Assembly: GCA_017477465.1 (NCBI GenBank) | Contig: JAFUVU010000032.1 | Span: 1 to 64,000, forward strand | DNA from: Bacteroidales bacterium | GTDB lineage: Bacteria; Bacteroidota; Bacteroidia; Bacteroidales; UBA932 | Length of the DNA stretch: 64,000 nt | Reading direction: 5' to 3' | Shown here: piece by piece, positions 1-64,000 of the stretch | How positions within the stretch are numbered: position 1 is the stretch's first letter | Layout: each line of letters begins with the position of its first letter | The notes under the pieces: model-generated | What the model saw: the letters and a program-made list of their open reading frames with translations, nothing else | Database searches by the model: none | Told to the model about the DNA's origin: nothing | Made by a program: the position numbers and the translations under genes

Positions 1-1
1 A

Positions 2-613
2 CTGGAGGGCGATGGTCGCCTTGATGAGACACCCGCTCACGAATCCCTACGAGAAGCTGTCTGCAATAGCTTGATTCATTGCCAGTGGCGGATGTTGGAA
101 GGCGTTGTCATCGAGCGCTACCCGGACCACCTCTATTTCTCCAATCCCGGCACAATGCTCATTACGGTAGAAGAATTCTTTGAGGGTGGCCACTCTATAT
201 GCCGCAACCGCATCCTCCAGAAGATGTTTGTTGTCTTCGGACGTGGTGAGCGCCTTGGCAGCGGCGCGGACATCATCCGTCAGGGCTGGAAGGAGAACAA
301 ATGGCCGGAACCAGAACTCAAAGAGCATTTTGGACCCAATACAGACCGAGTAGAATTGACGTTACGTTTAGGGGCTGTTTCCGGACAAAATGCGGAAAGT
401 AAGGAAACGGGTAAGGAAACAGGTAAGGAAAGCAACGCAGAAAAGGTGAAAGATTTGATGCGGAGCAACAAACGAATAACAATAAAAGATATGGCCGAAA
501 CTTTGAACATTTCTGATAGTGGCGTGGAAAAAATCATCCGCAATCTACGCAAAGAGGGTGATATCCATAGAAAAGGCGGTCGTTTCGGTGGCGAGTGGGA
601 AGTCTTGAAGTAA
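2..613 (+). CDS. ATP-binding AlbA/HATPase_c_4-type regulator, 5'-truncated by window edge
   Basis: The reading frame is open from base 2, so the gene starts outside the window; the first ATG inside (base 71) is internal. The visible part begins RLDETPAHESLREAV followed by NSLIH, matching the REALxNALIH signature of the HATPase_c_4 domain found in RecG-like/AlbA_2 predicted transcriptional regulators. A polar linker with a KETGKETGKES repeat leads into a C-terminal winged-helix region (about the last 60 residues: VKDLMRSNKRITIKDMAE onward) ending in GGEWEVL. The family is commonly annotated as ATP-dependent helicase-like or transcriptional regulator; its biochemical role is poorly defined. It lies upstream of an RloAB-like defence pair on the same strand but is separated from it by a terminator and 380 bases, so co-transcription is unlikely. 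Confidence 0.75.
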   Translation: MEGDGRLDETPAHESLREAVCNSLIHCQWRMLEGVVIERYPDHLYFSNPGTMLITVEEFFEGGHSICRNRILQKMFVVFGRGERLGSGADIIRQGWKENKWPEPELKEHFGPNTDRVELTLRLGAVSGQNAESKETGKETGKESNAEKVKDLMRSNKRITIKDMAETLNISDSGVEKIIRNLRKEGDIHRKGGRFGGEWEVLK

Positions 614-631
614 TGATAATATACAAAAACG

Positions 632-662
632 AGGTCACGCGAGCTGCGTGGCCTTGTTTTTT
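632..662. terminator. Intrinsic terminator, probably bidirectional
   Basis: A 9-bp stem (aggtcacgc / gcgtggcct, one G-T pair) with a 5-nt loop is followed by TGTTTTTT on the plus strand and by a run of five T after a CG on the minus strand. It lies 19 nt past the stop of the truncated regulator, and its stem contains the stop codon of a small minus-strand reading frame. Confidence 0.6.
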
Positions 663-790
663 GGTGTCGCGGTGATGCGTACTTTGAGCCCGTAAAGTTC
701 TGCTATTTCGAAGATATATGAAATGGCTATATCATCGACGCGGAACCACATGTCTCCATTTCCAACCGAAAAACGTTTGACTTTACTCAA
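635..790 (-). CDS. Possible small ORF, unrecognised (51 aa from TTG, 38 aa from ATG)
   Basis: In the otherwise gene-free stretch 614-993 the minus strand is open from just after a TGA to a TGA inside the terminator stem. From the TTG it reads LSKVKRFSVGNGD, then MWFRVDDIAISYIFEIAELY and GLKVRITATPK. The composition looks protein-like, with an amphipathic helix and mixed charged residues, and a hairpin with T-tract sits exactly at its 3' end. No start signal or family was recognised. It could be a real small protein, the remnant 3' end of a decayed gene, or chance. Confidence 0.3.
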   Translation of the reverse strand: MSKVKRFSVGNGDMWFRVDDIAISYIFEIAELYGLKVRITATPKNKATQLA

Positions 791-838
791 AATAATTCAA
801 TTTTAACTTTCTTTCTACCGAAAACAAGCCCTGTGCTA

Positions 839-864
839 ACAATTAAAATTGTGACAAAATGTCA
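839..864. promoter_or_regulatory. Two small inverted repeats upstream of the RloAB pair
   Basis: acaatt-aa-aattgt (839-852) and tgac-aaaat-gtca (852-864) abut each other in the AT-rich region before rloA. The rest of 791-896 shows no gene. They could be operator half-sites, but AT-rich DNA produces such repeats by chance. Confidence 0.25.
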
Positions 865-896
865 GTTTATTTCTATACAGAGGGCAATTTTGTTAA

Positions 897-942
897 TTTT
901 CATAATTAAAATAGCAAAACATTGCTATTTTAATTATGAAAA
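897..942. repeat. Perfect 21-bp inverted repeat with 4-nt loop
   Basis: The arms 897-917 and 922-942 are exact reverse complements (TTTTCATAATTAAAATAGCAA has 21 bases; the first 20 are TTTTCATAATTAAAATAGCA) around the loop AACA. It ends 15 bp before the minus-7 box of the RloA-like gene, covering the expected minus-33 region, so it is well placed to be an operator or cruciform control element. It has no T-tract and is AT-rich, so a simple terminator is less likely. Confidence 0.8.
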
Positions 943-957
943 TCTAAATAATGTCAC

Positions 958-965
958 TATCTTTG
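958..965 (+). promoter_or_regulatory. Minus-7 box of the rloA-like gene
   Basis: TATCTTTG matches the Bacteroidetes minus-7 consensus TAnnTTTG and lies 28 nt before the ATG at 994. No clear TTG box is present 19-21 nt upstream; the 21-bp palindrome occupies that space. Confidence 0.6.
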
Positions 966-993
966 CAGCAGCGACCAAGAAAACTGACACACC

Positions 994-2286
994 ATGATAC
1001 AGGAACTGAAATTCAAGAACTTTTTGTCATTCCGAGACGAAGCCATCTTTAGTTTTGAGCCCACAAAAGATGAGCCCATCAACCGTGTCGCCACTATGGC
1101 CGACGGCACTAAGCTCCTCCGGTTTGCCGTTGTGTTCGGAGCCAACGCGTCCGGGAAATCCAACTTCCTGGAAGCGCTGGATTTTCTGCGCAGGTTCTGG
1201 ACGCAGGTTCCCAGAAGGAACGACTTGTCCACTCGCGTAATTCCTTTCCTGCTGGACAAGAATTCACCCTCCGAGGACTCTTCCTTCGAGATGAAGTTCT
1301 ACGTGGGCGATGTCCGCTATTGGTACAAGCTCAGCCTCAACAAGGAGCGGGTTTCCGGCGAGTCTTTGTACTTTTATGAGTCCGTTCAGCCCACCCGCAT
1401 TTTCTGGCGAGAATATGCCGATGGACAGTCCATTGTAAAATTCAACCCAGCAGCCGTGAAGTTAAAGGCAGCCGAGATTGACGCTATCAACCTCAACTGC
1501 TGGAAGAACATGTCTTTCTTTGCCTCCATGACAAAGGTGAACATAAGCATTGAACGCATAAATGATGTGATCCGCTGGATTAATGAGAAACTTATGCCGG
1601 GAATCAATCGTGGCACGGAACTCTCCGGATACGCAAAGGAGAAGATGCTTAAAGATGAAGATTTCCGGAATTACTTGACCTCCTTTATCAAGACGGCCGA
1701 CCTGAGGATTGCCGAGGTCAGCGTAAAAGAAACCGCCCATGCGTTGAACGAGCAGCAACTCAAGATGGTTTCCGAAGCATCATCAATCGATGAAGAGCTG
1801 AAAGCTGAAATTCTTTCCAGCGGCTCCATCAAAGACATTGATACTGGCTTTAAGGTTCGAGTTAAGAACGTACGTGGAGAAGAGGAGTATATCCTTCCCG
1901 AGAGCAGACAATCTGATGGTACCACCCGTGTCATAGAGATTGAGTCCGCCATCTATACGACAATTAAAGAGCAGGCCTTCCTTCATGTGGATGAGATTGA
2001 AGCCTCGCTGCATCCATCCTTGCTGGACTTTGTGCTCAACGAGTTCCTTAAAGTCAATGACAACCGCTCCCAGCTGCTGGTTACCACCCATTATGACCCG
2101 CTGCTGGACAGCCTCGATGTCAATGATCTCTTTGGAAAAGATTCTGTCTGGTTCACTGAAAAGGAGGAGGACGGAAACACGGAACTTTATCCCCTGACGG
2201 ATTTCAAGGGGCTCGGCAAACTGTCATCCATTCGCAAGTCATATAAGAACGGCCAGTTTGGTGCAATCCCTGAAATTTACGTCTAA
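994..2286 (+). CDS. RloA/AbiLi-like AAA ATPase of a probable defence pair
   Basis: A 430-aa ABC/SMC-type ATPase (AAA_21 class). The N-terminus IQELKFKNFLSF is the typical first strand of the family. Walker A is GANASGKSN (residues 49-57), Walker B is FLHVDEIEASLHP (about 330-340), and an H-loop follows (VTTHYDPLLD). The insertion between the Walker motifs is helical. With the downstream RloB-type TOPRIM protein it forms the RloAB/AbiL arrangement known from abortive infection loci and from accessory genes in restriction-modification islands; the usual model is that the ATPase controls the TOPRIM nuclease. The ATG at 994 fits the family N-terminus and the minus-7 box at 958. It could instead be a related OLD/PARIS-like system, but the partner protein argues for RloB. 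Confidence 0.8.
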   Translation: MIQELKFKNFLSFRDEAIFSFEPTKDEPINRVATMADGTKLLRFAVVFGANASGKSNFLEALDFLRRFWTQVPRRNDLSTRVIPFLLDKNSPSEDSSFEMKFYVGDVRYWYKLSLNKERVSGESLYFYESVQPTRIFWREYADGQSIVKFNPAAVKLKAAEIDAINLNCWKNMSFFASMTKVNISIERINDVIRWINEKLMPGINRGTELSGYAKEKMLKDEDFRNYLTSFIKTADLRIAEVSVKETAHALNEQQLKMVSEASSIDEELKAEILSSGSIKDIDTGFKVRVKNVRGEEEYILPESRQSDGTTRVIEIESAIYTTIKEQAFLHVDEIEASLHPSLLDFVLNEFLKVNDNRSQLLVTTHYDPLLDSLDVNDLFGKDSVWFTEKEEDGNTELYPLTDFKGLGKLSSIRKSYKNGQFGAIPEIYV

Positions 2287-2290
2287 AGTT

Positions 2291-2881
2291 ATGGCAAGAG
2301 TAAGGAAAGAGCGTGAGATAAAACGTTCGCGCATCACAGTAATCGGAGAAGGACTGACCGAACGATGGTATTTTGAGCACCTGAGAACGATCAAGGGATA
2401 TCGTTATGACTGCAAGCCGCGTTTTTTCGCACACCAGTCATACGAAGAGATGGAAAAACTCATTGACTGGGTGCTTCAGAATGGAGGTATTGCCGTATGC
2501 GTTTGTGACGCAGATATAACCCGGACCAATGAGGAGCGGTGCAAGAAACTCCAAGAGATGAAGGGGCGCTACGCAAAGAACGACCGGGTTTTCATCTGCG
2601 ACAGCATGCCATCCATAGAATTCTGGTTTTTGATTCACTATATGAATACTCGTAAGTATTTCAAGGATTCAGACTCTGTCATTACAGTTCTCAGGAAGTT
2701 TATACCCGGTTATGAAAAGACAGGGGCTTTTTTGGAAAAGCTAACCTGGGTTGCCGACTTGTGCGCCGATGAACGCTTAAAAGAAGCTTGCAGGCGGGCC
2801 TCTCTTTTAGGTCCGGGAAACGACGCTTACTCTGAGATTTACAAGGTCATTGAACTATTCTCTGAAACCACTCCGAGATAA
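2291..2881 (+). CDS. RloB/AbiLii-like TOPRIM protein
   Basis: A 196-aa protein of the RloB family. The TOPRIM-like acidic motif is in VIGEGLTERWYFEHL, matching EGxTExxYF of RloB proteins; a second acidic cluster is CDADITRTNEE; and SMPSIEFWFLIHY corresponds to the conserved FExWxLLH segment. The frame is open 33 nt further upstream (2258), overlapping rloA, but the ATG at 2291 is 4 nt after the rloA stop and gives a normal N-terminus (MARVRKEREIKRSRI). Predicted to be the effector nuclease of a two-gene abortive infection module; this role rests on family and context only. Confidence 0.78.
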   Translation: MARVRKEREIKRSRITVIGEGLTERWYFEHLRTIKGYRYDCKPRFFAHQSYEEMEKLIDWVLQNGGIAVCVCDADITRTNEERCKKLQEMKGRYAKNDRVFICDSMPSIEFWFLIHYMNTRKYFKDSDSVITVLRKFIPGYEKTGAFLEKLTWVADLCADERLKEACRRASLLGPGNDAYSEIYKVIELFSETTPR

Positions 2882-2940
2882 CATCGGTTCTTCGAATAAT
2901 CGCGAGCGTGTGATAGAGCGTAGAAACTCATGAAAACACT

Positions 2941-2966
2941 GAAGGCGTCCTTACAAGGGCGCCTTC
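2941..2966. terminator. Hairpin between rloB and the SusCD locus
   Basis: gaaggcgtcc pairs with ggcgccttc (one T-G pair) around a short loop. The plus strand lacks a good T-tract; the minus strand reads into GTGTTTTC. It lies 60 nt past rloB and downstream of the convergent lipoprotein gene, so it may stop either transcript. The remainder of 2882-3066 shows no convincing gene. Confidence 0.35.
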
Positions 2967-3066
2967 AATGATACTTTAAAAGCACAGGGGACTCCTCCTA
3001 TCGTTTAAAAGTGTCAAGAATTCTTCTAGCTATAGTCCTCATCTCCTGTGCAGAGATATTAGAATC

Positions 3067-4743
3067 TTATTCAGAATAACCTGTCCACGACAAATCAATA
3101 ATCATGAAATCATCATTTGTTGTTCCAGTATTGGAACATTTATTCCCTGTGACAACTATGATAAAGTCTCCGGCTACATTAAAATCAAATGATAATTTGC
3201 TTCTCTCGTATTGTTTCAAGGTTTCATCAACGTGATTGCTTGATTTAAGAACAGTTTCGCCGTCACTACTCTTTATTTCAATGGTAAAGTTACTTCCAGT
3301 CTTAGTCATCGCACGAGTATAATCAATAGATACTGTGCCACATCCCCCTGAGAGAACTGGAGATGTAAGCACCCCATTTTTTGATGAACGTGCGGAAAGA
3401 ACAGGCCTCGGGCTATCAACATCTTCATATCTAGAAGAATAGTTCAAAACTCGTGAATCGCTTGCTGTCCAGCCGTTTGCAGTCTTGTACTCAGAAATGC
3501 TTCCAGATCCTTCACCATTATTGATTGTTTCCAAATCTGCAGCTCCACCACCCGTCACCGGTGTTGAGCTTTTGCCTTCCTGCACAATCGTGTACTGCTT
3601 GAAATTAATAGAAACCTGACCGGTACGTTCTTCCTCAGAAGTGTTTTCTTCAATGCTGAATACAATCTTCCCATTACGAACAGCTTTAGTTTCCACATAT
3701 GTAATCCAGGAATAGCCAGGAGCGATCATCACCATAGGGTTGTCTTGATTAGTCTGGAAGGGAACTTCAAATGCGCCACCAGCAGCAGGAACCTTTACAG
3801 CGAATGCTGTTTCGTCTAGATTAAAGACTCCTTCCTCACAGGAAAGGATACGGGCTGCCGTAGTTCCATCGCCCTTCACGGCAATGACATAAACTTTACC
3901 GTTTGTTAGCGGGTTGGGGGCTGTAATCCTTACCATACCTGCAGAAACTGAAGAAGCCATTACCTCTGCTTCAAAGCCCTTGGTTCCAAAGGCATCTACA
4001 ACCGTAGCATCATCTGACGAATTAATAGTATAAGTTACATTTACGGATGAACCGGCTGAAATAATCACATCAGTATCCATATTGATGACAAATGCACCAA
4101 CTTTGGGGATAACAATAGTTGTTCCATCTCCTAAAGTAAAGGTTACTGCATCGGTACCATCCTCAACCTTAGAAAAAACTACTGCGCCAGTATTCCCAGC
4201 CTCACCTATGATATCCCATGTAACGCCACCGTTGTAGGAAATCTCGAAGTTGCCGTTATTGATACGCAGTTGCGGAGTCGCCACATGGGCTGTGGCGGCA
4301 ATCTTGTTGTTGTTTTCGTCCAAGAGGTACTCCCCGTTCACGGTCCAGTAGTAATTGCCGTCGGCATCGAGTTTTACGCCGATAGTGGGCGTCTGACCAT
4401 CATGGCCATTGGTTCCGTCCGTTCCGTCGGTTCCGTCAATACCGTCGATCCCGTTTTTACCATTGTAGATGGTGATTTTCCCGGACTGGGAGAATTCCAC
4501 AACATAACCGCTGCCGTCTTCCAACTTGGAGACGGAAACGATGCGGTCCTGTTTCTGCAGGGCGTCCACCGTTGTGGCCAGTCCGGAGAGGGTGGTGTTG
4601 ATTTGACCGACCAGCCTCTGGAGTTCCTTAATGTCTGCCTCTGCTTTGTCCATACGGGCCAGGAGGGCTGAGTCGTCATACTTTTCGCATCCGGCCAGCA
4701 GAAGCGCTGCACCCATTGCGAGAATCATTGATTTTAGTCTCAT
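3067..4743 (-). CDS. Surface lipoprotein with coiled coil, collagen-like run and BACON domain (DUF4988-like)
   Basis: A 558-aa lipoprotein: signal peptide with lipobox LLLAGC (Cys about 19), then a heptad-rich coiled coil (LLARMDKAEADIKELQRLVG), a short G-x-x run (GIDGIDGTDGTDGTNGHDG) and the YYWTVNGEYLLDENNN segment typical of DUF4988/PL29 N-terminal-like proteins. A BACON-type beta sandwich follows in the middle (AFAVKVPAAGGAFEVPF to the VSINFKQYTIVQEG segment), and the last ~150 residues look like a jelly-roll carbohydrate-binding domain. It is the last gene of the SusCD-type operon, 29 nt after the GH18-like gene. The likely role is a stalked surface glycan-binding protein; catalytic lyase activity is not supported. 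Confidence 0.75.
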   Translation of the reverse strand: MRLKSMILAMGAALLLAGCEKYDDSALLARMDKAEADIKELQRLVGQINTTLSGLATTVDALQKQDRIVSVSKLEDGSGYVVEFSQSGKITIYNGKNGIDGIDGTDGTDGTNGHDGQTPTIGVKLDADGNYYWTVNGEYLLDENNNKIAATAHVATPQLRINNGNFEISYNGGVTWDIIGEAGNTGAVVFSKVEDGTDAVTFTLGDGTTIVIPKVGAFVINMDTDVIISAGSSVNVTYTINSSDDATVVDAFGTKGFEAEVMASSVSAGMVRITAPNPLTNGKVYVIAVKGDGTTAARILSCEEGVFNLDETAFAVKVPAAGGAFEVPFQTNQDNPMVMIAPGYSWITYVETKAVRNGKIVFSIEENTSEEERTGQVSINFKQYTIVQEGKSSTPVTGGGAADLETINNGEGSGSISEYKTANGWTASDSRVLNYSSRYEDVDSPRPVLSARSSKNGVLTSPVLSGGCGTVSIDYTRAMTKTGSNFTIEIKSSDGETVLKSSNHVDETLKQYERSKLSFDFNVAGDFIIVVTGNKCSNTGTTNDDFMIIDLSWTGYSE

Positions 4744-4772
4744 AGTGCTTTGTATTGATAGTTAATGATTTA

Positions 4773-6314
4773 TTACCAGTCTTTCATCCAGGCATTATAA
4801 CCGCTGCTAGTTCGGCCACTTAAATACCATGGATTAAACATAAAGAAACTGCCGGGACATAAATACGGCAAAAGCTCATTGGCAGTCATTGTCCCTTCAT
4901 ATTTGCCTTGTAAATACGTCTCAATATCATAGGTCACAGATATATTGTTTAGAACATAACCTCCAGAGGACCATTCACTCAGGACGTCATAATCCATAGG
5001 ATTCCGTCGGGTAGTCATGACACATCCATATCGGGCCGATGAGAGCCCGGCAATAGGCTTCCGAACGTGGAGTTGTGAAACGCCAGGGTTATTAGGATGC
5101 CATGGATCAATTACTTGCACTGGCTCAATGGTATTGTAGTAACCGGACCAGGCGTAGTCCAGCAGTTCACCAACGACAATGCCGCCTGTTGCTTCAACGT
5201 CCCAGAAATATTCCGTAGGTTCCTCATAATCAGTCAACGTGAGCAATTTGTAATTACCCAGGGCTTTTCGAAGTTCCTTAATCAGTTTGGGATATGATTG
5301 GGTATCGATAGGAGCCCCTTCTTCGCCATACGAACAATTCTTGTCCCAAAGGTTGATTCCGTCAAAGCCGTATTGATTCACAACTTGCATGACCTGTGCA
5401 ACAAAACTATCAATCTGCTGGTCGTTCATATTGCAGAATCCAAGCTTTTTGGATCCGGTCTCAATGCAAAGACAGAGTTTACGGCCAGTTTCTTTGACAG
5501 GGCGGAAGTATTGATCGTAGTGATCCAGCAGATAACGCATATCCGGGCTCAGTTTCAATACAGGTGCCTGGGAGGAAGCATCATAGTCCAGCCGGAGTGA
5601 GGTGAAATTGACAATGTTTCCGATAGCATTGGTCCAACCATATATTGGGTCCATTTTGGAAGTGACATAATCAAGGACCAGCCTCGGGTCATATTGGCTG
5701 GTATTCAGATAGAAAACCGTAAAGCAATCGTCACCTGTATATAGTTCCGGTCTGCCGGAGAAGGGGGCTTGGATGTCAAGTGCTATATAAATAGTTTCAC
5801 CGTTGGAAGCCTTCAAGGGCAAGACATACGTTCCGGCCTCCAGCACGTTTCCCAGCGGATTGGTTGCGTAAATCCGCAACAGTTTTTCGTCGCTCTCCTT
5901 TTTCCCCGAGGGGATGTCAATGACGCCGCCATTCTCCAGCGTGTAGAACGGTGCGGGAAGCAGGGTGCATTGGGCCTTGTATTGCGCATTGTAGGCCTCT
6001 ACCAGAGACTCGTCAGACTGAACCAGCAAGGATTGGGACAACTCCTGCGGACGGGAAGCCCGTGCCTGCAGTTTCACGGAGGTGAAGTTCCCGCCCTCCG
6101 GGAGCAGGAGGTGCACAACCTCGGAAGTGGAGTTCACAGCGCGGAAGGAGATGGCCGGGAGGCCGGTCAACTGTTCCGAATCGGGCTGGGTGCCGGCGAG
6201 GGAGACGGCGTCTTCGACCTTGGTGCAAGAGGCGAGGAGATTGCCGGTCAGGCCGGCAATGACGGCGAGAAGGAGGAGATTTCTCGACTTCGCTCGAAAT
6301 GACAATTGTTTCAT
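4773..6314 (-). CDS. DUF1735 + GH18-like surface lipoprotein, catalytic motif lost
   Basis: A 513-aa lipoprotein whose signal peptide (MKQLSFRAKSRNLLLLAVIA, then GLTGNLLASC) is encoded by the REP-like element described separately. After the lipid Cys comes a DUF1735 (BT_3987 N-terminal-like) domain to about residue 180 and then a GH18-type barrel. The fourth-strand motif DxxDxDxE of GH18 endo-beta-N-acetylglucosaminidases appears as DGINLWDK, so the catalytic Glu is Lys and two Asp are Asn and Trp. It should therefore bind, not cut, glycans. Gene order (SusC, SusD, GH18-like, DUF1735-LamG, DUF1735-GH18) parallels the Bacteroides N-glycan locus around BT_3983-3987, where the last protein is an active ENGase. 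Confidence 0.82.
   Translation of the reverse strand: MKQLSFRAKSRNLLLLAVIAGLTGNLLASCTKVEDAVSLAGTQPDSEQLTGLPAISFRAVNSTSEVVHLLLPEGGNFTSVKLQARASRPQELSQSLLVQSDESLVEAYNAQYKAQCTLLPAPFYTLENGGVIDIPSGKKESDEKLLRIYATNPLGNVLEAGTYVLPLKASNGETIYIALDIQAPFSGRPELYTGDDCFTVFYLNTSQYDPRLVLDYVTSKMDPIYGWTNAIGNIVNFTSLRLDYDASSQAPVLKLSPDMRYLLDHYDQYFRPVKETGRKLCLCIETGSKKLGFCNMNDQQIDSFVAQVMQVVNQYGFDGINLWDKNCSYGEEGAPIDTQSYPKLIKELRKALGNYKLLTLTDYEEPTEYFWDVEATGGIVVGELLDYAWSGYYNTIEPVQVIDPWHPNNPGVSQLHVRKPIAGLSSARYGCVMTTRRNPMDYDVLSEWSSGGYVLNNISVTYDIETYLQGKYEGTMTANELLPYLCPGSFFMFNPWYLSGRTSSGYNAWMKDW
6239..6303 (-). repeat. REP-like two-palindrome element, copy in GH18-like gene 5' end
   Basis: Palindrome A is 6239-6263 (core ATTGCCGG-n5-CCGGCAAT), then a 14-nt spacer, then palindrome B at 6278-6303 (outer arms ATTTC/GAAAT, inner mismatches). 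Read on the minus strand in the gene frame, B encodes SFRAKSRNL and A encodes VIAGLTGNLL, i.e. the whole n- and h-region of the lipoprotein signal peptide. Confidence 0.85.
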
Positions 6315-6317
6315 ACG

Positions 6318-7643
6318 CTATTCCTCCACTTTGTTGATTTCGGGGATTTCGATGCCGGAGGGCCAGACGATGTCTTTTTCGGCTATGCCGTCGTTGCCGT
6401 ATCGGGAGTAATCCTTGACGGTGTTGCCCTTGCCCTCGTCGAATTTCCAATAACCGATGAGTTCCGGCAGGTCCTTTGGATTGCGGATACGGTACATATT
6501 CTCCCAGATCTGTTCCGGAGTCCTGGCGACGGACCATACCCGGGCTTCGGCCATTTTCCCCTGGAGCGGGCGATACTCGTTATAGGATTTGGCCAGGAAG
6601 AATTGATAGGCTTTGCTTGCCCCAAGCGCTCTTTGGGCCAAGTTGATCCGGTTATCGGCCCCTTGCACAGAGATTCCCAGTTCGTTTCCTTCGCTCTGGA
6701 GTCTTCCGTTCACATAAACCCGTACCTGACGGGATGCCTGGTCGTAAGTGCAGGCGACGTGGTACCACTGTCCTTCTTCCAATTTCTTCAGCGGATCACT
6801 CGAGGGGAACTTGCCGAAGGAAGAGCCGCTACCGGATCCGTCGAACTGGATCTGCTGGCGCTCGAAGTTCACATCTCCTATCCGCATCAGAAGGTACTGT
6901 TCAACACCCATCACAGAGGATATATTGCAGCCTCCGAAGTTGTTAGTAAGGTCAAACTGGTCGATGTAGATCAGTGCTTCATAGGTAACGGCCGTCAATC
7001 CGTTATAGGCGTTGGCCTGGGGGCTGTCCGGTACGTCGAGCAGCGGGAAGTTGATCCAGTTGTCGTGCAGGGAGGCCGCCACGGTAATGGCCGAGGAGCG
7101 TTTAAGGAGATAATAGGCAATGGCGCTGCTCTCCATGATCTTAATGCTGGAGGAACTGATCCTGACAGGGAGCAGGTAGGTCTCGTCGATTGTCATGGCA
7201 CCCGTCTGTTCTTCTCCTTCCCCCATAAGACCTTTCAGCCGTACAGGGATGGCCTCGGAAACGGTTTTCCCGGCAGGGATGGTGACATCGGCCCGGGAGA
7301 AATCCAGGTATTGGGACGGAACCAGAGCATAGCTGGTTCCATGGGTGGCATTGTAGCGGGCTACGAGGCTTTCGTCGACGGCCACCGAGGCGGTGACATC
7401 TTCTGAGGCCGGATAGGACAGCGTGACGCTTATTTCCTTGAGGAGTTCCGGGAGGTTGTTGCTGAATGTGGCCGGCTGTACCTGCTCGGTGGCGCTCACA
7501 TCCAGATAGACCGCGTTGGGGAAAGTATGCTCCTGCGCGTCAAAGCGGGAGCAGCCGGCCAGGAGGAGATTGCCGGTCAAGCCGGCAATGACGATGGCGC
7601 CGGCAATTACGGAGAATCGAATGTATGTCGATATCTTGTTCAT
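6318..7643 (-). CDS. DUF1735 + LamG/concanavalin-like surface lipoprotein
   Basis: A 441-aa lipoprotein. The signal peptide ends VIAGLTGNLLLAGC, its core encoded by palindrome A of the repeat element. Residues about 35-200 are DUF1735-like (FPNAVYLDVSATEQVQPATF, then a second strand-rich half), and residues about 205-420 form a LamG/laminin-G-like concanavalin domain (EALIYIDQFDLTN, GQWYHVACTYDQ, VRVYVNGRLQSEG, GKMAEARVWSVARTPEQIWENM, LIGYWKFDEGKG). This pairing is typical of surface glycan-binding proteins encoded next to SusCD and GH18 genes in Bacteroides. It sits 3 nt before the next gene, so one transcript is likely. No catalytic residues are expected. Confidence 0.85.
   Translation of the reverse strand: MNKISTYIRFSVIAGAIVIAGLTGNLLLAGCSRFDAQEHTFPNAVYLDVSATEQVQPATFSNNLPELLKEISVTLSYPASEDVTASVAVDESLVARYNATHGTSYALVPSQYLDFSRADVTIPAGKTVSEAIPVRLKGLMGEGEEQTGAMTIDETYLLPVRISSSSIKIMESSAIAYYLLKRSSAITVAASLHDNWINFPLLDVPDSPQANAYNGLTAVTYEALIYIDQFDLTNNFGGCNISSVMGVEQYLLMRIGDVNFERQQIQFDGSGSGSSFGKFPSSDPLKKLEEGQWYHVACTYDQASRQVRVYVNGRLQSEGNELGISVQGADNRINLAQRALGASKAYQFFLAKSYNEYRPLQGKMAEARVWSVARTPEQIWENMYRIRNPKDLPELIGYWKFDEGKGNTVKDYSRYGNDGIAEKDIVWPSGIEIPEINKVEE
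7568..7592 (-). repeat. REP-like element, palindrome A only, in the LamG lipoprotein gene
   Basis: ATTGCCGG-n5-CCGGCAAT core within 7568-7592, encoding VIAGLTGNL of the signal peptide. Palindrome B is absent; instead the preceding codons repeat half of A (VIAG-AI-VIAG), so the hydrophobic core contains a duplicated half-arm. Confidence 0.8.
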
Positions 7644-7654
7644 AGAATGACAGG

Positions 7655-8623
7655 TTAATGCGAGGGGTTGAGCAGCTGGATGGCGGCGCGGGTGGTGACG
7701 TAATTGCCGTCGTAGGAGTAGTAGTCGGACTTGATGTTACGGATGCCCAGTCCGGCCAGCGGGCCGAAGGAAACGACCCTCCGGGTGAGTTCCTCCACGG
7801 CACTGCATTTCTCCCGTTCCTCGTTCTGGATGGTGCCGTCCATGTCGGCCCCGAGCAGCAGTTTGGATGCCGGGACCTTGGCATAATCCAGGGCCGACAG
7901 GATCTGGAAATGAAGGTCCTGCGCAAAAGCCGTGGTTTCGCTGTCCAGGACGAAGTAATCCACTTCGGAACGGCTTTCCTCCGGGACAAACAGCGGGTTG
8001 CCTTCAAAAACCAACACCTGACCTTCCGTCTTGGCGGCAGAGAGCTTTGCTACAAGCGCGGAGGAGAGGGACTCGTTCAGGGCATCCCCCAGCCTGTAAG
8101 AGCCGGTGAACGCATAGCCGTCAAGGCCATTCTCCTTTACGGAGCCAACCACCTGGTCCAGATAGGTGTTAAGGGCGGCCACATCCGAGAAGCCCTTTTT
8201 GTCCAGGTCCACGTGGTACAGGACTTTGGTCCCGATGCTCTTCATCCAGGCCATATCTTCTTTGTCGAATTCGGAGAAGTGCTCGGCATTGGTGAGGCTG
8301 ACAAAGTCCAGGCTGTCCGGGAGGCAGCGCAAGAAGTCCTTCTCGCTGGCCGCCTTTTCCGGCGCATTCTCGAACCGCGCATAGAAGAGGAAATGGTCGC
8401 TCTGCTTGTAATTCAGCAGAGATGCCTTGTATTGCTCCCAAAGCTCAGGATTCTGGTCCCAGGGGCGGAGGTACGTGATGCCGGCAGGCTGGGTCTCAGT
8501 CCACTTGGTGCAAGAAGCCAGGAGATTGCCGGTCAAGCCGGCAATGACGGCAAGAAGGATGAGATTTCTCGACTTCGCTCGAAATGACAAATATGATGCT
8601 CGAAATGACATTATTGTTTTCAT
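7655..8623 (-). CDS. GH18-like surface glycan-binding lipoprotein, non-catalytic
   Basis: A 322-aa lipoprotein. The signal sequence contains SFRAKSRNL and VIAGLTGNLLASC from the repeat element, preceded by a second partial copy (SFRAS). The mature part is a TIM-barrel of the GH18 superfamily resembling the third gene of N-glycan-type loci (BT_3985-like). The position of the DxxDxDxE motif reads DGYAFTGS, with no acidic catalytic residue. It lies 5 nt after the SusD stop and 11 nt before the LamG gene. Expected function is glycan capture at the cell surface with SusD. DUF4849-like or other annotations are possible; a hydrolase call would be unsafe. Confidence 0.75.
   Translation of the reverse strand: MKTIMSFRASYLSFRAKSRNLILLAVIAGLTGNLLASCTKWTETQPAGITYLRPWDQNPELWEQYKASLLNYKQSDHFLFYARFENAPEKAASEKDFLRCLPDSLDFVSLTNAEHFSEFDKEDMAWMKSIGTKVLYHVDLDKKGFSDVAALNTYLDQVVGSVKENGLDGYAFTGSYRLGDALNESLSSALVAKLSAAKTEGQVLVFEGNPLFVPEESRSEVDYFVLDSETTAFAQDLHFQILSALDYAKVPASKLLLGADMDGTIQNEEREKCSAVEELTRRVVSFGPLAGLGIRNIKSDYYSYDGNYVTTRAAIQLLNPSH
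8524..8588 (-). repeat. REP-like two-palindrome element, copy in GH18-like gene 2
   Basis: Palindrome A at 8524-8548, a 14-nt spacer, palindrome B at 8563-8588, plus a partial extra B end at about 8598-8611 (cgaaatgaca). Translated on the minus strand in the gene frame it again gives SFRAKSRNL and VIAGLTGNLL. Confidence 0.85.
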
Positions 8624-8628
8624 GGCGC

Positions 8629-10236
8629 TTAGTCGTTATAGGGTTTGACATCCCACCATACGCGGGTGCTCATTTCGTCTCCGTTGCGGGTGCCTTCGCC
8701 GGTGGCTTCGCTGTTGAGGAGCCGGATGGCTTCTTCTACATTGGCCTTGTTCTGGTCGTGCTCCTCCAGCGGGTAACGGAGCCTGCGGGCGTGACGGTGG
8801 ACATCCACGGCGCCGCCGGAGAGATCCTGTGCAGCATCAAAGAGGCGCGGATAGCCGGTCCTGCGGTATTCGCTCCAAGCTTCGACGCCCAGCGGGAAAA
8901 TCGCAATCCATTTCTGGGTTATGATTTTCTCAAGATTCGTCTCGATGTCGATGGCAGTATCGTCCCAGGCGATGGTTACGTTGCTGGGACGGGTTCCCAC
9001 GCTCCAGGCGCCAAGGGGATCGGTGTAGGCGTCCGGGCGCCTGGTGTTATCGGCAATATAGGCATCGGCCCCACTGGCTCCTTTCTCTTCGAAGGAAAGG
9101 CGGATGGCCTGCTCGTACAGTTCCTTTGCCGATTCTGCACTGCCCCAGCGGAGTTCGTATTCGGCCCGCAGGAAGGTAACTTCGGCGGCATTCATCCAGA
9201 GGTAGGGCGTGTCGGTGTTCACCAGCATATTGGAATAGCATTCCACGAAATCTGTCTTGCTGGAGACCACGGAGCCCACGCGGACCCCGGCAAATCCGCC
9301 GCCGCGGACGGCGGGGAGGAACATCTTTTCGCGCCGGGGATCTTCGTAACCGTTCATGTAACAGATGATGTCGGCACCGACACGGTGGTCCTGCCAGCCG
9401 TTATAGATGAGGGCCGTGCGATTCTCTACGGCGTGCATCAGGGCATTGTCGGCATTGGTGGTAATCACACCCGCCGCGATGGCTTCGGAGGCTTTTTCGC
9501 GGCTCAGTTCCGGTTTGACGTAACTCAGGCGCATGGCCATACGGAGTTTCAGGGAATTGGCGAAGCGGCTCCACTGGGCGATGTTGCCGTAGTACACCCG
9601 GTCGAATGATTTCCATCCGGCAGGGTCGATGCCCTCGTTGGCCTTGAACTGGGAGATGGCCAGTTCCAATTCCTCGAACATCTCCTCGTACACCTTCTCC
9701 TGGGAGTCGTATTTCACATACAGACCTTCGTTGGAGACAGCGTCGCTGTACGGGACCGGCCCGTAGGAATCCGTCACGCGGTGCATGGTGGCCACCCGGA
9801 AGAGATGGGCGAAGGCAAGCGCCAGCTCGTCATCCGTCTCGTTGATGATGGCCCTGTACGGAGCATACATCTCCGTCATTACATTGGAGAAGGGCCATTT
9901 GCGCCAGTCCGGGGTCTCATTGAAGGTTTCAAAACGATCCAGCCAGGTATTGACCGTGGAGCCGATGTAGCCGGCATAGGGACCGCCGGAAAGGCTTTCG
10001 ACGAACTGATAGATATGTTCTTCGACCGGGACGACCAGGTTCTGCAGGTTGGTCACCTTGGTCCCGGTACGGTAATTCTTTACCTCCATCTGTTCTGCGG
10101 TGACCTGGTTGGGGTTGGTGTTCAGTTTCTCGTAGCGCGCGGTGCAGCCGGTGAGGAGATTGCCGGTCAGGCCGGCAATGACGGACAGAAGGAGGAGATT
10201 CTTCGCTGCGCTCAGAATGACATTTCTATTATTCAT
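8629..10236 (-). CDS. susD-like: SusD/RagB-family glycan-binding lipoprotein
   Basis: A 535-aa lipoprotein partner of the upstream SusC. The signal peptide MNNRNVILSAAKNLLLL then SVIAGLTGNLLTGC is repeat-derived. SusD hallmarks: N-terminal YEKLNTNPNQVT, the TPR-rich helices (YAPYRAIINETDDELALAFAHLFRV, VTDSYGPVPYSDA), and C-terminal IITQKWIAIFPLGVEAWSEYRRTGYP, the conserved segment of the SusD-like_2 group. It acts as the surface lid of the SusCD transporter that captures oligosaccharides or glycopeptides. It lies 11 nt after susC. Ligand cannot be read from sequence; locus architecture suggests N-glycan-like substrates. Confidence 0.92.
   Translation of the reverse strand: MNNRNVILSAAKNLLLLSVIAGLTGNLLTGCTARYEKLNTNPNQVTAEQMEVKNYRTGTKVTNLQNLVVPVEEHIYQFVESLSGGPYAGYIGSTVNTWLDRFETFNETPDWRKWPFSNVMTEMYAPYRAIINETDDELALAFAHLFRVATMHRVTDSYGPVPYSDAVSNEGLYVKYDSQEKVYEEMFEELELAISQFKANEGIDPAGWKSFDRVYYGNIAQWSRFANSLKLRMAMRLSYVKPELSREKASEAIAAGVITTNADNALMHAVENRTALIYNGWQDHRVGADIICYMNGYEDPRREKMFLPAVRGGGFAGVRVGSVVSSKTDFVECYSNMLVNTDTPYLWMNAAEVTFLRAEYELRWGSAESAKELYEQAIRLSFEEKGASGADAYIADNTRRPDAYTDPLGAWSVGTRPSNVTIAWDDTAIDIETNLEKIITQKWIAIFPLGVEAWSEYRRTGYPRLFDAAQDLSGGAVDVHRHARRLRYPLEEHDQNKANVEEAIRLLNSEATGEGTRNGDEMSTRVWWDVKPYND
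10158..10221 (-). repeat. REP-like two-palindrome element, copy in susD 5' end
   Basis: Palindrome A at 10158-10182 and, after a 14-nt spacer, a variant palindrome B at 10197-10221 with outer arms ATTCT/AGAAT instead of ATTTC/GAAAT. In the susD frame it encodes VILSAAKNL and VIAGLTGNLL of the signal peptide. Confidence 0.85.
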
Positions 10237-10247
10237 ATCAGACCCTC

Positions 10248-13200
10248 CTAAAAGTTAAGTTTCACGTTGAAGCCCAAGCGGCGGAGACTGGGCATCATGA
10301 AGTAGTCGATGCCCTGGTAGTTGTTGCCGGTGGAGGCGACGGACTCCGGGTCGAACGGAGCCTTGCAGTAGATCATCCAGAGGTTGTTCCCCACGAGGGA
10401 TACCGTGGCGCTCAGTACGTTACGGAACCACTTGCGTGGAAGCGTGTAACCGAAGGACAGCTCCTGGAGACGGAAATTGGTGGCGTCGTAGCGGTAATAC
10501 TGCGGCATGCCGCTCTGCGAGGCCAGCGAAGTGTACCACTTCTGCGGATCCACCCATTCGCGGCCGTTGACCAGGACGCCGCCGGCGTCGCGTGCCGCGG
10601 CCGATGCCTCGGACACGCCATAGAGGTCCATGCTCGCCTGCGTGGCACTGTAGCACACACCGCCGATGCGTCCGCTTAGGAGGATGCCCAGGTGGAAGCC
10701 GGCAAAGGTGACGTCGTTCCGCCAGGCGAGATTGTATTTCGGGAATACCGAACCGAGAAAGATCTCACTGTCGGTATCCGTCATGAGGGGCTTCCCTTCA
10801 TTGTCAATCTCGATGTAGCCCTGCCGGTTGAAGGCGACATCGGCCGTCGTGTAGAGATCGCCCAATGTTCCGCCCTTCTTGAGGATGTACATCACTTTTC
10901 CCAGGCCCTTGATGCGGAGCTCGTCGATATTCAGGGGGTCGCCCGTCACGGGGTTCACGGCACCTTCGGCCAGGTTCATGATCTTGTTTTTGTTCCAGGA
11001 CCAGGTGAAGTTGCTGTCCCATCCGAACTTGCCCCAGGTATGGCCGTATCCGGCCGACAGTTCGACGCCCGTGTTCCGGACGGAGCCTGTCTGCAGGTAG
11101 ATGGTTGTGTAAGTGGAGGAAGGCGCCAGTTGCGGGTTGAAGGTCTGGTTGCCGGTGTCGGCCAGATACCAGGAGGCGTTCAGCCTCAGGTCCTGCCACA
11201 GCCGGGCCTCGATGCCCACCTCGTAGCTCCGGGTGCGCTCCTCCTTGAGGTCGCCGATGGGATAATGGGTCTTGTCTTTCCAGATTCGCGCATTGGCGTC
11301 ATACTCGTAGGTGGTCATATTCAGGAAGCGCTCATACGGAATGCCCACTTCGGCATAGGAGCCCCTAAGTTTCAGGTAGGTGACGGGGCCAAGGTCCCAA
11401 AGGGAGGTGGGGGTCCAGGAAAGGCCCACAGAGGGGTAATGGAAGCACTTCTTGTTGGAACCGGCCAGTTGGGAAGGCCAGTCCACGCGTTCCGTAAGAG
11501 TCAGGTACAGCATCTTTTTCCAGCCCAGCTCCACACTGCCGAAGACGGACTGTGTCTCGTCATTCCAACCGCTCTTGCTGGCGCGGGATTTCACGTTGTC
11601 CAGGTCAAAGACATTGAACACATTGGCCAGGCCGTCTTCCTGGATAGGACCGCCGTAGGTAAGGGTGTTGGTCTTTACGTTGTTGATGGAGGCGCCCACA
11701 TTGGCCTGCAGGTTCCAGTCCTTGCCGAAGTCCTTCTTCACGTTCACCATCACGTCGGCATAGATCTGCCCGTCCTCCGTGCGGGCTTCCGTGTAATGGC
11801 CGTTGCTTCCGCCTTCGGAGATGGTGGGCTCCGTGGTGGCATATAGCTTCTGCGTGTAGATATTGCTGGCGTTGTCAATCTTGACGCGGGCGGCCACATT
11901 GAGCCAGGAAAGGATGTCGTAACTGGCCGAGAGGCTGACCATATAGCGGTGCTTGTCATTGTTCCGCAGGTTCCGGTAGGCGATCCAGTACGGGTTCTGC
12001 ATACGGAGGTCGCCGGCCAGTTCGTCCGGCCAGAATTGCTCCATCATCTTGGTTCCCGGATTGTACCTTTCATAAGACTGGTAGATGGAGAAGTCATAGC
12101 CCCGGGGAAAGAGATAAACCGAAGTGAGCGGGTTGCTGTACACGCCCTGGTTGGTCATGTTCTGGTCTTTCTGAAGGATGTAACTGCCGTTGAAATCCAG
12201 GCGGAGCTTGTCCTTCAGGAAGTAGCTTGTATTGCGGAAGGTGAAGTTGTATCGGTCGTACTTGTTGTTGGGGATGATGCCGTCCGAGTTCACGGCCGCG
12301 GCAGAGAAATAGGTCTGGTTCTTGTCCGTACCGCCGGACAGCGTAAAAGCATTGGTATAGGTGGTTCCCGTCTGGAAGAAATCCTTCGGGGAATAGTTGA
12401 ATCGGGCCGATTCGGGGAGATATTCTCCCCAGCTGAAAGCGCTCTTGCCGCTTTTCCCGTTATAACCCGTGCCGTAGCGCGTCTGGAACTGTGGAAGGAC
12501 GAACGGGCTCAGGAACTCCGTATTGCTGGAAAACGTGACCTTGATGCCGCCGGCTTCTCCTTTCTTGGTGGTGATGAGGATGGCACCATTGGCGGCATTG
12601 GAGCCATAAAGCGCCGCTGCCGCCGCGCCGGTGAGTACGGAAACGCTTTCGATATCCTCCGGGTTGATGTCGGCCACGCTCTCCGTGGCACCCTTGGAGT
12701 CGAATTCCGTACCACCGCCACCGCCGAAGTTGTACATAGGGATACCGTCGATGACATACAGCACGTTGGAGCTCTGGGCGATGGACTTGTTACCTCTTAA
12801 TACTACTTTTGAGGCGCCGCCCACGCCGGAGGAACTGGCGTTGATGGTCACGCCCGCCACTTTGCCGGAAAGGGCGTTGACGAAGTTCGCGTCCTTGACC
12901 GTCGTGATGGCGTCGGCCTTCACTTCTTGCACGTTGTAACTCAGCGCCTTTTGCTCCCTGCGGATACCGAGGGCCGTCACTACCGTCCCTTCCAGCTCGA
13001 TGTTGGCTTCCTGCAGAGTTACGTTGAACGTATGGCGGCCACCGATCGGCATTTCAACATCCGTATAGCCGATGGAAGAAAATACCAGTCGGCCCCCGAG
13101 TTTGTCTCCCGGAATGGTGAGGGTGAATTTGCCGTCCAGATCGGTGGTTGTGCCGACTGTCGTTCCTTTCACAAATACCGAGACGCCCGGGAGGGGAAAC

Positions 13201-13559
13201 CCGGCGGCATCGGCCACCGTCCCCTTTACGGCCCTGGGCTCTGCGGGAGCCTTCTTGGAAAGCGTGATGTTTTTGCCGGAGATGACATACTCCAAGCCGG
13301 TGCCGCGGACCAACTGTTCGAGCGTCGCCTGCAGGGTGGCATTCTTGACATGGAGCGTCACCTTCTGCTGCAAGTCCACTTCATCGCTGGTGATGGTGAA
13401 GAGGTAGCGGGTCTGCTGCTCAATGGCATCGATGGCCTGCTCCAGCCTGGCTTCGCTCAGATCCAGCGTAACCTTCCCCTCCGGGCTCTGTGCATACGCA
13501 CCAACTCCCAGTATCGGCAACAGCAGGATCAGTCCAAGCATTAATTTCTTTGTAATCAT
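10248..13559 (-). CDS. susC-like: SusC/RagA TonB-dependent outer-membrane transporter with STN domain
   Basis: A 1103-aa TonB-dependent receptor. A cleavable signal peptide (MITKKLMLGLILLLPILG, AYAQS) is followed by an STN domain (about 32-100, LDLSEARLEQAIDAIEQQ), a carboxypeptidase-D-regulatory-like barrel extension (about 110-195, VKGTVADAAGFPLPGVSVFV), the plug (VTTVKDANFVNALSGKVAGV, ...VLYVIDGIPM, SVLTGAAAAALYGSNAANG) and a 22-strand-type barrel ending in FNVKLNF. The STN domain is the part that in FecA/SusC regulators contacts the FecR anti-sigma factor, and a fecR gene lies 9 nt upstream, so ligand-induced trans-envelope signalling is expected. Pairs with SusD downstream. Confidence 0.95.
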   Translation of the reverse strand: MITKKLMLGLILLLPILGVGAYAQSPEGKVTLDLSEARLEQAIDAIEQQTRYLFTITSDEVDLQQKVTLHVKNATLQATLEQLVRGTGLEYVISGKNITLSKKAPAEPRAVKGTVADAAGFPLPGVSVFVKGTTVGTTTDLDGKFTLTIPGDKLGGRLVFSSIGYTDVEMPIGGRHTFNVTLQEANIELEGTVVTALGIRREQKALSYNVQEVKADAITTVKDANFVNALSGKVAGVTINASSSGVGGASKVVLRGNKSIAQSSNVLYVIDGIPMYNFGGGGGTEFDSKGATESVADINPEDIESVSVLTGAAAAALYGSNAANGAILITTKKGEAGGIKVTFSSNTEFLSPFVLPQFQTRYGTGYNGKSGKSAFSWGEYLPESARFNYSPKDFFQTGTTYTNAFTLSGGTDKNQTYFSAAAVNSDGIIPNNKYDRYNFTFRNTSYFLKDKLRLDFNGSYILQKDQNMTNQGVYSNPLTSVYLFPRGYDFSIYQSYERYNPGTKMMEQFWPDELAGDLRMQNPYWIAYRNLRNNDKHRYMVSLSASYDILSWLNVAARVKIDNASNIYTQKLYATTEPTISEGGSNGHYTEARTEDGQIYADVMVNVKKDFGKDWNLQANVGASINNVKTNTLTYGGPIQEDGLANVFNVFDLDNVKSRASKSGWNDETQSVFGSVELGWKKMLYLTLTERVDWPSQLAGSNKKCFHYPSVGLSWTPTSLWDLGPVTYLKLRGSYAEVGIPYERFLNMTTYEYDANARIWKDKTHYPIGDLKEERTRSYEVGIEARLWQDLRLNASWYLADTGNQTFNPQLAPSSTYTTIYLQTGSVRNTGVELSAGYGHTWGKFGWDSNFTWSWNKNKIMNLAEGAVNPVTGDPLNIDELRIKGLGKVMYILKKGGTLGDLYTTADVAFNRQGYIEIDNEGKPLMTDTDSEIFLGSVFPKYNLAWRNDVTFAGFHLGILLSGRIGGVCYSATQASMDLYGVSEASAAARDAGGVLVNGREWVDPQKWYTSLASQSGMPQYYRYDATNFRLQELSFGYTLPRKWFRNVLSATVSLVGNNLWMIYCKAPFDPESVASTGNNYQGIDYFMMPSLRRLGFNVKLNF

Positions 13560-13568
13560 GACGTTACT

Positions 13569-14567
13569 TTATTTACTATGGATATAGTAGATGTTTTCCT
13601 GAGCGTCGTAGGAATAGGTAAAATCCGAACTGGCGCGAAGCACATCCAGTGCTACCGTGACGCCGTCAGACACATATACCTTCATGCGGGGACTGCGATT
13701 GACGGGCATCTTCTCACACTGCAACACAATCTTGGCTCCGAAGGCCCGTTCGAAGGCTTTGATAACCTGTTCGAAGGGCATTCCACCTACAGAAAGCACG
13801 CCTTCTTTCCAGCTTGTTGCTGCAGCCGGGTTCTCCATCTTCGTTTTTTGCAGTTGCCCATCCGGCCCCATCCGGACGACATCCTTTGGCGCCATTTGCT
13901 GGGCGGTTTTCCCGGAAGCCTTGTCCACGATGGCGACCGAGCCTTCCAGTAGGGTGGTCGTAAAGCTGGCTTCGGATTCATCGGCCATTAGATTGAAGGT
14001 GGTACCAAGCACACGGACATCGTACGCAAACGTTTCAACCACAAAAGGATGCGCCTTATCTTCCTTTACATGGAAAAGGGCTTCGCCACTTACGGATACC
14101 CGGCGCTCGGCGCTTGCGAAGCGGGTGGGGTAGCGGAGTGTTGTTCCGGAGTTGAGGTCTACGCTGCTGCCGTCGGGGAGTTCCAGGGTTACCCGCTCGC
14201 CGTATGCGGTGCGGGCGGTCATCCACTCGTCGGCGGGGCTTTCCCGCATCAGGAGCCAGGACAGTCCGGCTGTCAGCGCCACTGCCGCAGCGATTCCGGA
14301 GACCATCCGGATTACGCGGCTGACACGATGCTTCCGTTTCCCTTCTTCAATTTCCCGCAGCGCAGCCGCTGCCTGCTCGTCTACCTCCAAGGCAACAGCT
14401 TCGGCCGCCATCATCTGGGCAGCGGCATACACGCGAAGTTCTTTATTGAACCGCAGCTGGTTCTTGGGGTTAGACTTGGCCCATGATGCCAACGCTTCGG
14501 TTTCTTCGGGGGACAAATCGTGCTCGAAGAAACGATGCATCAAATCCTCGTTAATCTGAATTTTCAT
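13569..14567 (-). CDS. FecR-type anti-sigma factor
   Basis: A 332-aa inner-membrane anti-sigma factor. The N-terminal cytoplasmic part (HRFFEHDLSPEETEALASW) binds the ECF sigma factor; one membrane helix lies at about residues 89-107 (GIAAAVALTAGLSWLLM); the periplasmic FecR domain follows (YGERVTLELPDGSSVDLNSG, FHVKEDKAHPFVVET, VRVLGTTFNLMAD), and the C-terminal DUF4974-like STN-like part ends YSYDAQENIYYIHSK. First gene of the SusCD operon, divergent from the sigma gene 120 bp away. It should couple substrate binding by the STN domain of SusC to release of the sigma factor. Confidence 0.93.
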   Translation of the reverse strand: MKIQINEDLMHRFFEHDLSPEETEALASWAKSNPKNQLRFNKELRVYAAAQMMAAEAVALEVDEQAAAALREIEEGKRKHRVSRVIRMVSGIAAAVALTAGLSWLLMRESPADEWMTARTAYGERVTLELPDGSSVDLNSGTTLRYPTRFASAERRVSVSGEALFHVKEDKAHPFVVETFAYDVRVLGTTFNLMADESEASFTTTLLEGSVAIVDKASGKTAQQMAPKDVVRMGPDGQLQKTKMENPAAATSWKEGVLSVGGMPFEQVIKAFERAFGAKIVLQCEKMPVNRSPRMKVYVSDGVTVALDVLRASSDFTYSYDAQENIYYIHSK

Positions 14568-14687
14568 GATTCGGACAGATGTTACTAATTTGGGTCACTA
14601 TTATTATAACTCCCAATCGGGGGAGATTGCAGACAAAAATTGTAAATTTTCCTGTATTTGAGAAATTTCATTAACTTCGCAGTATCA
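14568..14687. promoter_or_regulatory. Divergent sigma/anti-sigma control region
   Basis: The 120-bp gap between fecR and the ECF sigma gene contains a small hairpin (ctccc/gggag, 14610-14625) and, on the plus strand, TAACTTCGCAG at 14672-14682, one base from a TAnnTTTG minus-7 box, 8 nt before the preferred ATG. No clear minus-33 box was seen in either direction; fecR may be read from an ECF-dependent promoter whose consensus cannot be recognised here. Confidence 0.35.
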
Positions 14688-15275
14688 ATGACCGACAACG
14701 AGCGCATATCCTACAAGATGATTGAACGGCTGTTCAAAGCACAGAACAGCGTTCTCCTCTCGTTTGCGACCTCTTTTGTCCATGACCCGGATGTTGCCCA
14801 GGACATTGTCAGTGACTCGTTTATTTCTCTTATTGAGCACCGGGACAGCGTGGATCTTTCGGATTACAAGGCCTATCTTTTCGCCATCGTCCGCAATAAG
14901 TCCCTAACCTACAGGCGCGACAATACCCGCCACCAGGATATCCTGGAGCGCATCAAAAAAGAGGAAAGTGCCATGATGGAAGTCTATACCACAGCCATCG
15001 AAAACGCTAACCTATCCCTCGTCCATGCCGACGAAATCCGCCGCCTGTACCGGGAACAGCTCAATAAGTTTTCACCTCTTACGCGGCTCATCTTCACCAA
15101 AAGCCGGCACGACGGCATGACACACAAAGAAATTGCCGCCGAACTGGGCGTCTCCGAAAATACCGTCCGATACGAAATCTCCAAAGCCATGACAGCCTTC
15201 CGCGCCGCCCTGGCCGATTACGGCGAATTCATCCCGCTCATCCTTCTGATTCTGTCCAACCTGAAAGTTGGATAG
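14688..15275 (+). CDS. ECF-family RNA polymerase sigma factor (FecI-type)
   Basis: A 195-aa sigma-70 family protein. Region 2 spans about residues 12-80 (FKAQNSVLLSFATSFVHDPDVAQDIVSDSFISL, KAYLFAIVRNKSL), and region 4 about 115-175 with LTRLIFTKSRHDGMTHKEIA then LGVSENTVRYEISKAM, typical of Bacteroides sigma-70 families next to SusCD loci. The frame extends to a TTG at 14658, but the ATG at 14688 gives a normal N-terminus (MTDNERISYKMIERLF). It is transcribed away from fecR; FecI/FecR pairs are more often codirectional. Expected to activate the SusCD operon when released by FecR. Confidence 0.9.
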   Translation: MTDNERISYKMIERLFKAQNSVLLSFATSFVHDPDVAQDIVSDSFISLIEHRDSVDLSDYKAYLFAIVRNKSLTYRRDNTRHQDILERIKKEESAMMEVYTTAIENANLSLVHADEIRRLYREQLNKFSPLTRLIFTKSRHDGMTHKEIAAELGVSENTVRYEISKAMTAFRAALADYGEFIPLILLILSNLKVG

Positions 15276-15287
15276 TCTAAAAAGAAA

Positions 15288-15321
15288 AACAGCAGCAGAA
15301 TTGCTTCTGTTGCTGTTTTTT
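15288..15321. terminator. Bidirectional terminator between the ECF sigma gene and tmRNA
   Basis: A 13-bp stem (aacagcagcagaa / ttctgttgctgtt, one G-T pair) with a TTGC loop, followed by six T on the plus strand and preceded by an A-rich AAAAAGAAAAA that becomes a T-tract for the convergent tmRNA. Placed 12 nt after the sigma stop and directly after the tmRNA 3' end. Confidence 0.85.
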
Positions 15322-15322
15322 G

Positions 15323-15718
15323 TGGAGGTGAGCGGACTCGAACCGCTGTCCAAACGTCGCACCTGGCGGCTTTCTACATGCTTATCCATCCTTTGGTTTT
15401 CGAGGAAACCCTGCCGGAAGGCGGGCGAAGTTTCCCTTAGCCTTTAAGTCTTAGCCGGATTTAGAGGCGTCCTCCGGAGCAGCCTCAAATGGATGATACC
15501 CCTTGAAGGGCCCTTAAGAGGCGGAAGGGCCGAGGGATACTCGTCGGCGGCGCAGCCTTGGCGTCGCGGATTAAGCTAATTGCCTTGGGCTAATTAAGCA
15601 GCGAGTGCATAGTTGTTGTTGGCAACTGATTTTTCGGAGTCTGAGATTTACGGGCAAGGCTCCCACGCCCGACATGCTTACCGTCCTGCATCGGCGCTGT
15701 CAAAACCAAAACACCCCC
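15323..15718 (-). ncRNA. ssrA: Transfer-messenger RNA (tmRNA)
   Basis: About 396 nt. The 5' end GGGGGUG pairs with CACCUCC near the 3' end (7-bp acceptor stem with one G-U), followed by discriminator A; CCA is not encoded. The T-arm GGUUCGAGUCC is intact. The 5' part after the acceptor stem reads UUUUGGUUUUGACAGC, a normal tmRNA D-loop-like segment. The tag frame (15623 down to 15594) is GCC-AAC-AAC-AAC-TAT-GCA-CTC-GCT-GCT-TAA, giving ANNNYALAA, a standard ssrA degron ending for rescue of stalled ribosomes with SmpB. Confidence 0.96.
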
Positions 15719-15736
15719 GATGTCTGAACGTGGGTG

Positions 15737-15767
15737 CAAAATTAATAAAAAAAAGATTCCCGGTCAA
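15737..15767 (-). promoter_or_regulatory. tmRNA promoter with minus-33 TTG inside a repeat copy
   Basis: On the minus strand, TAATTTTG (15744-15737) matches TAnnTTTG, and TTG (15767-15765) lies exactly 20 nt upstream. Transcription would start 10-15 nt before the mature tmRNA 5' end. The TTG falls in the partial REP-like copy 15755-15769. Confidence 0.6.
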
Positions 15768-15795
15768 GCAGATTCCCGGTCAAGCCGGGAATGAC
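15755..15795 (-). repeat. REP-like element beside tmRNA, one full palindrome A and one partial copy; probable nlpC terminator
   Basis: 15771-15795 is palindrome A with changed but still complementary arms (ATTCCCGG / CCGGGAAT instead of ATTGCCGG / CCGGCAAT); 15755-15769 repeats its first 15 bases. On the minus strand the left arm can pair with either right arm, and the second right arm is followed by C and eight T (15754-15747), i.e. an intrinsic terminator 4 nt after the nlpC stop. Confidence 0.75.
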
Positions 15796-15799
15796 GGGA

Positions 15800-16444
15800 T
15801 TATTCGTCGGGGAGGATGCGACGTGCGCCCATGTAGCGCATCATGAAATAAGGATGAGAGGACGTATCTTCCGTAACTCCTTTGGACACCGAAGCGTGGA
15901 TGAAGGTGAAGGACCCTTTCTCCTCATCTACGGACACGATAATGCCGACGTGGCCGATGTTGCGCACGCTGCCCCTCTTGCCGAAGAAAACCAGGTCTCC
16001 CTTTTGCAGGTCGGAGTAGTTTTCGACTTCCCGCCCTTCGCGGAACTGGGCGCCGCTGAATGCGGTTATCTTGTAACCGAAATGCCTGAACACATAGCTT
16101 GTAAAGCTTGAGCAGTCGAATTGCTTGGGCCCGGAAGCCCCCAGCTTGTAAGGAGTGCCGATAAAGGTGCGGGCATATGCTATCACTTGGTCGGATAGGG
16201 GAATGTCCTTTTCAGTATTCTCCTGTGCCTTAGCTTCCCATTCTTTTGACGGCTGATCGGCGACATTTCTTACTCTGTCGATGGAATCCAGAACTTCCTG
16301 TGCTCGCTGCCTGGACAAAGCGATGGCGGTTGAATCCTCCAGAGGCAACTGTATCGGAGCCTGGGTTTGGGATACGCTGCGGCGGGTTGTTCCGCATGAC
16401 AGGACAGCAAGTAAAGCGAGGCCGTATGACAGGATTCTTCTCAT
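15800..16444 (-). CDS. NlpC/P60-family cell-wall peptidase lipoprotein
   Basis: A 214-aa lipoprotein (lipobox LLAVLSC, Cys17). After an alpha-helical linker the NlpC/P60 papain-like domain covers about residues 85-205, with the catalytic Cys111 in FDCSSF, His165 in GHVGI and a third polar residue His183 in FIHAS. Such enzymes cut gamma-D-Glu-diamino acid bonds in peptidoglycan stem peptides. A TATTTTTG minus-7 box (16453-16460 on the minus strand) lies 8 nt upstream, so the gene has its own promoter although it follows the pilus operon by 42 nt. Terminated by the repeat-derived hairpin at 15755-15795. Confidence 0.9.
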   Translation of the reverse strand: MRRILSYGLALLAVLSCGTTRRSVSQTQAPIQLPLEDSTAIALSRQRAQEVLDSIDRVRNVADQPSKEWEAKAQENTEKDIPLSDQVIAYARTFIGTPYKLGASGPKQFDCSSFTSYVFRHFGYKITAFSGAQFREGREVENYSDLQKGDLVFFGKRGSVRNIGHVGIIVSVDEEKGSFTFIHASVSKGVTEDTSSHPYFMMRYMGARRILPDE

Positions 16445-16452
16445 CGCGTCTG

Positions 16453-16460
16453 CAAAAATA
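16453..16460 (-). promoter_or_regulatory. Minus-7 box of the NlpC/P60 gene
   Basis: TATTTTTG on the minus strand fits TAnnTTTG, 8 nt before the ATG; no clear minus-33 box. Confidence 0.45.
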
Positions 16461-16486
16461 GCAAAAATCCTGCTAAAACCGCCGGA

Positions 16487-19400
16487 TCAGTCATAATCAT
16501 ACTGTGCCGCCTTCATTAATTCCGCCTTCCTGGGGTACCTTCCGACGGCGTCGGCAAATTCTTCGGTGAAAGAAAAAGATGTGGGAATCAAAGGGTAATA
16601 ATCATAAGAGGCCAAGGATGGGGGAGAGCCCAGTGCGCCCAGGTCCGAATCCTGTACGCTGAAACTGACGAAGCGGCCGTAGTAGCCCCCCGCCCTCGAG
16701 ATGGCGGGGTTTTCCTGAAGGTGAGAGCTTCCGGCATAATAACATGTAAGGTCGTTATGATACCAGAAGCGTCCCTTGACGCCGCTTGTTTTAGGATACA
16801 GATAACATTTTACGCCAGGCTTCCCGGCCACGCTACACTCGATGCAGGCGACCACGTCCTCTATCTCCCTTTCGGCACCGGAAGGCGTGCGGATTGTGGC
16901 GGCGTCACCGTTGTAGGTGAATACCGGGATGGAGGTGGACTCCCTCACGGTTTCGAGCGTGAACGCATAATAATCGGTATTTGTGCGCTTGTAATGAAGC
17001 AGAAGAGGGAATGCCCAGTTATAGTCGTATGCCGCATACAGATTAAGCTTGTAATGGTCGGTTATGGTCCTGAATACATGTGTATCAGATGCCGTGCGTG
17101 CGGTGTTGAACGCTTTGAGCGTGGCGACTTCGCCCGAAGGGGTGTTTTCTTCGCAGTAAACGCTTATGACCCGCCTTGTCTTATCCGTGGAGCTGATATG
17201 GAAATATCCGGCCGGTTCCACGGTGAAGACGCAGTCGGCCCCGTCCTGGTTGGTGACGTAATGAAAATCGGTGTAGGTGCCGGCGGCCACCTCGCCGGCA
17301 GGTCCGGAGAATGCTATGTAAGGGGATTCCGGGGTATAGCTGACGTCCTCCCATTTGCTTTTCGTCCCTTTGCGCAGCAAAAGTCCCGGGTAGTAGGGAA
17401 GCTGGACCGCGCTGTCGGTGTAAGATCCATAAACACTTGTAAGATAGTGCGATGGCAGGAGGTAGTATTCCGTCCCCTCGAAGACGGCCGTCCTGACGGG
17501 AGCCCCTTCCAGAAAGAGGGAGGCTTTCGGGCTGTTGAAGTTCAGGTACCAGCCGTCGAAGTCTGCGGGGAAGGAATATCCGCCGCTTAAAGTGGCAGTT
17601 GACGTCCCGCTGATCTTATGGGAGTATATCGGATTGAAAGAGCTGTCCATGGCAAGGTTGATCTGCTCTCCCTGCGTGCCTAAAATGCTTGTGGCCGATG
17701 TCCCCTGAGGACATGCCGGCAAATCCCGGCTTATCTTGAGCATGGGCAGGCAGGCAGGGTGCAAGTCGTAAAAAGCCGACGGCTGGTCGTAGTCTTCTGA
17801 AGGCGAGCCGCGTTCGATTCTGGTGCACTTCGCATGGAGACCCACGCTTATCTGCCCTGTCCATGAAGTTGAGGTGCAGCTGCTCGAAAGCCCGTAACTG
17901 TATTCGTATGGGATTATGTTGTCGAATTCGAACCAAATCCTGAAGTCCGGGCGGGGATCGTCGAAACAATGTATTTTCACGATACAGTGCGCGGGAAGAA
18001 TGCTTCCGGGCGTTCCTGCGGAGGATGCTCCATAATAGAACCTGGTGGGATAAGAACCATTGTCGAACCACCACAGCTTCACATTCGGGGAATATGCGTC
18101 CCCGGCAGAGCTTACGAAACTGATTGCAACCTCGTATTTCGAACTGAATTCGTCACTGAGCTGCCATACGTTTCCAATGCCCTCCCAAAGATAAGGATTC
18201 TCGCTGCTGTCCGGCATGCTGACAGCCTTCATCCAGGCCGATTCCCCGTCGCCGGTATCCACCGGAACGCCGAGCGCCCGTTCGAGTCCCAGCCTTCCCA
18301 GCTGGAAGCCTTTGTAAAATGGAAAGGTGATTTCGACATCGGCCGGGGAGGATATGTCTCCGCTTTTGTCGCTCCCTAAAACCTGGACAGGGCCTTCGGC
18401 GGCGCTTTCAGCAGCGCGGAAACTTGCGGTTCCGAAATATTGAAAATTGGTCATGCGCACACCTGCGGGGCGGTCAAGGTTGCTGAGCGAAGCATCGAAA
18501 TCCACGCTTTCCAATACGAGATCCGAACTTTGGGAATCTTCACGCATTGACCGGAAGACAAGTTCTGTCTCCGCTTCGTCGGGGCTGTAAAGCAGACTGG
18601 TTTCGAAGGGGATGCTTATGCTTTCTCCCGGCATTACCGCCAGGTCGGCGCCTCCGGTCCAGCTGAAGCCGTCGGTAGGCGCTTCCAGGGTAATATTAAT
18701 CTTTTTGTGCCTGTTCCTGATGATGTCGAAGTTGGAACACATGTCGGCTCTTTGTCCGGGGTAAAGCCGATATTTGAATGAGCGTGTTCCGTAACCTGAT
18801 TTAGAGGCTGTTACGCTGAATTCCACATACGAGCAAGCTTCTACCCTCGAGCCTAGCTGGGTCCCGACGGCGTTCCATTTGGAAGCTCCGGAACTTACAT
18901 CGCCCTGGCAGTTTTCCAGGAAATACAGAGTGATGGCCTGCACGCTCTGACTGTCCGCATCCATGGTGTTAAGGCGGGCCAAGTCCTCCGCCGTTGCAAA
19001 GTCTACGGCAGCCAGGTCTTCTGCCGCGGCTTTATATCCGGCGCCGCCTCCGGTATGGAAAAAGGGGACCGCGGTATTGCTTTTCCCCGCTTCCACCCTT
19101 GCCGCCTTCACGCTCCAGCCTTGCGATTCGAAGAGGGAAGTGTTGATTTTCAAGTCATATTTGGCAAACAGGCGCCTGAGAGTGAAGACAATGGGATCGT
19201 CTTGGCTTTCGAGGTATATGTCGCTAAGGGTTCCGGACATGGGCATCCCGAAACTCTCCATCCTCAGCATGGCGTCGGAGTCTGCACAGCGGAAGCGCAT
19301 GCTTTCCAGCTCCTCTTCCCGAAGGTCGGTTCTTTCAAGGAAATCCTTGAGGATGAGTTCGTTGCTTTCGTCGGGGTTGACCACGGTCCAGATATCCATC

Positions 19401-19723
19401 CGCTGCTCCCGGCCGTCGGCGTCAAGCCCGGACGGCAGGAGCCAGTCGAAACTTTTCTGCTCCGTGTACAGGGAAACGGGCGCCCCGTCTCCGCTCAGGC
19501 AAATGGTCTTTGTATTTGAGTCAAAAGCAAAGAGGTAAGCGCAGGTGAAGTTTTCCACGGCCGATGAAACCACGGATTTGGTGCCAGGCGTTTCCTCGCA
19601 AAGGACAATGCGGACCCTGGCTTCTCCCGGGCTGGAAGAATGTTCTTGGACGGAGGGCTTTTCCTCCTGGATGCAAGCTATGGCCAAAAAAACGGACAGA
19701 GTTGGAACAAACAATTTTTTCAT
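16487..19723 (-). CDS. Large fimbria-associated lipoprotein (DUF4906-like), putative tip/adhesin
   Basis: About 1078 aa, last gene of the pilus operon. The signal peptide with lipobox (FLAIACIQ) is followed by a fimbrillin-like N-terminal half (RVRIVLCEETPGTKSVVSS, CAYLFAFDSNTKTICLSG, VFTLRRLFAKYDLKINTS) and a long beta-rich C-terminal part ending in YYPLIPTSFSFTEEF. In Bacteroides and Porphyromonas pilus loci a protein of this size and position is the tip or accessory component. The frame opens at 19735, but the ATG at 19723 (MKKLFVPT) gives a better signal peptide. It starts 16 nt after the preceding gene. Assignment to DUF4906 is by resemblance only. Confidence 0.65.
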   Translation of the reverse strand: MKKLFVPTLSVFLAIACIQEEKPSVQEHSSSPGEARVRIVLCEETPGTKSVVSSAVENFTCAYLFAFDSNTKTICLSGDGAPVSLYTEQKSFDWLLPSGLDADGREQRMDIWTVVNPDESNELILKDFLERTDLREEELESMRFRCADSDAMLRMESFGMPMSGTLSDIYLESQDDPIVFTLRRLFAKYDLKINTSLFESQGWSVKAARVEAGKSNTAVPFFHTGGGAGYKAAAEDLAAVDFATAEDLARLNTMDADSQSVQAITLYFLENCQGDVSSGASKWNAVGTQLGSRVEACSYVEFSVTASKSGYGTRSFKYRLYPGQRADMCSNFDIIRNRHKKINITLEAPTDGFSWTGGADLAVMPGESISIPFETSLLYSPDEAETELVFRSMREDSQSSDLVLESVDFDASLSNLDRPAGVRMTNFQYFGTASFRAAESAAEGPVQVLGSDKSGDISSPADVEITFPFYKGFQLGRLGLERALGVPVDTGDGESAWMKAVSMPDSSENPYLWEGIGNVWQLSDEFSSKYEVAISFVSSAGDAYSPNVKLWWFDNGSYPTRFYYGASSAGTPGSILPAHCIVKIHCFDDPRPDFRIWFEFDNIIPYEYSYGLSSSCTSTSWTGQISVGLHAKCTRIERGSPSEDYDQPSAFYDLHPACLPMLKISRDLPACPQGTSATSILGTQGEQINLAMDSSFNPIYSHKISGTSTATLSGGYSFPADFDGWYLNFNSPKASLFLEGAPVRTAVFEGTEYYLLPSHYLTSVYGSYTDSAVQLPYYPGLLLRKGTKSKWEDVSYTPESPYIAFSGPAGEVAAGTYTDFHYVTNQDGADCVFTVEPAGYFHISSTDKTRRVISVYCEENTPSGEVATLKAFNTARTASDTHVFRTITDHYKLNLYAAYDYNWAFPLLLHYKRTNTDYYAFTLETVRESTSIPVFTYNGDAATIRTPSGAEREIEDVVACIECSVAGKPGVKCYLYPKTSGVKGRFWYHNDLTCYYAGSSHLQENPAISRAGGYYGRFVSFSVQDSDLGALGSPPSLASYDYYPLIPTSFSFTEEFADAVGRYPRKAELMKAAQYDYD

Positions 19724-19739
19724 GGTGGGTATCAATTGT

Positions 19740-21107
19740 TTACAATTCTATTTCGGGATCATCTTCCCAATCGTCCGACCAGGTGATGACGGAAATCGGG
19801 ACACTGGCGGAGAGGGTGGGGCCACCTTCGGGAGAGTAAGCTGCGCTGATTACGGCCGGCCCGGGCCTCAGTCCGCTCACCAGGCCCGACAGGCTTACGG
19901 CCGCATTGCCTTCGGGGGAGGATGCTGCGCTCCATAGCGCCGATGCCGTAACGTCCCGTGTGTCGCTGAGGATACCGTCGGCAAAAGTTCTGAGGACGGC
20001 TTTCAGCTGATGGCTCCCGCCAACCGCAATTTTAAGTCCGACTGCAGGCGTTCCGCCGGACTTGGTGACTTCCAGCGTATATGTTATTACAGGGGCGGCG
20101 GTGCTGTCTATGGCTTCAGGGTCCGACGCCCCGCGGCCCGTAATGAGTATGTCGCCGGCGGAATAAATTACGTTGCGCGCCATGGGCGGCAGGGTGACGG
20201 TATAATAGCCGATTGTGCCTTCAATCTCGCCGGCTATGACCAATCGGGTGCGGCGGCTGCTCCAGGGAAATATTTCCCTGCTGTCAAGGCCCGGAGGAAT
20301 GGGATTGGGAAAGGCGTAAAATACATGTTCCTCAGTGTATGAGCCTCCGTCGGCTATCGGAATATCGAGTTCGCTGTCTCCGAGGAGCATGTCAAGTTCG
20401 GAAATTGCGGTCTCTCCCCGGTGCCAGCCCATGGTGTTATACCAGGCGTTTCTGTCCGAAGACAAATCGGCATAGCTGTAGTCGTGTCCATAACAGCTTG
20501 TGCGATAGGCGTTTGTGATGAAGATTCCCCTAAGCAGCAGAGTTTTTCCCGCAAGGTCGGCCCGGGATGAGAAATCTACTGATATTTTCCTTACCTCTAT
20601 CCTTGAGACCAGCCTGGTGACGGAGACCGTTTTTTCGGCGGCGGGCTCTCCCGGCCCGCTGGAGTGGGGGATGAATGTTTCTTCCCCATACATCATCAGC
20701 TGCCCGGGCGCATTGTCCGACAGAAGAGCTGTTTTCCCGGACAGTTCTCCGGCCCCTCGGATGTCATTGTGGTTCAGTGTCCCGGGGCCGCTTTCGGGGT
20801 AATTGGCAACGGCGGCAATCCTGTATGGCATGTCGGCCTTAAGGTGCAGGACAAGGCCGTCTCCCCGGGAACTTGAGCCGGAGGCCTTTGACCCGTCAGC
20901 CCCGAAGGCGAATACCGTCCATCGGGCTATGCGGCTTTCGCCTTGGGCGTCAGGGAGGACGGTTTTGGTATTGCACCCTGCCGAAAACAGCACTGGAACC
21001 AGGTCCTCTTTTTCGGGCTCCCGGAAAGGAAGGGGCTTTGCGCACGCGCCGGCAAGTATCGTTAAAAGCGATCCGGCGAGAAGTTTAATCTTAAGCTGTA
21101 TAGTCAT
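19740..21107 (-). CDS. Fimbrial accessory lipoprotein with C-terminal Ig-like (Big_2-type) domain
   Basis: 455 aa from the ATG at 21107 (MTIQLKIKLLAGSLLTILAG, lipid Cys after AGA). The N-terminal part has the fimbrillin-type pattern (VLFSAGCNTKTVLPDAQGES, WTVFAFGADG, LHLKADMPYRIAAVANYPES, RLVSRIEVRKISVDF). Residues about 350-450 resemble a bacterial Ig-like domain (VGGSHQLKAVL, ASALWSAASSPEGNAAVSLS, GLRPGPAVISAAY). The open frame extends upstream to 21191 but overlaps the FimB/Mfa2 gene; the ATG at 21107 lies 4 nt after that stop. Likely an accessory subunit of the FimC/Mfa3 class. Confidence 0.65.
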   Translation of the reverse strand: MTIQLKIKLLAGSLLTILAGACAKPLPFREPEKEDLVPVLFSAGCNTKTVLPDAQGESRIARWTVFAFGADGSKASGSSSRGDGLVLHLKADMPYRIAAVANYPESGPGTLNHNDIRGAGELSGKTALLSDNAPGQLMMYGEETFIPHSSGPGEPAAEKTVSVTRLVSRIEVRKISVDFSSRADLAGKTLLLRGIFITNAYRTSCYGHDYSYADLSSDRNAWYNTMGWHRGETAISELDMLLGDSELDIPIADGGSYTEEHVFYAFPNPIPPGLDSREIFPWSSRRTRLVIAGEIEGTIGYYTVTLPPMARNVIYSAGDILITGRGASDPEAIDSTAAPVITYTLEVTKSGGTPAVGLKIAVGGSHQLKAVLRTFADGILSDTRDVTASALWSAASSPEGNAAVSLSGLVSGLRPGPAVISAAYSPEGGPTLSASVPISVITWSDDWEDDPEIEL

Positions 21108-21111
21108 GAGG

Positions 21112-21948
21112 TCAGAATTCATATTGGATATCGGACTTGTCCCAGGGGTCGATGCGGACCGAAACAGCGGTCTCCCTGTAGTCAATCTCAATGTAGATGT
21201 CCGGAAGGTTTTCTTCTTCCCAGCTTATGCCGCCGTTTTCTTCCAGGACGGCCCACAAGTCAAATGTGTCAAGATGTCCTTCCCGCTGATATATTCCGGG
21301 CCGACCATACAGTTCCAGGGTGAGATTCCTGTCGGACAGCCTTGGAAGATTGAAACGGAACAGGCCCGGTTTTTCCTCCGGGGGCCTGTACTGGAAAGCG
21401 CCCTTGACAGCCTGGCCCGTAAGCGCGTCAAAGCCGGAAGTGTTGGTTTTTACGACAATGTCGAAGGGAAAGCGGCCTCCTGTTTCGCGGAAAGATTCAA
21501 TTCCGGTAAACTGCACGCTTACCTTTGCGTGCTCCTTGGTGAACCGTACCGGGACGGTGAAGGATTCCGGCTCGACCCGGGCCATGTAGGAAAAGCGGAA
21601 CACCGGGCAGAACTGCTCGCCGAAGGGTGCGGTCAGAGTTGTCCCTCCCTGCCTGAGGGAAGAGCTGAATCCAAGCAGTCCGAAGCCTTCCACGGCATCC
21701 GTGCGGCGGATATCCAGATAGAATGACTTGTCGCAGATCGCACTCATGGAGGTTGTGTCCGAGCTCATCGGCTCGCCGTCCGGATAGCGGAACAGTCCGA
21801 CGCAGACGCTTTCATAGCTGCCGAAGTCATCCTTGTTTCCAACATCGAAGAAGAGAAAACTGGGACAGTCGTTCCGGTCCTCAAGGACGATGCTCCTGCA
21901 GGAAATCAGGGCCAGCAATGCAAAGCTTATGGCTGTAAGTCTTTTCAT
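21112..21948 (-). CDS. FimB/Mfa2-family fimbrial anchor lipoprotein
   Basis: 278 aa from the ATG at 21948 (MKRLTAISFALLALISC lipobox). The mature start RSIVLEDRNDCPSFLFFDV carries the DRxxCPxxL signature of the FimB/Mfa2 (DUF1812) family, which anchors type V pili in the outer membrane and limits their length. The C-terminus ends in a strand (VSVRIDPWDKSDIQYEF) of the kind used in donor-strand assembly. It follows the fimbrillin gene by 50 nt in the same operon. The frame is open to 22038, but that start would overlap the fimbrillin gene and bury the signal peptide. Confidence 0.85.
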   Translation of the reverse strand: MKRLTAISFALLALISCRSIVLEDRNDCPSFLFFDVGNKDDFGSYESVCVGLFRYPDGEPMSSDTTSMSAICDKSFYLDIRRTDAVEGFGLLGFSSSLRQGGTTLTAPFGEQFCPVFRFSYMARVEPESFTVPVRFTKEHAKVSVQFTGIESFRETGGRFPFDIVVKTNTSGFDALTGQAVKGAFQYRPPEEKPGLFRFNLPRLSDRNLTLELYGRPGIYQREGHLDTFDLWAVLEENGGISWEEENLPDIYIEIDYRETAVSVRIDPWDKSDIQYEF

Positions 21949-21998
21949 GGCCGATGGGAAAAAGACGGGAGAAGCGGGAAACGCCCCTCCCGCCGCGT

Positions 21999-23117
21999 TT
22001 ACATTTCGTAGGAAAGGGATACTACGTTCGGATTCCAAGGATCGACAGTGATGACAGGCTTTATCAGGCCGGCAAGCGTTTTTTCATCGCTGTTGTCGTC
22101 CTTTTTGCCCAGCATGCTGATATTGATATTGCTTATCTTGTAGATGTAGTTGGCCTGCAGGACAGGGAGGTCGAAGGTGTAGTAGGTGTCTTCGTCCACC
22201 GCCGGAGTGAATTCACCTGCATTTACCCTGACATGCGCCTTTATGACCAGGCGGGTTTTGCGCGGACTGAAGCTGTTGCTGTCGCTGTCTCCGCCGGTGT
22301 TGTTAGGATATACGAACAGGTCGCGCGCGACGGCGCTTTCAGCCCCGTTTGTGTCGCAGGATTGGGAGAAGGTGTCGTAAGTCACTGCCGGAGGGTTGCT
22401 TTCTTTCGTCATTTTATTATACCAGTATCCGGCGTTCGCAAGGTCGGTATCGCTCAGAGAAATAGGCTGCCCGCCTGCCGTCTGTACGCCGATGGGCGAC
22501 TTGCCCACGACATTTTTGGCATAAATCTCCTGGATGGTGAAACTGCCGTTTTCCAGCATGGTGCCTTTGAAGTTTACGCATATTTTATCAAGCTGAATCA
22601 TCGAAACCAGACGTTTGACATGGATGCCGATTTCTTCGGCTGCGGCGCCCGAGTTCTTGTTTTTGTCATATTCAGCAACGCTATGGGTGATTTTTCCCGA
22701 CATGACCATTGATTCGGGAGTGTTTTCGCCGAGATCCGACAGGTGGCTTTCCAATGCGGCCAGGGATGTTTCCGTAAGACGCGGAGAATTGACAATCGCG
22801 TAAATTGTCTTGCTTCCCGTACGCGTTGTGAAACTTGTGGAGTAAGTGCCGGTATCATTGTAGCTTTCCGGTTTTTCATATCGGTCCGTCTCCTTTATTC
22901 CCTGTTCGTTGAATACCAGAATCTGTACCGTGTTGATACGTGAATCTTTCTTTGCCGCATCGGCAACTTTTGTTACCGGATCGCTGCTGATTTGCAGGCT
23001 TACCAGGCCCGTTGGGCCTTCAGGGAGGGAAGCGGCGCCGGAAGGGGCGTTGCTTTTGTTGCAGGCAAGGGCTCCGAAAAGGCCTGCCGCCATCAGGATT
23101 AAAAACTGTTTTTTCAT
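21999..23117 (-). CDS. Mfa1/FimA-type major fimbrillin precursor
   Basis: A 372-aa lipoprotein precursor (MKKQFLILMAAGLFGALAC). The N-terminal lobe has the fimbrillin core VSLQISSDPVTKVADAAKK, IQVLVFN-like strand (NTVQILVFNEQGIKETDRYE) and YAIVNSP; IGIHVKRLVSMIQLDKICV is the characteristic inter-lobe segment; the C-terminus ends VITVDPWNPNVVSLSYEM, a strand suited to donor-strand exchange. In Porphyromonas such proteins are lipidated, cleaved by an arginine-specific protease on the surface, and polymerise. Placement between the OmpA-like gene and FimB/Mfa2 supports the shaft role. Confidence 0.85.
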   Translation of the reverse strand: MKKQFLILMAAGLFGALACNKSNAPSGAASLPEGPTGLVSLQISSDPVTKVADAAKKDSRINTVQILVFNEQGIKETDRYEKPESYNDTGTYSTSFTTRTGSKTIYAIVNSPRLTETSLAALESHLSDLGENTPESMVMSGKITHSVAEYDKNKNSGAAAEEIGIHVKRLVSMIQLDKICVNFKGTMLENGSFTIQEIYAKNVVGKSPIGVQTAGGQPISLSDTDLANAGYWYNKMTKESNPPAVTYDTFSQSCDTNGAESAVARDLFVYPNNTGGDSDSNSFSPRKTRLVIKAHVRVNAGEFTPAVDEDTYYTFDLPVLQANYIYKISNINISMLGKKDDNSDEKTLAGLIKPVITVDPWNPNVVSLSYEM

Positions 23118-23144
23118 AAAAAATATGGATTAAAAGGGTTGAGT

Positions 23145-25118
23145 TCAATAATTTGTATCATCGTCCCTGTTAAGCGAGTAGCGCTCTTTAAGGACGTATA
23201 TCTCGGGATCGAGGTTGCCTCTGAACACCAGCGAAGGATCGTCCCTGCAGGCTTGCATATAGCATTGTACGGCGCTCCGGTCATCATCGGCCCTTGCGTA
23301 AAGCAAAGCCAGCATGTAATTGACTTGAGGGGTTCGCGGAAGCTCCTTCAGAATGGCCATTGCCGATGCGTTGTAATCCAACGAGACGTATGCGATTGCG
23401 GTATTGAAGTCACGGTATTCCCTAAGCACTTCCAGCGCCTTCTTGTACTCCCGCTCACGCAGGTATCGGACTCCTCGCCGATATACGGTGTCCGGCTCGG
23501 TGGTCATCATGGTATCCTTTATCATGCCTTTCCTGTGGAGGAAGAAATCAAACTTGACCGTCCGGAGCCTCGGATATAGCTGTTCGCGGAGGTGCCTGTA
23601 GAATGGCTCCGACTGCATCTGCTTTTCCCGGATGTCGGGATCTTCAATGTCGAGATAACGTATGTATGTGCGTTTGTCGGCAGGGGAGAGCAGGGTGTCT
23701 TCGTCAACAAGGACTGATAGCATCGGCCAGTTTTCGCCGTTTGAGCGGGAACGGAAAGAGATGCTGCCTTGAGGGACCTCTGACATGCTTTCCCTGCCAT
23801 CTGACAGGGACAGAGAAAAACTGTTGCGCCTGACGGAGTCCTGATATGAGCGGATGAAAGAATCGAAGTGCCGGGCGACTGAAGCGGCACGCTGGGTGGC
23901 AAGCGCACCGTTGGACCGTACGCTTCCTTCAGGTGACGCCGATGCCGCTATGACAATCGAGTCAATGTCAAATGTCTCATTGCCAAGTAGTTCCAGTATA
24001 TTTCCTCGGATGCGCCCCATTTCTTCCCGGTTATGGCCGAGATCAAGGTCGATGTCCCATTTCCCCGAGCGGAAATCCACATAGCAGGCTGTGTTGGCCG
24101 ACGCCCGTCGCTCCGTTATGCGGGAAATATAGCGTTCTGTGCCATCGGCAAAAGATGATAGCGAGCTGATATAGAAGGTGAGGGGCTCGGTCCTGGGCAT
24201 GGAGTAGAGAAGGCGGTCCTGCTCGTAGATTTCGCCTGAAAGGACTACATCCACCTTTCTCAGCTTCGGCATGGTCTGAAGGCTTTGTACGTATTGGTAA
24301 ACGAAGTCTCCGTCGGCATTTCTGAGCACGGTGTCCAGCCTCACTCCATTTGTGGTGATGGGGGCTTTTACGTATTTGGCAAAAACCTGCCCGCGCTCTC
24401 TCCATTTGCGCTCGTGCCGCCTTTTGAGGGCAAACAGCGTATAGTGCTTTATCGCCTCGGCTTCAGTGGGGCCGAACATGGAGTGGAATTCCTCCTGGGC
24501 GACCATTGACGAGTCGTTGCGGAAGCGGTAGAGTTCGGGCATGTTCCGTGCTATCCAGATATGCAGGTTCCTCCAGTCGACAAAACGCGTACTGTCCGTT
24601 ATGATTGAGCGTAAATACCTGTCGTACAGCTCATAACCTCGCAGTTGGGCTTTCCTGTAGCCGGCGCCTGTTATGATGATGCTTTCCAGGCGGAGCGAAT
24701 CTTCCAGCACGAACATGTCTGGATGAAAGCGGAGCTGCCAGCGGCTGTCCTGCAGCGAGGACGGAACCACAATCTCAAAGCGGATGTCAACCTTGCCGTT
24801 TCTTTCTGCCACATTCCTGAACCTGGCCGTGATGACGGCCGCGTCTATTATATCAGTCGCTACCATTTCGCCTGTGGCTTCATCCTTTACGGCTTTCATG
24901 ATGAGGACCTTGTTCCCATCCTCGTCCCTGACTGTCAAGGTGTCGCGCCTGCCGGTCCTTATGGTCTTGCGCTCCTCCAGGATTTCGTTCCGGGAGAGGG
25001 CCAGCGTGGCTTTCATCTCCTTCTTTCTTATCTGGCTGAGCTTTGTCGGTGCGGAGCAGGCGATCACCATGAGAAACAGGGTGAGGATGAGCTTTGTTTT
25101 ATGAAAGGCAGTTCGCAT
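23145..25118 (-). CDS. Pilus-locus outer-membrane protein with OmpA-like and TPR regions (DUF3868-like)
   Basis: A 657-aa lipoprotein (lipobox FLMVIAC). The N-terminal ~330 residues are strand-rich and fit DUF3868 (VRDEDGNKVLIMKAVKDEATG, EIVVPSSLQDSRWQL). An OmpA-C-like peptidoglycan-binding segment follows (IDSIVIAASASPEGSVRSNG, LATQRAASVARHF), and the C-terminus has TPR-like helices (YLREREYKKALEVLREYRD, VNYMLALLYARADDDRSAVQ). Genes of this type precede fimbrillins in Bacteroides pilus operons, together with a DUF3575 protein; both may form or stabilise an outer-membrane platform. Function is not established. Confidence 0.72.
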   Translation of the reverse strand: MRTAFHKTKLILTLFLMVIACSAPTKLSQIRKKEMKATLALSRNEILEERKTIRTGRRDTLTVRDEDGNKVLIMKAVKDEATGEMVATDIIDAAVITARFRNVAERNGKVDIRFEIVVPSSLQDSRWQLRFHPDMFVLEDSLRLESIIITGAGYRKAQLRGYELYDRYLRSIITDSTRFVDWRNLHIWIARNMPELYRFRNDSSMVAQEEFHSMFGPTEAEAIKHYTLFALKRRHERKWRERGQVFAKYVKAPITTNGVRLDTVLRNADGDFVYQYVQSLQTMPKLRKVDVVLSGEIYEQDRLLYSMPRTEPLTFYISSLSSFADGTERYISRITERRASANTACYVDFRSGKWDIDLDLGHNREEMGRIRGNILELLGNETFDIDSIVIAASASPEGSVRSNGALATQRAASVARHFDSFIRSYQDSVRRNSFSLSLSDGRESMSEVPQGSISFRSRSNGENWPMLSVLVDEDTLLSPADKRTYIRYLDIEDPDIREKQMQSEPFYRHLREQLYPRLRTVKFDFFLHRKGMIKDTMMTTEPDTVYRRGVRYLREREYKKALEVLREYRDFNTAIAYVSLDYNASAMAILKELPRTPQVNYMLALLYARADDDRSAVQCYMQACRDDPSLVFRGNLDPEIYVLKERYSLNRDDDTNY

Positions 25119-25125
25119 GAAAGGT

Positions 25126-25674
25126 CTAGAAAATGAATTGGATAGCTATTCTGGCGTCGGGAATCCAGAAAGGTTTTCCGCCGCTGTCCAGAGTGACGCC
25201 GCAAAGGGGGCAGGCGTATATGGTGTACTCCTTCCAACCACCCCAAACGCCTATGCCTAAATCCAGGTTCCAAAGATCGGTGATCATAATGGAGTAGCCG
25301 CCATACAGGCCCGCCCCGTATGCGTCGCCTTCTTCCGTTTCCCGCTTGATGATGCCTCCGCCGTTGTACACCGTATAGCGAAGGTCAGCTCCGGCCCACC
25401 AGCCTGAATATACATGCCATGGCCACCAGCGAAGGCCGCCCCAGTAACTGTTCTGCCTCATCTGCAGCTGTTTCTGCTGGTCTCCGGCCCTGAAAGTCCA
25501 GGGATTCAGCTCGGCGCCTACATGGACCGAATAATGCTGAGACACCGCCACCGAAGCTTCTGCATTGAGAGTGCCCAGGCTGAGCCAGTCGACGGCGTTC
25601 GTCCCCACGCTGTAGCGCTGGGCGTTCATCGGCAGGCAGAGTGCAAGAAGGAGGGGAAGAATCAAAGCTTTCAT
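25126..25674 (-). CDS. DUF3575-family outer-membrane protein
   Basis: 182 aa from the ATG at 25674. The signal peptide MKALILPLLLALCLPMNAQ precedes a beta-barrel-type protein rich in Trp, Tyr and Gly (NAVDWLSLGTLNAEASVAVS, GLRWWPWHVYSGWWAGADLR, GAGLYGGYSIMITDLWNLD) ending in AIQFIF. These match DUF3575, regularly encoded upstream of fimbrial genes. The longer frame to 25749 would overlap the SSB gene; the ATG at 25674 starts 1 nt after the SSB stop, indicating tight coupling. Confidence 0.8.
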   Translation of the reverse strand: MKALILPLLLALCLPMNAQRYSVGTNAVDWLSLGTLNAEASVAVSQHYSVHVGAELNPWTFRAGDQQKQLQMRQNSYWGGLRWWPWHVYSGWWAGADLRYTVYNGGGIIKRETEEGDAYGAGLYGGYSIMITDLWNLDLGIGVWGGWKEYTIYACPLCGVTLDSGGKPFWIPDARIAIQFIF

Positions 25675-25675
25675 T

Positions 25676-26038
25676 TTACCAGTCGCGTTGAGGGGAAAGA
25701 GAGGATAAATCTTCGCGGGGGATAAGTTCGACCAGACGGGCCAGGACATCCAGGCTCATGCGTTCTTCTCCGTCCTGCGTTACGTATTTTCTTTGGCGCA
25801 ATCGGCCCACTACGCGGATCCAGCCGCCTTTTTGGATGCTGTAAAGGTCCGGAATGCCGGGCTGTCCCTCCCATGCGGTTACATTGAACCAGGTGGATTC
25901 AACTGTCGAGTTGCCTTCTTTGTCAACCGCGCTGTTTTCGGTGACTACGGAGAAGTTGCATACCAGGGAGCCATTGTAGGAGTTGACATCGGCCCTGCCG
26001 ACGACTCCTCTCAGTTCTATTCGATTTAAAAATTCCAT
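25676..26038 (-). CDS. Short single-stranded DNA-binding protein (SSB paralogue)
   Basis: A 120-aa OB-fold protein: MEFLNRIELRGVVGRADVNS, STWFNVTAWEG, YSIQKGGWIRVVGRLRQRKY. It is shorter than housekeeping SSB (about 150-200 aa) and lacks the acidic IPF-type C-terminal tail, ending PREDLSSLSPQRDW. It is the first gene of the pilus operon, 1 nt before DUF3575. A near-consensus TACTTTGCAG lies at about 26101-26110 on the minus strand. Its role here is unclear; it may belong to an ancestral mobile segment or simply be co-transcribed. Confidence 0.85.
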   Translation of the reverse strand: MEFLNRIELRGVVGRADVNSYNGSLVCNFSVVTENSAVDKEGNSTVESTWFNVTAWEGQPGIPDLYSIQKGGWIRVVGRLRQRKYVTQDGEERMSLDVLARLVELIPREDLSSLSPQRDW

Positions 26039-26219
26039 GGTTTTGGCGTTTTAGGTTTATCTTTCGGTCCGGCCGGGCGGTGCGCACTCCCGCCGGGAAC
26101 CGACTGCAAAGTAAAAGCGGCCGGAAAGAAAAACCTCGGCCTGGAGGGCGCCGAGGGTGCATTTTTATATGTTTTGAATGCATTTTATCTGTTTTGCAGT
26201 AAGTTTTCTACAAAAAAAT

Positions 26220-26250
26220 ACGCACCCGTCAAATCTTTTGACGGATGCGT
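26220..26250. terminator. Hairpin with minus-strand T-tract, within a repeated motif
   Basis: A 14-bp stem (acgcacccgtcaaa / tttgacggatgcgt, one mismatch) with a 3-nt loop. On the minus strand it is followed by TA and seven T, the form of an intrinsic terminator or attenuator 180 nt before the SSB gene. A second copy of the right arm (ttttgaccgatgcttg) lies at 26293-26308. The rest of 26039-26354 has no gene I can support. Confidence 0.5.
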
Positions 26251-26354
26251 GTTCCGTGTGGTTCGGGCAAAACAGAAAAAAAGTGAAAAATGTTTTGACC
26301 GATGCTTGGATTTTCAGGCTCCTAATGACATTTTTGCAGAAAAACAGCTGCACT

Positions 26355-26798
26355 ATGCCGTACGATTCAGATACCCATAAAAGCAAGCCGGTTCACTGCT
26401 TACAGTGCGGTGCGCCGATATACTTCGGCCGGCAGGGAAAGAAATTCTGTTGCCTGCATTGCAAGAACAGGTACCACAACGAGCGCGCGTACCCTAACAG
26501 GTCACTGCCGGTAGGCCGTATCCTTCACATCCTGGACTCAAACCGCTGCATACTTGTCAAGCTCATGAATATGGGAATCCGTACCATGGATCTGCCGACC
26601 CTGATCCATCTTGGCTTCGACCCTATCTACGTAACCTCTTTCCGCAAAGAGGGAATCCGGAGCGTCTATACCTGCTTTGACGTACAATACGAATTAACCC
26701 CTTCCCGCATCAAGAGAATCTCTTTTCTGGGGGGAGGGGTAATGGGAGAAAAAATGCGTCCGGTCTCTAAGCTGCCGTTTTCTTCTGGGGATCTTTGA
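26355..26798 (+). CDS. Small zinc-ribbon protein, unknown function
   Basis: 147 aa from the ATG at 26355 (MPYDSDTHKSKPVHCLQCG). A four-Cys zinc ribbon is visible: CLQCG and, 15 residues on, CCLHC, followed by KNRYHNE, resembling plasmid/phage-type zinc-finger regulators. The rest has helices (LPVGRILHILDSNRCILVKLMNMG) and a LIHLGFDPIYVTSFRKEG segment. I do not recognise a named family. The frame opens at 26178 but the upstream part lies in the repeat/hairpin region. The 3' end overlaps the convergent transporter gene by 32 nt. Confidence 0.6.
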   Translation: MPYDSDTHKSKPVHCLQCGAPIYFGRQGKKFCCLHCKNRYHNERAYPNRSLPVGRILHILDSNRCILVKLMNMGIRTMDLPTLIHLGFDPIYVTSFRKEGIRSVYTCFDVQYELTPSRIKRISFLGGGVMGEKMRPVSKLPFSSGDL

Positions 26799-28050
26799 AC
26801 AAAATCCAGAACAGGATAGCAACCACGAAGGCATATCCGGCGAAGATGTACCAGGCTTTAGGCCAGTTGGCGGGCGTGTTGAATACATCGCACGCATCCA
26901 CCACTGCTCCTGCCGCAAGAGTGCCGATGGTGGCGCCGAAGCCGTTGGTCATCATCATGAACAGGCCCTGGGCGCTGGAGCGGATATCCACCGCGGCGTT
27001 CTGCTCGACGTACAGGGAACCGGAGATGTTGAAGAAATCGAAGGCCATACCGTAAACGATGCAGCTCAGGACAAACAGCAGCACGCCGGGCATGGCGGGA
27101 TTGCCCAGTCCGAACAGGCCGAAGCGGAACACCCAGGCGAACATGGAGATAAGCATCACTTTCTTGATGCCGAAACGCTTCATGAAGAAGGGGATAAGGA
27201 GGATGCACAGGGTCTCGGAAGCTTGCGAGATGGCAATCAGGGCATTGGAATTCTTGACGGCGAATGTGTCGGCAAGGTTGGGATCCGCAGCGAAGGAGCC
27301 AAGGAATGTATTGGCATAGCCGTTGGTGATTTGCAGGGAAGCGCCCAGCAGCATGCTGAAGATGAAGAAGATGGCGAACTGCGGGTCCTTGAACAGGGTG
27401 AAGGCCTTGAGGCCGAAGGCTTCGGCTATCGTTTCGTCTTTCTTTGTCTTGTCAACGGGGCAGGCAGGCATTGTGAGGGCGTAGCCGCAGAGGACGAGCG
27501 AAAGGATGCCGGAAGAAATCAGCTGGGTATAGCTGTCCTGCATTGCAACGCCGCCGATGTGGAGGAAGTTGGTGAGCAGCATGCTGCAGATGAAACCCAC
27601 GGTGCCGAATACGCGGATGGGCGGGAAATCTTTCACGGGATCCATGCCTTCCTTGGCGAGGGCGTTGTAAGCCACGGAGTTGACGAGAGCGATGGTGGGC
27701 ATGAAGAAAGCGACGCTAAGGCTGTAGAGGATGAAAAGAGGGGCAAATTGCACTGCGCTGCCGGCGCTCATGCAATAGAATCCCGCTCCGGCCATGAACA
27801 GTCCTGCAAGGCCGTGGCACAGCGAGAGCACTTTCTGGGCTTCCATTTTCTTGTCGGCCACGATGCCCATGAGGGTGGGCATGAAGATGGAAACGATGCC
27901 CTGCATGGCAAAGAACCATTTGATCTGTGAACCAAGGCCGATGTTGCCGAGGTAACGCCCCAGGGACGTGAGGTAGGCACCCCAAACTGCAAACTCGAGG
28001 AAGTTCATCACAATGAGTTTGAGGGTGACGGGTTTGATTTTGATTTGCAT
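26767..28050 (-). CDS. MFS transporter of the nucleoside:proton symporter (NupG-like) family
   Basis: 427 aa, about 12 membrane helices. The start MQIKIKPVTLKLIVMNFLEF then AVWGAYLTSLGRYL, plus the FPPIRVFGTVGFI segment, are typical of the NupG/XapB-like nucleoside permease family in Bacteroidetes; a broad MFS assignment is safe, substrate is inferred. The frame extends to 28092; the ATG at 28050 is preferred because it leads directly into the conserved N-terminus and lies 31 nt after a minus-7 box. Divergent from tgt. Confidence 0.85.
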   Translation of the reverse strand: MQIKIKPVTLKLIVMNFLEFAVWGAYLTSLGRYLGNIGLGSQIKWFFAMQGIVSIFMPTLMGIVADKKMEAQKVLSLCHGLAGLFMAGAGFYCMSAGSAVQFAPLFILYSLSVAFFMPTIALVNSVAYNALAKEGMDPVKDFPPIRVFGTVGFICSMLLTNFLHIGGVAMQDSYTQLISSGILSLVLCGYALTMPACPVDKTKKDETIAEAFGLKAFTLFKDPQFAIFFIFSMLLGASLQITNGYANTFLGSFAADPNLADTFAVKNSNALIAISQASETLCILLIPFFMKRFGIKKVMLISMFAWVFRFGLFGLGNPAMPGVLLFVLSCIVYGMAFDFFNISGSLYVEQNAAVDIRSSAQGLFMMMTNGFGATIGTLAAGAVVDACDVFNTPANWPKAWYIFAGYAFVVAILFWILFKDPQKKTAA

Positions 28051-28081
28051 AGTATCGGGTGTTATTACTTTCGTGCGAATA

Positions 28082-28109
28082 CAAATGTACAAAATTTTCC
28101 GTATTTTTG
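28082..28109. promoter_or_regulatory. Divergent minus-7 boxes between the MFS gene and tgt
   Basis: TACATTTG on the minus strand (28089-28082) faces the transporter, and TATTTTTG on the plus strand (28102-28109) faces tgt. Both fit TAnnTTTG and are 12 nt apart, so the two polymerase sites overlap. Confidence 0.55.
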
Positions 28110-28127
28110 TATTCCAAAAGAAAAACG

Positions 28128-29270
28128 ATGTTCAAGTTTGTCCGCATAGCCCAAGATTCCGCCTCCTCCGCCCGTGCCGGCGTAATATCGACCGACCATG
28201 GGGAAATCCATACCCCTATCTTCATGCCGGTGGGTACGGTAGGCTCGGTTAAAGGCGTCTATCACAGGGATTTACAAGCGGACATCCGTGCAGAAATCAT
28301 CCTCGGCAATACCTATCATCTGTATCTTCGCCCGGGGCTTGATACCCTGCGTAAAGCCGGCGGTCTGCACCGTTTCGAGCATTGGGACCGCCCGATCCTC
28401 ACCGACAGCGGCGGTTTTCAGGTGTTTTCGCTTGCTCCTATCCGCAAACTGACGGAGGAAGGCTGCCGTTTCGCCTCGCACATCGACGGCAGCAGGCACA
28501 CCTTCACGCCGGAAAACAACGTCGATACCCAGCGTATAATCGGCGCCGATATAGTAATGGCCCTGGACGAATGCTGCCCGGGAGATGCCGATGTCCGGTA
28601 TGCGACAAAGTCCCTCAAGCTCACTCAGGGTTGGCTGGAGCGTTTCGCCCGCCACTTCGACGAGACGGAGCCCCTCTACGGCTATCAGCAGGTGATGTTC
28701 CCCATCATTCAGGGCTGCGTTTATCCGGATCTTCGCCGCCGGGCAGTGGAACATGCCCTTACGCTTGACAACGATAACCGCGGCGGTTATGCAGTAGGCG
28801 GGCTTGCCGTCGGTGAACCTACGGAGAAGATGTATGAAATGCTGGAGGTCACATGCCCTCTGCTGCCGCAGGATAAACCCCGCTATCTCATGGGTGTGGG
28901 CACTCCGGCCAATATTCTGGAAGGCATCGCCCGTGGCATAGACATGTTCGACTGCGTAATGCCCACACGCAACGGCCGCAACGGCATGCTCTTCACGTGG
29001 AACGGAATAATGAATATGCGCAATTCCAAATGGACCGACGATTTTTCCCCGCTGGACCCCTCCGGAAGTTCCTTCGTTGACAGTTATTATACAAAGGCGT
29101 ATATTCACCACCTGTTCATAGCAAAAGAGATGTTTGCGGCAATGGTGGCGTCGGAGCATAACCTTGCCTTCTACCTGGATCTTGTACGTACGGCGCGGGA
29201 GCATATCGTAGCCGGCGATTTCCTTGCCTGGAAAAACGCAACCGTCCCCAAACTTATGCAGCGTCTATGA
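28128..29270 (+). CDS. tgt: tRNA-guanine(34) transglycosylase
   Basis: 380 aa. It exchanges G34 for preQ1 (or queuine) in GUN-anticodon tRNAs. Active-site segments: HTPIFMPVGTVGSVKG, LTDSGGFQVFSL (Asp of substrate binding), PIIQGCVYPDLR, GGLAVGE and GIDMFDCVMPTR with the catalytic Asp. The zinc-binding C-x-C-x2-C of E. coli Tgt is replaced: DPSGSSFVDSYY where DPECDCYTCRNY is expected; the later His is kept (EHNL). This may be usual for the phylum. The ATG at 28128 gives MFKFVRIAQDS. Followed by the LptF/G gene with ATGA overlap. Confidence 0.95.
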   Translation: MFKFVRIAQDSASSARAGVISTDHGEIHTPIFMPVGTVGSVKGVYHRDLQADIRAEIILGNTYHLYLRPGLDTLRKAGGLHRFEHWDRPILTDSGGFQVFSLAPIRKLTEEGCRFASHIDGSRHTFTPENNVDTQRIIGADIVMALDECCPGDADVRYATKSLKLTQGWLERFARHFDETEPLYGYQQVMFPIIQGCVYPDLRRRAVEHALTLDNDNRGGYAVGGLAVGEPTEKMYEMLEVTCPLLPQDKPRYLMGVGTPANILEGIARGIDMFDCVMPTRNGRNGMLFTWNGIMNMRNSKWTDDFSPLDPSGSSFVDSYYTKAYIHHLFIAKEMFAAMVASEHNLAFYLDLVRTAREHIVAGDFLAWKNATVPKLMQRL

Positions 29271-30361
29271 AGATAAAAGGATTGCAGAAACTGGATTGGT
29301 ACATCATACGCAAGTTTATGGTGACATTCTTCATGTCCATACTCTTGCTTGCCGTGATTATCATTATCTTCGACGTAAGTGAGAAAATCGAAGACTTCGT
29401 AAGAAAGGAAGCCCCCCTGCACGAGATAGTCTTTGACTACTACCTTAACTTCATACCGTATTTCATGAACATGTATTCGCCTATGTTCGTGTTCCTTACG
29501 GTAATTTTCTTCACGTCGAAGATGACGCAGGACTCAGAGGTGATAGCAATCCTTTCAAGCGGCATAAGTTTCCACAGGCTCGCTGTCCCTTATCTGGTTT
29601 CTGCGGCCCTCATTGCCCTGTTGTCTCTCGGGCTTGGCATGTGGGTGATTCCGCACGCCAACGGAACCAGGGTGGATTTTGAGCAGAAGTACATCCCGCG
29701 TACAAAAGTCCGAATAGGGCACGATATGCACTATAAACTGGAAAACGACCATTTCGTATATCTGGAAAGCTTCAGCGCCTATAATAATACGGCCTACAAT
29801 TTCACTCTGGAAGACCTCTCCGGCGGGCGTCTGCGCTCTAAGATAACGGCGGAATCGGCCCAGTATGACACCTTGAGCGGCAAATGGAAGCTGCGCAATT
29901 ACTTCATCAGGGATTATGATGAAGGCCTGCGCGACCATATCCGTTCGGGCCGACAGATGGACACAGTGCTAAGCCTGACAAGGGACGATTTCTTCCTGAA
30001 TCGCTACACCATCCAGCGTCTGAATCAGAAAGAGCTGGACCAATTGATAGAAACGCAGATCATGAGGGGCGACGCGTCGGTCAATCAGGCGCTAATAGAA
30101 AAGAACAACCGCTTTTCGCTCCCGTTCTCGGCCTTCATCCTGACCATTATCGGCTTTGCTCTTTCCACTAAGAAAAAGCGCGGAGGCATGGGATGGAACC
30201 TTGCGGCCGGCACTGCATTGGGCTTTTCATATATCCTCTTCATGCAGTTCAGCGAAATGTTTGTAGTGACGGACACTTTGCCCGCCAGCATAGCCATTTG
30301 GCTGCCCAACTATCTGTATGCCATAATTGCAGCAGTACTGTATATCAAAGCACCTAAATAA
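29267..30361 (+). CDS. LptF/LptG-family permease (lipopolysaccharide export)
   Basis: A 364-aa YjgP/YjgQ-family inner-membrane protein with paired N-terminal helices (LDWYIIRKFMVTFFMSILLL, YFMNMYSPMFVFLTVIFFTS), a periplasmic beta-jellyroll (VRIGHDMHYKLENDHFVYLE) and C-terminal helices (LPFSAFILTIIGFALS, ASIAIWLPNYLYAIIAA). It forms the transmembrane part of the LptB2FG ABC transporter that extracts LPS. Only one of the two permeases is here. Overlaps tgt by 4 nt and abuts dut. Confidence 0.9.
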   Translation: MKIKGLQKLDWYIIRKFMVTFFMSILLLAVIIIIFDVSEKIEDFVRKEAPLHEIVFDYYLNFIPYFMNMYSPMFVFLTVIFFTSKMTQDSEVIAILSSGISFHRLAVPYLVSAALIALLSLGLGMWVIPHANGTRVDFEQKYIPRTKVRIGHDMHYKLENDHFVYLESFSAYNNTAYNFTLEDLSGGRLRSKITAESAQYDTLSGKWKLRNYFIRDYDEGLRDHIRSGRQMDTVLSLTRDDFFLNRYTIQRLNQKELDQLIETQIMRGDASVNQALIEKNNRFSLPFSAFILTIIGFALSTKKKRGGMGWNLAAGTALGFSYILFMQFSEMFVVTDTLPASIAIWLPNYLYAIIAAVLYIKAPK

Positions 30362-30796
30362 ATGAAAGTCAAGATTGTCAACCACTCGCAATATCCATGC
30401 CCTGCCTATGCTACGCCTCAGTCGGCAGGAGTGGATCTGAAGGCCGATATCCAGGAGCCTATAGTGCTTAACCCTCTTCAGCGGACGCTGGTCCCCACAG
30501 GGCTGTACATAGCGCTGCCTCAAGGTTACGAGGCGCAGGTCCGCCCCCGCAGCGGATTGGCCCTTAAGCACGGCATTACGGTCTTGAATTCGCCCGGCAC
30601 CATAGATGCCGATTACAGGGGCCAGCTTCAAGTTATTCTGGTCAACCTGTCCGACACCCCCTTCACGATTGCCCCAGGTGAGAGGATTGCGCAAATGGTG
30701 ATAGCAAAGCACGAACAGGTAGAATGGGAGCAGGTTGAAAGCTTGGATGAAACAAGCCGCGGCGCCGGCGGCTTTGGATCGACTGGAAAGCAATAA
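30362..30796 (+). CDS. dut: Deoxyuridine 5'-triphosphate nucleotidohydrolase (dUTPase)
   Basis: A 144-aa trimeric dUTPase hydrolysing dUTP to dUMP and PPi. The five motifs are visible: [35 protein letters not shown] and the C-terminal GAGGFGSTG. It begins directly after the LptF/G stop and ends 4 nt before murF, so tgt, the permease, dut and murF form one operon. Confidence 0.96.
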
Positions 30797-30800
30797 TAGC

Positions 30801-32069
30801 ATGGATATTAAGGATTTATATCAGTTATTCCTGAAAAGTACAGGAGTAAATACAGATACTCGCACAATACGCCAGGGGCAGATGTTCATCGCCCTTAAAG
30901 GTGAAAATTTTGACGGTAATACCTTTGCACTCAAGGCCTTGGAGGCAGGTGCTGTATGTGCCGTTGTGAACGATACCATAGAAGAAGATGACCCGCGGCT
31001 TGTGAAGGTGAAGGACACCCTTGCCACTCTTCAGGAGCTTGCGGCTTATCATAGAAAACAGTTCGATATTCCTGTCATCGGCCTTACCGGCACCAATGGA
31101 AAAACCACCACTAAGGAGCTGATACGCGCCGTATTGTCTTCAAAATATCAAGTCCTTGCAACTGAGGGTAATCTGAACAATGATATCGGTGTCCCTCTGA
31201 CAGTGCTCCGGCTTAATCCGGCAATCGAAATAGCGATTGTGGAGATGGGCGCCAGCCATCCCGAGGACCTTAAACCCCTTCTTGCCGTTGCTCAGCCAAC
31301 TCATGGGCTTATTACCAATGTAGGAAAGGCCCACCTTTTAGGTTTTGGCAGTTTCGAAGGCGTAAAGCATGCGAAAGGCCTTCTGTATGATTATCTTAAG
31401 GAACATGGCGGCATAGCCTTCGCCAATGCCGATGATGCAACCCTTCAGGGCATGCTTTGGGACAGGGGACTGGCCATGATTCCCTACGGAATGGACGGTG
31501 TGGAGATTATGCCGTCATCGGCAGAGCGGCCTTTCCTGCGGTTGAAGATGGCGGAAGGGGAACTTGATACTTCCCTTGTAGGCGCTTACAACTCTGCAAA
31601 TGTTATGGCGGCGCTCAAACTGGGCTGGTTCTTCGGCGTAGGAAGAGAGGATGCGTGGAAGGCCGTTAGTTCATACGTTCCTTCCAATAATCGCTCTCAG
31701 CTTCTTAAAACAGAGAAGAATACGGTTATCATCGATGCGTATAACGCCAATCCGTCATCAATGGCAGTTGCCCTGGACAACCTGTCTCGCTGCGATGGGC
31801 GGAAAGTTGCACTTCTTGGCGATATGCGCGAACTTGGAGCCGACTCCGCCGCAGAGCACAAGCGTATTGTGGATGAGCGCCTTAATGGTATAGAGGCGTT
31901 CTTAGTGGGAGAAGAGTTTGCAAAGGCTGCTGCAGGAAGCGGCATCCCTACATTCAGTACTTCTGACGATCTGGCTGCCTACCTGAAAGAGAATCAGATT
32001 ATCGGCGCTACGGTTCTGGTAAAAGGCTCCAGGGGAGTGCGCATGGAAAAGGTTATAGCTTCGCTTTAA
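30801..32069 (+). CDS. murF: UDP-N-acetylmuramoyl-tripeptide--D-alanyl-D-alanine ligase
   Basis: A 422-aa Mur ligase adding D-Ala-D-Ala to the UDP-MurNAc-tripeptide. Domains: N-terminal substrate domain (TDTRTIRQGQMFIALKGENF), central ATPase (GLTGTNGKTTTKEL, VEMGASHPED, ITNVGKAHL) and C-terminal domain (VIIDAYNANPSSMAVALDNL, VALLGDMRELG). The ATG at 30801 was chosen; the open frame reaches 30735 inside dut. Its 3' end overlaps the convergent PAP2 gene by 17 nt. Confidence 0.96.
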   Translation: MDIKDLYQLFLKSTGVNTDTRTIRQGQMFIALKGENFDGNTFALKALEAGAVCAVVNDTIEEDDPRLVKVKDTLATLQELAAYHRKQFDIPVIGLTGTNGKTTTKELIRAVLSSKYQVLATEGNLNNDIGVPLTVLRLNPAIEIAIVEMGASHPEDLKPLLAVAQPTHGLITNVGKAHLLGFGSFEGVKHAKGLLYDYLKEHGGIAFANADDATLQGMLWDRGLAMIPYGMDGVEIMPSSAERPFLRLKMAEGELDTSLVGAYNSANVMAALKLGWFFGVGREDAWKAVSSYVPSNNRSQLLKTEKNTVIIDAYNANPSSMAVALDNLSRCDGRKVALLGDMRELGADSAAEHKRIVDERLNGIEAFLVGEEFAKAAAGSGIPTFSTSDDLAAYLKENQIIGATVLVKGSRGVRMEKVIASL

Positions 32070-32646
32070 CCACAATATAATGCGTTAGATACGCGATTGC
32101 GCATCCGATAACGCTTCCGAAAATTGAACCGACAATAACATCGCCCGCAAAGTGGGCGCCTATCATTATGCGGCTTATTGTAACCAGAATCGCCCAAATA
32201 GCCACGCCCCAGCCGTATGCCTTGTAATTATGCTGCGGGTCGTTCAGTTTGAATCCCAGATAGGAGCAAAGTGCAAACCCGAAAGTGTTGCTTGCATGGG
32301 AGGAGAAGAATCCGAACAGATGGCCGACAATGCCGTAGGGGAGACGCAGGCCGTTTTCCACCATCCAGCTGTTATAGCAGGGGCGAAGCCGTTCCATGCC
32401 GCTCTTTACCATGCCGGACAGCTGGTCAGTCATCACTACGCATAGAATCAGTGACAGTACAACGGCTAGACCTTTTTTCCAACCAAGCTTCCAAATCAGG
32501 ATGCCCATGATGGTCGCATAGGCGGGAAACCAGATGCGGGAGTTGGAAAGAAACATCCATAGAGGGTCTATCCATGGACTGCTTAAATTATTAATCCAAA
32601 GAGTAATATGCTGGTCTAGCTGAAGAATCTGTTCAAGTATGCTCAT
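32053..32646 (-). CDS. PAP2-family membrane phosphatase
   Basis: A 197-aa integral membrane protein with the three phosphatase motifs: KSGMERLRP (KxxxxxxRP), FFSSHASN (PSGH-like with Ser-Ser-His) and [13 protein letters not shown] (SRxxxxxHxxxD). Likely undecaprenyl-pyrophosphate or lipid A/phosphatidyl phosphatase; substrate not decidable. Its ATG overlaps the obg stop by 4 nt, so it is translated with obg. Confidence 0.9.
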
Positions 32647-33635
32647 TTAGTCAGGGCTTTCCAGAGTTCTTCTTTAAGTTCGTTCAGCCCTGTTTGAGCT
32701 ACGGACGAAATAAAGACGTGCGGAATATCGTCGGGCAGTTTCTTTTCTATCTTTGACTTCTGCTTGGCATCTATAAGATCGGTCTTGGTTATGGCAAGCA
32801 CACGGTCTTTCACCAGCAATTCCGGATTATATTCTTCCAGCTCGTTAAGCAGGATGCGGTAGCCTTTGGCGATATCCGGTTCATCGGCCGCAACCATGAA
32901 AAGGAGGACGGAATTGCGTTCTATGTGCCTTAGGAAGCGCATTCCTATGCCCCTGCCTTCGTGCGCGCCTTCTATGATGCCCGGAATATCGGCCATTACG
33001 AAGGAACGGTCGTCATAATAGCGCACGATGCCAAGATTCGGCTCGAGCGTAGTGAAAGCATAATTGGCGATTTTGGGCTTTGCCGATGTAATCGCAGCCA
33101 GGAGCGTGCTCTTTCCGGCATTCGGGAAGCCTACCAGGCCGACATCGGCAAGGACTTTCAGCTCCAGGATGAACCAGCCTTCCTGGCCTTCTTCGCCGGG
33201 TTGGGCGTAGCGCGGAGTCTGGTTTGTGGCGCTTTTGAAATGGTCGTTGCCCCAGCCGCCTTTGCCGCCGCGGCACAGGATGAATTCCTGGTCTTTCTCT
33301 ACCAGTTCGGTGATTACTTCTTCAGTCTCCGCATCTTTAACTACCACACCCTGAGGTACTTCCAGAATGATGTCGGCCCCGTTTTTTCCGCGCTTAAGGG
33401 CTTCTGCGCCGTTGCCGCCGTTGTCGGCCCTTACTACTTTGCGGTATCTAAGATGGATGAGAGTCCAAAGCTGGGGATTGACTTTAAGGATGATATGGCC
33501 GCCACGGCCGCCGTCACCACCGTCGGGGCCGCCTTTAGGTACATATTTGGCCCTGTGCAGGTGGGCCGATCCGGAACCGCCATGCCCGCTGGCGCAGAAA
33601 AGGCGTACGTAGTCTATGAAGTTAGATTCGGCCAT
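32643..33635 (-). CDS. obgE: Obg/CgtA-family GTPase
   Basis: 330 aa: a Gly-rich Obg domain ([37 protein letters not shown]) followed by the G domain with G1 GFPNAGKST (about 168-176), G3 DIPGIIEGA and G4 TKTD. It acts in 50S ribosome assembly and stress control. The C-terminal OCT domain of some Obg proteins is absent, common in this phylum. Lies 5 nt after the channel-like gene. Confidence 0.96.
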
Positions 33636-33640
33636 ATAAT

Positions 33641-35722
33641 TCAGTCTTTGCTTGTTTTTTCATCTATGTCTTTGGGACTTCCCTCAAGTATGGCGGCCTT
33701 GACTGCCAGCCAGGATATGTGGTGGTCTTTTTCGTCGGTGATATGCTCGTAGGTGCGTAGATTCTTGATTTTTTTGTTCAGCTCGTCTTGCTCAGTGCCT
33801 CCGTCGATATAACCTGCGGCCTGCAGGGCGGTGATAAAGTGCAGATGTTCTCCTTTGGCAAGATGCTCCATCAGTGCGGCATCGGCACTGTTTCCTTCGA
33901 AATGGACAGGCTTATCTGGATCGAACGTGTCCGGAATGGAATGTACAAGCTTTTGCTTTTCCGGAGGGCAGAGTTGCCGGAGGGTATGGGCGAAGAGGCT
34001 GTGGTTGATATCTTCGGCCTGCTTTCTTAGGAGTTCCTGCCGATTCAGCAGCACATTGCCGCCCCTGCCACGGATGCGCTTGCTGCGCTGCTCCCATGTC
34101 TCCATATTCAGGAGGTTCCTAAGGAGGTTGGATTTGGGTTTCAGATTCCTGCCGCTTACGACATCCAGGTTCCAGATTCTCTCCGGCAGGCCGAAGGGGT
34201 GAATGACGCTGGAACCTTCCGGGGAATAGCTCCTGTTATAGAAATCGATTGTCTCCAGCATGTGTTTATCGGCATCCGGCGTCAGCACAAGTATGCACAG
34301 TTTGGACAGGTCTTTTCCATAGCGGGAAGCTTCCTGAAGCAGGCGAACGGCGATTTCCACATTCACATGACTCTTGCCGGTAGAGATAATTACGTAGTTG
34401 AGAGTGGGCAGCATCATTGCGAATTCCAGCCAGAATTGGGACGAGCCCGTGCTTACGCTTGACCAGTTGATATCGGCACCGTAGCGCAGGGCAGGGGTGC
34501 GGCTGAGGAAATCACCTTTAAGCGACTCTATATTAGGGTCGTACACATAATATGTGTTTTGGACGGGGCTGCCGTCTTTGCCGACGAAAGAGCCATACTC
34601 CCACAGATAGCGCAGACCTTCCTGGCCGCTTTCCCCAAAGCCGATAAGCATGGCGGAAGCGGGGGACTTGATATAGCCGAGGGAATTGCCTGAGGCATCC
34701 GTAGCCACATTTGCAAAGTGGACGGGATGGAGCTCCGGCGAGTTTTGCTTGAGTTCCATGAAGGACAGCTCCGGAGGGTTCAGCAGCCTTACGCGGTCGC
34801 CCATGGCTGCCATAAGCGAGGTATAGCTGTTGACGCGTTCGGTATAGCAGAAAACCTTTGCCTTTACGCTTTGCTCCGAAACCAGGTATTTGAGCAGGGA
34901 GAAGTTCTCGTTTTCGTCGGCTGACAGTATGTAAACGGCCGTGCCGGGATTCTCAAGCCACTTTTGCAGCTGCTTAAGGCCGATGGCGCTGCAAAGGTCC
35001 TTGTCTTCATTTTCCGGGAGATGGCCTCTGAGGAGGACAAAGTCGTCGCTGCCCAGCTCATCTTCCAGCGACAGGCTCTTTTGCCTGCCGAAGATATTGG
35101 TAAACAGCTCACCTATAGAAAGTTCCTTGTGCTGCTTGTCGCTTGAGGGAAAATCGACAAGAATAACATCGCCTTTGTTTTCGGCGCTTTTGTTGCCGAG
35201 AATAGTCTTGGCAAGTTCCTTGGACCTGGGGTTGATGTCCAGGAAGATGTGATTCTTCTGCTTGCGCTTTGCCTTGAACTGGTTGAAGCTGAGCCATGTC
35301 CTGTCTTTGAGGCGGCGCGGCATTATGAGCAGCACCATCGACAGGGTATATGAGAGCACGAGCGAGAAGATGCTGACATATATCATCAGCAATAGCGGCT
35401 CCCGGAAAATCACGGCGGCTATGATATCGTCAAATACTACAATATTGCCGATGAACATTTCCAGTGCCGTGAGCATGGAAACCATTACAAGCTGTATCCA
35501 GTTTCCGTCCGTAACCGTGTGGCTTGAGCGGGACAGCAGAACCACGTGGATGACCGTTCCGGCTGCAAGCAGCAGGACGAAGATCAGACCAAGTGCATTA
35601 CGCTTTCCTTTCCTGTTCAGGTGGATAAGGAGCTGTATGAACCCGGCGACAAATGCTACCAGGAGGACAATCCACAGTATCATTACCGGGGCGGAAATGG
35701 GAAAATCCGGACTTGTGTGCAT
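33641..35722 (-). CDS. Large channel-like membrane protein with two Rossmann/RCK-like regions and RyR-like C-terminus
   Basis: 693 aa. Four to five membrane helices occupy about residues 12-135 ([56 protein letters not shown]). Then a cytoplasmic part with a first Rossmann-like unit ([20 protein letters not shown]) and a second ([20 protein letters not shown]) resembling RCK/TrkA-N domains of ion channels. The C-terminus ([43 protein letters not shown]) resembles a RyR-type domain. A potassium or other ion channel regulated by a nucleotide is plausible, but no selectivity filter was recognised. A TATCTTTG box lies 17 nt upstream. Confidence 0.5.
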
Positions 35723-35739
35723 AGCGTTAAGTTTGAGTA

Positions 35740-35747
35740 CAAAGATA
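35740..35747 (-). promoter_or_regulatory. Minus-7 box of the channel-like gene/obg operon
   Basis: TATCTTTG on the minus strand, 17 nt before the ATG at 35722. Confidence 0.5.
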
Positions 35748-35772
35748 CATACTTTATTTTAAATCGCATAAT

Positions 35773-35823
35773 TTATCGAATTTCGATAATAACATTTTTG
35801 TTATAGATAATAACAATATTGTT
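35773..35823. promoter_or_regulatory. Cluster of three AT-rich palindromes between divergent genes
   Basis: ttatcga-att-tcgataa (35773-35789), ataaca-tttt-tgttat (35789-35804) and the 12-bp palindrome aacaatattgtt (35812-35823) are packed in 51 bp between the channel-like gene and the ureohydrolase-fold gene. The arrangement suggests regulator binding sites; AT-rich composition weakens the case. Confidence 0.4.
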
Positions 35824-35896
35824 GCATTAATTGAAAATCAATGGATATGTCAAAGGTGCAGTTGTTTTACCGATTTGACCGGCAATTTTATTCGGT

Positions 35897-35928
35897 TTTG
35901 CCAATCTTCACAAAAAATACTATATTTG
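35897..35928 (+). promoter_or_regulatory. Full promoter directly abutting the ATG at 35933
   Basis: TTTG (35897-35900), 20-nt spacer, TATATTTG (35921-35928). The ATG follows 4 nt later, so the transcript should start at or next to the start codon. Confidence 0.7.
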
Positions 35929-35932
35929 AGAG

Positions 35933-36625
35933 ATGAAAATGATGCTTTTGAATTTCACCGGAGTTTACCGGGAGCAGGGCTTTCTTGACTGGTTGCTCGC
36001 GCAGCCCGGGACAGATTTCTGCGAGGTGAACCTAAGTGAAGTGGAGGGAACAAACTGCTACTGCGACCCGGCCGCAATTGAGGAAATAGGAGAAAGACTC
36101 CCGGCCCCTCTTCCCGCAGTGCGTTGGATTGACAGCGGAGATTATCATTACATGAGCTATCTGCTGGCAATGGAGGAGAAGGCACCGTTTCACCTTTTGC
36201 TGCTTGACAATCATCCGGACGATCAGGAACCGGCCCTTGGAGATGTGCTCAGCTGCGGCGGCTGGGTGTCAAGGCTCAGAAAAGACAGCGCCATTCTGAG
36301 GGATGTCCTTACAATCGGCCCGGAGGGATGCGCTGCTGACATTCCGCAGGCTTGGCTGGCCGACAGGAAGGGAGAGCGAGTGTATCTGTCCATAGACAAG
36401 GATATCATGGACAGGGATTGGGCAAGGACGGACTGGTCGCAGGGAGCTTACTCGCTGTCACAGGTGGAAGCTATGGTTGAGCGAGTTCTTGGCAGCATGG
36501 ATGTGATTGCTATTGACATCTGCGGGGAATTGACGGAATCTAAGGGCGCCCTGCCGGAAGACTACTCGATTAACCTGCAAACGAATATTGATTTATACAA
36601 ATTTATATCAAACCATTTAAAGTAA
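35933..36625 (+). CDS. Arginase/ureohydrolase-fold protein
   Basis: 230 aa, shorter than classical arginases (about 300). The metal-binding pattern is recognisable: LLLLDNHPDDQE in place of DAHxD, and YLSIDKDIMDRDWARTDW in place of SxDxDxxDP. The N-terminal part (MLLNFTGVYREQGFLDWLLA) is not informative. Related Bacteroidetes proteins are annotated as arginase family; true substrate is unknown. It lies 9 nt before gcvT and may head the glycine-cleavage operon. In-frame ATGs at 35939 and 35942 are alternative starts given the promoter position. Confidence 0.75.
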   Translation: MKMMLLNFTGVYREQGFLDWLLAQPGTDFCEVNLSEVEGTNCYCDPAAIEEIGERLPAPLPAVRWIDSGDYHYMSYLLAMEEKAPFHLLLLDNHPDDQEPALGDVLSCGGWVSRLRKDSAILRDVLTIGPEGCAADIPQAWLADRKGERVYLSIDKDIMDRDWARTDWSQGAYSLSQVEAMVERVLGSMDVIAIDICGELTESKGALPEDYSINLQTNIDLYKFISNHLK

Positions 36626-36634
36626 CACTTAACT

Positions 36635-37750
36635 ATGTCAGAATTGCAGAATACAGAAGCCCTGAAGCTGACTTGCCTCTATGAGGAGCACCTGGCACTC
36701 CAGGCAAAGATGAGCCCCTTCGCGGGTTTCATGATGCCTATCCAGTACAGTTCCATCACTCAGGAGCACAATGCAGTCCGTCATAAGGCCGGAATGTTCG
36801 ACGTCTCCCACATGGGAGAGATATTCGTAGAAGGTCCTGAGGCGGAAGCTTTTGTCAATCATATATTTACAAATGAAATCCGCGGCTTCGGGCCGGGAAA
36901 GGTCCTATATGGGATGATGTGCTATCCTGACGGCGGCACAGTTGACGATCTGCTAGTATATCGCGAATTCGAGGCCGATCATTTCCTCCTCGTGGTGAAC
37001 GCAGCCAATATCGACAAAGACTTTGCCTGGATTGAGGAACACGCCAAAGGATTCAACTGCAAGGTGGTCAACGCATCGGCCGATTGGGGGCAGATAGCCG
37101 TCCAGGGCCCGGAAGCGGAAAAAGCCGTCATCGAAGTGCTCGGCTTCAAAGAAGCGGCCGCCCTTGGCTTCTACACATTCTGTGATGTGACCTATAACGG
37201 CAAACGCCTCATTCTCAGCCGCACAGGTTATACAGGCGAAGACGGCTTCGAGCTGTACACCACCACGGACAACACGGTTGAAATCTGGAAACGTCTGCTC
37301 GCTGCAGGTGTAGAGCCCTGCGGCCTTGGCTGCCGCGACACCCTGCGTTTCGAGGCTGGCCTCCCTCTGTACGGCGACGAATTGAGCCCGGAAATCAGCC
37401 CCGTCATGGCGGGTCTCGGCATGTTCTGCAAATACGACAAGGACTTTATCGGCAAGGAAGCCCTGCTTGATCAGAAGGCAGGCAACATTGCCCGCAAGCT
37501 CGTCGGCATAGAGATCGAGGACAAGGCCATTCCGCGCGCCGGATATCCTGTGGAGCTTGAGGACGGCAGGGAAGTAGGCATAGTAACTACCGGCTATCAC
37601 TCCATCTCCCTTGACAAGAGCGTCTGCTTTGCCCTTGTCGATAAGGAATTTGCAGCCCTCGATACTCTGCTGAGCATCCGCATCCGCAAGAAAACCTTCC
37701 CCGGGAAGGTGGTTAAAAAGAGATTTTATCAAACTAATTACAAAAAATAA
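36635..37750 (+). CDS. gcvT: Glycine cleavage system aminomethyltransferase (T protein)
   Basis: 371 aa. It transfers the methylene of H-protein-bound aminomethyl to tetrahydrofolate, releasing ammonia. Family segments: KMSPFAGFMMPIQY, RHKAGMFDVSHMGE, LLVVNAANIDKD, LSRTGYTGEDGFELY, GLGCRDTLRFEAGLPLYG. Full length. First of four consecutive gcv genes with gaps of 3-6 nt. Confidence 0.97.
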   Translation: MSELQNTEALKLTCLYEEHLALQAKMSPFAGFMMPIQYSSITQEHNAVRHKAGMFDVSHMGEIFVEGPEAEAFVNHIFTNEIRGFGPGKVLYGMMCYPDGGTVDDLLVYREFEADHFLLVVNAANIDKDFAWIEEHAKGFNCKVVNASADWGQIAVQGPEAEKAVIEVLGFKEAAALGFYTFCDVTYNGKRLILSRTGYTGEDGFELYTTTDNTVEIWKRLLAAGVEPCGLGCRDTLRFEAGLPLYGDELSPEISPVMAGLGMFCKYDKDFIGKEALLDQKAGNIARKLVGIEIEDKAIPRAGYPVELEDGREVGIVTTGYHSISLDKSVCFALVDKEFAALDTLLSIRIRKKTFPGKVVKKRFYQTNYKK

Positions 37751-37756
37751 CACGTT

Positions 37757-38137
37757 ATGTCAAAGATTTTGGAAGGACTCAAGTATTCCGAGTCACACGA
37801 ATGGGTAAAAGCAGAAGGAAATGTGGCCTATATCGGCGTTACGGATTTCGCACAGAAAGAAATGGGCGACATTACATACGTTGACATGCCCGAAGAAGGC
37901 GACGATGTGCTCGCCGGCGAAGAATTCGGCGCCCTGGAAAGCGTAAAAGCTTCTTCAGAACTCATCAGCCCCGTCTCCGGCGTAGTTCTGGCAGCAAATA
38001 CAGAACTGGAAGACGCCCCCGAAAAAGTGAACGAGGACGCCTTCGGTTCCTGGATCATCAAAGTGGAAATGTCCAATGCTGCAGAACTTGACGCCCTTAT
38101 GGACGCCGCCGGCTATAAAGCTCATATCGGAGAGTAA
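37757..38137 (+). CDS. gcvH: Glycine cleavage system H protein
   Basis: 126 aa lipoyl carrier. Lys64 in ESVKASSE is the lipoylation site; flanking GDITYVDMPEEGD and PVSGVV are typical. It shuttles the aminomethyl group between P and T proteins. Six nt after gcvT, 3 nt before gcvPA. Confidence 0.97.
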   Translation: MSKILEGLKYSESHEWVKAEGNVAYIGVTDFAQKEMGDITYVDMPEEGDDVLAGEEFGALESVKASSELISPVSGVVLAANTELEDAPEKVNEDAFGSWIIKVEMSNAAELDALMDAAGYKAHIGE

Positions 38138-38140
38138 GGA

Positions 38141-39463
38141 ATGGCACCATATTTCCCTCACACAGAGGCCGATGTACAAAGCATGCTGGAAAAAGCAGGG
38201 CTGAAAAGCCTTGACGACCTGTATAGCGATGTACCGTCGGAATTCCTGCGCCGGGGAGCTTATCATCTTCCCGATGCCCTCTCAGAACAGGAACTGCGCG
38301 ACTGGCTGCACAGCCTGGATTCGCAGAATGCGCACCTGAAGGTATTCGTCGGCCAGGGAGCTTACGATCACTATACTCCCTCGGTGATTCCTTACCTTAC
38401 TCAGCGCTCAGAGTTCCTGACAGCCTACACCCCGTACCAATGCGAGATTTCGCAGGGTACGCTGCGCTACATCTTTGAATATCAGAGCATGATATGCGCC
38501 CTGACGGGCATGGACATTTCCAACGCCTCGCTTTACGACGGCCCCACAGCCGCAGCCGAGGCCATGAAGATGTCCATCTCCTGCACCCGCAAAAAGACTC
38601 GCGTACTGCTCTCCAAGGGCCTTTTGCCTCATGTTATCAAAGTAGTGGAGACTTATGCCAAATTCCATGGCGTTGAGATTGGCTATGTGCCCGTGATGAA
38701 CGGACAGACCTGCCCCAACTGCCTGAAGGCGGAACTTGCCAAGGATGATGTTGCCGGCGTTATCGTCCCTTCAATCAACCGTTACGGCATAGTGGAAGAC
38801 CACAGCGGCTTTGCCGATGCAATCCATGCCGAAAAGGGTCTTTTGATAGAGTACTGCGATCCGTCGGCCCTTGCCGTAGTAAAAACTCCCGGTGAATGGG
38901 ATGCGGACATTGCGGTGGGTGACGGTCAGCCCCTTGGACTTCCTCTTTGCTATGGCGGTCCGTACGTAGGCTTCATGGCTGTCAAAAAGGACTATATGCG
39001 CAAGATGCCCGGCCGCATAGTAGGTCAAACTGCCGACAAGGAAGGCCGTCGTGCCTTTGTTCTCACCCTTCAAGCTAGGGAACAGCACATCAAGCGTGAA
39101 AAGGCAACCTCGAATATCTGCTCAAATGAGTCTTTGATGGCCCTCTGGGTCACAATTTACCTCTCGCTTATGGGCCCCGAAGGCCTGCGCGAAGTAAACC
39201 GCCTGAGCAGCGACGGCGCCCACTATCTGTACGATGAGCTTGTCAAGACAGGCCAGTTCGAGGAAGTCTTCCCCGGAAAGCCCTTCCTGAAAGAATTTGT
39301 CCTGAAGCCCAAGAAATTCCCCGGCCTCATGCAGCAGAAACTGGAAAAGGCGGGTTACTTTGCCGCCCTTGACACAGAAGAAGGCTACGTCAGCTTCTGT
39401 GTAACGGAAAAGCGCACAAAGGCCGAGATTGACGAACTGGTTAAAATCATCAAGGAGGGATAG
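38141..39463 (+). CDS. gcvPA: Glycine dehydrogenase (decarboxylating) subunit 1
   Basis: 440 aa, N-terminal half of the split P protein. Conserved parts: YFPHTEADVQSMLEKAGL, GQGAYDHYTPSVIPYLTQRS, TAYTPYQCEISQGTLRYIFE, YDGPTAAAEA, and GGPYVGFMA with GRIVGQTAD. It pairs with subunit 2 encoded 3 nt downstream to decarboxylate glycine onto lipoyl-H protein. The split form is usual in many bacteria. Confidence 0.96.
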   Translation: MAPYFPHTEADVQSMLEKAGLKSLDDLYSDVPSEFLRRGAYHLPDALSEQELRDWLHSLDSQNAHLKVFVGQGAYDHYTPSVIPYLTQRSEFLTAYTPYQCEISQGTLRYIFEYQSMICALTGMDISNASLYDGPTAAAEAMKMSISCTRKKTRVLLSKGLLPHVIKVVETYAKFHGVEIGYVPVMNGQTCPNCLKAELAKDDVAGVIVPSINRYGIVEDHSGFADAIHAEKGLLIEYCDPSALAVVKTPGEWDADIAVGDGQPLGLPLCYGGPYVGFMAVKKDYMRKMPGRIVGQTADKEGRRAFVLTLQAREQHIKREKATSNICSNESLMALWVTIYLSLMGPEGLREVNRLSSDGAHYLYDELVKTGQFEEVFPGKPFLKEFVLKPKKFPGLMQQKLEKAGYFAALDTEEGYVSFCVTEKRTKAEIDELVKIIKEG

Positions 39464-39466
39464 GCT

Positions 39467-40873
39467 ATGAAATACTACGATAAGCTAATTTTCGAACTTT
39501 CGAAAGAAGGAAGAGTCGGTTATTCCTTGCCTAAGAATCAGTTCCCGGCGGCACCGGAACTTCCGCTTCAAGTAAAAAGAACATCGGCCCTATGCCTTCC
39601 GGAAGTGTCGGAACCGGATGTGGTGCGCCATTATACCAATCTATCGCAGATGAACTTCGGCGTTGATACCGGGTTCTATCCGCTTGGGTCATGTACCATG
39701 AAGTACAATCCCAAAATCAATGAAGAGATTGCCGCACTGCCCGGTTTCAACGGGCTGCATCCTCTGATGCATGCCGGTCTCACCAAAGGCGCCCTGAAAG
39801 TATATCAGGAAATGAACAAGGCGCTTGCCGCCATTACCGGCATGTACGCTTTCACCTTCGACCCTTGCGCCGGTGCACACGGTGAGCTTACCGGCCTGAT
39901 GATCATGCGCCAGTATCACATGAACAGGGGAGACCTCAAGCGCACCAAGGTTATCGTTCCGGACAGCGCGCATGGCACCAATCCGGCATCGGCAGCTGTC
40001 TGCGGCCTTGAAGTGGTGGAAGTCAAGTCCCTGGAAAACGGCAGAATAGACGTGGAAGCGCTCAAACCCCTCCTGGACGACAGCGTAGCCGGCATAATGA
40101 TGACCAATCCCAACACCCTGGGCCTCTTCGAAACGCAGATTAAGACCATCGCCAAGCTGGTTCATGAAGCGGGCGGCCTTCTGTATTATGACGGCGCCAA
40201 TATGAATCCTCTCATGGGTGTGGTCCGTCCCGGCGACATGGGCTTTGACATCATGCACCTTAACCTTCACAAGACTTTCTCCACTCCACACGGAGGTGGC
40301 GGTCCCGGTGCAGGTCCTGTAGGTGTGGCAAAGCATCTGGAAGATTGTCTGCCCGACATTCGCGTATCCGGCTTCCACGGCAATTTCGGAGTTATCCTGA
40401 GAGCCTATGCATACATCCTCATGCTGGGTAAGGATAATTTTAAGAAAGTAGGTCAGTATTCGGTACTTAGCGCAAATTATATCAAGGAAAGCTTAAAGGA
40501 CTTGTACAAGCTTCCGATCGAAGGCGTGTGCAAGCATGAGTTTGTCTTTGACGGACTTATAAACGACGGTGCCCACGACGATGTCCCGGGTGCCACCACC
40601 CTTGATGTAGCCAAACGCCTGCTGGACTACGGTTTCCATGCTCCCACCATTTATTTCCCGCTTCTGTTCCATCAGGCGCTTATGATAGAACCGACGGAAA
40701 CGGAAAGCAAAGAAACCATCGACGCCTTCATTGCAGTTATGCGAAAGATTGCGGAAGAAGCAGCGGCAGATCCTATGCTGCTTCACGACGCGCCGCACAA
40801 TACGCCTATTTCCAGGCCCGATGAGACTGCGGCAGCCCGTAATCCCATCCTCAAGTATCAGGATGCGAATTAA
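39467..40873 (+). CDS. gcvPB: Glycine dehydrogenase (decarboxylating) subunit 2
   Basis: 468 aa, PLP-binding half. Lys269 in NLHKTFSTPHGGGGPG is the Schiff-base lysine; YPLGSCTMKYNPKIN, DSAHGTNPASA and YDGANMN are conserved. C-terminus complete. No lpd gene is in the window. It ends 21 nt before the next gene, which has its own minus-7 box. Confidence 0.97.
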   Translation: MKYYDKLIFELSKEGRVGYSLPKNQFPAAPELPLQVKRTSALCLPEVSEPDVVRHYTNLSQMNFGVDTGFYPLGSCTMKYNPKINEEIAALPGFNGLHPLMHAGLTKGALKVYQEMNKALAAITGMYAFTFDPCAGAHGELTGLMIMRQYHMNRGDLKRTKVIVPDSAHGTNPASAAVCGLEVVEVKSLENGRIDVEALKPLLDDSVAGIMMTNPNTLGLFETQIKTIAKLVHEAGGLLYYDGANMNPLMGVVRPGDMGFDIMHLNLHKTFSTPHGGGGPGAGPVGVAKHLEDCLPDIRVSGFHGNFGVILRAYAYILMLGKDNFKKVGQYSVLSANYIKESLKDLYKLPIEGVCKHEFVFDGLINDGAHDDVPGATTLDVAKRLLDYGFHAPTIYFPLLFHQALMIEPTETESKETIDAFIAVMRKIAEEAAADPMLLHDAPHNTPISRPDETAAARNPILKYQDAN

Positions 40874-40878
40874 TTTGC

Positions 40879-40886
40879 TATCTTTG
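40879..40886 (+). promoter_or_regulatory. Minus-7 box of the SEC-C protein gene
   Basis: TATCTTTG, 8 nt before the ATG at 40895; no clear minus-33 box. The short leader again suggests a nearly leaderless transcript. Confidence 0.5.
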
Positions 40887-40894
40887 CACTCCCA

Positions 40895-42127
40895 ATGAAA
40901 GAGCGTACCCTTCATACCATCCTGGACGGCTTCCAGAAAATGGAGCTGCAAGACCTCGGGAATATCCTGGGGAGCAACCTCAGCCCCCGTCTCAGGAAGT
41001 CCCAGCTGGTGGATCAGTTAGACACCTACCTGCGCGGTGAGCCGCGCAGGTGGATGTCCCATCTGATGGAAAGGGATGTGCGCTTGCTTAAGGACCTGGT
41101 GCATGCAGGTCCGGAAAAAATTCAATATCAAGACTTTGCGGACTATCCCTCCCTTCTGGAAGTGACAGGCCTTATCCAATACGACGACTCGGACGAAAAC
41201 TACCACAAAGTCTGGATAAGCCGTGAGCTTTACGACATAGTTGCCAAAGACGTCGAAAAGGTTCTCCACAACGGAGAAAAAAGCGGCCAGTTCGAGCTCG
41301 AGCGTATCGGCCTTGGATATTTGAATCTGTACGGCATTTTACCGACGGACAAGTTCTTGGACCTGATGATGTCCTGGTACGACAAAACCCACAATGGGGA
41401 TTACCGGGAACTTACAAGAATCCTTCAGCAGAGTCCGCTGGTAAAGTTATACCGTTACACCGACAATTATGGAGACTACGTCTGCTCTCCATGCGTCGAG
41501 AATATAGACGAGATTTACTCCCTCAGGGAATCGCTCAATCAAAAGCGTTTCAAGCATTTCCTGATTTCCGACGCCCACGAGGCCGGCTCAGGCGCCCCGT
41601 ACTTTACCGTAGGCATGAAAACGCCCGAGGGAATGCGTCTTGAGCAGATGTACCGCCGCCTGGGCTATGAAGGATACGATCTGGTAAAAGCGGAGCACGA
41701 CACCTGGATGGAGGCTCAATACACAGCCGAGCAGAACGACGCCCTCTTCCAGCCTCTCGTGGACAGCCCCAGAAGTCCGGATCTGGACAACGAAAGCTGG
41801 CTTGCCTGCTGCCAGATAGTAAGCCAATATGCCGACAGCGTCCCCAAGTGGGTACTGTGCGGACGCAGCGCCGCGGAAGCCGGACTCTGCAAGGCCGATT
41901 GGGAAGCATGGAAAACCCTTCCCGCCCAGGATGAAGCCGCTCAAGCCCAGGACGAGTATCCGCATTGGAACATGCCGGAACCGACTGTAACAGACGGCTT
42001 CGCGGCAGAAATCGGGGAGGAGGCCATCCCTCTTGGCTTTGCAATTCCACATGTAGCCCCGGACGATCCCTGCCCCTGCGGAAGCGGCCTGCGATACTGT
42101 CGTTGCCATGGCAAATTTCTTTCCTGA
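40895..42127 (+). CDS. SEC-C motif protein of unknown function
   Basis: 410 aa. The N-terminus resembles a Rho-N/SAP-like helical unit (MELQDLGNILGSNLSPRLRK). The middle is helical with many Trp and Tyr and is not recognised. The last residues DPCPCGSGLRYCRCHGK form a SEC-C zinc-binding motif (CxCGSG...CxCH), as at the SecA C-terminus and in many proteins of unknown function. Its stop is 1 nt before the ATG of trmO, suggesting coupled translation. Confidence 0.7.
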   Translation: MKERTLHTILDGFQKMELQDLGNILGSNLSPRLRKSQLVDQLDTYLRGEPRRWMSHLMERDVRLLKDLVHAGPEKIQYQDFADYPSLLEVTGLIQYDDSDENYHKVWISRELYDIVAKDVEKVLHNGEKSGQFELERIGLGYLNLYGILPTDKFLDLMMSWYDKTHNGDYRELTRILQQSPLVKLYRYTDNYGDYVCSPCVENIDEIYSLRESLNQKRFKHFLISDAHEAGSGAPYFTVGMKTPEGMRLEQMYRRLGYEGYDLVKAEHDTWMEAQYTAEQNDALFQPLVDSPRSPDLDNESWLACCQIVSQYADSVPKWVLCGRSAAEAGLCKADWEAWKTLPAQDEAAQAQDEYPHWNMPEPTVTDGFAAEIGEEAIPLGFAIPHVAPDDPCPCGSGLRYCRCHGKFLS

Positions 42128-42128
42128 A

Positions 42129-42797
42129 ATGGATCTCATTTTAAAACCGGTGGCCCATTATCACGGGCCGTTCGGCTCAAAATTCGGCATTCCAAGGCAA
42201 AGTCTGCTTGCAGCAGTCGAAGGACGCATAGTATTTACTCCCGAATTCAGAGTCCGTGAAGCCCTACGCGGTTTGGACGGCTTCAGTCACTTGTGGCTTA
42301 TATGGGGCTTTTCGGCGAATCGTGAAACCAAAGGGGAGTGGCAGCCTACAGTACGCCCGCCCAGGCTGGGTGGTAATACGTCCATCGGCGTATGGGCAAC
42401 CCGTTCCCCGTACAGGCCCAATCCGCTTGGCCTGTCATGCGTGGAATTAGTACGCATCGACGATATGGAACTGATAGTAAAAGGGGCCGACCTTCTGGAC
42501 GGCACCCCAATCTATGATATCAAGCCGTATATCAAATACGCGGACTCTCACCCGGATGCCGACAGCGCTTTTGCCGAAAAAGCACCTGAGCACAAGATGG
42601 AAGTTGTCATTCCGGAATCTATTCCCCTAAGTCCGGAGGACAGGGAAATTCTCACCGGAATCCTTTCCCTGGATCCAAGACCGGCTTATCAGGACAAGCC
42701 CGGCAGGGAATATGGAATTACCTACAAAGGAGAAGACATCCGTTTCAGGGTCGAAAACGGATGTCTTACAGTTATTTCAAAGGATAAGTTACTTTAA
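42129..42797 (+). CDS. trmO: tRNA t6A37 N6-methyltransferase TrmO (TsaA/VirR family)
   Basis: 222 aa. The beta-barrel UPF0066/TsaA domain is clear: FGSKFGIPRQSLLA, LDGFSHLWLIWGF, VRPPRLGG, GVWATRSPYRPNPLGLSCVE, DLLDGTPIYDIKPYIKYADS. It uses S-adenosylmethionine to methylate t6A37 in tRNA-Thr. The frame is open from 42108 inside the previous gene; ATG 42129 (MDLILKPVAHYH) fits the family start. The 3' end overlaps the convergent AraC gene by 9 nt. Confidence 0.92.
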   Translation: MDLILKPVAHYHGPFGSKFGIPRQSLLAAVEGRIVFTPEFRVREALRGLDGFSHLWLIWGFSANRETKGEWQPTVRPPRLGGNTSIGVWATRSPYRPNPLGLSCVELVRIDDMELIVKGADLLDGTPIYDIKPYIKYADSHPDADSAFAEKAPEHKMEVVIPESIPLSPEDREILTGILSLDPRPAYQDKPGREYGITYKGEDIRFRVENGCLTVISKDKLL

Positions 42798-43541
42798 ATT
42801 GCGGTACTGGCTCGGAGTCATGCCGGTCTTCTTTTTGAAAAAGCGGGAGAAGTAGGACTGGTCTTCCAGCCCCGTCTTTTCTGCTATCTCAGAGATAGGG
42901 ACGGCCGGGTCTTTAAGCAATTGTTTGGCAAGATTCAGGCGGGCTATTTCTATCCAATCAATGGCTGTGCGGTGGGTGTGGTTCTTAACGGTTTTGTTTA
43001 AGTAGTTAGCCGTAACATTCAGTTTTGCAGCATATTCTGATACTGGGAGCGGGACAGCCTCTCTGTCAAATACCAGCTGCAGGAATTTTTCCGGTATTGC
43101 AGCTACGCGGTTATTGGTGCGAATCTGACTCAGGAGCAGATCCATACCGCTTTGCAGGAATTGTTTATCCTTGTCCTGGCATGCTATGAGCATACGGTTC
43201 ATCAGAGCTCCTACAAAAACTGCGTCGTCGAACCAGAAACTCTGCTGTACGGGCTGCTGCGAACGAAGTACTGGGTATGAAACGTCTTTGAGGAAATCCA
43301 GGCAGAAATAGCCGTCGAATCCCTTGCAGGCTTTGAAATGGCGTATAAGTATAGTGCTGTTCTCCGGGACTAAGATAAACTGCCCGGCGGTGATCAGGAA
43401 GCTCTTCTGATCAACTTCCACCAGCACTTCGCCTTCCATTAGGAAAGCAAAGGTGTATGCAGCAATCTTGTGAGGAATCACCTGCTGCGTTACTTCAAAT
43501 CCATCGACATTGATTGGACGTACGTTAATAAGAGGTTTCAT
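42789..43541 (-). CDS. AraC-family transcriptional regulator with cupin-type N-domain
   Basis: 250 aa. A sensory beta-barrel part (AYTFAFLMEGEVLVEVDQKS, GQFILVPENSTILIRHF) precedes the C-terminal double HTH (about 155-250) with LPVSEYAAKLNVTANYLN and ISEIAEKTGLEDQSYFSRFF, KKKTGMTPSQYR. Target is unknown; the DUF5686 gene lies 4 nt upstream in the same direction, so the two are probably co-transcribed. Confidence 0.9.
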   Translation of the reverse strand: MKPLINVRPINVDGFEVTQQVIPHKIAAYTFAFLMEGEVLVEVDQKSFLITAGQFILVPENSTILIRHFKACKGFDGYFCLDFLKDVSYPVLRSQQPVQQSFWFDDAVFVGALMNRMLIACQDKDKQFLQSGMDLLLSQIRTNNRVAAIPEKFLQLVFDREAVPLPVSEYAAKLNVTANYLNKTVKNHTHRTAIDWIEIARLNLAKQLLKDPAVPISEIAEKTGLEDQSYFSRFFKKKTGMTPSQYRNLK

Positions 43542-43545
43542 AGTT

Positions 43546-46020
43546 TTAGAATTCTACATCAATTCCTATATTGATACTGAGGTTTTTATTCTTTTCGGGC
43601 CGTCTGTGGGTTACGCGCCAGAAACAGTCCACTCTAAGGACTCTCAGAATGTTGGAAAGCCCTACTCCAAGTTCCACATAAGGTTTTTCCAGGGCACTGG
43701 TCTCCGGCAAAAGCTGCACAGGCGCATTCTCCCTGTTGGCAGGGGAAATTGTGCCCCAGGCGAAACGTGCCGTAACGACTTCTCTGAGATCGAGTTTTTT
43801 AATCAGGGGAATCTTTCCCAGGAAGAAGCCGTTGAAATTGTGCTCATAGTAACCAGCGATCCAGCGGTCCGATGCGAACTCGTAATAGTTCATGCAGGAG
43901 AAGGCGGTGCGGTCCATGAAGAAGGTTTGGTTTCCTTCATGCAGCTTTAGCAAAGGATAAGGCACGCTGCCCCAGATGGCACCTCCTTCCAAATAAAGGC
44001 GGGCAAAGCCGATGGCTGTGGAAGGAATTTTCCAAACCAGGTTTGCATCGGTTTTTATGTAAGGGACGGCGTCCGCTTCTATTCCGGGAATGCCTGCGGT
44101 AAAATTAAGTGTGAGAACCGGATATTTAGTGAATAAGTATGTCTTCTTGAAGTAGTTACGGTTTACCCTTTCGTCTTTTGAGAGGCGTACGCCAAGGTGC
44201 AGCTCATGAGTGGAGAAACTGTCCATCATGCTGTCATCGGCCCTTTTCAGATATACGTTGTCGTTGCCCCAGAGGCGCGAACTGGTCCACTCAAGCTCTG
44301 TATTCACGGAAGGGGAGAACTCGTGCTCATAGAGAATGTCCAGGGAGCGGAGCATGCTTTGCCGATTGGCGTGCGAGCGTGCCAGTATCGATGAAATGGT
44401 ATTCTGCGCAGTAAATACGCCCTTGCCGCTGCCCAGCTGCGTAAAGTCTTTCTTGAAGCTTACGGTGAGCTTTCGGGTCTTCTCGCGGTTGAACATATAT
44501 TCGGCCGTCAGTTCCCATTTGGGCATCCTGTCCTTGAAGCCGTAGGCGATATAGCCTCCGAGGCGCAGCTTTTTGGAAAACTCCTTTATCGTCCTGCCGC
44601 CGGCCATCAGTCTTAGGCCTTCCACGTCGTTGAAGACTATCGCGCGGGCTACCCTGCCAAACTCTACGCCCCAAGGCTTTACTTCATAATAACCGCCGAA
44701 AAGCGGCCTCATGATTCCGTAGGTCCATTTATAAACCGGCGTATCCTTTACATCGTCCACCATGTCGTAGATGCCCTGTTCGCGTTCACTGAGCGCGTAT
44801 GGCCTGGCCTGCTGCCAATAGGCTTCGTCTCCCTGAACGACATCGTGCATCACGACGGCTGCATCGGAGGACAGCACATCGGGATCTGTGACTTTTTCAA
44901 ATTTGGGGTAGTCGTAGGATATGTTTCTGTGCCCGAGGAAGGAGATAATCCTTGAATTGTCGCTCACTGAGATGGAAAAGTCGATGAAAAGACGCTCCTC
45001 GCCGTAGAACCAGCGCCCGTTTTCCAGGCGGCGGTTGGTCACGTCTATATTGATGTGCCGAATCCAGTTGACGTTGGAATTGGGCGACAGCGACACGTGC
45101 ACAGAGCGGATGCCGAAATCTTCGGCGTCTATTTGCATTTCTCCGTCCAGGGTGGGGGAAGTTACCAGCTTTTTGGGATGGAAGCGGAGTACGTATGTTT
45201 TGCGCCCTTCGACATTGAGGCTGTCAACAAGGAAGTAGTTGTAGAAAATGTGAGAAGCCGATGCCGCCGGGTTGGGGATTTCAAGGTTAAAAACGCCGAT
45301 GCTGCCTTTGTAGAAGTTGGTTTTGAGAAGATAGGCACCCGTGAACTGCCGGAAGAAGTTGTCTTCTTCCAGGCCTGAAATGCGGCTTGCGCGCATGACT
45401 TCCCGGTTGAAGCGGGGATCCTCCGAGTGGTAAACGTCGGTCACGTTTTCCGAAATCAGGGCAGGAAAATACGGCTTGCCGGTTATGGCCGATGTGTCGG
45501 CATATTGCTTTACGAAGCCTACGCTCTTTTTAAGCGGTCCCCAATCCAGGACTTCCTCCAGGTTGGTGACGTCGAATTCCATCTTGGAATATAGGCGCGA
45601 GTTCCAGTCCGGGGCGTTGTCCGGATCGTTTTCCGCGCGCTTTCTGTCAAGCTTGGCAAGTATGGAACGGATATAGCGGTTGTCTGGCTTGACAAGCGCC
45701 GCATTCAGCTGTTTGGGGTCCGGCCTTAGGGAGAAATTAATCTCGGAGAAGGAACCTTTCTGCACAGGATATGAAAGGCTTTCGTATCCTATGAGCTGGG
45801 CGGTGAGGACAGTAGCTTCCGCCGACCTTGTCTCCAGGCTGAACTTGCCGTCCATATCCGTAGAAATGCCGATTGTGGTTCCGTCGAAATAGACGCCGAC
45901 AAAGGGGAGAGGCTCTCCGGTTTCCGCATCTTTTACAATGCCTCTGACGCGGGTGCTTTGTGCAGCCGCGGACATTACATGCAGAAGAAGCAGGAATATG
46001 AGCCAGAACCTTGTCTTCAT
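43546..46020 (-). CDS. DUF5686-type outer-membrane protein with carboxypeptidase-like N-domain
   Basis: 824 aa. A signal peptide (LIFLLLLHVMSAAAQ) is followed by a CarboxypepD_reg-like domain (RVRGIVKDAETGEPLPFVGV, TTIGISTDMDGKFSLE) and a long region typical of DUF5686 (YIRSILAKLDRKRAEND, GVFNLEIPNPAASASHIFYN, YFLVDSLNVEGRKTYVLRFH), ending in a barrel-like C-terminus (NKNLSINIGIDVEF). Such proteins are found throughout the phylum; function unknown. Confidence 0.85.
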   Translation of the reverse strand: MKTRFWLIFLLLLHVMSAAAQSTRVRGIVKDAETGEPLPFVGVYFDGTTIGISTDMDGKFSLETRSAEATVLTAQLIGYESLSYPVQKGSFSEINFSLRPDPKQLNAALVKPDNRYIRSILAKLDRKRAENDPDNAPDWNSRLYSKMEFDVTNLEEVLDWGPLKKSVGFVKQYADTSAITGKPYFPALISENVTDVYHSEDPRFNREVMRASRISGLEEDNFFRQFTGAYLLKTNFYKGSIGVFNLEIPNPAASASHIFYNYFLVDSLNVEGRKTYVLRFHPKKLVTSPTLDGEMQIDAEDFGIRSVHVSLSPNSNVNWIRHINIDVTNRRLENGRWFYGEERLFIDFSISVSDNSRIISFLGHRNISYDYPKFEKVTDPDVLSSDAAVVMHDVVQGDEAYWQQARPYALSEREQGIYDMVDDVKDTPVYKWTYGIMRPLFGGYYEVKPWGVEFGRVARAIVFNDVEGLRLMAGGRTIKEFSKKLRLGGYIAYGFKDRMPKWELTAEYMFNREKTRKLTVSFKKDFTQLGSGKGVFTAQNTISSILARSHANRQSMLRSLDILYEHEFSPSVNTELEWTSSRLWGNDNVYLKRADDSMMDSFSTHELHLGVRLSKDERVNRNYFKKTYLFTKYPVLTLNFTAGIPGIEADAVPYIKTDANLVWKIPSTAIGFARLYLEGGAIWGSVPYPLLKLHEGNQTFFMDRTAFSCMNYYEFASDRWIAGYYEHNFNGFFLGKIPLIKKLDLREVVTARFAWGTISPANRENAPVQLLPETSALEKPYVELGVGLSNILRVLRVDCFWRVTHRRPEKNKNLSINIGIDVEF

Positions 46021-46024
46021 TCAA

Positions 46025-46055
46025 CAAAGGTAAGGCTTTTTGTTAAAAATACAAA
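46025..46055 (-). promoter_or_regulatory. Promoter of the DUF5686 gene, overlapping the SDR gene 3' end
   Basis: TTTG (46055-46052), 19-nt spacer, TACCTTTG (46032-46025) on the minus strand; the ATG follows 4 nt later. The minus-33 box lies inside the last codons of the SDR gene. Confidence 0.65.
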
Positions 46056-46852
46056 GCCCTGACGATAGCCAGCTTTAGTTTTTCAGGACATATACGTACT
46101 GCAAAACCTACTAATTTGTAGTCCAGGCGCGGGATGACGCGCGCTTTCATGTGCCTGCGCCTGAGCTGCCTCAGAATGACCTTGCCGATAACCTCCGGAC
46201 GCATTCCGTTCTTCTCGTCATGCTCTATCTTTGCCAGGTTGCGCTTTATGCTTTCTTTGTAGGGCGAAGACTCGTCCAATGCAGCCTTGTTCAGATGCCT
46301 GGCCTGGGTGAATCCGGTTGATACATCCCCTGGCAAAATGCTGCAGCATTCGATGCCGCTACCCATAAGCTCCATGGACAGGGTCTCGGTCAGTCTAAGA
46401 AGGGCCGATTTGGCCGCAACGTACAATCCTTGATAAGGCAATTCCAGGATGGCCATTACCGATGTGACCGTTATAATGCGACCATAGCCTTGGCGACGGA
46501 ATGTCGGCAGGCAGGCTTCGATAGTTTTCAGGGAGCCGAAGAAGGTGGTTTCCAGCTGCGCACGGGCCTCTTCCTCAAGCGTTCCTTCAATCGGCCCGTA
46601 AACGCCGTTTCCGGCATTGCAGATGACGGCGTCAAGATGCCCTTCGCGGGCGACGATATCGGCAACTGCCGCTTCTGTCATGGCTTGGTCGTTGACGTCC
46701 AGCTTTATAGGGATGACACCTTCGCATGGCGTCTCTACGGTGCCTCTGCGGCTGCCAGCATATACCTTTATGCCGGCCGATGCCAATATACGGGCAGTTG
46801 CAGCGCCGATTCCGCTGCTTCCTCCGGTCAGGAGAACTGTCTTTACTTCCAT
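46043..46852 (-). CDS. Short-chain dehydrogenase/reductase
   Basis: A 269-aa classical SDR: cofactor motif TGGSSGIGAATA (about 9-20), NAGNGVYG, Ser131, and the catalytic Tyr144-x3-Lys148 in YVAAK. The C-terminal ~80 residues are helical and basic (RRRHMKARVIPRLDYK). Substrate unknown; it overlaps the acyltransferase gene by 10 nt, suggesting a role in lipid metabolism. Confidence 0.9.
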   Translation of the reverse strand: MEVKTVLLTGGSSGIGAATARILASAGIKVYAGSRRGTVETPCEGVIPIKLDVNDQAMTEAAVADIVAREGHLDAVICNAGNGVYGPIEGTLEEEARAQLETTFFGSLKTIEACLPTFRRQGYGRIITVTSVMAILELPYQGLYVAAKSALLRLTETLSMELMGSGIECCSILPGDVSTGFTQARHLNKAALDESSPYKESIKRNLAKIEHDEKNGMRPEVIGKVILRQLRRRHMKARVIPRLDYKLVGFAVRICPEKLKLAIVRALYF

Positions 46853-47700
46853 AACTCCGATCTTTTAATAAAGTGGTCCGGCATCGGCATATCGTAAACG
46901 CTTTTGCGCAGAAATGACTTGAATTCCTCTTCCGGGACCGCGTCCTGCTCCTCCACGCTGATTACCTGGCCGATTCCCATCCGGTGAACGCTGCCTTTTT
47001 TGTTGTGCACCTCGTGGAAGAGACGCACAAAGCGTATCCTGTAATCGATGAGGCCGAGCAGATAATAGAACATGGAGTTCCTGTCGAAAAAGCGGATGGG
47101 GACTATCGGGACGCGGGCTTTGCGGATAAGGCGTATCGCCGCATCCTGCCAATCCCTTTCGCTGATAGTCCATCCTTCGCGGGGCTTGAGATCGGCCACG
47201 GCGCCGGAGGGGAAAATTGCAAGCGGCTCGCCGTTACGCAGCTGCAGAAGGGCGTTTTTTACGCCGTTGATGCTGGTGCTGGTGGTATCGTGGGACTTTA
47301 CCGTTGGATTGACCGAGATGAAGTTGGGGGCGAGTCCACGGATGTACATAAGCATCTGATTCACCATTACCTTCACCTGTGGGCGCACATGGCCGATGAC
47401 ATCCACGAGGCAAATCCCGTCGATATGTCCGTAAACGTGGTTCGCTATCACGATGAACGGGCCATCCGGAAATTGAAGGCGCTCCGGATTTCCTATAAGG
47501 AAGTCTATGCCTATCTGGTCGATGATGCCTTTGGCAAAATCGGGCCCGGGGGCAATTCCGGCCTTGTCCACGGCGTCGTGGATTTGGTTTACATAGCGGA
47601 TCCCCGTTACTCGTAGGGCAAGCTTGTAAAGAATACGGCCCAGTTTACCCTTGAACAGGGGAGAGAGTTCGGCGGCCTGCTCCGCGCTTAGGACAAGCAT
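46843..47700 (-). CDS. PlsC-like 1-acyl-glycerol-phosphate/lyso-lipid acyltransferase (GlsA/OlsA-like)
   Basis: 285 aa. The acyltransferase motif I is IANHVYGHIDG and motif III is AIFPSGAV; block IV-like VPIVPIRFFDRN follows. The N-terminus has no clear membrane helix. Bacteroidetes proteins of this type act as O-acyltransferases of glycine lipids or as lysophospholipid acyltransferases. An OlsB/GlsB-like N-acyltransferase is encoded about 1.5 kb away (49247-50221), which favours a glycine-lipid role, but this is inference. Confidence 0.8.
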   Translation of the reverse strand: MLVLSAEQAAELSPLFKGKLGRILYKLALRVTGIRYVNQIHDAVDKAGIAPGPDFAKGIIDQIGIDFLIGNPERLQFPDGPFIVIANHVYGHIDGICLVDVIGHVRPQVKVMVNQMLMYIRGLAPNFISVNPTVKSHDTTSTSINGVKNALLQLRNGEPLAIFPSGAVADLKPREGWTISERDWQDAAIRLIRKARVPIVPIRFFDRNSMFYYLLGLIDYRIRFVRLFHEVHNKKGSVHRMGIGQVISVEEQDAVPEEEFKSFLRKSVYDMPMPDHFIKRSELWK

Positions 47701-47706
47701 GACTTT

Positions 47707-48417
47707 TTATTCTTCTTTTTTCTTGAGAGGGTCTATCTTGGAGTAATACTTGGCGTCTTTGAAGAAGCCGATGAGATAGAAGATGAAAATAAGCAGCGCA
47801 ATGGCAACGGCGAAGTAGTCAAACAGGCCGACCATGAAATTGTTGTTGAAGAGGGTGATGGGGCGCTTCCACTCGCTCAGCCATGGAATATACATGAAGC
47901 AGATGTTGATCAGAAGCAGGATTACCCTGAATTCGGTGGGTCCAAGACCGCCGTAAGTGAGGCGCATTTCACCTTTCAGGTGGCAGTCTATGTAAACGTA
48001 GATGCTGATCATGAAATAAGCCACCAGAGCCAGCATGGCGAAGGACATATTGATCAGCGGACTGCATCCTACGCCGATGAACATGATGGTTTCGTTGATT
48101 ACATCGACATTGTGGTCGATGAAAAAACCGTAGGTTTTGCGCTGGGTGCCGCGGACGCGGGCCAGGCTGCCGTCCAGAGAGTCTCCGAACCAGTTGAGGA
48201 ACAGTCCGAAGCAGGAGAGCCACATCCACTTGAGGTTCAAGTTGGAAAGGGCGTAACCGAGGGCCATGATGAGTGACCCGAGGAAGCCCACGAATGTGAG
48301 CATATCGGAATTGACCCAGGCGGGCATTCTTTCAGCCAGCCATACAAGGACTTTCTTTTCGTATGGATTCAGGATGGATGTCTGAATCCTCTGGGCTTGT
48401 TTTCTTTCTTCGTCCAT
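47707..48417 (-). CDS. CDP-alcohol phosphatidyltransferase family protein
   Basis: A 236-aa membrane protein with the signature DG-x2-AR-x8-G-x3-D-x3-D seen as DGSLARVRGTQRKTYGFF then IDHNVD. Membrane helices cover most of the rest. The head-group acceptor cannot be read from sequence. Starts 28 nt after a TACTTTTG minus-7 box, 6 nt before the acyltransferase gene. Confidence 0.9.
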   Translation of the reverse strand: MDEERKQAQRIQTSILNPYEKKVLVWLAERMPAWVNSDMLTFVGFLGSLIMALGYALSNLNLKWMWLSCFGLFLNWFGDSLDGSLARVRGTQRKTYGFFIDHNVDVINETIMFIGVGCSPLINMSFAMLALVAYFMISIYVYIDCHLKGEMRLTYGGLGPTEFRVILLLINICFMYIPWLSEWKRPITLFNNNFMVGLFDYFAVAIALLIFIFYLIGFFKDAKYYSKIDPLKKKEE

Positions 48418-48444
48418 TATGGGATACGATTTAGGTTTAACCTA

Positions 48445-48452
48445 CAAAAGTA
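48445..48452 (-). promoter_or_regulatory. Minus-7 box of the CDP-alcohol transferase/acyltransferase/SDR operon
   Basis: TACTTTTG on the minus strand, fitting TAnnTTTG, 27 nt before the ATG at 48417. Confidence 0.5.
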
Positions 48453-48538
48453 GCAATTATTTCCCGTACCTTGATAATAAAACGTCTTAAATGGCAGAAA
48501 ATAGAGCGTTTTTGTACAAAAAATCGTATATTTACACT

Positions 48539-49246
48539 ATGAAAAAGCAGCAATTTGGGATTCTGTCGGCAGGTGCGCTGGCTGTTCTTGGTCTGATAAT
48601 CTGGGGTGTCGTCTCTTTGCGCAGCTGCGTTCAGGAAAAACGCTGGCTCGCCCTCGGCCCCATCGAGAACCATCCGGTTCGCATCTACGATGTAAAGTTC
48701 GCAAGGGAGTTCAATGACATGAACGATGTCCAGCTCGCGGTGGCTCAGGCCATCGGCGTGCCGCCCGTTGCCGACAGGGAAGCGGCGGAGAAGCTTAAAA
48801 CAAGCCTCGTAAAGCTTGAAGACACCGACACCTACGTGATAGATTCCCTGACGCACTCCATCCCGTATCTGATTCCGTCGGCAAAGGAATTGCTGGACAG
48901 AATCGGGCGCAATTTCCAGGACTCGCTCTCGGCGAAAGGTTTGAACCCTAATAAGTTGGTCGTCACTTCAGTACTGAGGACAGAGGCCGATGTCGCCCGC
49001 CTCCGGCGCCGCAATGTCAATGCTTCGGAGAATTCCACGCATCGCTATGGCACCACTTTCGACCTCTCCTACTGGCGCTATGATAAGGTGCCGGAACTAA
49101 GAGGACGCCCTTACGAGGACGTCCCTCCGGAATATCTCAGGGCCACTCTAAGTCAAGTTCTCAAGGACTTGCACGATGAGCCCGGAGTATGTTACATCAA
49201 GTACGAACGTAAGCAGAACTGCTTTCACATTACCGTCCGGCGCTGA
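48539..49246 (+). CDS. DUF5715 membrane-anchored protein, M15-peptidase-like
   Basis: 235 aa from the ATG at 48539. One N-terminal helix (FGILSAGALAVLGLIIWGVV) anchors it. The conserved segment SVLRTEADVARLRRRNVNAS, ENSTHRYGTTFDLSY has the SxHxxGxxxD pattern of M15 DD/LD-carboxypeptidases, and CFHITVR near the end provides a further His. Function as a peptidoglycan peptidase is plausible, not shown. Its stop directly abuts the stop of the convergent gene. Confidence 0.75.
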   Translation: MKKQQFGILSAGALAVLGLIIWGVVSLRSCVQEKRWLALGPIENHPVRIYDVKFAREFNDMNDVQLAVAQAIGVPPVADREAAEKLKTSLVKLEDTDTYVIDSLTHSIPYLIPSAKELLDRIGRNFQDSLSAKGLNPNKLVVTSVLRTEADVARLRRRNVNASENSTHRYGTTFDLSYWRYDKVPELRGRPYEDVPPEYLRATLSQVLKDLHDEPGVCYIKYERKQNCFHITVRR

Positions 49247-50221
49247 TTATTTTTTCTGGAAACGGCTCAGAAGATTGCGGATATGCCTCCGGCCCAGTTC
49301 CACGAAGCTGTCGGAATGACGCTGGCGCTTTTCCGGGTACATGTCTTCGAAGTCTATGAGCAGGCCGGAGTCGTAAACATCGCCGAATTCGTCATTTATG
49401 CCGGTGCCGAAGAATATCATGCTGGGCGAAAGGTTCATGTAGGTGTTCACGAGCGGGGGAATGGACACTCCGAGCTTGAGCACTTCCGCTTTAAGCACGC
49501 GGTAGGCATCCTTGAATCCAAGGCCTTTGAACAGGCGTACAAAGCGGGCCGGCTGCTGGACTTTCACCTCTTTTCTGATATGGAGAAGATGCCTTTTCTT
49601 GCCGAAGTATTTGGTGAGAAAGTACATGATCATCTCGCGTGCTTCTTCGGGATACTCCTGATAGATAGTGGCTTTTCCAAAGAAATAGCGTATGCGCTTT
49701 TTGTAAAGGACACCGAGGGCGCCGATGCCGTCGAAAAGATTGTCCAAAGCGTACAGGCTCTTGGAACCGGCCTTGGAGCTCTGGTACTCAACCGATACGA
49801 AAGACCTGCCCAGTTCCATTGTCTTGGGAAGATAGTCTTTGATGAACTTGCGCGAAAACTCGAACATGTGGGACGATGTCAGGATGGGCTGGCCGTTTCT
49901 GTCAAAGACAGCATCGTCGCATAGGCAGAAACGGTAGCCGCCGATGATTTCCCGGGCCTCGGGATCCCACAGGACCAGCTGTTTGTAGCCGTAGGCGGGG
50001 TCGATGTCGAATTTGTCGATGTCAAGGGGGTTGCCGGTGCCGCCGCCGTCGTTTCTGAATGCTATTTCTCTCAGTCGGCCTATTTCGCGGATTACATTCG
50101 TTGATTCCGGGCCGACTACATACAGTTCGTTGCCTGCCCGATTGGTTGTGCGGAGCAGGGTATTGACATTCAGTTCCGTTTTCAAGGCTTCCCTGTCAAC
50201 GGCCTCAATGATAGGTTTCAT
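49247..50221 (-). CDS. OlsB/GlsB-like GNAT N-acyltransferase (N-acyl amino acid synthesis)
   Basis: 324 aa from the ATG at 50221 (MKPIIEAVDREALKTELNVN). The long-chain N-acyltransferase fold (hemolysin-like, PF13444 type) is indicated by IGRLREIAFRNDGGGTG, KQLVLWDPEAREIIGGYRFC, MELGRSFV and PPLVNTYMNLSPSMIFFGTG. In Bacteroides GlsB acylates glycine as the first step of glycine/flavolipin synthesis. The upstream extension to 50275 overlaps the GtrA promoter and is rejected. Convergent with DUF5715 with zero gap. Confidence 0.85.
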   Translation of the reverse strand: MKPIIEAVDREALKTELNVNTLLRTTNRAGNELYVVGPESTNVIREIGRLREIAFRNDGGGTGNPLDIDKFDIDPAYGYKQLVLWDPEAREIIGGYRFCLCDDAVFDRNGQPILTSSHMFEFSRKFIKDYLPKTMELGRSFVSVEYQSSKAGSKSLYALDNLFDGIGALGVLYKKRIRYFFGKATIYQEYPEEAREMIMYFLTKYFGKKRHLLHIRKEVKVQQPARFVRLFKGLGFKDAYRVLKAEVLKLGVSIPPLVNTYMNLSPSMIFFGTGINDEFGDVYDSGLLIDFEDMYPEKRQRHSDSFVELGRRHIRNLLSRFQKK

Positions 50222-50259
50222 GGTACTCACGTCAATTCTGAGCGCTAATTTAATCCAAT

Positions 50260-50291
50260 TTTGGGACAATAACAAAATATTCGTATCTTTG
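50260..50291 (+). promoter_or_regulatory. Promoter of the GtrA gene
   Basis: TTTG (50260-50263), 20-nt spacer, TATCTTTG (50284-50291), a full-consensus Bacteroidetes promoter 19 nt before the ATG at 50311. Confidence 0.75.
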
Positions 50292-50310
50292 CAAATCCCG
50301 ATAGGCTCGT

Positions 50311-50781
50311 ATGAAACGTAGTTGGAAAGAGTTATTGTCTAAATTTGTGATGTTTGTCCTCACCAGCAGTGCGGGCACTGTCGTGGATTTGGGCCTCCAC
50401 TGGGTGTTGAGCAACTTCATCTTCAAGGGCAACTACTGGGGCAGCTACTGGATAGCGCCCACAATATCCTTCGAAGTGGCCGCCATTACAAATTTCTGCA
50501 TTGCATATTTCTTCGTCTGGAAGGAAAGAATCACCAACAGGGGCACACGCTCTTTTTTCCGTCATCTGGCGGGCTACAATGCAACAACAATCGGCGCCTA
50601 TCTCATAAAGCTGTTGGCCATGCAGGGCATCCATTTCATTTTCCTGCATTTCGGCTGGCTGCAGGACTGGTCCTTCGAACCTGTACTGTGCAACCTCCTC
50701 GGCCTGTTCTTCAGCGGCAGTTTCAACTTCGTAATGAGCGAATTTGTGATTTTCAACAAAACCGGCAAAAAAGACAACTAG
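50311..50781 (+). CDS. GtrA-family membrane protein
   Basis: 156 aa with four predicted helices (FVMFVLTSSAGTVVDLGLHW, IAPTISFEVAAITNFCIAYF, ATTIGAYLIKLLAMQGIHF, LCNLLGLFFSGSFNFVMSEF). The ITNFCIAYFFVWK pattern is the GtrA hallmark. Such proteins flip or facilitate polyprenyl-linked sugars. Followed by the PPi-PFK gene after 21 nt. Confidence 0.9.
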   Translation: MKRSWKELLSKFVMFVLTSSAGTVVDLGLHWVLSNFIFKGNYWGSYWIAPTISFEVAAITNFCIAYFFVWKERITNRGTRSFFRHLAGYNATTIGAYLIKLLAMQGIHFIFLHFGWLQDWSFEPVLCNLLGLFFSGSFNFVMSEFVIFNKTGKKDN

Positions 50782-50802
50782 TCATTTATTCACAAGTATA
50801 AC

Positions 50803-52032
50803 ATGAAAGATTCCATCATTATTCTCTGCGGTGGCGGCCCGGCTCCGGGCATGAACACCGTTGTCATGTCTGTTGCCAAGACATTTCTCTCGAACGGTTA
50901 TAGGGTAATCGGCCTTCATGGCGGTTACAGCGGTCTTTTCAGCAAGTCCCCTCGCACCGAAGAAATCGATTTCTTCAAAGCCGACGCCTATTTCAACCGT
51001 GGTGGCAGCTACCTGCAGATGAGCCGTTTCAAGCCCACCGACAAAGATTTCGAAGAAAACTTCAACCTTGGCCTTTTCCAGGAAAACAATATCAAGTTGC
51101 TGGTAACAGTAGGTGGTGACGACACCGCCTCCACCGCAAACCGTATCGCCAAGTTCCTGGAAGCCAAGCAATACCCCATCCACAACATCCACGTCCCCAA
51201 GACAATCGACAACGACCTTCCTCTTCCCGACAACGCCCCTACCTTCGGCTTCAACTCGGCAAAGAATGAAGGCGCACACCTTGCACGCACTGTCTATGAG
51301 GATGCCCGCACAAGTGGCAACTGGCTCATTATCAGCGCCATGGGCCGCAGCGCCGGCCACCTTGCCCTCGGCATCGGCGAGGCTACCCATTGCCCCATGA
51401 CCATCATCCCCGAGATGTTCAACAAGACCGAAATCACCCTTGACAAGATTGTGAAGCTGGCCCTTTCCGCCATTCTCAAGCGCAACATCCTTGGCATCCC
51501 TTATGGCACCGTGGTTGTCGCGGAAGGCGTTTTCCACGATTTGGACCCTCAGGAAATCAAGAACGCAGGTGTCTCGATGACCTACGACGAGCACGGCCAC
51601 CCCGAGCTTGGCAAAATCTCCAAGGCTGTCCTGTTCAACGACATCCTCGAAAAGGAATTCAAGAAAATCGGCCTGAAAGTCAAGACCCGCCCTGTGGAGA
51701 TCGGTTACGATGTCCGCTGCCAGGATCCCATCGCTTTCGACCTTACCTATTGCTCCGAGCTTGCAATGGGCGCATACGAACTCTTCCGCAAAGGCGAGAC
51801 CGGCTGCATGGTTTATGTCGATTCCTTCGGCGAGGCCAAGCCCCTGTATCTCAAAGACCTCCAAGGTGCCGACGGCAAGATTCCTCCGCGTCGCGTCAAC
51901 ATCGACGGCGGTACTGCCCAGAACTATTTCAACCACATCTGCCACTTCATCACTGAGGCCGACTATGAGGCCGCCAAGAAGTACGTAGCCGATCCTGAAT
52001 CCTACGACTTCAAGAAGATCTTGAACTGGTAG
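50803..52032 (+). CDS. pfp: Diphosphate (PPi)-dependent phosphofructokinase
   Basis: A 409-aa PFK. Asp106-Asp107 in VGGDDTAS (GGDD in place of the GGDG of ATP enzymes) and PKTIDND (132-138, catalytic Asp) are the residues associated with PPi as phosphoryl donor. GGGPAPGMN binds the phosphates; MGRSAGHLALGIG is conserved. It interconverts fructose 6-phosphate and fructose 1,6-bisphosphate reversibly. The next gene (GH13) starts 1 nt after its stop. Confidence 0.92.
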   Translation: MKDSIIILCGGGPAPGMNTVVMSVAKTFLSNGYRVIGLHGGYSGLFSKSPRTEEIDFFKADAYFNRGGSYLQMSRFKPTDKDFEENFNLGLFQENNIKLLVTVGGDDTASTANRIAKFLEAKQYPIHNIHVPKTIDNDLPLPDNAPTFGFNSAKNEGAHLARTVYEDARTSGNWLIISAMGRSAGHLALGIGEATHCPMTIIPEMFNKTEITLDKIVKLALSAILKRNILGIPYGTVVVAEGVFHDLDPQEIKNAGVSMTYDEHGHPELGKISKAVLFNDILEKEFKKIGLKVKTRPVEIGYDVRCQDPIAFDLTYCSELAMGAYELFRKGETGCMVYVDSFGEAKPLYLKDLQGADGKIPPRRVNIDGGTAQNYFNHICHFITEADYEAAKKYVADPESYDFKKILNW

Positions 52033-52033
52033 A

Positions 52034-53461
52034 ATGAAATCGGTTATTTACCAAGTACTTCCCAGACTCTGGGGAAAAGGTAAATTCTCATCAGTGGACA
52101 CCGGGTCCTTCCAGTATTGGAAGCAGCTCGGTGTCAACTGCATTTGGTTTACAGGTATCATAAGGCACGCAAGCCGCTGGGGCGACAATCCGGACAAAGT
52201 TGTAAAAGGCGACGCCGGAAGTCCCTATGCCATAACCGATTACTACGACGTAAATCCCTACCTGGCCGACAATCCGCAAAAGCGGATGCAGGAGTTCGAG
52301 GATCTGGTGGCGAGGACCCATGCCGCGGGCTTCAAAGTCCTTATCGATTTTGTGCCCAATCACGTAGCCCGCGAATATAAAGGGCAGCTGGGAGCAGGGG
52401 ACGACAAGAGCGTGCACTGGTCGGCCGACAACGACTTTTTCTATTATCCGGGTCAGAGCCTGCAGCTACCGGCTTCCTGCAACGGATATACGGAAACGCC
52501 GGCCAAGGCTTCCGGTAACTGCTTTACGCCCTCTCCGGGCATAAACGACTGGTGGGAAACGGTCAAGCTCAACTACTGCGATTTCCACACAGCTACCTGG
52601 GACAAGATGCGGGACATCGTCCTCTTCTGGGCTTCCAAGGGAGTTGACGGTTTCCGCTGCGACATGGTGGAGCTTGTGCCGCCTAAGTTTATGCAGTGGC
52701 TCATTTCCTCTCTCAAGGCCCAATATCCGGATATTGTCTTCGTTGCCGAAGTCTATGAAAAGGAAAAGTACCGCATGTACTCGGATGAGGTGGGCTTCGA
52801 TCTCCTCTATGATAAATCCGGCTTATATGACTGTCTAAGGGCGGTTACCTGCCAAGGAGCATCGGCCAGGGGAGTTACATGGAACTGGCAGTTCCTTGGG
52901 GACTTGCAGCCGCGTATGCTGAATTTCCTTGAAAATCATGACGAGCAGCGCCTGGCCTCGGACTTTTTTGCCGGCAGCCCCCAGGCCGGATATGCTGCCC
53001 TGGCGGTTTCCCTTCTTATGAATACTGCGCCGTTCATGCTGTACATGGGGCAGGAAGCAGGGGAGAGAGGCATGCAGGCCGAAGGTTTCAGCGGCCTGGA
53101 CGGACGCACGTCGATTTTCGACTGGTGCACTGTCCCTGCCTTGGAAAATCCTGATAAAGAGGTGTTTGCGCGCTATAAAGAAGCTTTGGCGCTGGCGCAT
53201 GAGCCTGCCTTTGCCGATGGCAAAACCTTCGATCTCAATTATTGCCAGGACTCGTCGCACTTTAATCCGGACCGTCATTTCGCCTTCCTGCGCAGTGACG
53301 GAGCCTTCACCTATCTGGTAGTGGCTAATTTCGGCCCAGATGCTGAAGTGACTGTGCGCATTCCTTCGGAAGCCTTGAAGTACCTGAATATCAAGCTGGT
53401 GCGAACGGTTTACAGCCTTTCTGTCAAGGAAAAAGATTATTGCTGCCTGCCGATAGCCTGA
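52034..53461 (+). CDS. Cytoplasmic GH13 alpha-amylase family protein
   Basis: 475 aa without signal peptide. GH13 regions: DFVPNHVARE, GVDGFRCDMVE with nucleophile Asp210, VFVAEVYEKEKY with acid/base Glu239, and FLENHDEQR with Asp303. Likely acts on cytosolic alpha-glucans (glycogen or maltodextrin). Coupled to PPi-PFK by a 1-nt gap, which would link glucan breakdown to glycolysis. Subfamily not decidable. The stop codon directly abuts that of the convergent gene. Confidence 0.9.
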   Translation: MKSVIYQVLPRLWGKGKFSSVDTGSFQYWKQLGVNCIWFTGIIRHASRWGDNPDKVVKGDAGSPYAITDYYDVNPYLADNPQKRMQEFEDLVARTHAAGFKVLIDFVPNHVAREYKGQLGAGDDKSVHWSADNDFFYYPGQSLQLPASCNGYTETPAKASGNCFTPSPGINDWWETVKLNYCDFHTATWDKMRDIVLFWASKGVDGFRCDMVELVPPKFMQWLISSLKAQYPDIVFVAEVYEKEKYRMYSDEVGFDLLYDKSGLYDCLRAVTCQGASARGVTWNWQFLGDLQPRMLNFLENHDEQRLASDFFAGSPQAGYAALAVSLLMNTAPFMLYMGQEAGERGMQAEGFSGLDGRTSIFDWCTVPALENPDKEVFARYKEALALAHEPAFADGKTFDLNYCQDSSHFNPDRHFAFLRSDGAFTYLVVANFGPDAEVTVRIPSEALKYLNIKLVRTVYSLSVKEKDYCCLPIA

Positions 53462-54190
53462 TTACTTGGGCCTACGGAATTCCGCCACGGTGACAGCGGT
53501 TGCAACTGCTGCGTTAAGGGATTCCGAACCGGGATCATCGGCCGGATAAGGCGGGATGAAGAGACGGTCGCTTACGCAGGCGGCCGTTTTTTCGGATATG
53601 CCGTTGGCTTCATTGCCAATAACGATGACCGAAGGGGCCTGCGAGCCCTGCGAGAGGTCCTTTTTGTAGATGTTGTCCCCGTCCAGGAATGTCCCGTAAA
53701 CTTTGCCGCCGGCGTTTATGGCTGAGCGGCAGAGCGATGGAATGTCCGTATAATGGAAGCGTACCCGGAAAATGGCGCCCATTGTGGACTGGACCACCTT
53801 GGGATTATAGATATCGACGGTATCTTCGGAGGCGAACACCGCGTCTATGCCGAACCAATCGGCAATTCTTAGGATTGTGCCCAGATTGCCTGGGTCCCTG
53901 ATGCCGTCAAGGGCCAGAAAGAGGCCTTTTGAGGGCAACTCTCCGCTTTGGAGATCATCGGGCCGTCTTATCAGCGCAAGTGCCGGTGAAGGCGAGGAAA
54001 GGGCGGAAATGCGGGCCATTGCTCCTTCGCCCACATCGGCCTTCCTGTACACCTTTTCGACTTTGAAGTCCGAGGCCAGGGCTTCGGCGACCATCTTCTC
54101 GCCTTCTGCCACGAAAAGGCCGCTGCTGTCGCGGAACTTTTTCTGCGACAGGGACTTGATGAATTTGATTTCGTTAGCCCTGAGAGTCAT
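53462..54190 (-). CDS. TrmH/SpoU-family RNA 2'-O-methyltransferase
   Basis: 242 aa. The N-terminal substrate-binding domain (IKFIKSLSQKKFRDSSGLFV, AEGEKMVAEAL) is followed by the knotted SPOUT domain with LDGIRDPGNLGTILRIADW, VVQSTMGAIFRV, IVIGNEANGIS and ESLNAAVATAV. Likely an rRNA methyltransferase (RlmB/TsnR-like); the target nucleotide is unknown. Three nt separate it from the tamL stop. Confidence 0.92.
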   Translation of the reverse strand: MTLRANEIKFIKSLSQKKFRDSSGLFVAEGEKMVAEALASDFKVEKVYRKADVGEGAMARISALSSPSPALALIRRPDDLQSGELPSKGLFLALDGIRDPGNLGTILRIADWFGIDAVFASEDTVDIYNPKVVQSTMGAIFRVRFHYTDIPSLCRSAINAGGKVYGTFLDGDNIYKKDLSQGSQAPSVIVIGNEANGISEKTAACVSDRLFIPPYPADDPGSESLNAAVATAVTVAEFRRPK

Positions 54191-54193
54191 AAA

Positions 54194-56371
54194 TCAGAAG
54201 GGATAGCCGACACCGAAATGAACTGCAGTATTGCCTTTGAACCACTCTGCCGGAGGCACCCAGCGGTCTCCGGCTTTGCGTCCTGGATCGTGCAGTCTGA
54301 TGCCTGCGTCAACGCGCACCAGTATGAAATCCAGATTCACGCGCAGTCCAAGGCCCCAGTCAAGGCCGATGCTTTCGCCCAGGTTTTTAAAGCTGAACAT
54401 GGCATCGTCTGTAGAACCGGAGATATCCCAGATGTTGCCGGCGTCCACGAACAGGCCGCCTTCAAGTTTCCAGAAAAGAGGGAAGCGGTATTCTGCGTTG
54501 GCTTCCAATTTCATATCGCCTATCTGGCTGGGAATGAGGAAGAGTTCGCTTAGCAGAGTTTCATTGCCGGGGCCGAGGGTCCGTGCCTGCCATCCGCGCA
54601 TCGAGGTTGAGCCGCCGGCGTAGAAAAGCCTGTCCAGAGGTGCCGTAAACGAGTTTCCGTAAGCGTAGGAGGCGCCTGCAAGAAAACGAAGGGCGAGGGC
54701 ATGCTTGTCTGCGGCCCCGAAGCGGAAGGTCTTGCCCAGCTGCAGTTCGCCGCGGACATATTGGGCGTAGGGGGTTTCCCAAATAGTGCGGACGTTGTCT
54801 TCGTCAGTCGGCATAAGGTTGTTGAACAGGCTGAGCACGTTTCCCGACACGTCCACGCTTAGGCGGGCGTAATGATATGGCCTTGAAGGGATTGCCGACG
54901 CATCCGTAGTATAGTACAGCGCTCCGGAAACCCCCATGTCAAAGTTGTTGGAGTAGAGGTTGACGATGTACAGGTTGTCGGCGATGCTGTCCACGAAATC
55001 GTCGGCTATGTCGAAAACGCGGGCGATGTTCACCCTGAAAGGAGTGAACTGGTAGAAAAGTTTTGAGGCCAGACGTCCGTTATAAGTGAAGGCCGTTGAA
55101 ATGACGGTGCGGTGGAATTCGGGCCTGTTTTGATAGCTGAAGGCGGCGCTGACTTCCGTATTGGGGATGTAAGGACCTCTGTACCAGCGGTTCGGCAGGC
55201 CTACCAGCTGAGGAAAGCGAAGGGATGTGGTTACGCTGACGTCGGTAGCCCTTGTGGAAGTGCCGGGCTTGAACTGGAAGTTTCCCCTGATACCCAGATT
55301 GAGGAGTTCACCGCCGTGGAAGAGGTTTTTGTGGTAATAGCTCAGCTGCGGGGAAATACCTATCAGACCGGTGGAATTGACCGACGCCTCCAGATTGGTC
55401 TTGAAGCCTTGAAGACCGGAGTTGCGGAGGGAGATGTTGCAGTCCACCTTGTCCTGGCTTACCGGGGTCATGTTGATGTTTACGCCGGATAGCATGTTTA
55501 CGCTGCTGTATCGGCTGTAGGTGGTATTGATTTCCTCTTCGTTATAGAGCTGGCCCGGGCGGAGTGTATTCAGGCTTTCCAGCACCGCAGGGCGTATTTT
55601 CACATTCTGCGGATGTGAGATGCTGACGGCTCCAAGGGTGAATTTCTTGTGCTCCTGCGCCGCGGCGGGCGTATCTCCAAGGGCATAGTCCCGTATGGAG
55701 TAGGTGAGGCGGGCGTGGCTGTCTCCTGCAAGGGTGTCGGCCTCGAAAGCATAATAGCTTTTTGTGAAACCGTAATATCCAAGATTGCGTAAGTACTGGG
55801 CCGATCTGTTCGCCTCCTGCTCAAGGGCCGATTCAGAGAGATAATCGCCCTTATGGATGCCGATGTTGGGCTCGTCGGCCATGAAATCGGCCTTCAGGGT
55901 GCCGTAAGAGGGGATGTCGTAATCTATTGCGCTGATTTTGTATCGCTTGCCAAGTGCCACATAATAAGTGACATATACCTTGCGCCCCTTTACCTGGACT
56001 TCGCTTTCCACCTGCGAGCCGTAGTAGCCCAGATAGCGGAGGTGGTTCTGGATATTGGCGATGCTTTCGTCAACGCTTGCGCTCTGATACACTACGGGCG
56101 CAGTGCCGAAGCTTTGGAAAAAACGCTGAAGGGACGTTTCGCCTTTTCCGCCCCAGTTATAGACGGAAAGCAGCGGATTGAGCCCGAGCAGGTAAGAATT
56201 GGGCTTTTGGACGATATACGAAGTCAGGCTTGATGCACTGAAGCTTTTATCGTTCACTTCGACCTTGTTGTTGCGGAGCAGGTACTGCCCGTCGGCAAGG
56301 GAACGCGTAGTGCTGCATGCGGCCGATAGCGCTGCCGCACATAAAAGAAATATGCATTTGAGCCGATTCAT
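54194..56371 (-). CDS. tamL: BamA/TamA-type outer-membrane assembly lipoprotein (TamL)
   Basis: A 725-aa Omp85 protein with lipobox (CAAALSAACSTT, Cys about 19), the Bacteroidetes form of TamA. POTRA-like repeats cover about residues 25-310 (SVDESIANIQNHLRYLGYYG, LRNLGYYGFTKSYYAFEAD). The C-terminal barrel has NTEVSAAFSYQNRPEF, GGSTSMRGWQARTLGPG (the VRGF/Y loop region) and ends in the phenylalanine of FGVGYPF. TamL works with a TamB protein in outer-membrane assembly; tamB is not in the window. Confidence 0.92.
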   Translation of the reverse strand: MNRLKCIFLLCAAALSAACSTTRSLADGQYLLRNNKVEVNDKSFSASSLTSYIVQKPNSYLLGLNPLLSVYNWGGKGETSLQRFFQSFGTAPVVYQSASVDESIANIQNHLRYLGYYGSQVESEVQVKGRKVYVTYYVALGKRYKISAIDYDIPSYGTLKADFMADEPNIGIHKGDYLSESALEQEANRSAQYLRNLGYYGFTKSYYAFEADTLAGDSHARLTYSIRDYALGDTPAAAQEHKKFTLGAVSISHPQNVKIRPAVLESLNTLRPGQLYNEEEINTTYSRYSSVNMLSGVNINMTPVSQDKVDCNISLRNSGLQGFKTNLEASVNSTGLIGISPQLSYYHKNLFHGGELLNLGIRGNFQFKPGTSTRATDVSVTTSLRFPQLVGLPNRWYRGPYIPNTEVSAAFSYQNRPEFHRTVISTAFTYNGRLASKLFYQFTPFRVNIARVFDIADDFVDSIADNLYIVNLYSNNFDMGVSGALYYTTDASAIPSRPYHYARLSVDVSGNVLSLFNNLMPTDEDNVRTIWETPYAQYVRGELQLGKTFRFGAADKHALALRFLAGASYAYGNSFTAPLDRLFYAGGSTSMRGWQARTLGPGNETLLSELFLIPSQIGDMKLEANAEYRFPLFWKLEGGLFVDAGNIWDISGSTDDAMFSFKNLGESIGLDWGLGLRVNLDFILVRVDAGIRLHDPGRKAGDRWVPPAEWFKGNTAVHFGVGYPF

Positions 56372-56376
56372 TCTTA

Positions 56377-56404
56377 CAAAAGTAATACTTTTTACTTATA
56401 TTTG
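56377..56404. promoter_or_regulatory. Divergent minus-7 boxes of tamL and the arginine decarboxylase-like gene
   Basis: TACTTTTG on the minus strand (56384-56377), 5 nt before the tamL ATG, and TATATTTG on the plus strand (56397-56404), 34 nt before the ATG at 56439. No clear minus-33 boxes; the two sites are too close for simultaneous use. Confidence 0.55.
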
Positions 56405-56438
56405 CACGTTTTTATGATTGACAAAACTTCAAACAGGG

Positions 56439-57839
56439 ATGAAAAATAAATACATCGACCTAATTGACCAGACCTTCGACTTCCCTCAGGACGAATTCAT
56501 GGTAGTTGACGGCAACCTGATGTTCAACGACATCGACCTGATGGAAATCATCGACAAGTATGGTACGCCCCTTAAAATCACTTATTTGCCCAAGATTTCA
56601 TCGCAGATCCAGCGTGCCAAGCGTCTGTTCAAAGTAGCCATGGCAAAAGCCGATTATCAAGGCGAATACCACTACAGCTACTGCACCAAGAGCTCTCAGT
56701 TCGCCTTCGTAGTGCACGAAGCTCTGAAAAACGACATCCATCTGGAGACCTCATCGGCCTACGACCTGGACCTCATAGAAGCCCTGGAGAAAGACGGCTC
56801 AGTCAATAAAGAGGACCTGTATATCATCTGCAACGGCTTCAAGCGTCCGCAGTATATTGCGAATATAGCCAAACTCAGAAAAGGCGGATGGAATAACATC
56901 ATCCCCGTCCTGGACACTAAAAACGAATTCGAAGAACTGGACGACCACATAGAATAAGACACCAGTATGGGCATCCGCATAGCCTCGGAAGAAGAGCCCA
57001 ACTTCGACTTCTACACCTCCCGCCTTGGCATCCGCTATTCGGACATCTTGAAGTTCTACCAGAGCACGGTGGCCAAGTATCCTAATTTCCACCTGAAGAT
57101 GCTGCATTTCTTCATCAACACAGGCATCAGGGATACCGCATATTATTGGAACGAGCTTTCAAAATGCGTCAAGGTTTACTGTGAACTTAAAGCAATCTGC
57201 CCGGAACTGGACAGCCTCAATATCGGTGGCGGCCTTCCTAACAAAACCTCCCTCGCACAGGATTTCGACTATGAATACATGGTCGAAGAGATTATCAACC
57301 AAATCAAGGTTACCTGCAACGCGATGGGCGTGGAAGAGCCGGACATCTTCACGGAATTCGGTTCCTTCACGGTAGGGGAAAGCGGTGCCACCATCTTCAA
57401 GATTCTGGATATCAAACAGCAGAACGACAGGGAGAAATGGTACATGATTGACAACTCCTTCATGACCTGCCTGCCCGACACCTGGGGCCTCAACCAGCGC
57501 TTTATCCTGCTGCCTATCAACAAATGGAACGACGAGTATCAGCGTGTCTTTCTTGGCGGCCTCACCTGCGACAGCCAGGACTTCTACAACGCCGACTATC
57601 ACGCCAACGCCATCTTCCTTCCCACAATCCGCAGCCGCAGGGAGAACCTGTATATCGGCTTCTTTCACACCGGCGCATATCAGGAAGCGCTTTCCGGATA
57701 CGGCGGCATAAAGCACTGCCTCATGCCATCTCCAAGGCACATATTGCTGGACAGGGACAAGGACGGCAATCTCATAACATCGGTTTTTGCTGAAGAGCAA
57801 AGCGCCGAATCGATGCTTAAGATGCTGGGATATAAGTAA
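56439..57839 (+). pseudogene. Arginine decarboxylase-like (PLP fold III), interrupted by an in-frame TAA
   Basis: The two halves (56439-56957, 172 aa; and from ATG 56967, 290 aa) are in one frame and together give a full ~465-aa ADC-like protein of the Bacteroidetes type. TAA at 56955-56957 lies between DDHIE and DTSMGIRIASEEE, where homologues continue without a gap. PLP/substrate segments are intact on both sides: SYCTKSSQFAFV, LETSSAYDLDLIEAL, HFFINTGI, LNIGGGLPN, EFGSFTVGESGA, GFFHTGAYQEALSGYGG. One base change (for example AAA to TAA) would explain it. Options: a true nonsense mutation, a sequencing or assembly error, or two-piece expression through the ATG at 56967. Start ATG 56439 is preferred over the upstream TTG. 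Confidence 0.8.
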
Positions 57840-59138
57840 TTACTTCTTGTAATATTTGGGCCAGCAGGCCTCGAGATAGGCACGGAGCGCAGCTTCGTGC
57901 TTATTTTGTGCGGGTTCGTAGAACACAGTGCCCTTGAGCTTTTCCGGCATGAATTCCATATCTACGAAATGACCCGGGTAGTCGTGGGCGTACTTGTAGC
58001 CGTCACTGTAACCGAGTTCTTCCATAAGCTTGGTAGGGGCGTTGCGTATAGGCAGCGGAACGGGCTGGTTGCCTGATTGTTTGACCTCGGCCAGGGCTTT
58101 CTCGAGGGCCATGTAACTGGCGTTGCTTTTAGGCGAAGATGCCAGATACACAGTTGTTTCCGCCAAAGGGATACGTCCCTCCGGCATGCCTATCTTGGAT
58201 ACCACTTCGAAGCAGGCATTGGCCAGAAGCAGGGCGTTTGGATTTGCAAGGCCCACGTCTTCCGAGGCGCTGAGGCACAGGCGTCTGGCTATGAACAGCG
58301 GATCTTCTCCGCCGTCGATCATCCTTGCAAGATAGTAGATTGCGGCATTGGGATCCGAGCCTCTGATACTCTTGATGAAGGCGGAGATGATGTCGTAATG
58401 CATTTCCCCGTCTTTATCGTAGATGGCCATGTTCTCCTGGATGGAGGCCGTGACGGTGGCATTGTCCAGAACGATGGGGGACTGCCCCGCCTGGGCGTCG
58501 ATTACAAGTTCCAGAACGTTGAGAAGCTTACGGGCATCGCCGCCGCTGTACCGCATCAGGGCCTCGCTTTCCTTAATCTGTATGTCTTTGTCTTTGAGAA
58601 GGACGTCTTCCCGGAGGGCGCGCCTCAGAAGGATTTCCAAATCGGCCTTTTCAAGGGGCTTTAATACGAAGACCTGGCAGCGGGAAAGAAGGGGAGTGAT
58701 GACCTCGAAGGACGGATTCTCAGTTGTTGCGCCGATTAGGACGATTGTGCCATTTTCTACAGCTCCAAGCAGGGCGTCCTGCTGTGCTTTGTTGAACCTG
58801 TGGATTTCGTCGATGAAAAGGATGGGCGCACCTTTCCGGTTGAAGAGTGAGCTGCTTCTGGATTTTTCAAAAACCTCGCGGACATCTTTTACGCCTGCGG
58901 TTACTGCGCTTAGGGTAAAGAAGTCACGCTCAAGTGTTTGTGCAATAATATGCGCAAGTGTGGTCTTTCCCACTCCGGGAGGCCCCCAGAGTATGAAAGA
59001 CGACAGATTGCCGCTTTCTATCATCTTTCTCAATACGCAGCCCTGATCTACAAGATGATGCTGTCCCACGTACTCATCGAGTGTGCGGGGACGCATTCTT
59101 TCGGGAAGAGGGGGGAGCATTGCGGATGATGCGCTCAT
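57840..59138 (-). CDS. rarA: Replication-associated recombination protein A (RarA/MgsA), AAA ATPase
   Basis: 432 aa. Walker A GPPGVGKTT, Walker B ILFIDEIHRF, sensor 1 LIGATTENPSF, and the C-terminal tetramerisation region with AIYYLARMIDGGEDPLFIA, RRLCLSASEDVGLANP and YKYAHDYPGHF. The family acts at stalled replication forks. Its stop abuts the ADC-like stop with zero gap. N-terminus MSASSAMLPPLPERMRP is normal. Confidence 0.95.
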   Translation of the reverse strand: MSASSAMLPPLPERMRPRTLDEYVGQHHLVDQGCVLRKMIESGNLSSFILWGPPGVGKTTLAHIIAQTLERDFFTLSAVTAGVKDVREVFEKSRSSSLFNRKGAPILFIDEIHRFNKAQQDALLGAVENGTIVLIGATTENPSFEVITPLLSRCQVFVLKPLEKADLEILLRRALREDVLLKDKDIQIKESEALMRYSGGDARKLLNVLELVIDAQAGQSPIVLDNATVTASIQENMAIYDKDGEMHYDIISAFIKSIRGSDPNAAIYYLARMIDGGEDPLFIARRLCLSASEDVGLANPNALLLANACFEVVSKIGMPEGRIPLAETTVYLASSPKSNASYMALEKALAEVKQSGNQPVPLPIRNAPTKLMEELGYSDGYKYAHDYPGHFVDMEFMPEKLKGTVFYEPAQNKHEAALRAYLEACWPKYYKK

Positions 59139-59140
59139 TG

Positions 59141-60271
59141 CTATATGGGTTTTGAAAAGACGCGCCTGCGACGCTTGACCTCTTTCTTATAATCGTTCCA
59201 GAGATTTTGGATTTTGTTGTTGGTTTCCATCTCTCCGTTGGATTCTCCATAACGGAAGCCGCCCTTTATCAGTGCCGGGATAAGTTCTGCAAAAAGCATG
59301 GCGTGAACACCGCGGTTGCGATATTCGGGGTCAACGGCTATTATCATGAGCTCTACAGCCTCTTCATGCTTTATGTACATCGATTTCACCAGATGCCACC
59401 ATCCCAGAGGGAAGAGGTAGCCGTTGCCTTTGCGGACGGCATGCGCAAGGGAAGGCATGGTGATTGCAACCCCGACCAGCTTGCCGTCGTTGTCTTCCAC
59501 AAGCGTGACATATCTGAGGTCCAGAAGGCCGAGATAGGTATCTATATACTGGTCGATTACTTCCGGAGGCAGTACCGTAAAGTCGAAGAGAACATTGTAG
59601 GTGCGGTTCACCAGGTCGAAGATTTTTTGCCCGTAGCGCTCTTTTTTCACCTCGCGCTTGGTTATTTTGCGCACATGCAAGTTGTAGCGTTCCTGGACGA
59701 TGGCTGCTGCACGGCCTACTTTTTCCGGCAGCTGCTCGGGCACGTAAATGCGGTATTCTATCCAGTCGTTTTCTTTTCCAAGGCCCAGGGCTTCATAGTG
59801 CTCTCCATAGTAGGGATAGTTGTACTTGAGCATGAAGGAGGATATGTCGTCGAAGCCTTCCACTACGCAGCCTTCGTTGTCGAAGTCCGTGAAGCCGAGG
59901 GGGCCTGTGACCTTGTTCATGCCATGCTGTTTGCCGAAGGCGATTACGGCCTCCATAAGGGAGCGGGAGACTTCTTTGTCGTCGATGAAATCGGCCCAGC
60001 CGAAGCGGACTTCCTTTTGATCCCAGTCTTTATTTGCTATATTGTTGATTATAGCGGCCATACGTCCGGCCAGTTTGCCGTCTTTGTATGCCAGGAAAAG
60101 GCGGGAGATGCAGTATTTGCCCATTGGATTCTTGCTGGGATCCAGAGCCGACAGTTCATCCATGTACAAGTTGGGGACATAATATGGGCAATCTTTATAA
60201 AGCTTTACAGGGAACTTTACAAAGGCTATGAGGTCCCGCTTGGATTGGACAGTCTTAATGCTTACAGACAT
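59141..60271 (-). CDS. GNAT-fold acetyltransferase-like protein
   Basis: 376 aa from the ATG at 60271 (MSVSIKTVQSKRDLIAFVKF), longer upstream frame rejected because a minus-7 box (60303-60296) lies between. Conserved parts: KLYKDCPYYVPNLYMDE, RMAAIINNIANK, VTGPLGFTDFDNEGCVVEGF and, in the C-terminal GNAT half, AVELMIIAVDPEYRNRGVHA with the acetyl-CoA loop. This large family is common in Bacteroidales, acceptor unknown. Confidence 0.8.
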   Translation of the reverse strand: MSVSIKTVQSKRDLIAFVKFPVKLYKDCPYYVPNLYMDELSALDPSKNPMGKYCISRLFLAYKDGKLAGRMAAIINNIANKDWDQKEVRFGWADFIDDKEVSRSLMEAVIAFGKQHGMNKVTGPLGFTDFDNEGCVVEGFDDISSFMLKYNYPYYGEHYEALGLGKENDWIEYRIYVPEQLPEKVGRAAAIVQERYNLHVRKITKREVKKERYGQKIFDLVNRTYNVLFDFTVLPPEVIDQYIDTYLGLLDLRYVTLVEDNDGKLVGVAITMPSLAHAVRKGNGYLFPLGWWHLVKSMYIKHEEAVELMIIAVDPEYRNRGVHAMLFAELIPALIKGGFRYGESNGEMETNNKIQNLWNDYKKEVKRRRRVFSKPI

Positions 60272-60295
60272 AAAGTGTGGTTTTAGTAACAAATG

Positions 60296-60303
60296 CAAAG
60301 ATA
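60296..60303 (-). promoter_or_regulatory. Minus-7 box of the GNAT-like gene
   Basis: TATCTTTG on the minus strand, 24 nt before the ATG at 60271 and just downstream of the terminator of the preceding lipoprotein gene. Confidence 0.55.
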
Positions 60304-60316
60304 ACACTTTTGGAAC

Positions 60317-60358
60317 AAAAAAAAAGAAAAGCCGCACCTGCGACGTGGCGGTGCGGCT
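60317..60358 (-). terminator. Strong intrinsic terminator of the lipoprotein/outer-membrane pair
   Basis: An 8-bp GC-rich stem (agccgcac / gtgcggct, 60330-60337 and 60351-60358) with extra inner pairs; on the minus strand it is followed by a TTTTC then a run of nine T. Placed 22 nt after the lipoprotein stop at 60381. Confidence 0.9.
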
Positions 60359-60380
60359 TAAAATCCGGCTTCTATGCTGC

Positions 60381-61307
60381 TTATTTGGCCTTGAGGGTGA
60401 GCTCCAGACGGCCTTCATATGTTGTGCCGCCTGCAGTGATGGTGGCTTTCACATCCAGGAGAGCGGTATTGTCTTCAGGGAAGGTAAATGTGCCGGTAGC
60501 TTTGCCGTTAATGATGGCGTTTCCTAAATTGCCAAGATCGTAGCTGAAGGTGGAACTGGAGAGATTCCATGTGCCGTAGAACGGATCTTTACCGGTGAAA
60601 GTGATAACGAAGGTCTTGTCGCCTGTGATAATGATATTTTTGACTTTGTATCCCGACAATTCCTCCTTGTCTTTGACCGAGAAGCTGATTCCTTTATTCT
60701 GGCCTTCTGCCCAAGTCGCAAATTCAAGCAAATCCAGGGTCCCGTCAATTTTCTTTTGGATGCCTGCAGAGCCCAGTGCCGCACCCTTGACTGAAATGAT
60801 GGAAGATAAAACAGTCCAGCTTCTTGACATATTGGCAATTAAATCAGAGCCGGCAACGATATCTTTAATAGTTGCACCGTTTACAGTGATGCTTGAACTT
60901 GAGCCGGCAGGGGTGAACTGAATGGTGTTGCCGATGATTTCGAATTTGCCAACGCCCTCGACGTTGTAAGCAAAACCGGTAGCTTTGCCGACGACATCAG
61001 CGGTGAAAGGCTTGACAATGAGCTTGATTTCAGGCTCTTCCGGTACTTCGGGTGAAGGAGTTTCTGGAGTTCCTTCCTCGATTCCTACGTAGATGAGAGT
61101 TTCGCCGTCTTCTGTAAATGTCGTCTTTTTCATATGATACGTAGTGCCGTCGATTTCTACATCGAGGGGCTTGGCGGAAGGTAATTCGACAGTCTTTGCG
61201 GATTTGACGGTGCTGGCTTCCTTTACGGATACGGAAGTCTTACCGGAGCAAGCGCTGAGCAGTGCAATCAGAGCTCCAAGGGATAAGAGGGCTAGAATCT
61301 TTTTCAT
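60381..61307 (-). CDS. Exported lipoprotein, DUF4925-like beta protein, unknown function
   Basis: 308 aa with lipobox (LIALLSAC, Cys about 20). After a Lys/Ser/Val-rich linker and a Pro/Glu-rich stretch (TPETPSPEVPEEPEIK) the protein is a repeated beta fold (GVGKFEIIGNTIQFTPAGSS, SVKDKEELSGYKVKNIIITG, GTWNLSSSTFSYDL). I do not assign a function. Co-transcribed with the outer-membrane protein 24 nt upstream. Confidence 0.65.
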   Translation of the reverse strand: MKKILALLSLGALIALLSACSGKTSVSVKEASTVKSAKTVELPSAKPLDVEIDGTTYHMKKTTFTEDGETLIYVGIEEGTPETPSPEVPEEPEIKLIVKPFTADVVGKATGFAYNVEGVGKFEIIGNTIQFTPAGSSSSITVNGATIKDIVAGSDLIANMSRSWTVLSSIISVKGAALGSAGIQKKIDGTLDLLEFATWAEGQNKGISFSVKDKEELSGYKVKNIIITGDKTFVITFTGKDPFYGTWNLSSSTFSYDLGNLGNAIINGKATGTFTFPEDNTALLDVKATITAGGTTYEGRLELTLKAK

Positions 61308-61331
61308 ATCGCTGTAAATTTAGAAGTTACG

Positions 61332-62132
61332 TTATAAAATGCGGAAGAAAACATTGAGTTTAAGCATTGGCATGACAGGGATTTTGCCCAGCATATCGAC
61401 TGCTCCTTTATCCAATTGGTTGCCGTTTTCATCCACGAGGTCCCTGCTGGTGATGCGGATGGCTTCACCTTTTTCTGAGCGAAGATAGTTATATGTATAG
61501 GGTTTTAAACCTCCGGTGTATAGAACACCCATGTCGAAGGAAACGCTTACGCGATTATCAACGTTTAGGGCATGGCCGAAACCGATTCCCAGATACGGCA
61601 TTACGACAGCGCTCTTGATGTCTGCATAAGCATAACCGTTTTTGTCCGTTGACATGGAGATGTCGTTGAAAGTGATAGCAGTAGTGGCCCATTCTTCCTT
61701 GTCCAGAATTTCGCGCATATCGGCCTTGGCATTAAAGAAGGAACCGCTGCCGATGTACAAGCCGGCGGTGAAATGGAAAGGAGTGTGCTTGCCGGGGAAG
61801 ATGTCGAAAAGGAGTTTGCCGCGACCGCCCTTAAGCACCGAGAGAGAGACGGGCATATTGCTGATGTCCCTGTCTTTGCCGCCGATTTCTACTGTAGGAA
61901 TGTCCTGTGAGAACTGACTGGGCTTAAGGGTGGCGTTTAAAGGAAGGAATGAGTAGCCGCCTCTGACCTGTACATAGGGGGTAAGAGTGGTGACAAGTTC
62001 CAGACCTATACCGTCCAGACCGTCGGTGATGCCTATTCCAAGGTGGTTAAAAATTTGTTTGTCCTGAGCGAAGGAATTTATGCTCAGCATAGAAAGTGAC
62101 AGCGCTGCTGCAAAGGCTAGAATTTTTTTCAT
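61332..62132 (-). CDS. Outer-membrane beta-barrel protein, unknown function
   Basis: 266 aa. Signal peptide MKKILAFAAALSLSMLSINS, FAQ. The mature part alternates strands (LGIGITDGLDGIGLELVTTL, YVQVRGGYSFLPLNATLKP, LLFDIFPGKHTPFHFTAGLY, VVMPYLGIGFGHALNVDNRV) and ends in LKLNVFFRIL, resembling small Bacteroidetes outer-membrane barrels. No pathway is evident. Confidence 0.7.
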   Translation of the reverse strand: MKKILAFAAALSLSMLSINSFAQDKQIFNHLGIGITDGLDGIGLELVTTLTPYVQVRGGYSFLPLNATLKPSQFSQDIPTVEIGGKDRDISNMPVSLSVLKGGRGKLLFDIFPGKHTPFHFTAGLYIGSGSFFNAKADMREILDKEEWATTAITFNDISMSTDKNGYAYADIKSAVVMPYLGIGFGHALNVDNRVSVSFDMGVLYTGGLKPYTYNYLRSEKGEAIRITSRDLVDENGNQLDKGAVDMLGKIPVMPMLKLNVFFRIL

Positions 62133-62157
62133 AGGTATAACTTTCTGTTTATCCGGA

Positions 62158-62165
62158 CAAATATA
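62158..62165 (-). promoter_or_regulatory. Minus-7 box of the outer-membrane protein/lipoprotein pair
   Basis: TATATTTG on the minus strand, 25 nt before the ATG at 62132; a TTG lies 17 nt upstream, slightly short of the usual spacing. Confidence 0.5.
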
Positions 62166-62231
62166 ATAAATATTTATTGAAACAATTGTCTGTTAATGCA
62201 TAAATTAACGCTAATTCATAGGTAAAATTAC

Positions 62232-63152
62232 CTAATCTTGCTTGATATGCACATCCATTTGAGGGAAGGGGAACTGAATTCCATACCTGGAAGGAAGGAG
62301 CGTGTAGATGTTTTCGTTTAGGGCGAAACGCGCGGCCCAGTAGTCGGAAGCCTTCACCCAGGCGCGTACGGTGAAGTTTACGCTGCTTGCTCCAAGGTCT
62401 GTCAAGGCTACCACGGGATCGGCCGCACCGGGGACTTTTCCGTCCAAAAAGAGCGGGTCGAGGGAAATGATCTCGAGAACGGCTTCTTTTACCTTCTGTG
62501 CATCCGAGCCGTAGGCTACAGAGAGGGGAATATCTACCCTGCGCAGCTTCTTGCCGGAAAAATTATTGATATTGCCGTTGGAAAGCGTGCCGTTTGGAAG
62601 GATGATTACGCGGTTGTCAACGGTGAGCAGTTTGGTGCTGACCATATTGACCTCTGTCACCGTTCCTGCGAAGCCTTGTGCCTCGATGTAATCGCCAACC
62701 TTGAAAGGCTTGAAAATGAGAAGCATAATGCCGCCGGCAAAGTTTTGCACAGTACCGCTTAGTGCCATGCCGATAGCCATGCCGCCGGCGGCCAGGAGCG
62801 CAGCCAGGGAAGTGGTGTTGATGCCGAGGGTGCTGATGGTGATTATAATGAGGACCACCCACAGGCTGATGGAAACCAGACTGTCAACGAAAGATGCAAG
62901 GGTCGGTTCCGCTTTACGGCGTTCAAACCCCCTGCGGACAGCCCTGCGGATAACGCGGATAAGCCATGCGCCGATGATGTAAATGAGAAGTGCAGCGAGC
63001 ACTTTAAGGCCGAATTGTATGGCTTGCTCTCCAAGATCGGCAAGCAAGTCTTTGGGCGGGGTGTTCATTATCTTTTCGGCCAACATTGCCTTTTTGGCTT
63101 CCAGGGAGTCGGCCGATACTTCCACGGCAGGGATATTTTGAAGTAAAAACAT
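62232..63152 (-). CDS. mscS: Small-conductance mechanosensitive channel (MscS family)
   Basis: 306 aa. Three helices: FGLKVLAALLIYIIGAWLIR, FVDSLVSISLWVVLIIITIS and the pore helix TM3 (LAALLAAGGMAIGMALSGTV, QNFAGGIMLL), then the beta domain (FKVGDYIEAQGFAGTVTEVN, NRVIILPNGTLSNGNINNFS) and alpha/beta vestibule ending in QFPFPQMDVHI. It opens on membrane tension to release solutes. Three nt after the antiporter gene. Confidence 0.94.
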   Translation of the reverse strand: MFLLQNIPAVEVSADSLEAKKAMLAEKIMNTPPKDLLADLGEQAIQFGLKVLAALLIYIIGAWLIRVIRRAVRRGFERRKAEPTLASFVDSLVSISLWVVLIIITISTLGINTTSLAALLAAGGMAIGMALSGTVQNFAGGIMLLIFKPFKVGDYIEAQGFAGTVTEVNMVSTKLLTVDNRVIILPNGTLSNGNINNFSGKKLRRVDIPLSVAYGSDAQKVKEAVLEIISLDPLFLDGKVPGAADPVVALTDLGASSVNFTVRAWVKASDYWAARFALNENIYTLLPSRYGIQFPFPQMDVHIKQD

Positions 63153-63155
63153 AGT

Positions 63156-64000
63156 TTATAAGTTGATGATCAAGTAAGACATGTAAGCTGCGAATAACAG
63201 CAGGAACAGCGAGCCGTCCAGACGGTCAATCTGGTTTTTCTTCCCGATGAAACAGGCAGAGAGAAGGGCAAGGGCGCTTACCATCAACGCTGCCAAGTCT
63301 ATATCCGTTATGTCTGTGAAGGACAGCGGGTTAATGAGCGCACTGCCGCCCAGGATAAGCAATATGTTGAAAATATTTGAGCCGATGATATTGCCAAGCG
63401 CCAGCTGGCCTTTCTTTTTGACGGCCGCCGCTATGCAGGTTGCAAGCTCCGGCATTGAGGTGCCGCCGGCAAGGATGGTGATGGCGATGAACTTGTCGCT
63501 TATGCCAAGGTCTTTTGCAATTGACGTCGCTGAATTCACGAACAGATGTCCGCCTCCTATGAGTGCTGCAAGGCCGCCGAGAATCATGAGGAGGGAAAGC
63601 CAAATGTTCCGTGAGGAGGAGGCGTTACCGGCATTATCTTCCGGGGCCGATGTCTTTTGGGAGAAGCTCCACCACATATAAGCGGCGAAAAGGGCGATGA
63701 GTATGCCGCCGTCAATGCGCGAAAGGCCATCGACGCCTATTCCGAAGAAGCGGTGCTCAAGACCAAGGACGATCAATAAAACAGTGACGAGAATGTTCAT
63801 CGGAACATCCTGCTTTTTGTTTTCAGGCAATACTGAAATGGGCAGTATGAGGGCGGTGAGACCAAGTATAAGCAACGTATTGAAAATATTGGAACCCACG
63901 ACATTGCCGATGGAAATATCGGAATTACCCTGTATTGCGCCTATGAAACTTACTACCATTTCCGGGGCCGAAGTTCCCATGCCCACAATGGTGAGGCCGA
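63156..64000 (-). CDS. Calcium/sodium antiporter (CaCA/YrbG family), 5'-truncated by window edge
   Basis: About 281 codons visible; the frame continues through base 64000 upstream of the GTG at 63986. The alpha repeats are clear: GLTIVGMGTSAPEMVVSFIG, SIGNVVGSNIFNTLLILGLT in the first half, and ITILAGGTSMPELATCIAAA, LALGNIIGSNIFNILLILGG in the second, with a polar loop between (SQKTSAPEDNAGN). GNxxGSNIFN motifs bind the cations. Upstream of mscS, probably co-transcribed. Confidence 0.93.
   Translation of the reverse strand, partial: GLTIVGMGTSAPEMVVSFIGAIQGNSDISIGNVVGSNIFNTLLILGLTALILPISVLPENKKQDVPMNILVTVLLIVLGLEHRFFGIGVDGLSRIDGGILIALFAAYMWWSFSQKTSAPEDNAGNASSSRNIWLSLLMILGGLAALIGGGHLFVNSATSIAKDLGISDKFIAITILAGGTSMPELATCIAAAVKKKGQLALGNIIGSNIFNILLILGGSALINPLSFTDITDIDLAALMVSALALLSACFIGKKNQIDRLDGSLFLLLFAAYMSYLIINL

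Follow-up and report, generated by a model that had tools for sequence, protein, structure and literature searches.

REP-type palindromes in the predicted signal peptides of lipoproteins from a Bacteroidales SusC/SusD operon

How do dispersed palindromic DNA repeats come to lie within the first codons of four neighbouring lipoprotein genes, and what do they encode there? The window analysed here, a 64,000-nucleotide stretch from a genome of Bacteroidales, a probable gut bacterium, carries a SusC/SusD operon for sugar uptake, for which a first-pass annotation had proposed that a two-palindrome REP-like element, normally intergenic, acts as a ready-made lipoprotein export signal. The genes and repeat copies are as follows, n- and h-regions being assigned by rule (n-region, h-region, lipobox Cys).

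4773..6314, minus strand: P0001, lipoprotein matching BT_3987-like_N (DUF1735) and GH18, the latter barely above the cut-off
6239..6263, minus strand: palindrome A, reads VIAGLTGNL within the h-region of P0001
6278..6303, minus strand: palindrome B1, reads LSFRAKSRNL, n-region of P0001
6318..7643, minus strand: P0002, lipoprotein with BT_3987-like_N and Laminin_G_3 matches
7568..7592, minus strand: palindrome A without B, encodes the latter half of the P0002 hydrophobic core
7655..8623, minus strand: P0003, lipoprotein, GH18 BT1044-like
8524..8548, minus strand: palindrome A, contributes to the h-region of P0003
8563..8588, minus strand: palindrome B1, encodes the n-region of P0003, with a partial B head (SFRASY) ahead of it
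8629..10236, minus strand: P0004, SusD-like lipoprotein (PF12741, E 9.2e-165)
10158..10182, minus strand: palindrome A, contributes to the h-region of SusD-like P0004
10197..10221, minus strand: palindrome B2, reads VILSAAKNL, n-region of P0004
10248..13559, minus strand: P0005, SusC-like TonB-dependent receptor directly upstream, signal peptide without the element
15771..15795, plus strand: palindrome A, fifth copy of the window, intergenic according to home-made gene calls

As the gaps to the preceding gene are only 3-11 nt, P0001-P0004 are probably tightly packed internal cistrons. A lipoprotein pattern search matched 8 of the 45 ORFs of the window and missed P0001. In an Rfam scan of positions 4500-16500, a tmRNA was the sole match above its gathering score.

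Palindrome A is 25 nt long and, in all three composites (P0001, P0003 and P0004), is separated from B by a spacer of exactly 14 nt. We could reproduce all coordinates, the A-only copy in P0002, the spacer length and the translations reported previously. All copies are indeed in frame, but not all lie right after the start codon: counted from the A of the ATG, B begins 11, 35 and 15 nt downstream in P0001, P0003 and P0004, respectively, and A begins 51 nt downstream in P0002. On the minus strand, the tag CGTC opens all four signal-peptide copies of A, in each of which CTCC directly follows the stem, and TGTC opens the three copies of B. In CGTC-tagged REPs the terminal tag may also be TGTC or CCTC, and an unpaired tail is expected to fit CCA. 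A is a strong palindrome (-12 kcal/mol, z -3.2), whose 8-bp stem and 5-nt loop lie within the range given for CGTC-tagged REPs (8-9 bp starting with A-T pairs, 4-5 nt). B is weak (-5.1 and -4.6 kcal/mol, z -1.2 and -0.5), and the predicted folds of B1 (6 bp with a 6-nt loop) and B2 (5+2 bp with an internal loop) fall outside the stem range of these REPs.

Allowing up to three mismatches, A, B1 and B2 were found at 49, 24 and 22 places, respectively, of the 2.42-Mb genome (assembly completeness 82.5%), spread over many contigs. Reversed-pattern controls gave no place for any of the three, so this abundance is not due to chance. All 95 places are distinct, and 55 of them lie inside genes, 43 in total, including those for SecA, IleS, UvrA, MutL, AtpG and TruB; these counts rest on home-made gene calls, which missed two N-terminal cases (P0003 and C67:23965). 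The description of the repeat as one normally found between genes is therefore not borne out in this genome, nor is that of a two-palindrome unit: the full B-spacer-A composite is confined genome-wide to P0001, P0003 and P0004. The open frames of A are used unevenly (17, 11, 2 and 1 of 31; chi-square 22.5, p 5e-5). A further test, for the absence of copies in stop-containing frames, was discarded as circular, an element-bearing ORF being open by definition. Signal peptides hold only a small share of the copies, which speaks against the export reading: a uniform scan of the 95 places yielded eight signal-peptide copies in five genes, four of which belong to the one operon.

That the palindromes enter genes can be seen in core proteins. 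The SecA gene of this genome carries an element inserted in frame in a loop, and this loop is plain in 22 of the 25 readable loci of the genus (own genome included); G019 has a shorter relic of the element and L184 a different insert; 30 loci had been taken, and L187, L189, L201, L204 and L206 were left out as they had no ORF with the search motif. At the level of sequence, this comparison makes the insertion directly visible. In UvrA, 36 unaligned residues stand opposite 6 in 3pih_A, and the IleS alignment contains approximately 11 extra residues. SecA, IleS and UvrA display in-frame insertions missing from orthologues, as is the case for Rickettsia palindromic elements (RPE). In AtpG, the Pfam match extends across both inserts, and the structure alignments of HutI, MetG and PolA did not cleanly resolve an insertion.

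What, then, do the copies in the operon encode? The N-terminal peptides of P0001-P0004 follow the Sec/SPII rule, with a basic n-region, a hydrophobic h-region (maxima of 2.7-3.1 on the Kyte-Doolittle scale over nine residues), a lipobox Cys and no acidic residue. In P0001, P0003 and P0004, nearly only repeat and spacer lie between the first residues and the lipobox. The earlier proposal that B provides the basic n-region and A the core leading into the lipobox holds in that repeats and spacer together give most of both regions, but A alone is only moderately hydrophobic (mean of 1.69 for VIAGLTGNLL) and the spacer is needed: the best nine-residue window in the three composites joins the spacer residues (LLLA, ILLA or LLLS) to VIAGL from the first half of A. 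The translation of the repeats in P0001-P0004 and the role they take in Sec/SPII signal peptides, as the n-region and partly as the h-region, look real by these rule-based predictions, and the proteins would be exported and lipidated via the repeat-encoded peptides.

Orthologues of these genes were compared both with and without the repeat. Among SusD orthologues, A is present at the same site in L099, L101, L103 and L104, L100 has B2 alone and L102 has no repeat, its protein being nearly identical to that of L101 past the Cys. The P0001 orthologue of L099 contains B1 and A, and the P0003 orthologues of L099-L102 and the P0002 orthologues of L099 and L100 have signal peptides without a repeat. 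The first-pass annotation had considered that repeat-less orthologues with the same signal peptide would speak against its reading; their peptides differ. As the modules of P0001 and P0003 share 94% identity across 87 nt, the composite was probably copied between two of the three genes; the P0003 module may derive from that of P0001 by recombination or gene conversion, and A would have entered P0002 separately.

We consider it very probable that CGTC-tagged REP-type palindromes entered genes and, once translated, came to form the n-region and part of the h-region of the Sec/SPII signal peptides of this operon. Dispersed and probably non-autonomous, such palindromes would insert between and inside genes. 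In the signal codons of the SusC/SusD operon, the frames of B that were kept would give a basic stretch (LSFRAKSRNL or VILSAAKNL), and the frame of A that was kept, read on from the 14-nt spacer, the hydrophobic sequence LLLA-VIAGLTGNLL.

The strongest competing reading, which we regard as possible though not favoured, is that the repeats are tolerated passengers: signal codons are permissive, copies persisted only in frames that allow a hydrophobic core, and the signal itself comes from the native residues next to them. REPs do occur at many non-signal positions of core proteins, the signal peptides of repeat-less orthologues look adequate, and the spacer contributes half the residues of the best window in the three composites. 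Furthermore, P0002 has a native-looking hydrophobic FSVIAGAI ahead of A, and its best nine-residue window overlaps A only partly. On the other hand, P0001, P0003 and P0004 retain no hydrophobic core once repeat and spacer are removed, and in GH92-type proteins of other genomes, A keeps this frame next to a B that runs in the opposite orientation.

It seems unlikely that the repeats are instead kept mainly as DNA or RNA elements, acting as start-site hairpins or in mRNA stability or translational control, with the signal peptide incidental. In five SusD orthologues, the third codon positions of A are invariant at 8 of 8 sites compared with 8 of 80 downstream, and 7 of its 8 codons are identical, as against 5 of 42 where the amino acid does not vary (Fisher p 5.7e-5); A also folds at -12 kcal/mol. 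However, A is almost unchanged in four of five ortholog pairs of non-signal genes, so its conservation is not specific to the signal role, and recency, gene conversion or re-insertion would explain it too. The SusD proteins of L100 and L102 manage without A, and the four start regions show unremarkable to mild folding stability (z -1.3, -2.2, -0.9 and 0.0). The suggestion that hairpins sit at the mRNA 5' end is not supported, as the genes are tightly spaced and probably internal cistrons, only A folds stably and the start-region z lies between -1.3 and 0.0 except for the one value of -2.2.

Mis-annotated starts, with the repeats upstream of the true start codons, are highly improbable, because the greater part of the n- and h-regions ahead of the lipobox Cys comes from repeats and spacer: downstream of the repeat, only the lipobox and the mature protein would be left in the four genes, and the Cys is at the matching place in the close orthologues inspected. 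Lipoproteins of SusD- and GH18-type families require a signal peptide, which such a start would strip off. The caution is justified for other loci; many N-terminal frames elsewhere in the genome (e.g. C11:69044, C42:4519 and C43:7422) look truly intergenic, the start likely lying past the element. Di Nocera et al. (2013, PMC3733652) suspected mis-annotated starts for many N-terminal REPs.

Returning to repeat-encoded signal peptides, similar copies were found in other gene families, both in this genome and in relatives (G numbers below). B2 lies in the signal region of a DUF1573 lipoprotein of this genome outside the operon (C67:23965) and in a DUF1573 lipoprotein of G028, B2 and A in a GH92-type lipoprotein of G061, G005, G078 and G263 (Pfam tested on the G078 copy), with B in the opposite orientation and A in the same frame. 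A DPP-IV-like peptidase of G081 carries B1, and an OEP (TolC-type) protein of G023 carries A. A DsbD-type protein (L258, G003) with A in its n-region was not counted, as translation could begin at an ATG within A. One might speculate, at about even chances, that the mobile palindromes of the genus are a reservoir of ready-made export signals, since several frames of B are basic and one frame of A is hydrophobic, which were recruited repeatedly (SusD, two DUF1735 lipoproteins, GH18, GH92, DUF1573, DPP-IV-like and OEP) and transferred from one neighbouring lipoprotein gene to another through recombination at the repeats.

Intragenic REPs are already known from the RPEs of Rickettsia and from CGTC-tagged REPs (Di Nocera et al., 2013), and the signal-peptide copies are therefore a special case of these. 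Like A, CGTC-tagged REPs have a CGTC/TGTC tag, an 8-bp stem starting with A-T pairs, a 5-nt loop and tens of copies, they are likewise found inside uvrA and the genes for DNA polymerase I, tRNA synthetases and tRNA pseudouridine synthase B, and Bacteroidetes are among the phyla named for them. In contrast to those REPs, more than half of the copies counted here are intragenic by our own gene calls, and the N-terminal copies of the operon must be coding and form predicted signal peptides; the words "signal peptide" are absent from that article. RPEs resemble the present repeats in their insertion pattern, as palindromes in frame within protein genes, but belong to another phylum; RPE-6 and RPE-4 of R. 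conorii have been equated with CGTC-1 and CGTC-4, respectively (Di Nocera et al., 2013). REP/RAYT systems (TnpA-REP, REPtron) also comprise dispersed palindromes, and the genome has one Y1_Tnp-family match. A REPtron origin of A and B was rejected: in this 82.5% complete genome, the sole Y1_Tnp ORF lies between copies of another palindrome (CCCCTATGC...GCATAGGGG), and no RAYT with CGTC units at its flanks is reported in PMC3733652 either. The QMITEs of Coxiella (PMC5896051) are also non-autonomous palindromic elements that give in-frame protein extensions, but they are longer and of another kind; "signal peptide", "signal sequence" and "lipoprotein" do not occur in that paper. Among the openly accessible papers listed, supplements aside, none announced REP-encoded signal peptides.

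Taken together, the operon offers a concrete route by which selfish non-coding DNA may become a protein-targeting signal, and orthologous sites that have the repeat can be compared with those that lack it. With this, a Bacteroidales genus joins the lineages with REP-encoded insertions in housekeeping proteins. The finding also bears on how genes are called, signal peptides predicted and start sites annotated in MAGs from the rumen and gut.

The first-pass annotation had proposed that short palindromic repeats, here called A, B1 and B2, encode the signal peptides of three neighbouring lipoproteins in the window (P0001, P0003 and P0004) and the core of that of a fourth (P0002). On the minus strand, the gene of the SusC-like TonB-dependent receptor P0005 is followed by those for P0004 (SusD-like), P0003 (GH18-like), P0002 (DUF1735 and LamG) and P0001 (DUF1735 and GH18), and due to intergenic gaps of 11, 5, 11 and 3 nt, P0005-P0001 look like one operon with the following features:

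10248-13559, minus strand: P0005, SusC-like, first in the gene order
10197-10221, minus strand: B2 in P0004
10158-10182, minus strand: A in P0004
8563-8588, minus strand: B1 in P0003
8524-8548, minus strand: A in P0003
7568-7592, minus strand: A in P0002
6278-6303, minus strand: B1 in P0001
6239-6263, minus strand: A in P0001

On recounting, the spacer between B and A, which had been described as constant, is indeed 14 nt long in every composite. The translated N-termini are MKQ-LSFRAKSRNL-LLLA-VIAGLTGNL-LASC (P0001), MKTIMSFRASY-LSFRAKSRNL-ILLA-VIAGLTGNL-LASC (P0003), MNNRN-VILSAAKNL-LLLS-VIAGLTGNL-LTGC (P0004) and MNKISTYIRFSVIAGAI-VIAGLTGNL-LLAGC (P0002), and repeat plus spacer constitute nearly the entire signal peptide in three of the four genes. 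On the Kyte-Doolittle scale, the hydrophobicity of the signal peptides peaks at 2.7-3.1; positive charges lie ahead of the core, acidic residues are absent, and Sec/SPII export of these lipoproteins is predicted from established lipoprotein signal-peptide rules. B provides the n-region and the spacer together with the first half of A forms the core of the h-region, with the lipobox being entered from the end of A. As VIAGLTGNLL, encoded by A by itself, averages just 1.69, the spacer matters.

Two objections had been foreseen for this proposal, and neither holds. The signal peptides of repeat-less orthologues are not the same: the sequences differ in the orthologues compared, including SusD of locus L102 (MKKIMILFSIVLTTSC) and the P0003 orthologue of L099 (MKTLNYLFIVLSFMAFVSC), and ordinary, repeat-less signal peptides are also found for P0001 (in L101 and L102) and for P0002 (in L099 and L100). 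If translation started after the repeat, nothing but the lipobox and the mature protein would remain. A or B (up to 3 mismatches) is present in 5 of 80 SusD-bearing loci, with A at the same place of SusD in L099, L101, L103 and L104 and B2 only in L100. The SusD proteins of L101 and L102 are near-identical past the Cys and different in the signal region, which argues that this region turns over fast. In the upstream part of the L101 and L104 SusD frames, different short palindromes (of the RSGMT type) stand in tandem and are read in frame, which makes the n-regions very long. The closest SusD loci stem from Bacteroidales MAGs of rumen, omasum, cecum and rectum, sources which suggest that the host of the window is a Bacteroidales gut bacterium.

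A uniform scan of all 95 A and B places in the window's own genome, G000, which required an ATG close to the element, a 9-residue window with a hydrophobicity of 2.3 or more and a coding score above 10, yielded 10 copies, 8 in the signal peptides of five genes and 2 internal to other proteins. The five genes are the four window genes and one for a DUF1573 lipoprotein (MRFFVRTM-RFFASLRM-TKGALRMTKGVLRMSKGVLSVAGALVLLASC). Among relatives, 16 of 101 genomes matched (16 loci inspected for context), and two same-genus searches of 300 genomes each, evenly drawn from a larger group, gave 8 and 6 matching genomes (15 loci inspected). At most other loci of the first set of 16, the repeat lies outside any signal peptide. 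A GH92-type lipoprotein of G061, G005, G078 and G263 (Pfam run on the G078 copy) starts with MRFFASLRMT, followed by VIAGLTG(N/S)L and Cys, with the variants VIVGLTGNL in G263 and VIIAGLTGNL in G005; B2 has the orientation opposite to that in the window. In G263 and G078, this gene and SusD are on one contig, ~9 kb apart, so it may share the SusD locus and is not fully independent. The DUF1573 lipoprotein of G028 (MRFFASLRMTIAAALLVISC) looks orthologous to that of G000, both being of one family and alike past the Cys. A DPP-IV-like peptidase of G081 begins with MIPLSFRAKSRNLLFVALLFPLSLNAQ, and G023 has its only A copy in an outer membrane efflux protein (MMKIKLYIFVFVAF-VIPGLTGN-LRAQ). The latter is among three cases listed by the uniform scan of 70 distinct A contexts from four relatives, the other two being a copy inside DsbD (G028) and an N terminus of DsbD type with an ambiguous start (G003). 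An ORF of L226 (G019 C19) has a twin-arginine-looking signal (MKRRDFIKISSAAAVAAAC), with A immediately after the signal region.

How did the four window copies arise? The full composite occurs at only three places in G000, all in the window, and is thus no genome-wide unit. Over 87 nt, the modules of P0001 and P0003 share 94% identity, and L099 has B1 and A in its P0001 orthologue and neither in its P0003 orthologue; the simplest reading of these sequences is that the P0001 module was copied into P0003 once the window's lineage and L099 had separated. The module of P0004 looks like a mosaic, as its B2 is common to SusD of L100 and its A to SusD of L099. The lone A of P0002 is missing from the signal peptides of the L099 and L100 orthologues and probably reflects a separate event. 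The P0002 orthologue of L101 has, shortly before its likely start, an A copy that is open in frame (L101:4596-4620) and may represent a precursor of the window arrangement.

A (CGTC-ATTGCCGG-CCTGA-CCGGCAAT) consists of a CGTC tag, an 8-bp stem and a 5-nt loop, the design that Di Nocera and colleagues (2013; PMC3733652) describe for CGTC REPs; A fits this class, B less well. The behaviour of A and B also resembles that of Rickettsia palindromic elements (RPEs). With up to 3 mismatches, G000 (2.42 Mb, 82.5% complete) has 49 places for A, 24 for B1 and 22 for B2, and 0 for each reversed-pattern control. Stem variants of A still pair (GATGCCC...GGGCATGAC, GATTACC...GGTAATGAC). Within the genus, the distribution of A is patchy: with at most 1 mismatch, ten chosen genomes contain 41 (G003), 22 (G019), 8 (G028), 1 (G023) and, in six cases, 0 copies. 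The only Y1_Tnp ORF found in G000 (339 aa, contig C17, L098:1300-2319) has a DHTHF motif and is flanked by palindromes (CCCCTATGC...GCATAGGGG) that differ from A and B; the adjoining truB holds A and B inserts. In the window, one A copy (15771-15795) lies ~50 nt from a tmRNA (15320-15718, minus strand; Rfam RF00023, 153.6 bits).

Intragenic REPs are already known (PMC3733652). When genes are called by our own method on fetched G000 pieces totalling 275 kb, the P0003 start being assigned manually, the intragenic copies number 31 of 49 for A, 17 of 24 for B1 and 7 of 22 for B2, in 43 genes altogether; a further B2 copy, C67:23965 in the DUF1573 lipoprotein gene, was missed by the gene caller and is outside these counts. 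These calls make 91% of the pieces coding, so intragenic copies are scarcer than under random placement. The same method places 30 of 69 A copies of G003, G019 and G028 within genes (2 of 22 G019 places were dropped by de-duplication). Repeat-bearing genes include, by PDB or Pfam match, those for SecA, IleS, UvrA, MetG, HutI, PolA, MutL, AtpG, DnaX, TruB, DsbD and Fmt. A is read in four open frames (xIAGQAGND 17, VIAGLTGNL 11, xHCRLDRQS 2, xLPVKPAM 1), and at the 3' ends of two genes B2 itself encodes the final residues together with the stop codon:

G000 C67:49367-50005 (L072): B2 at gene 3' end, DSSLRSE*
G000 C12:17879-18445 (L067): B2 at gene 3' end, DSSLRSE*

SecA proves insertion: the loop reads DFV-EIAGQAGNDGVVGNDGSV-KAIWHNHW in G000, DFVEIAADKAIWHNHW in G028 (SecA 89% identical) and, as a shorter relic, DFVEIAGPAGNDGTVKAIWHNHW in G019 (89%), and it is plain in 22 of 25 readable loci (30 fetched), with a different insert in L184. 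UvrA residues 507-542 stand opposite 6 residues in the 3pih_A alignment, and IleS has ~11 extra residues at the element. Similar proteins of G000 (C60:23050-23847) and G003 (L224) carry B2 and A, respectively, at roughly matching sites, a hint of insertion hot spots. In G000 C8, a single open frame (L035:2-1831) matches LptF_LptG and then Fmt (formyl transferase), an apparent fusion with an A variant within the Fmt part.

In five SusD orthologues, none of the 8 third codon positions in A varies, as compared to 8 invariant ones among 80 beyond the Cys, and codons are identical at 7 of 8 positions in A versus 5 of 42 with an invariant amino acid (Fisher p 5.7e-5). Shared non-signal A copies are 92-100% identical in 4 of 5 ortholog pairs, with flanks at 70-91%; in the fifth (DsbD), A is 76% identical and the flanks 73 and 88%. 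Freezing of A is thus common, through recency, conversion or selection, and because it also occurs outside signal peptides, conservation of A alone is no argument for a function of the signal copies.

Among the literature matches listed, and in passages of PMC3733652, PMC5896051 and PMC2775950, no announcement of REP-encoded export signals was found. The apparently new point is that, in several gene families, REPs encode export signals that look functional.
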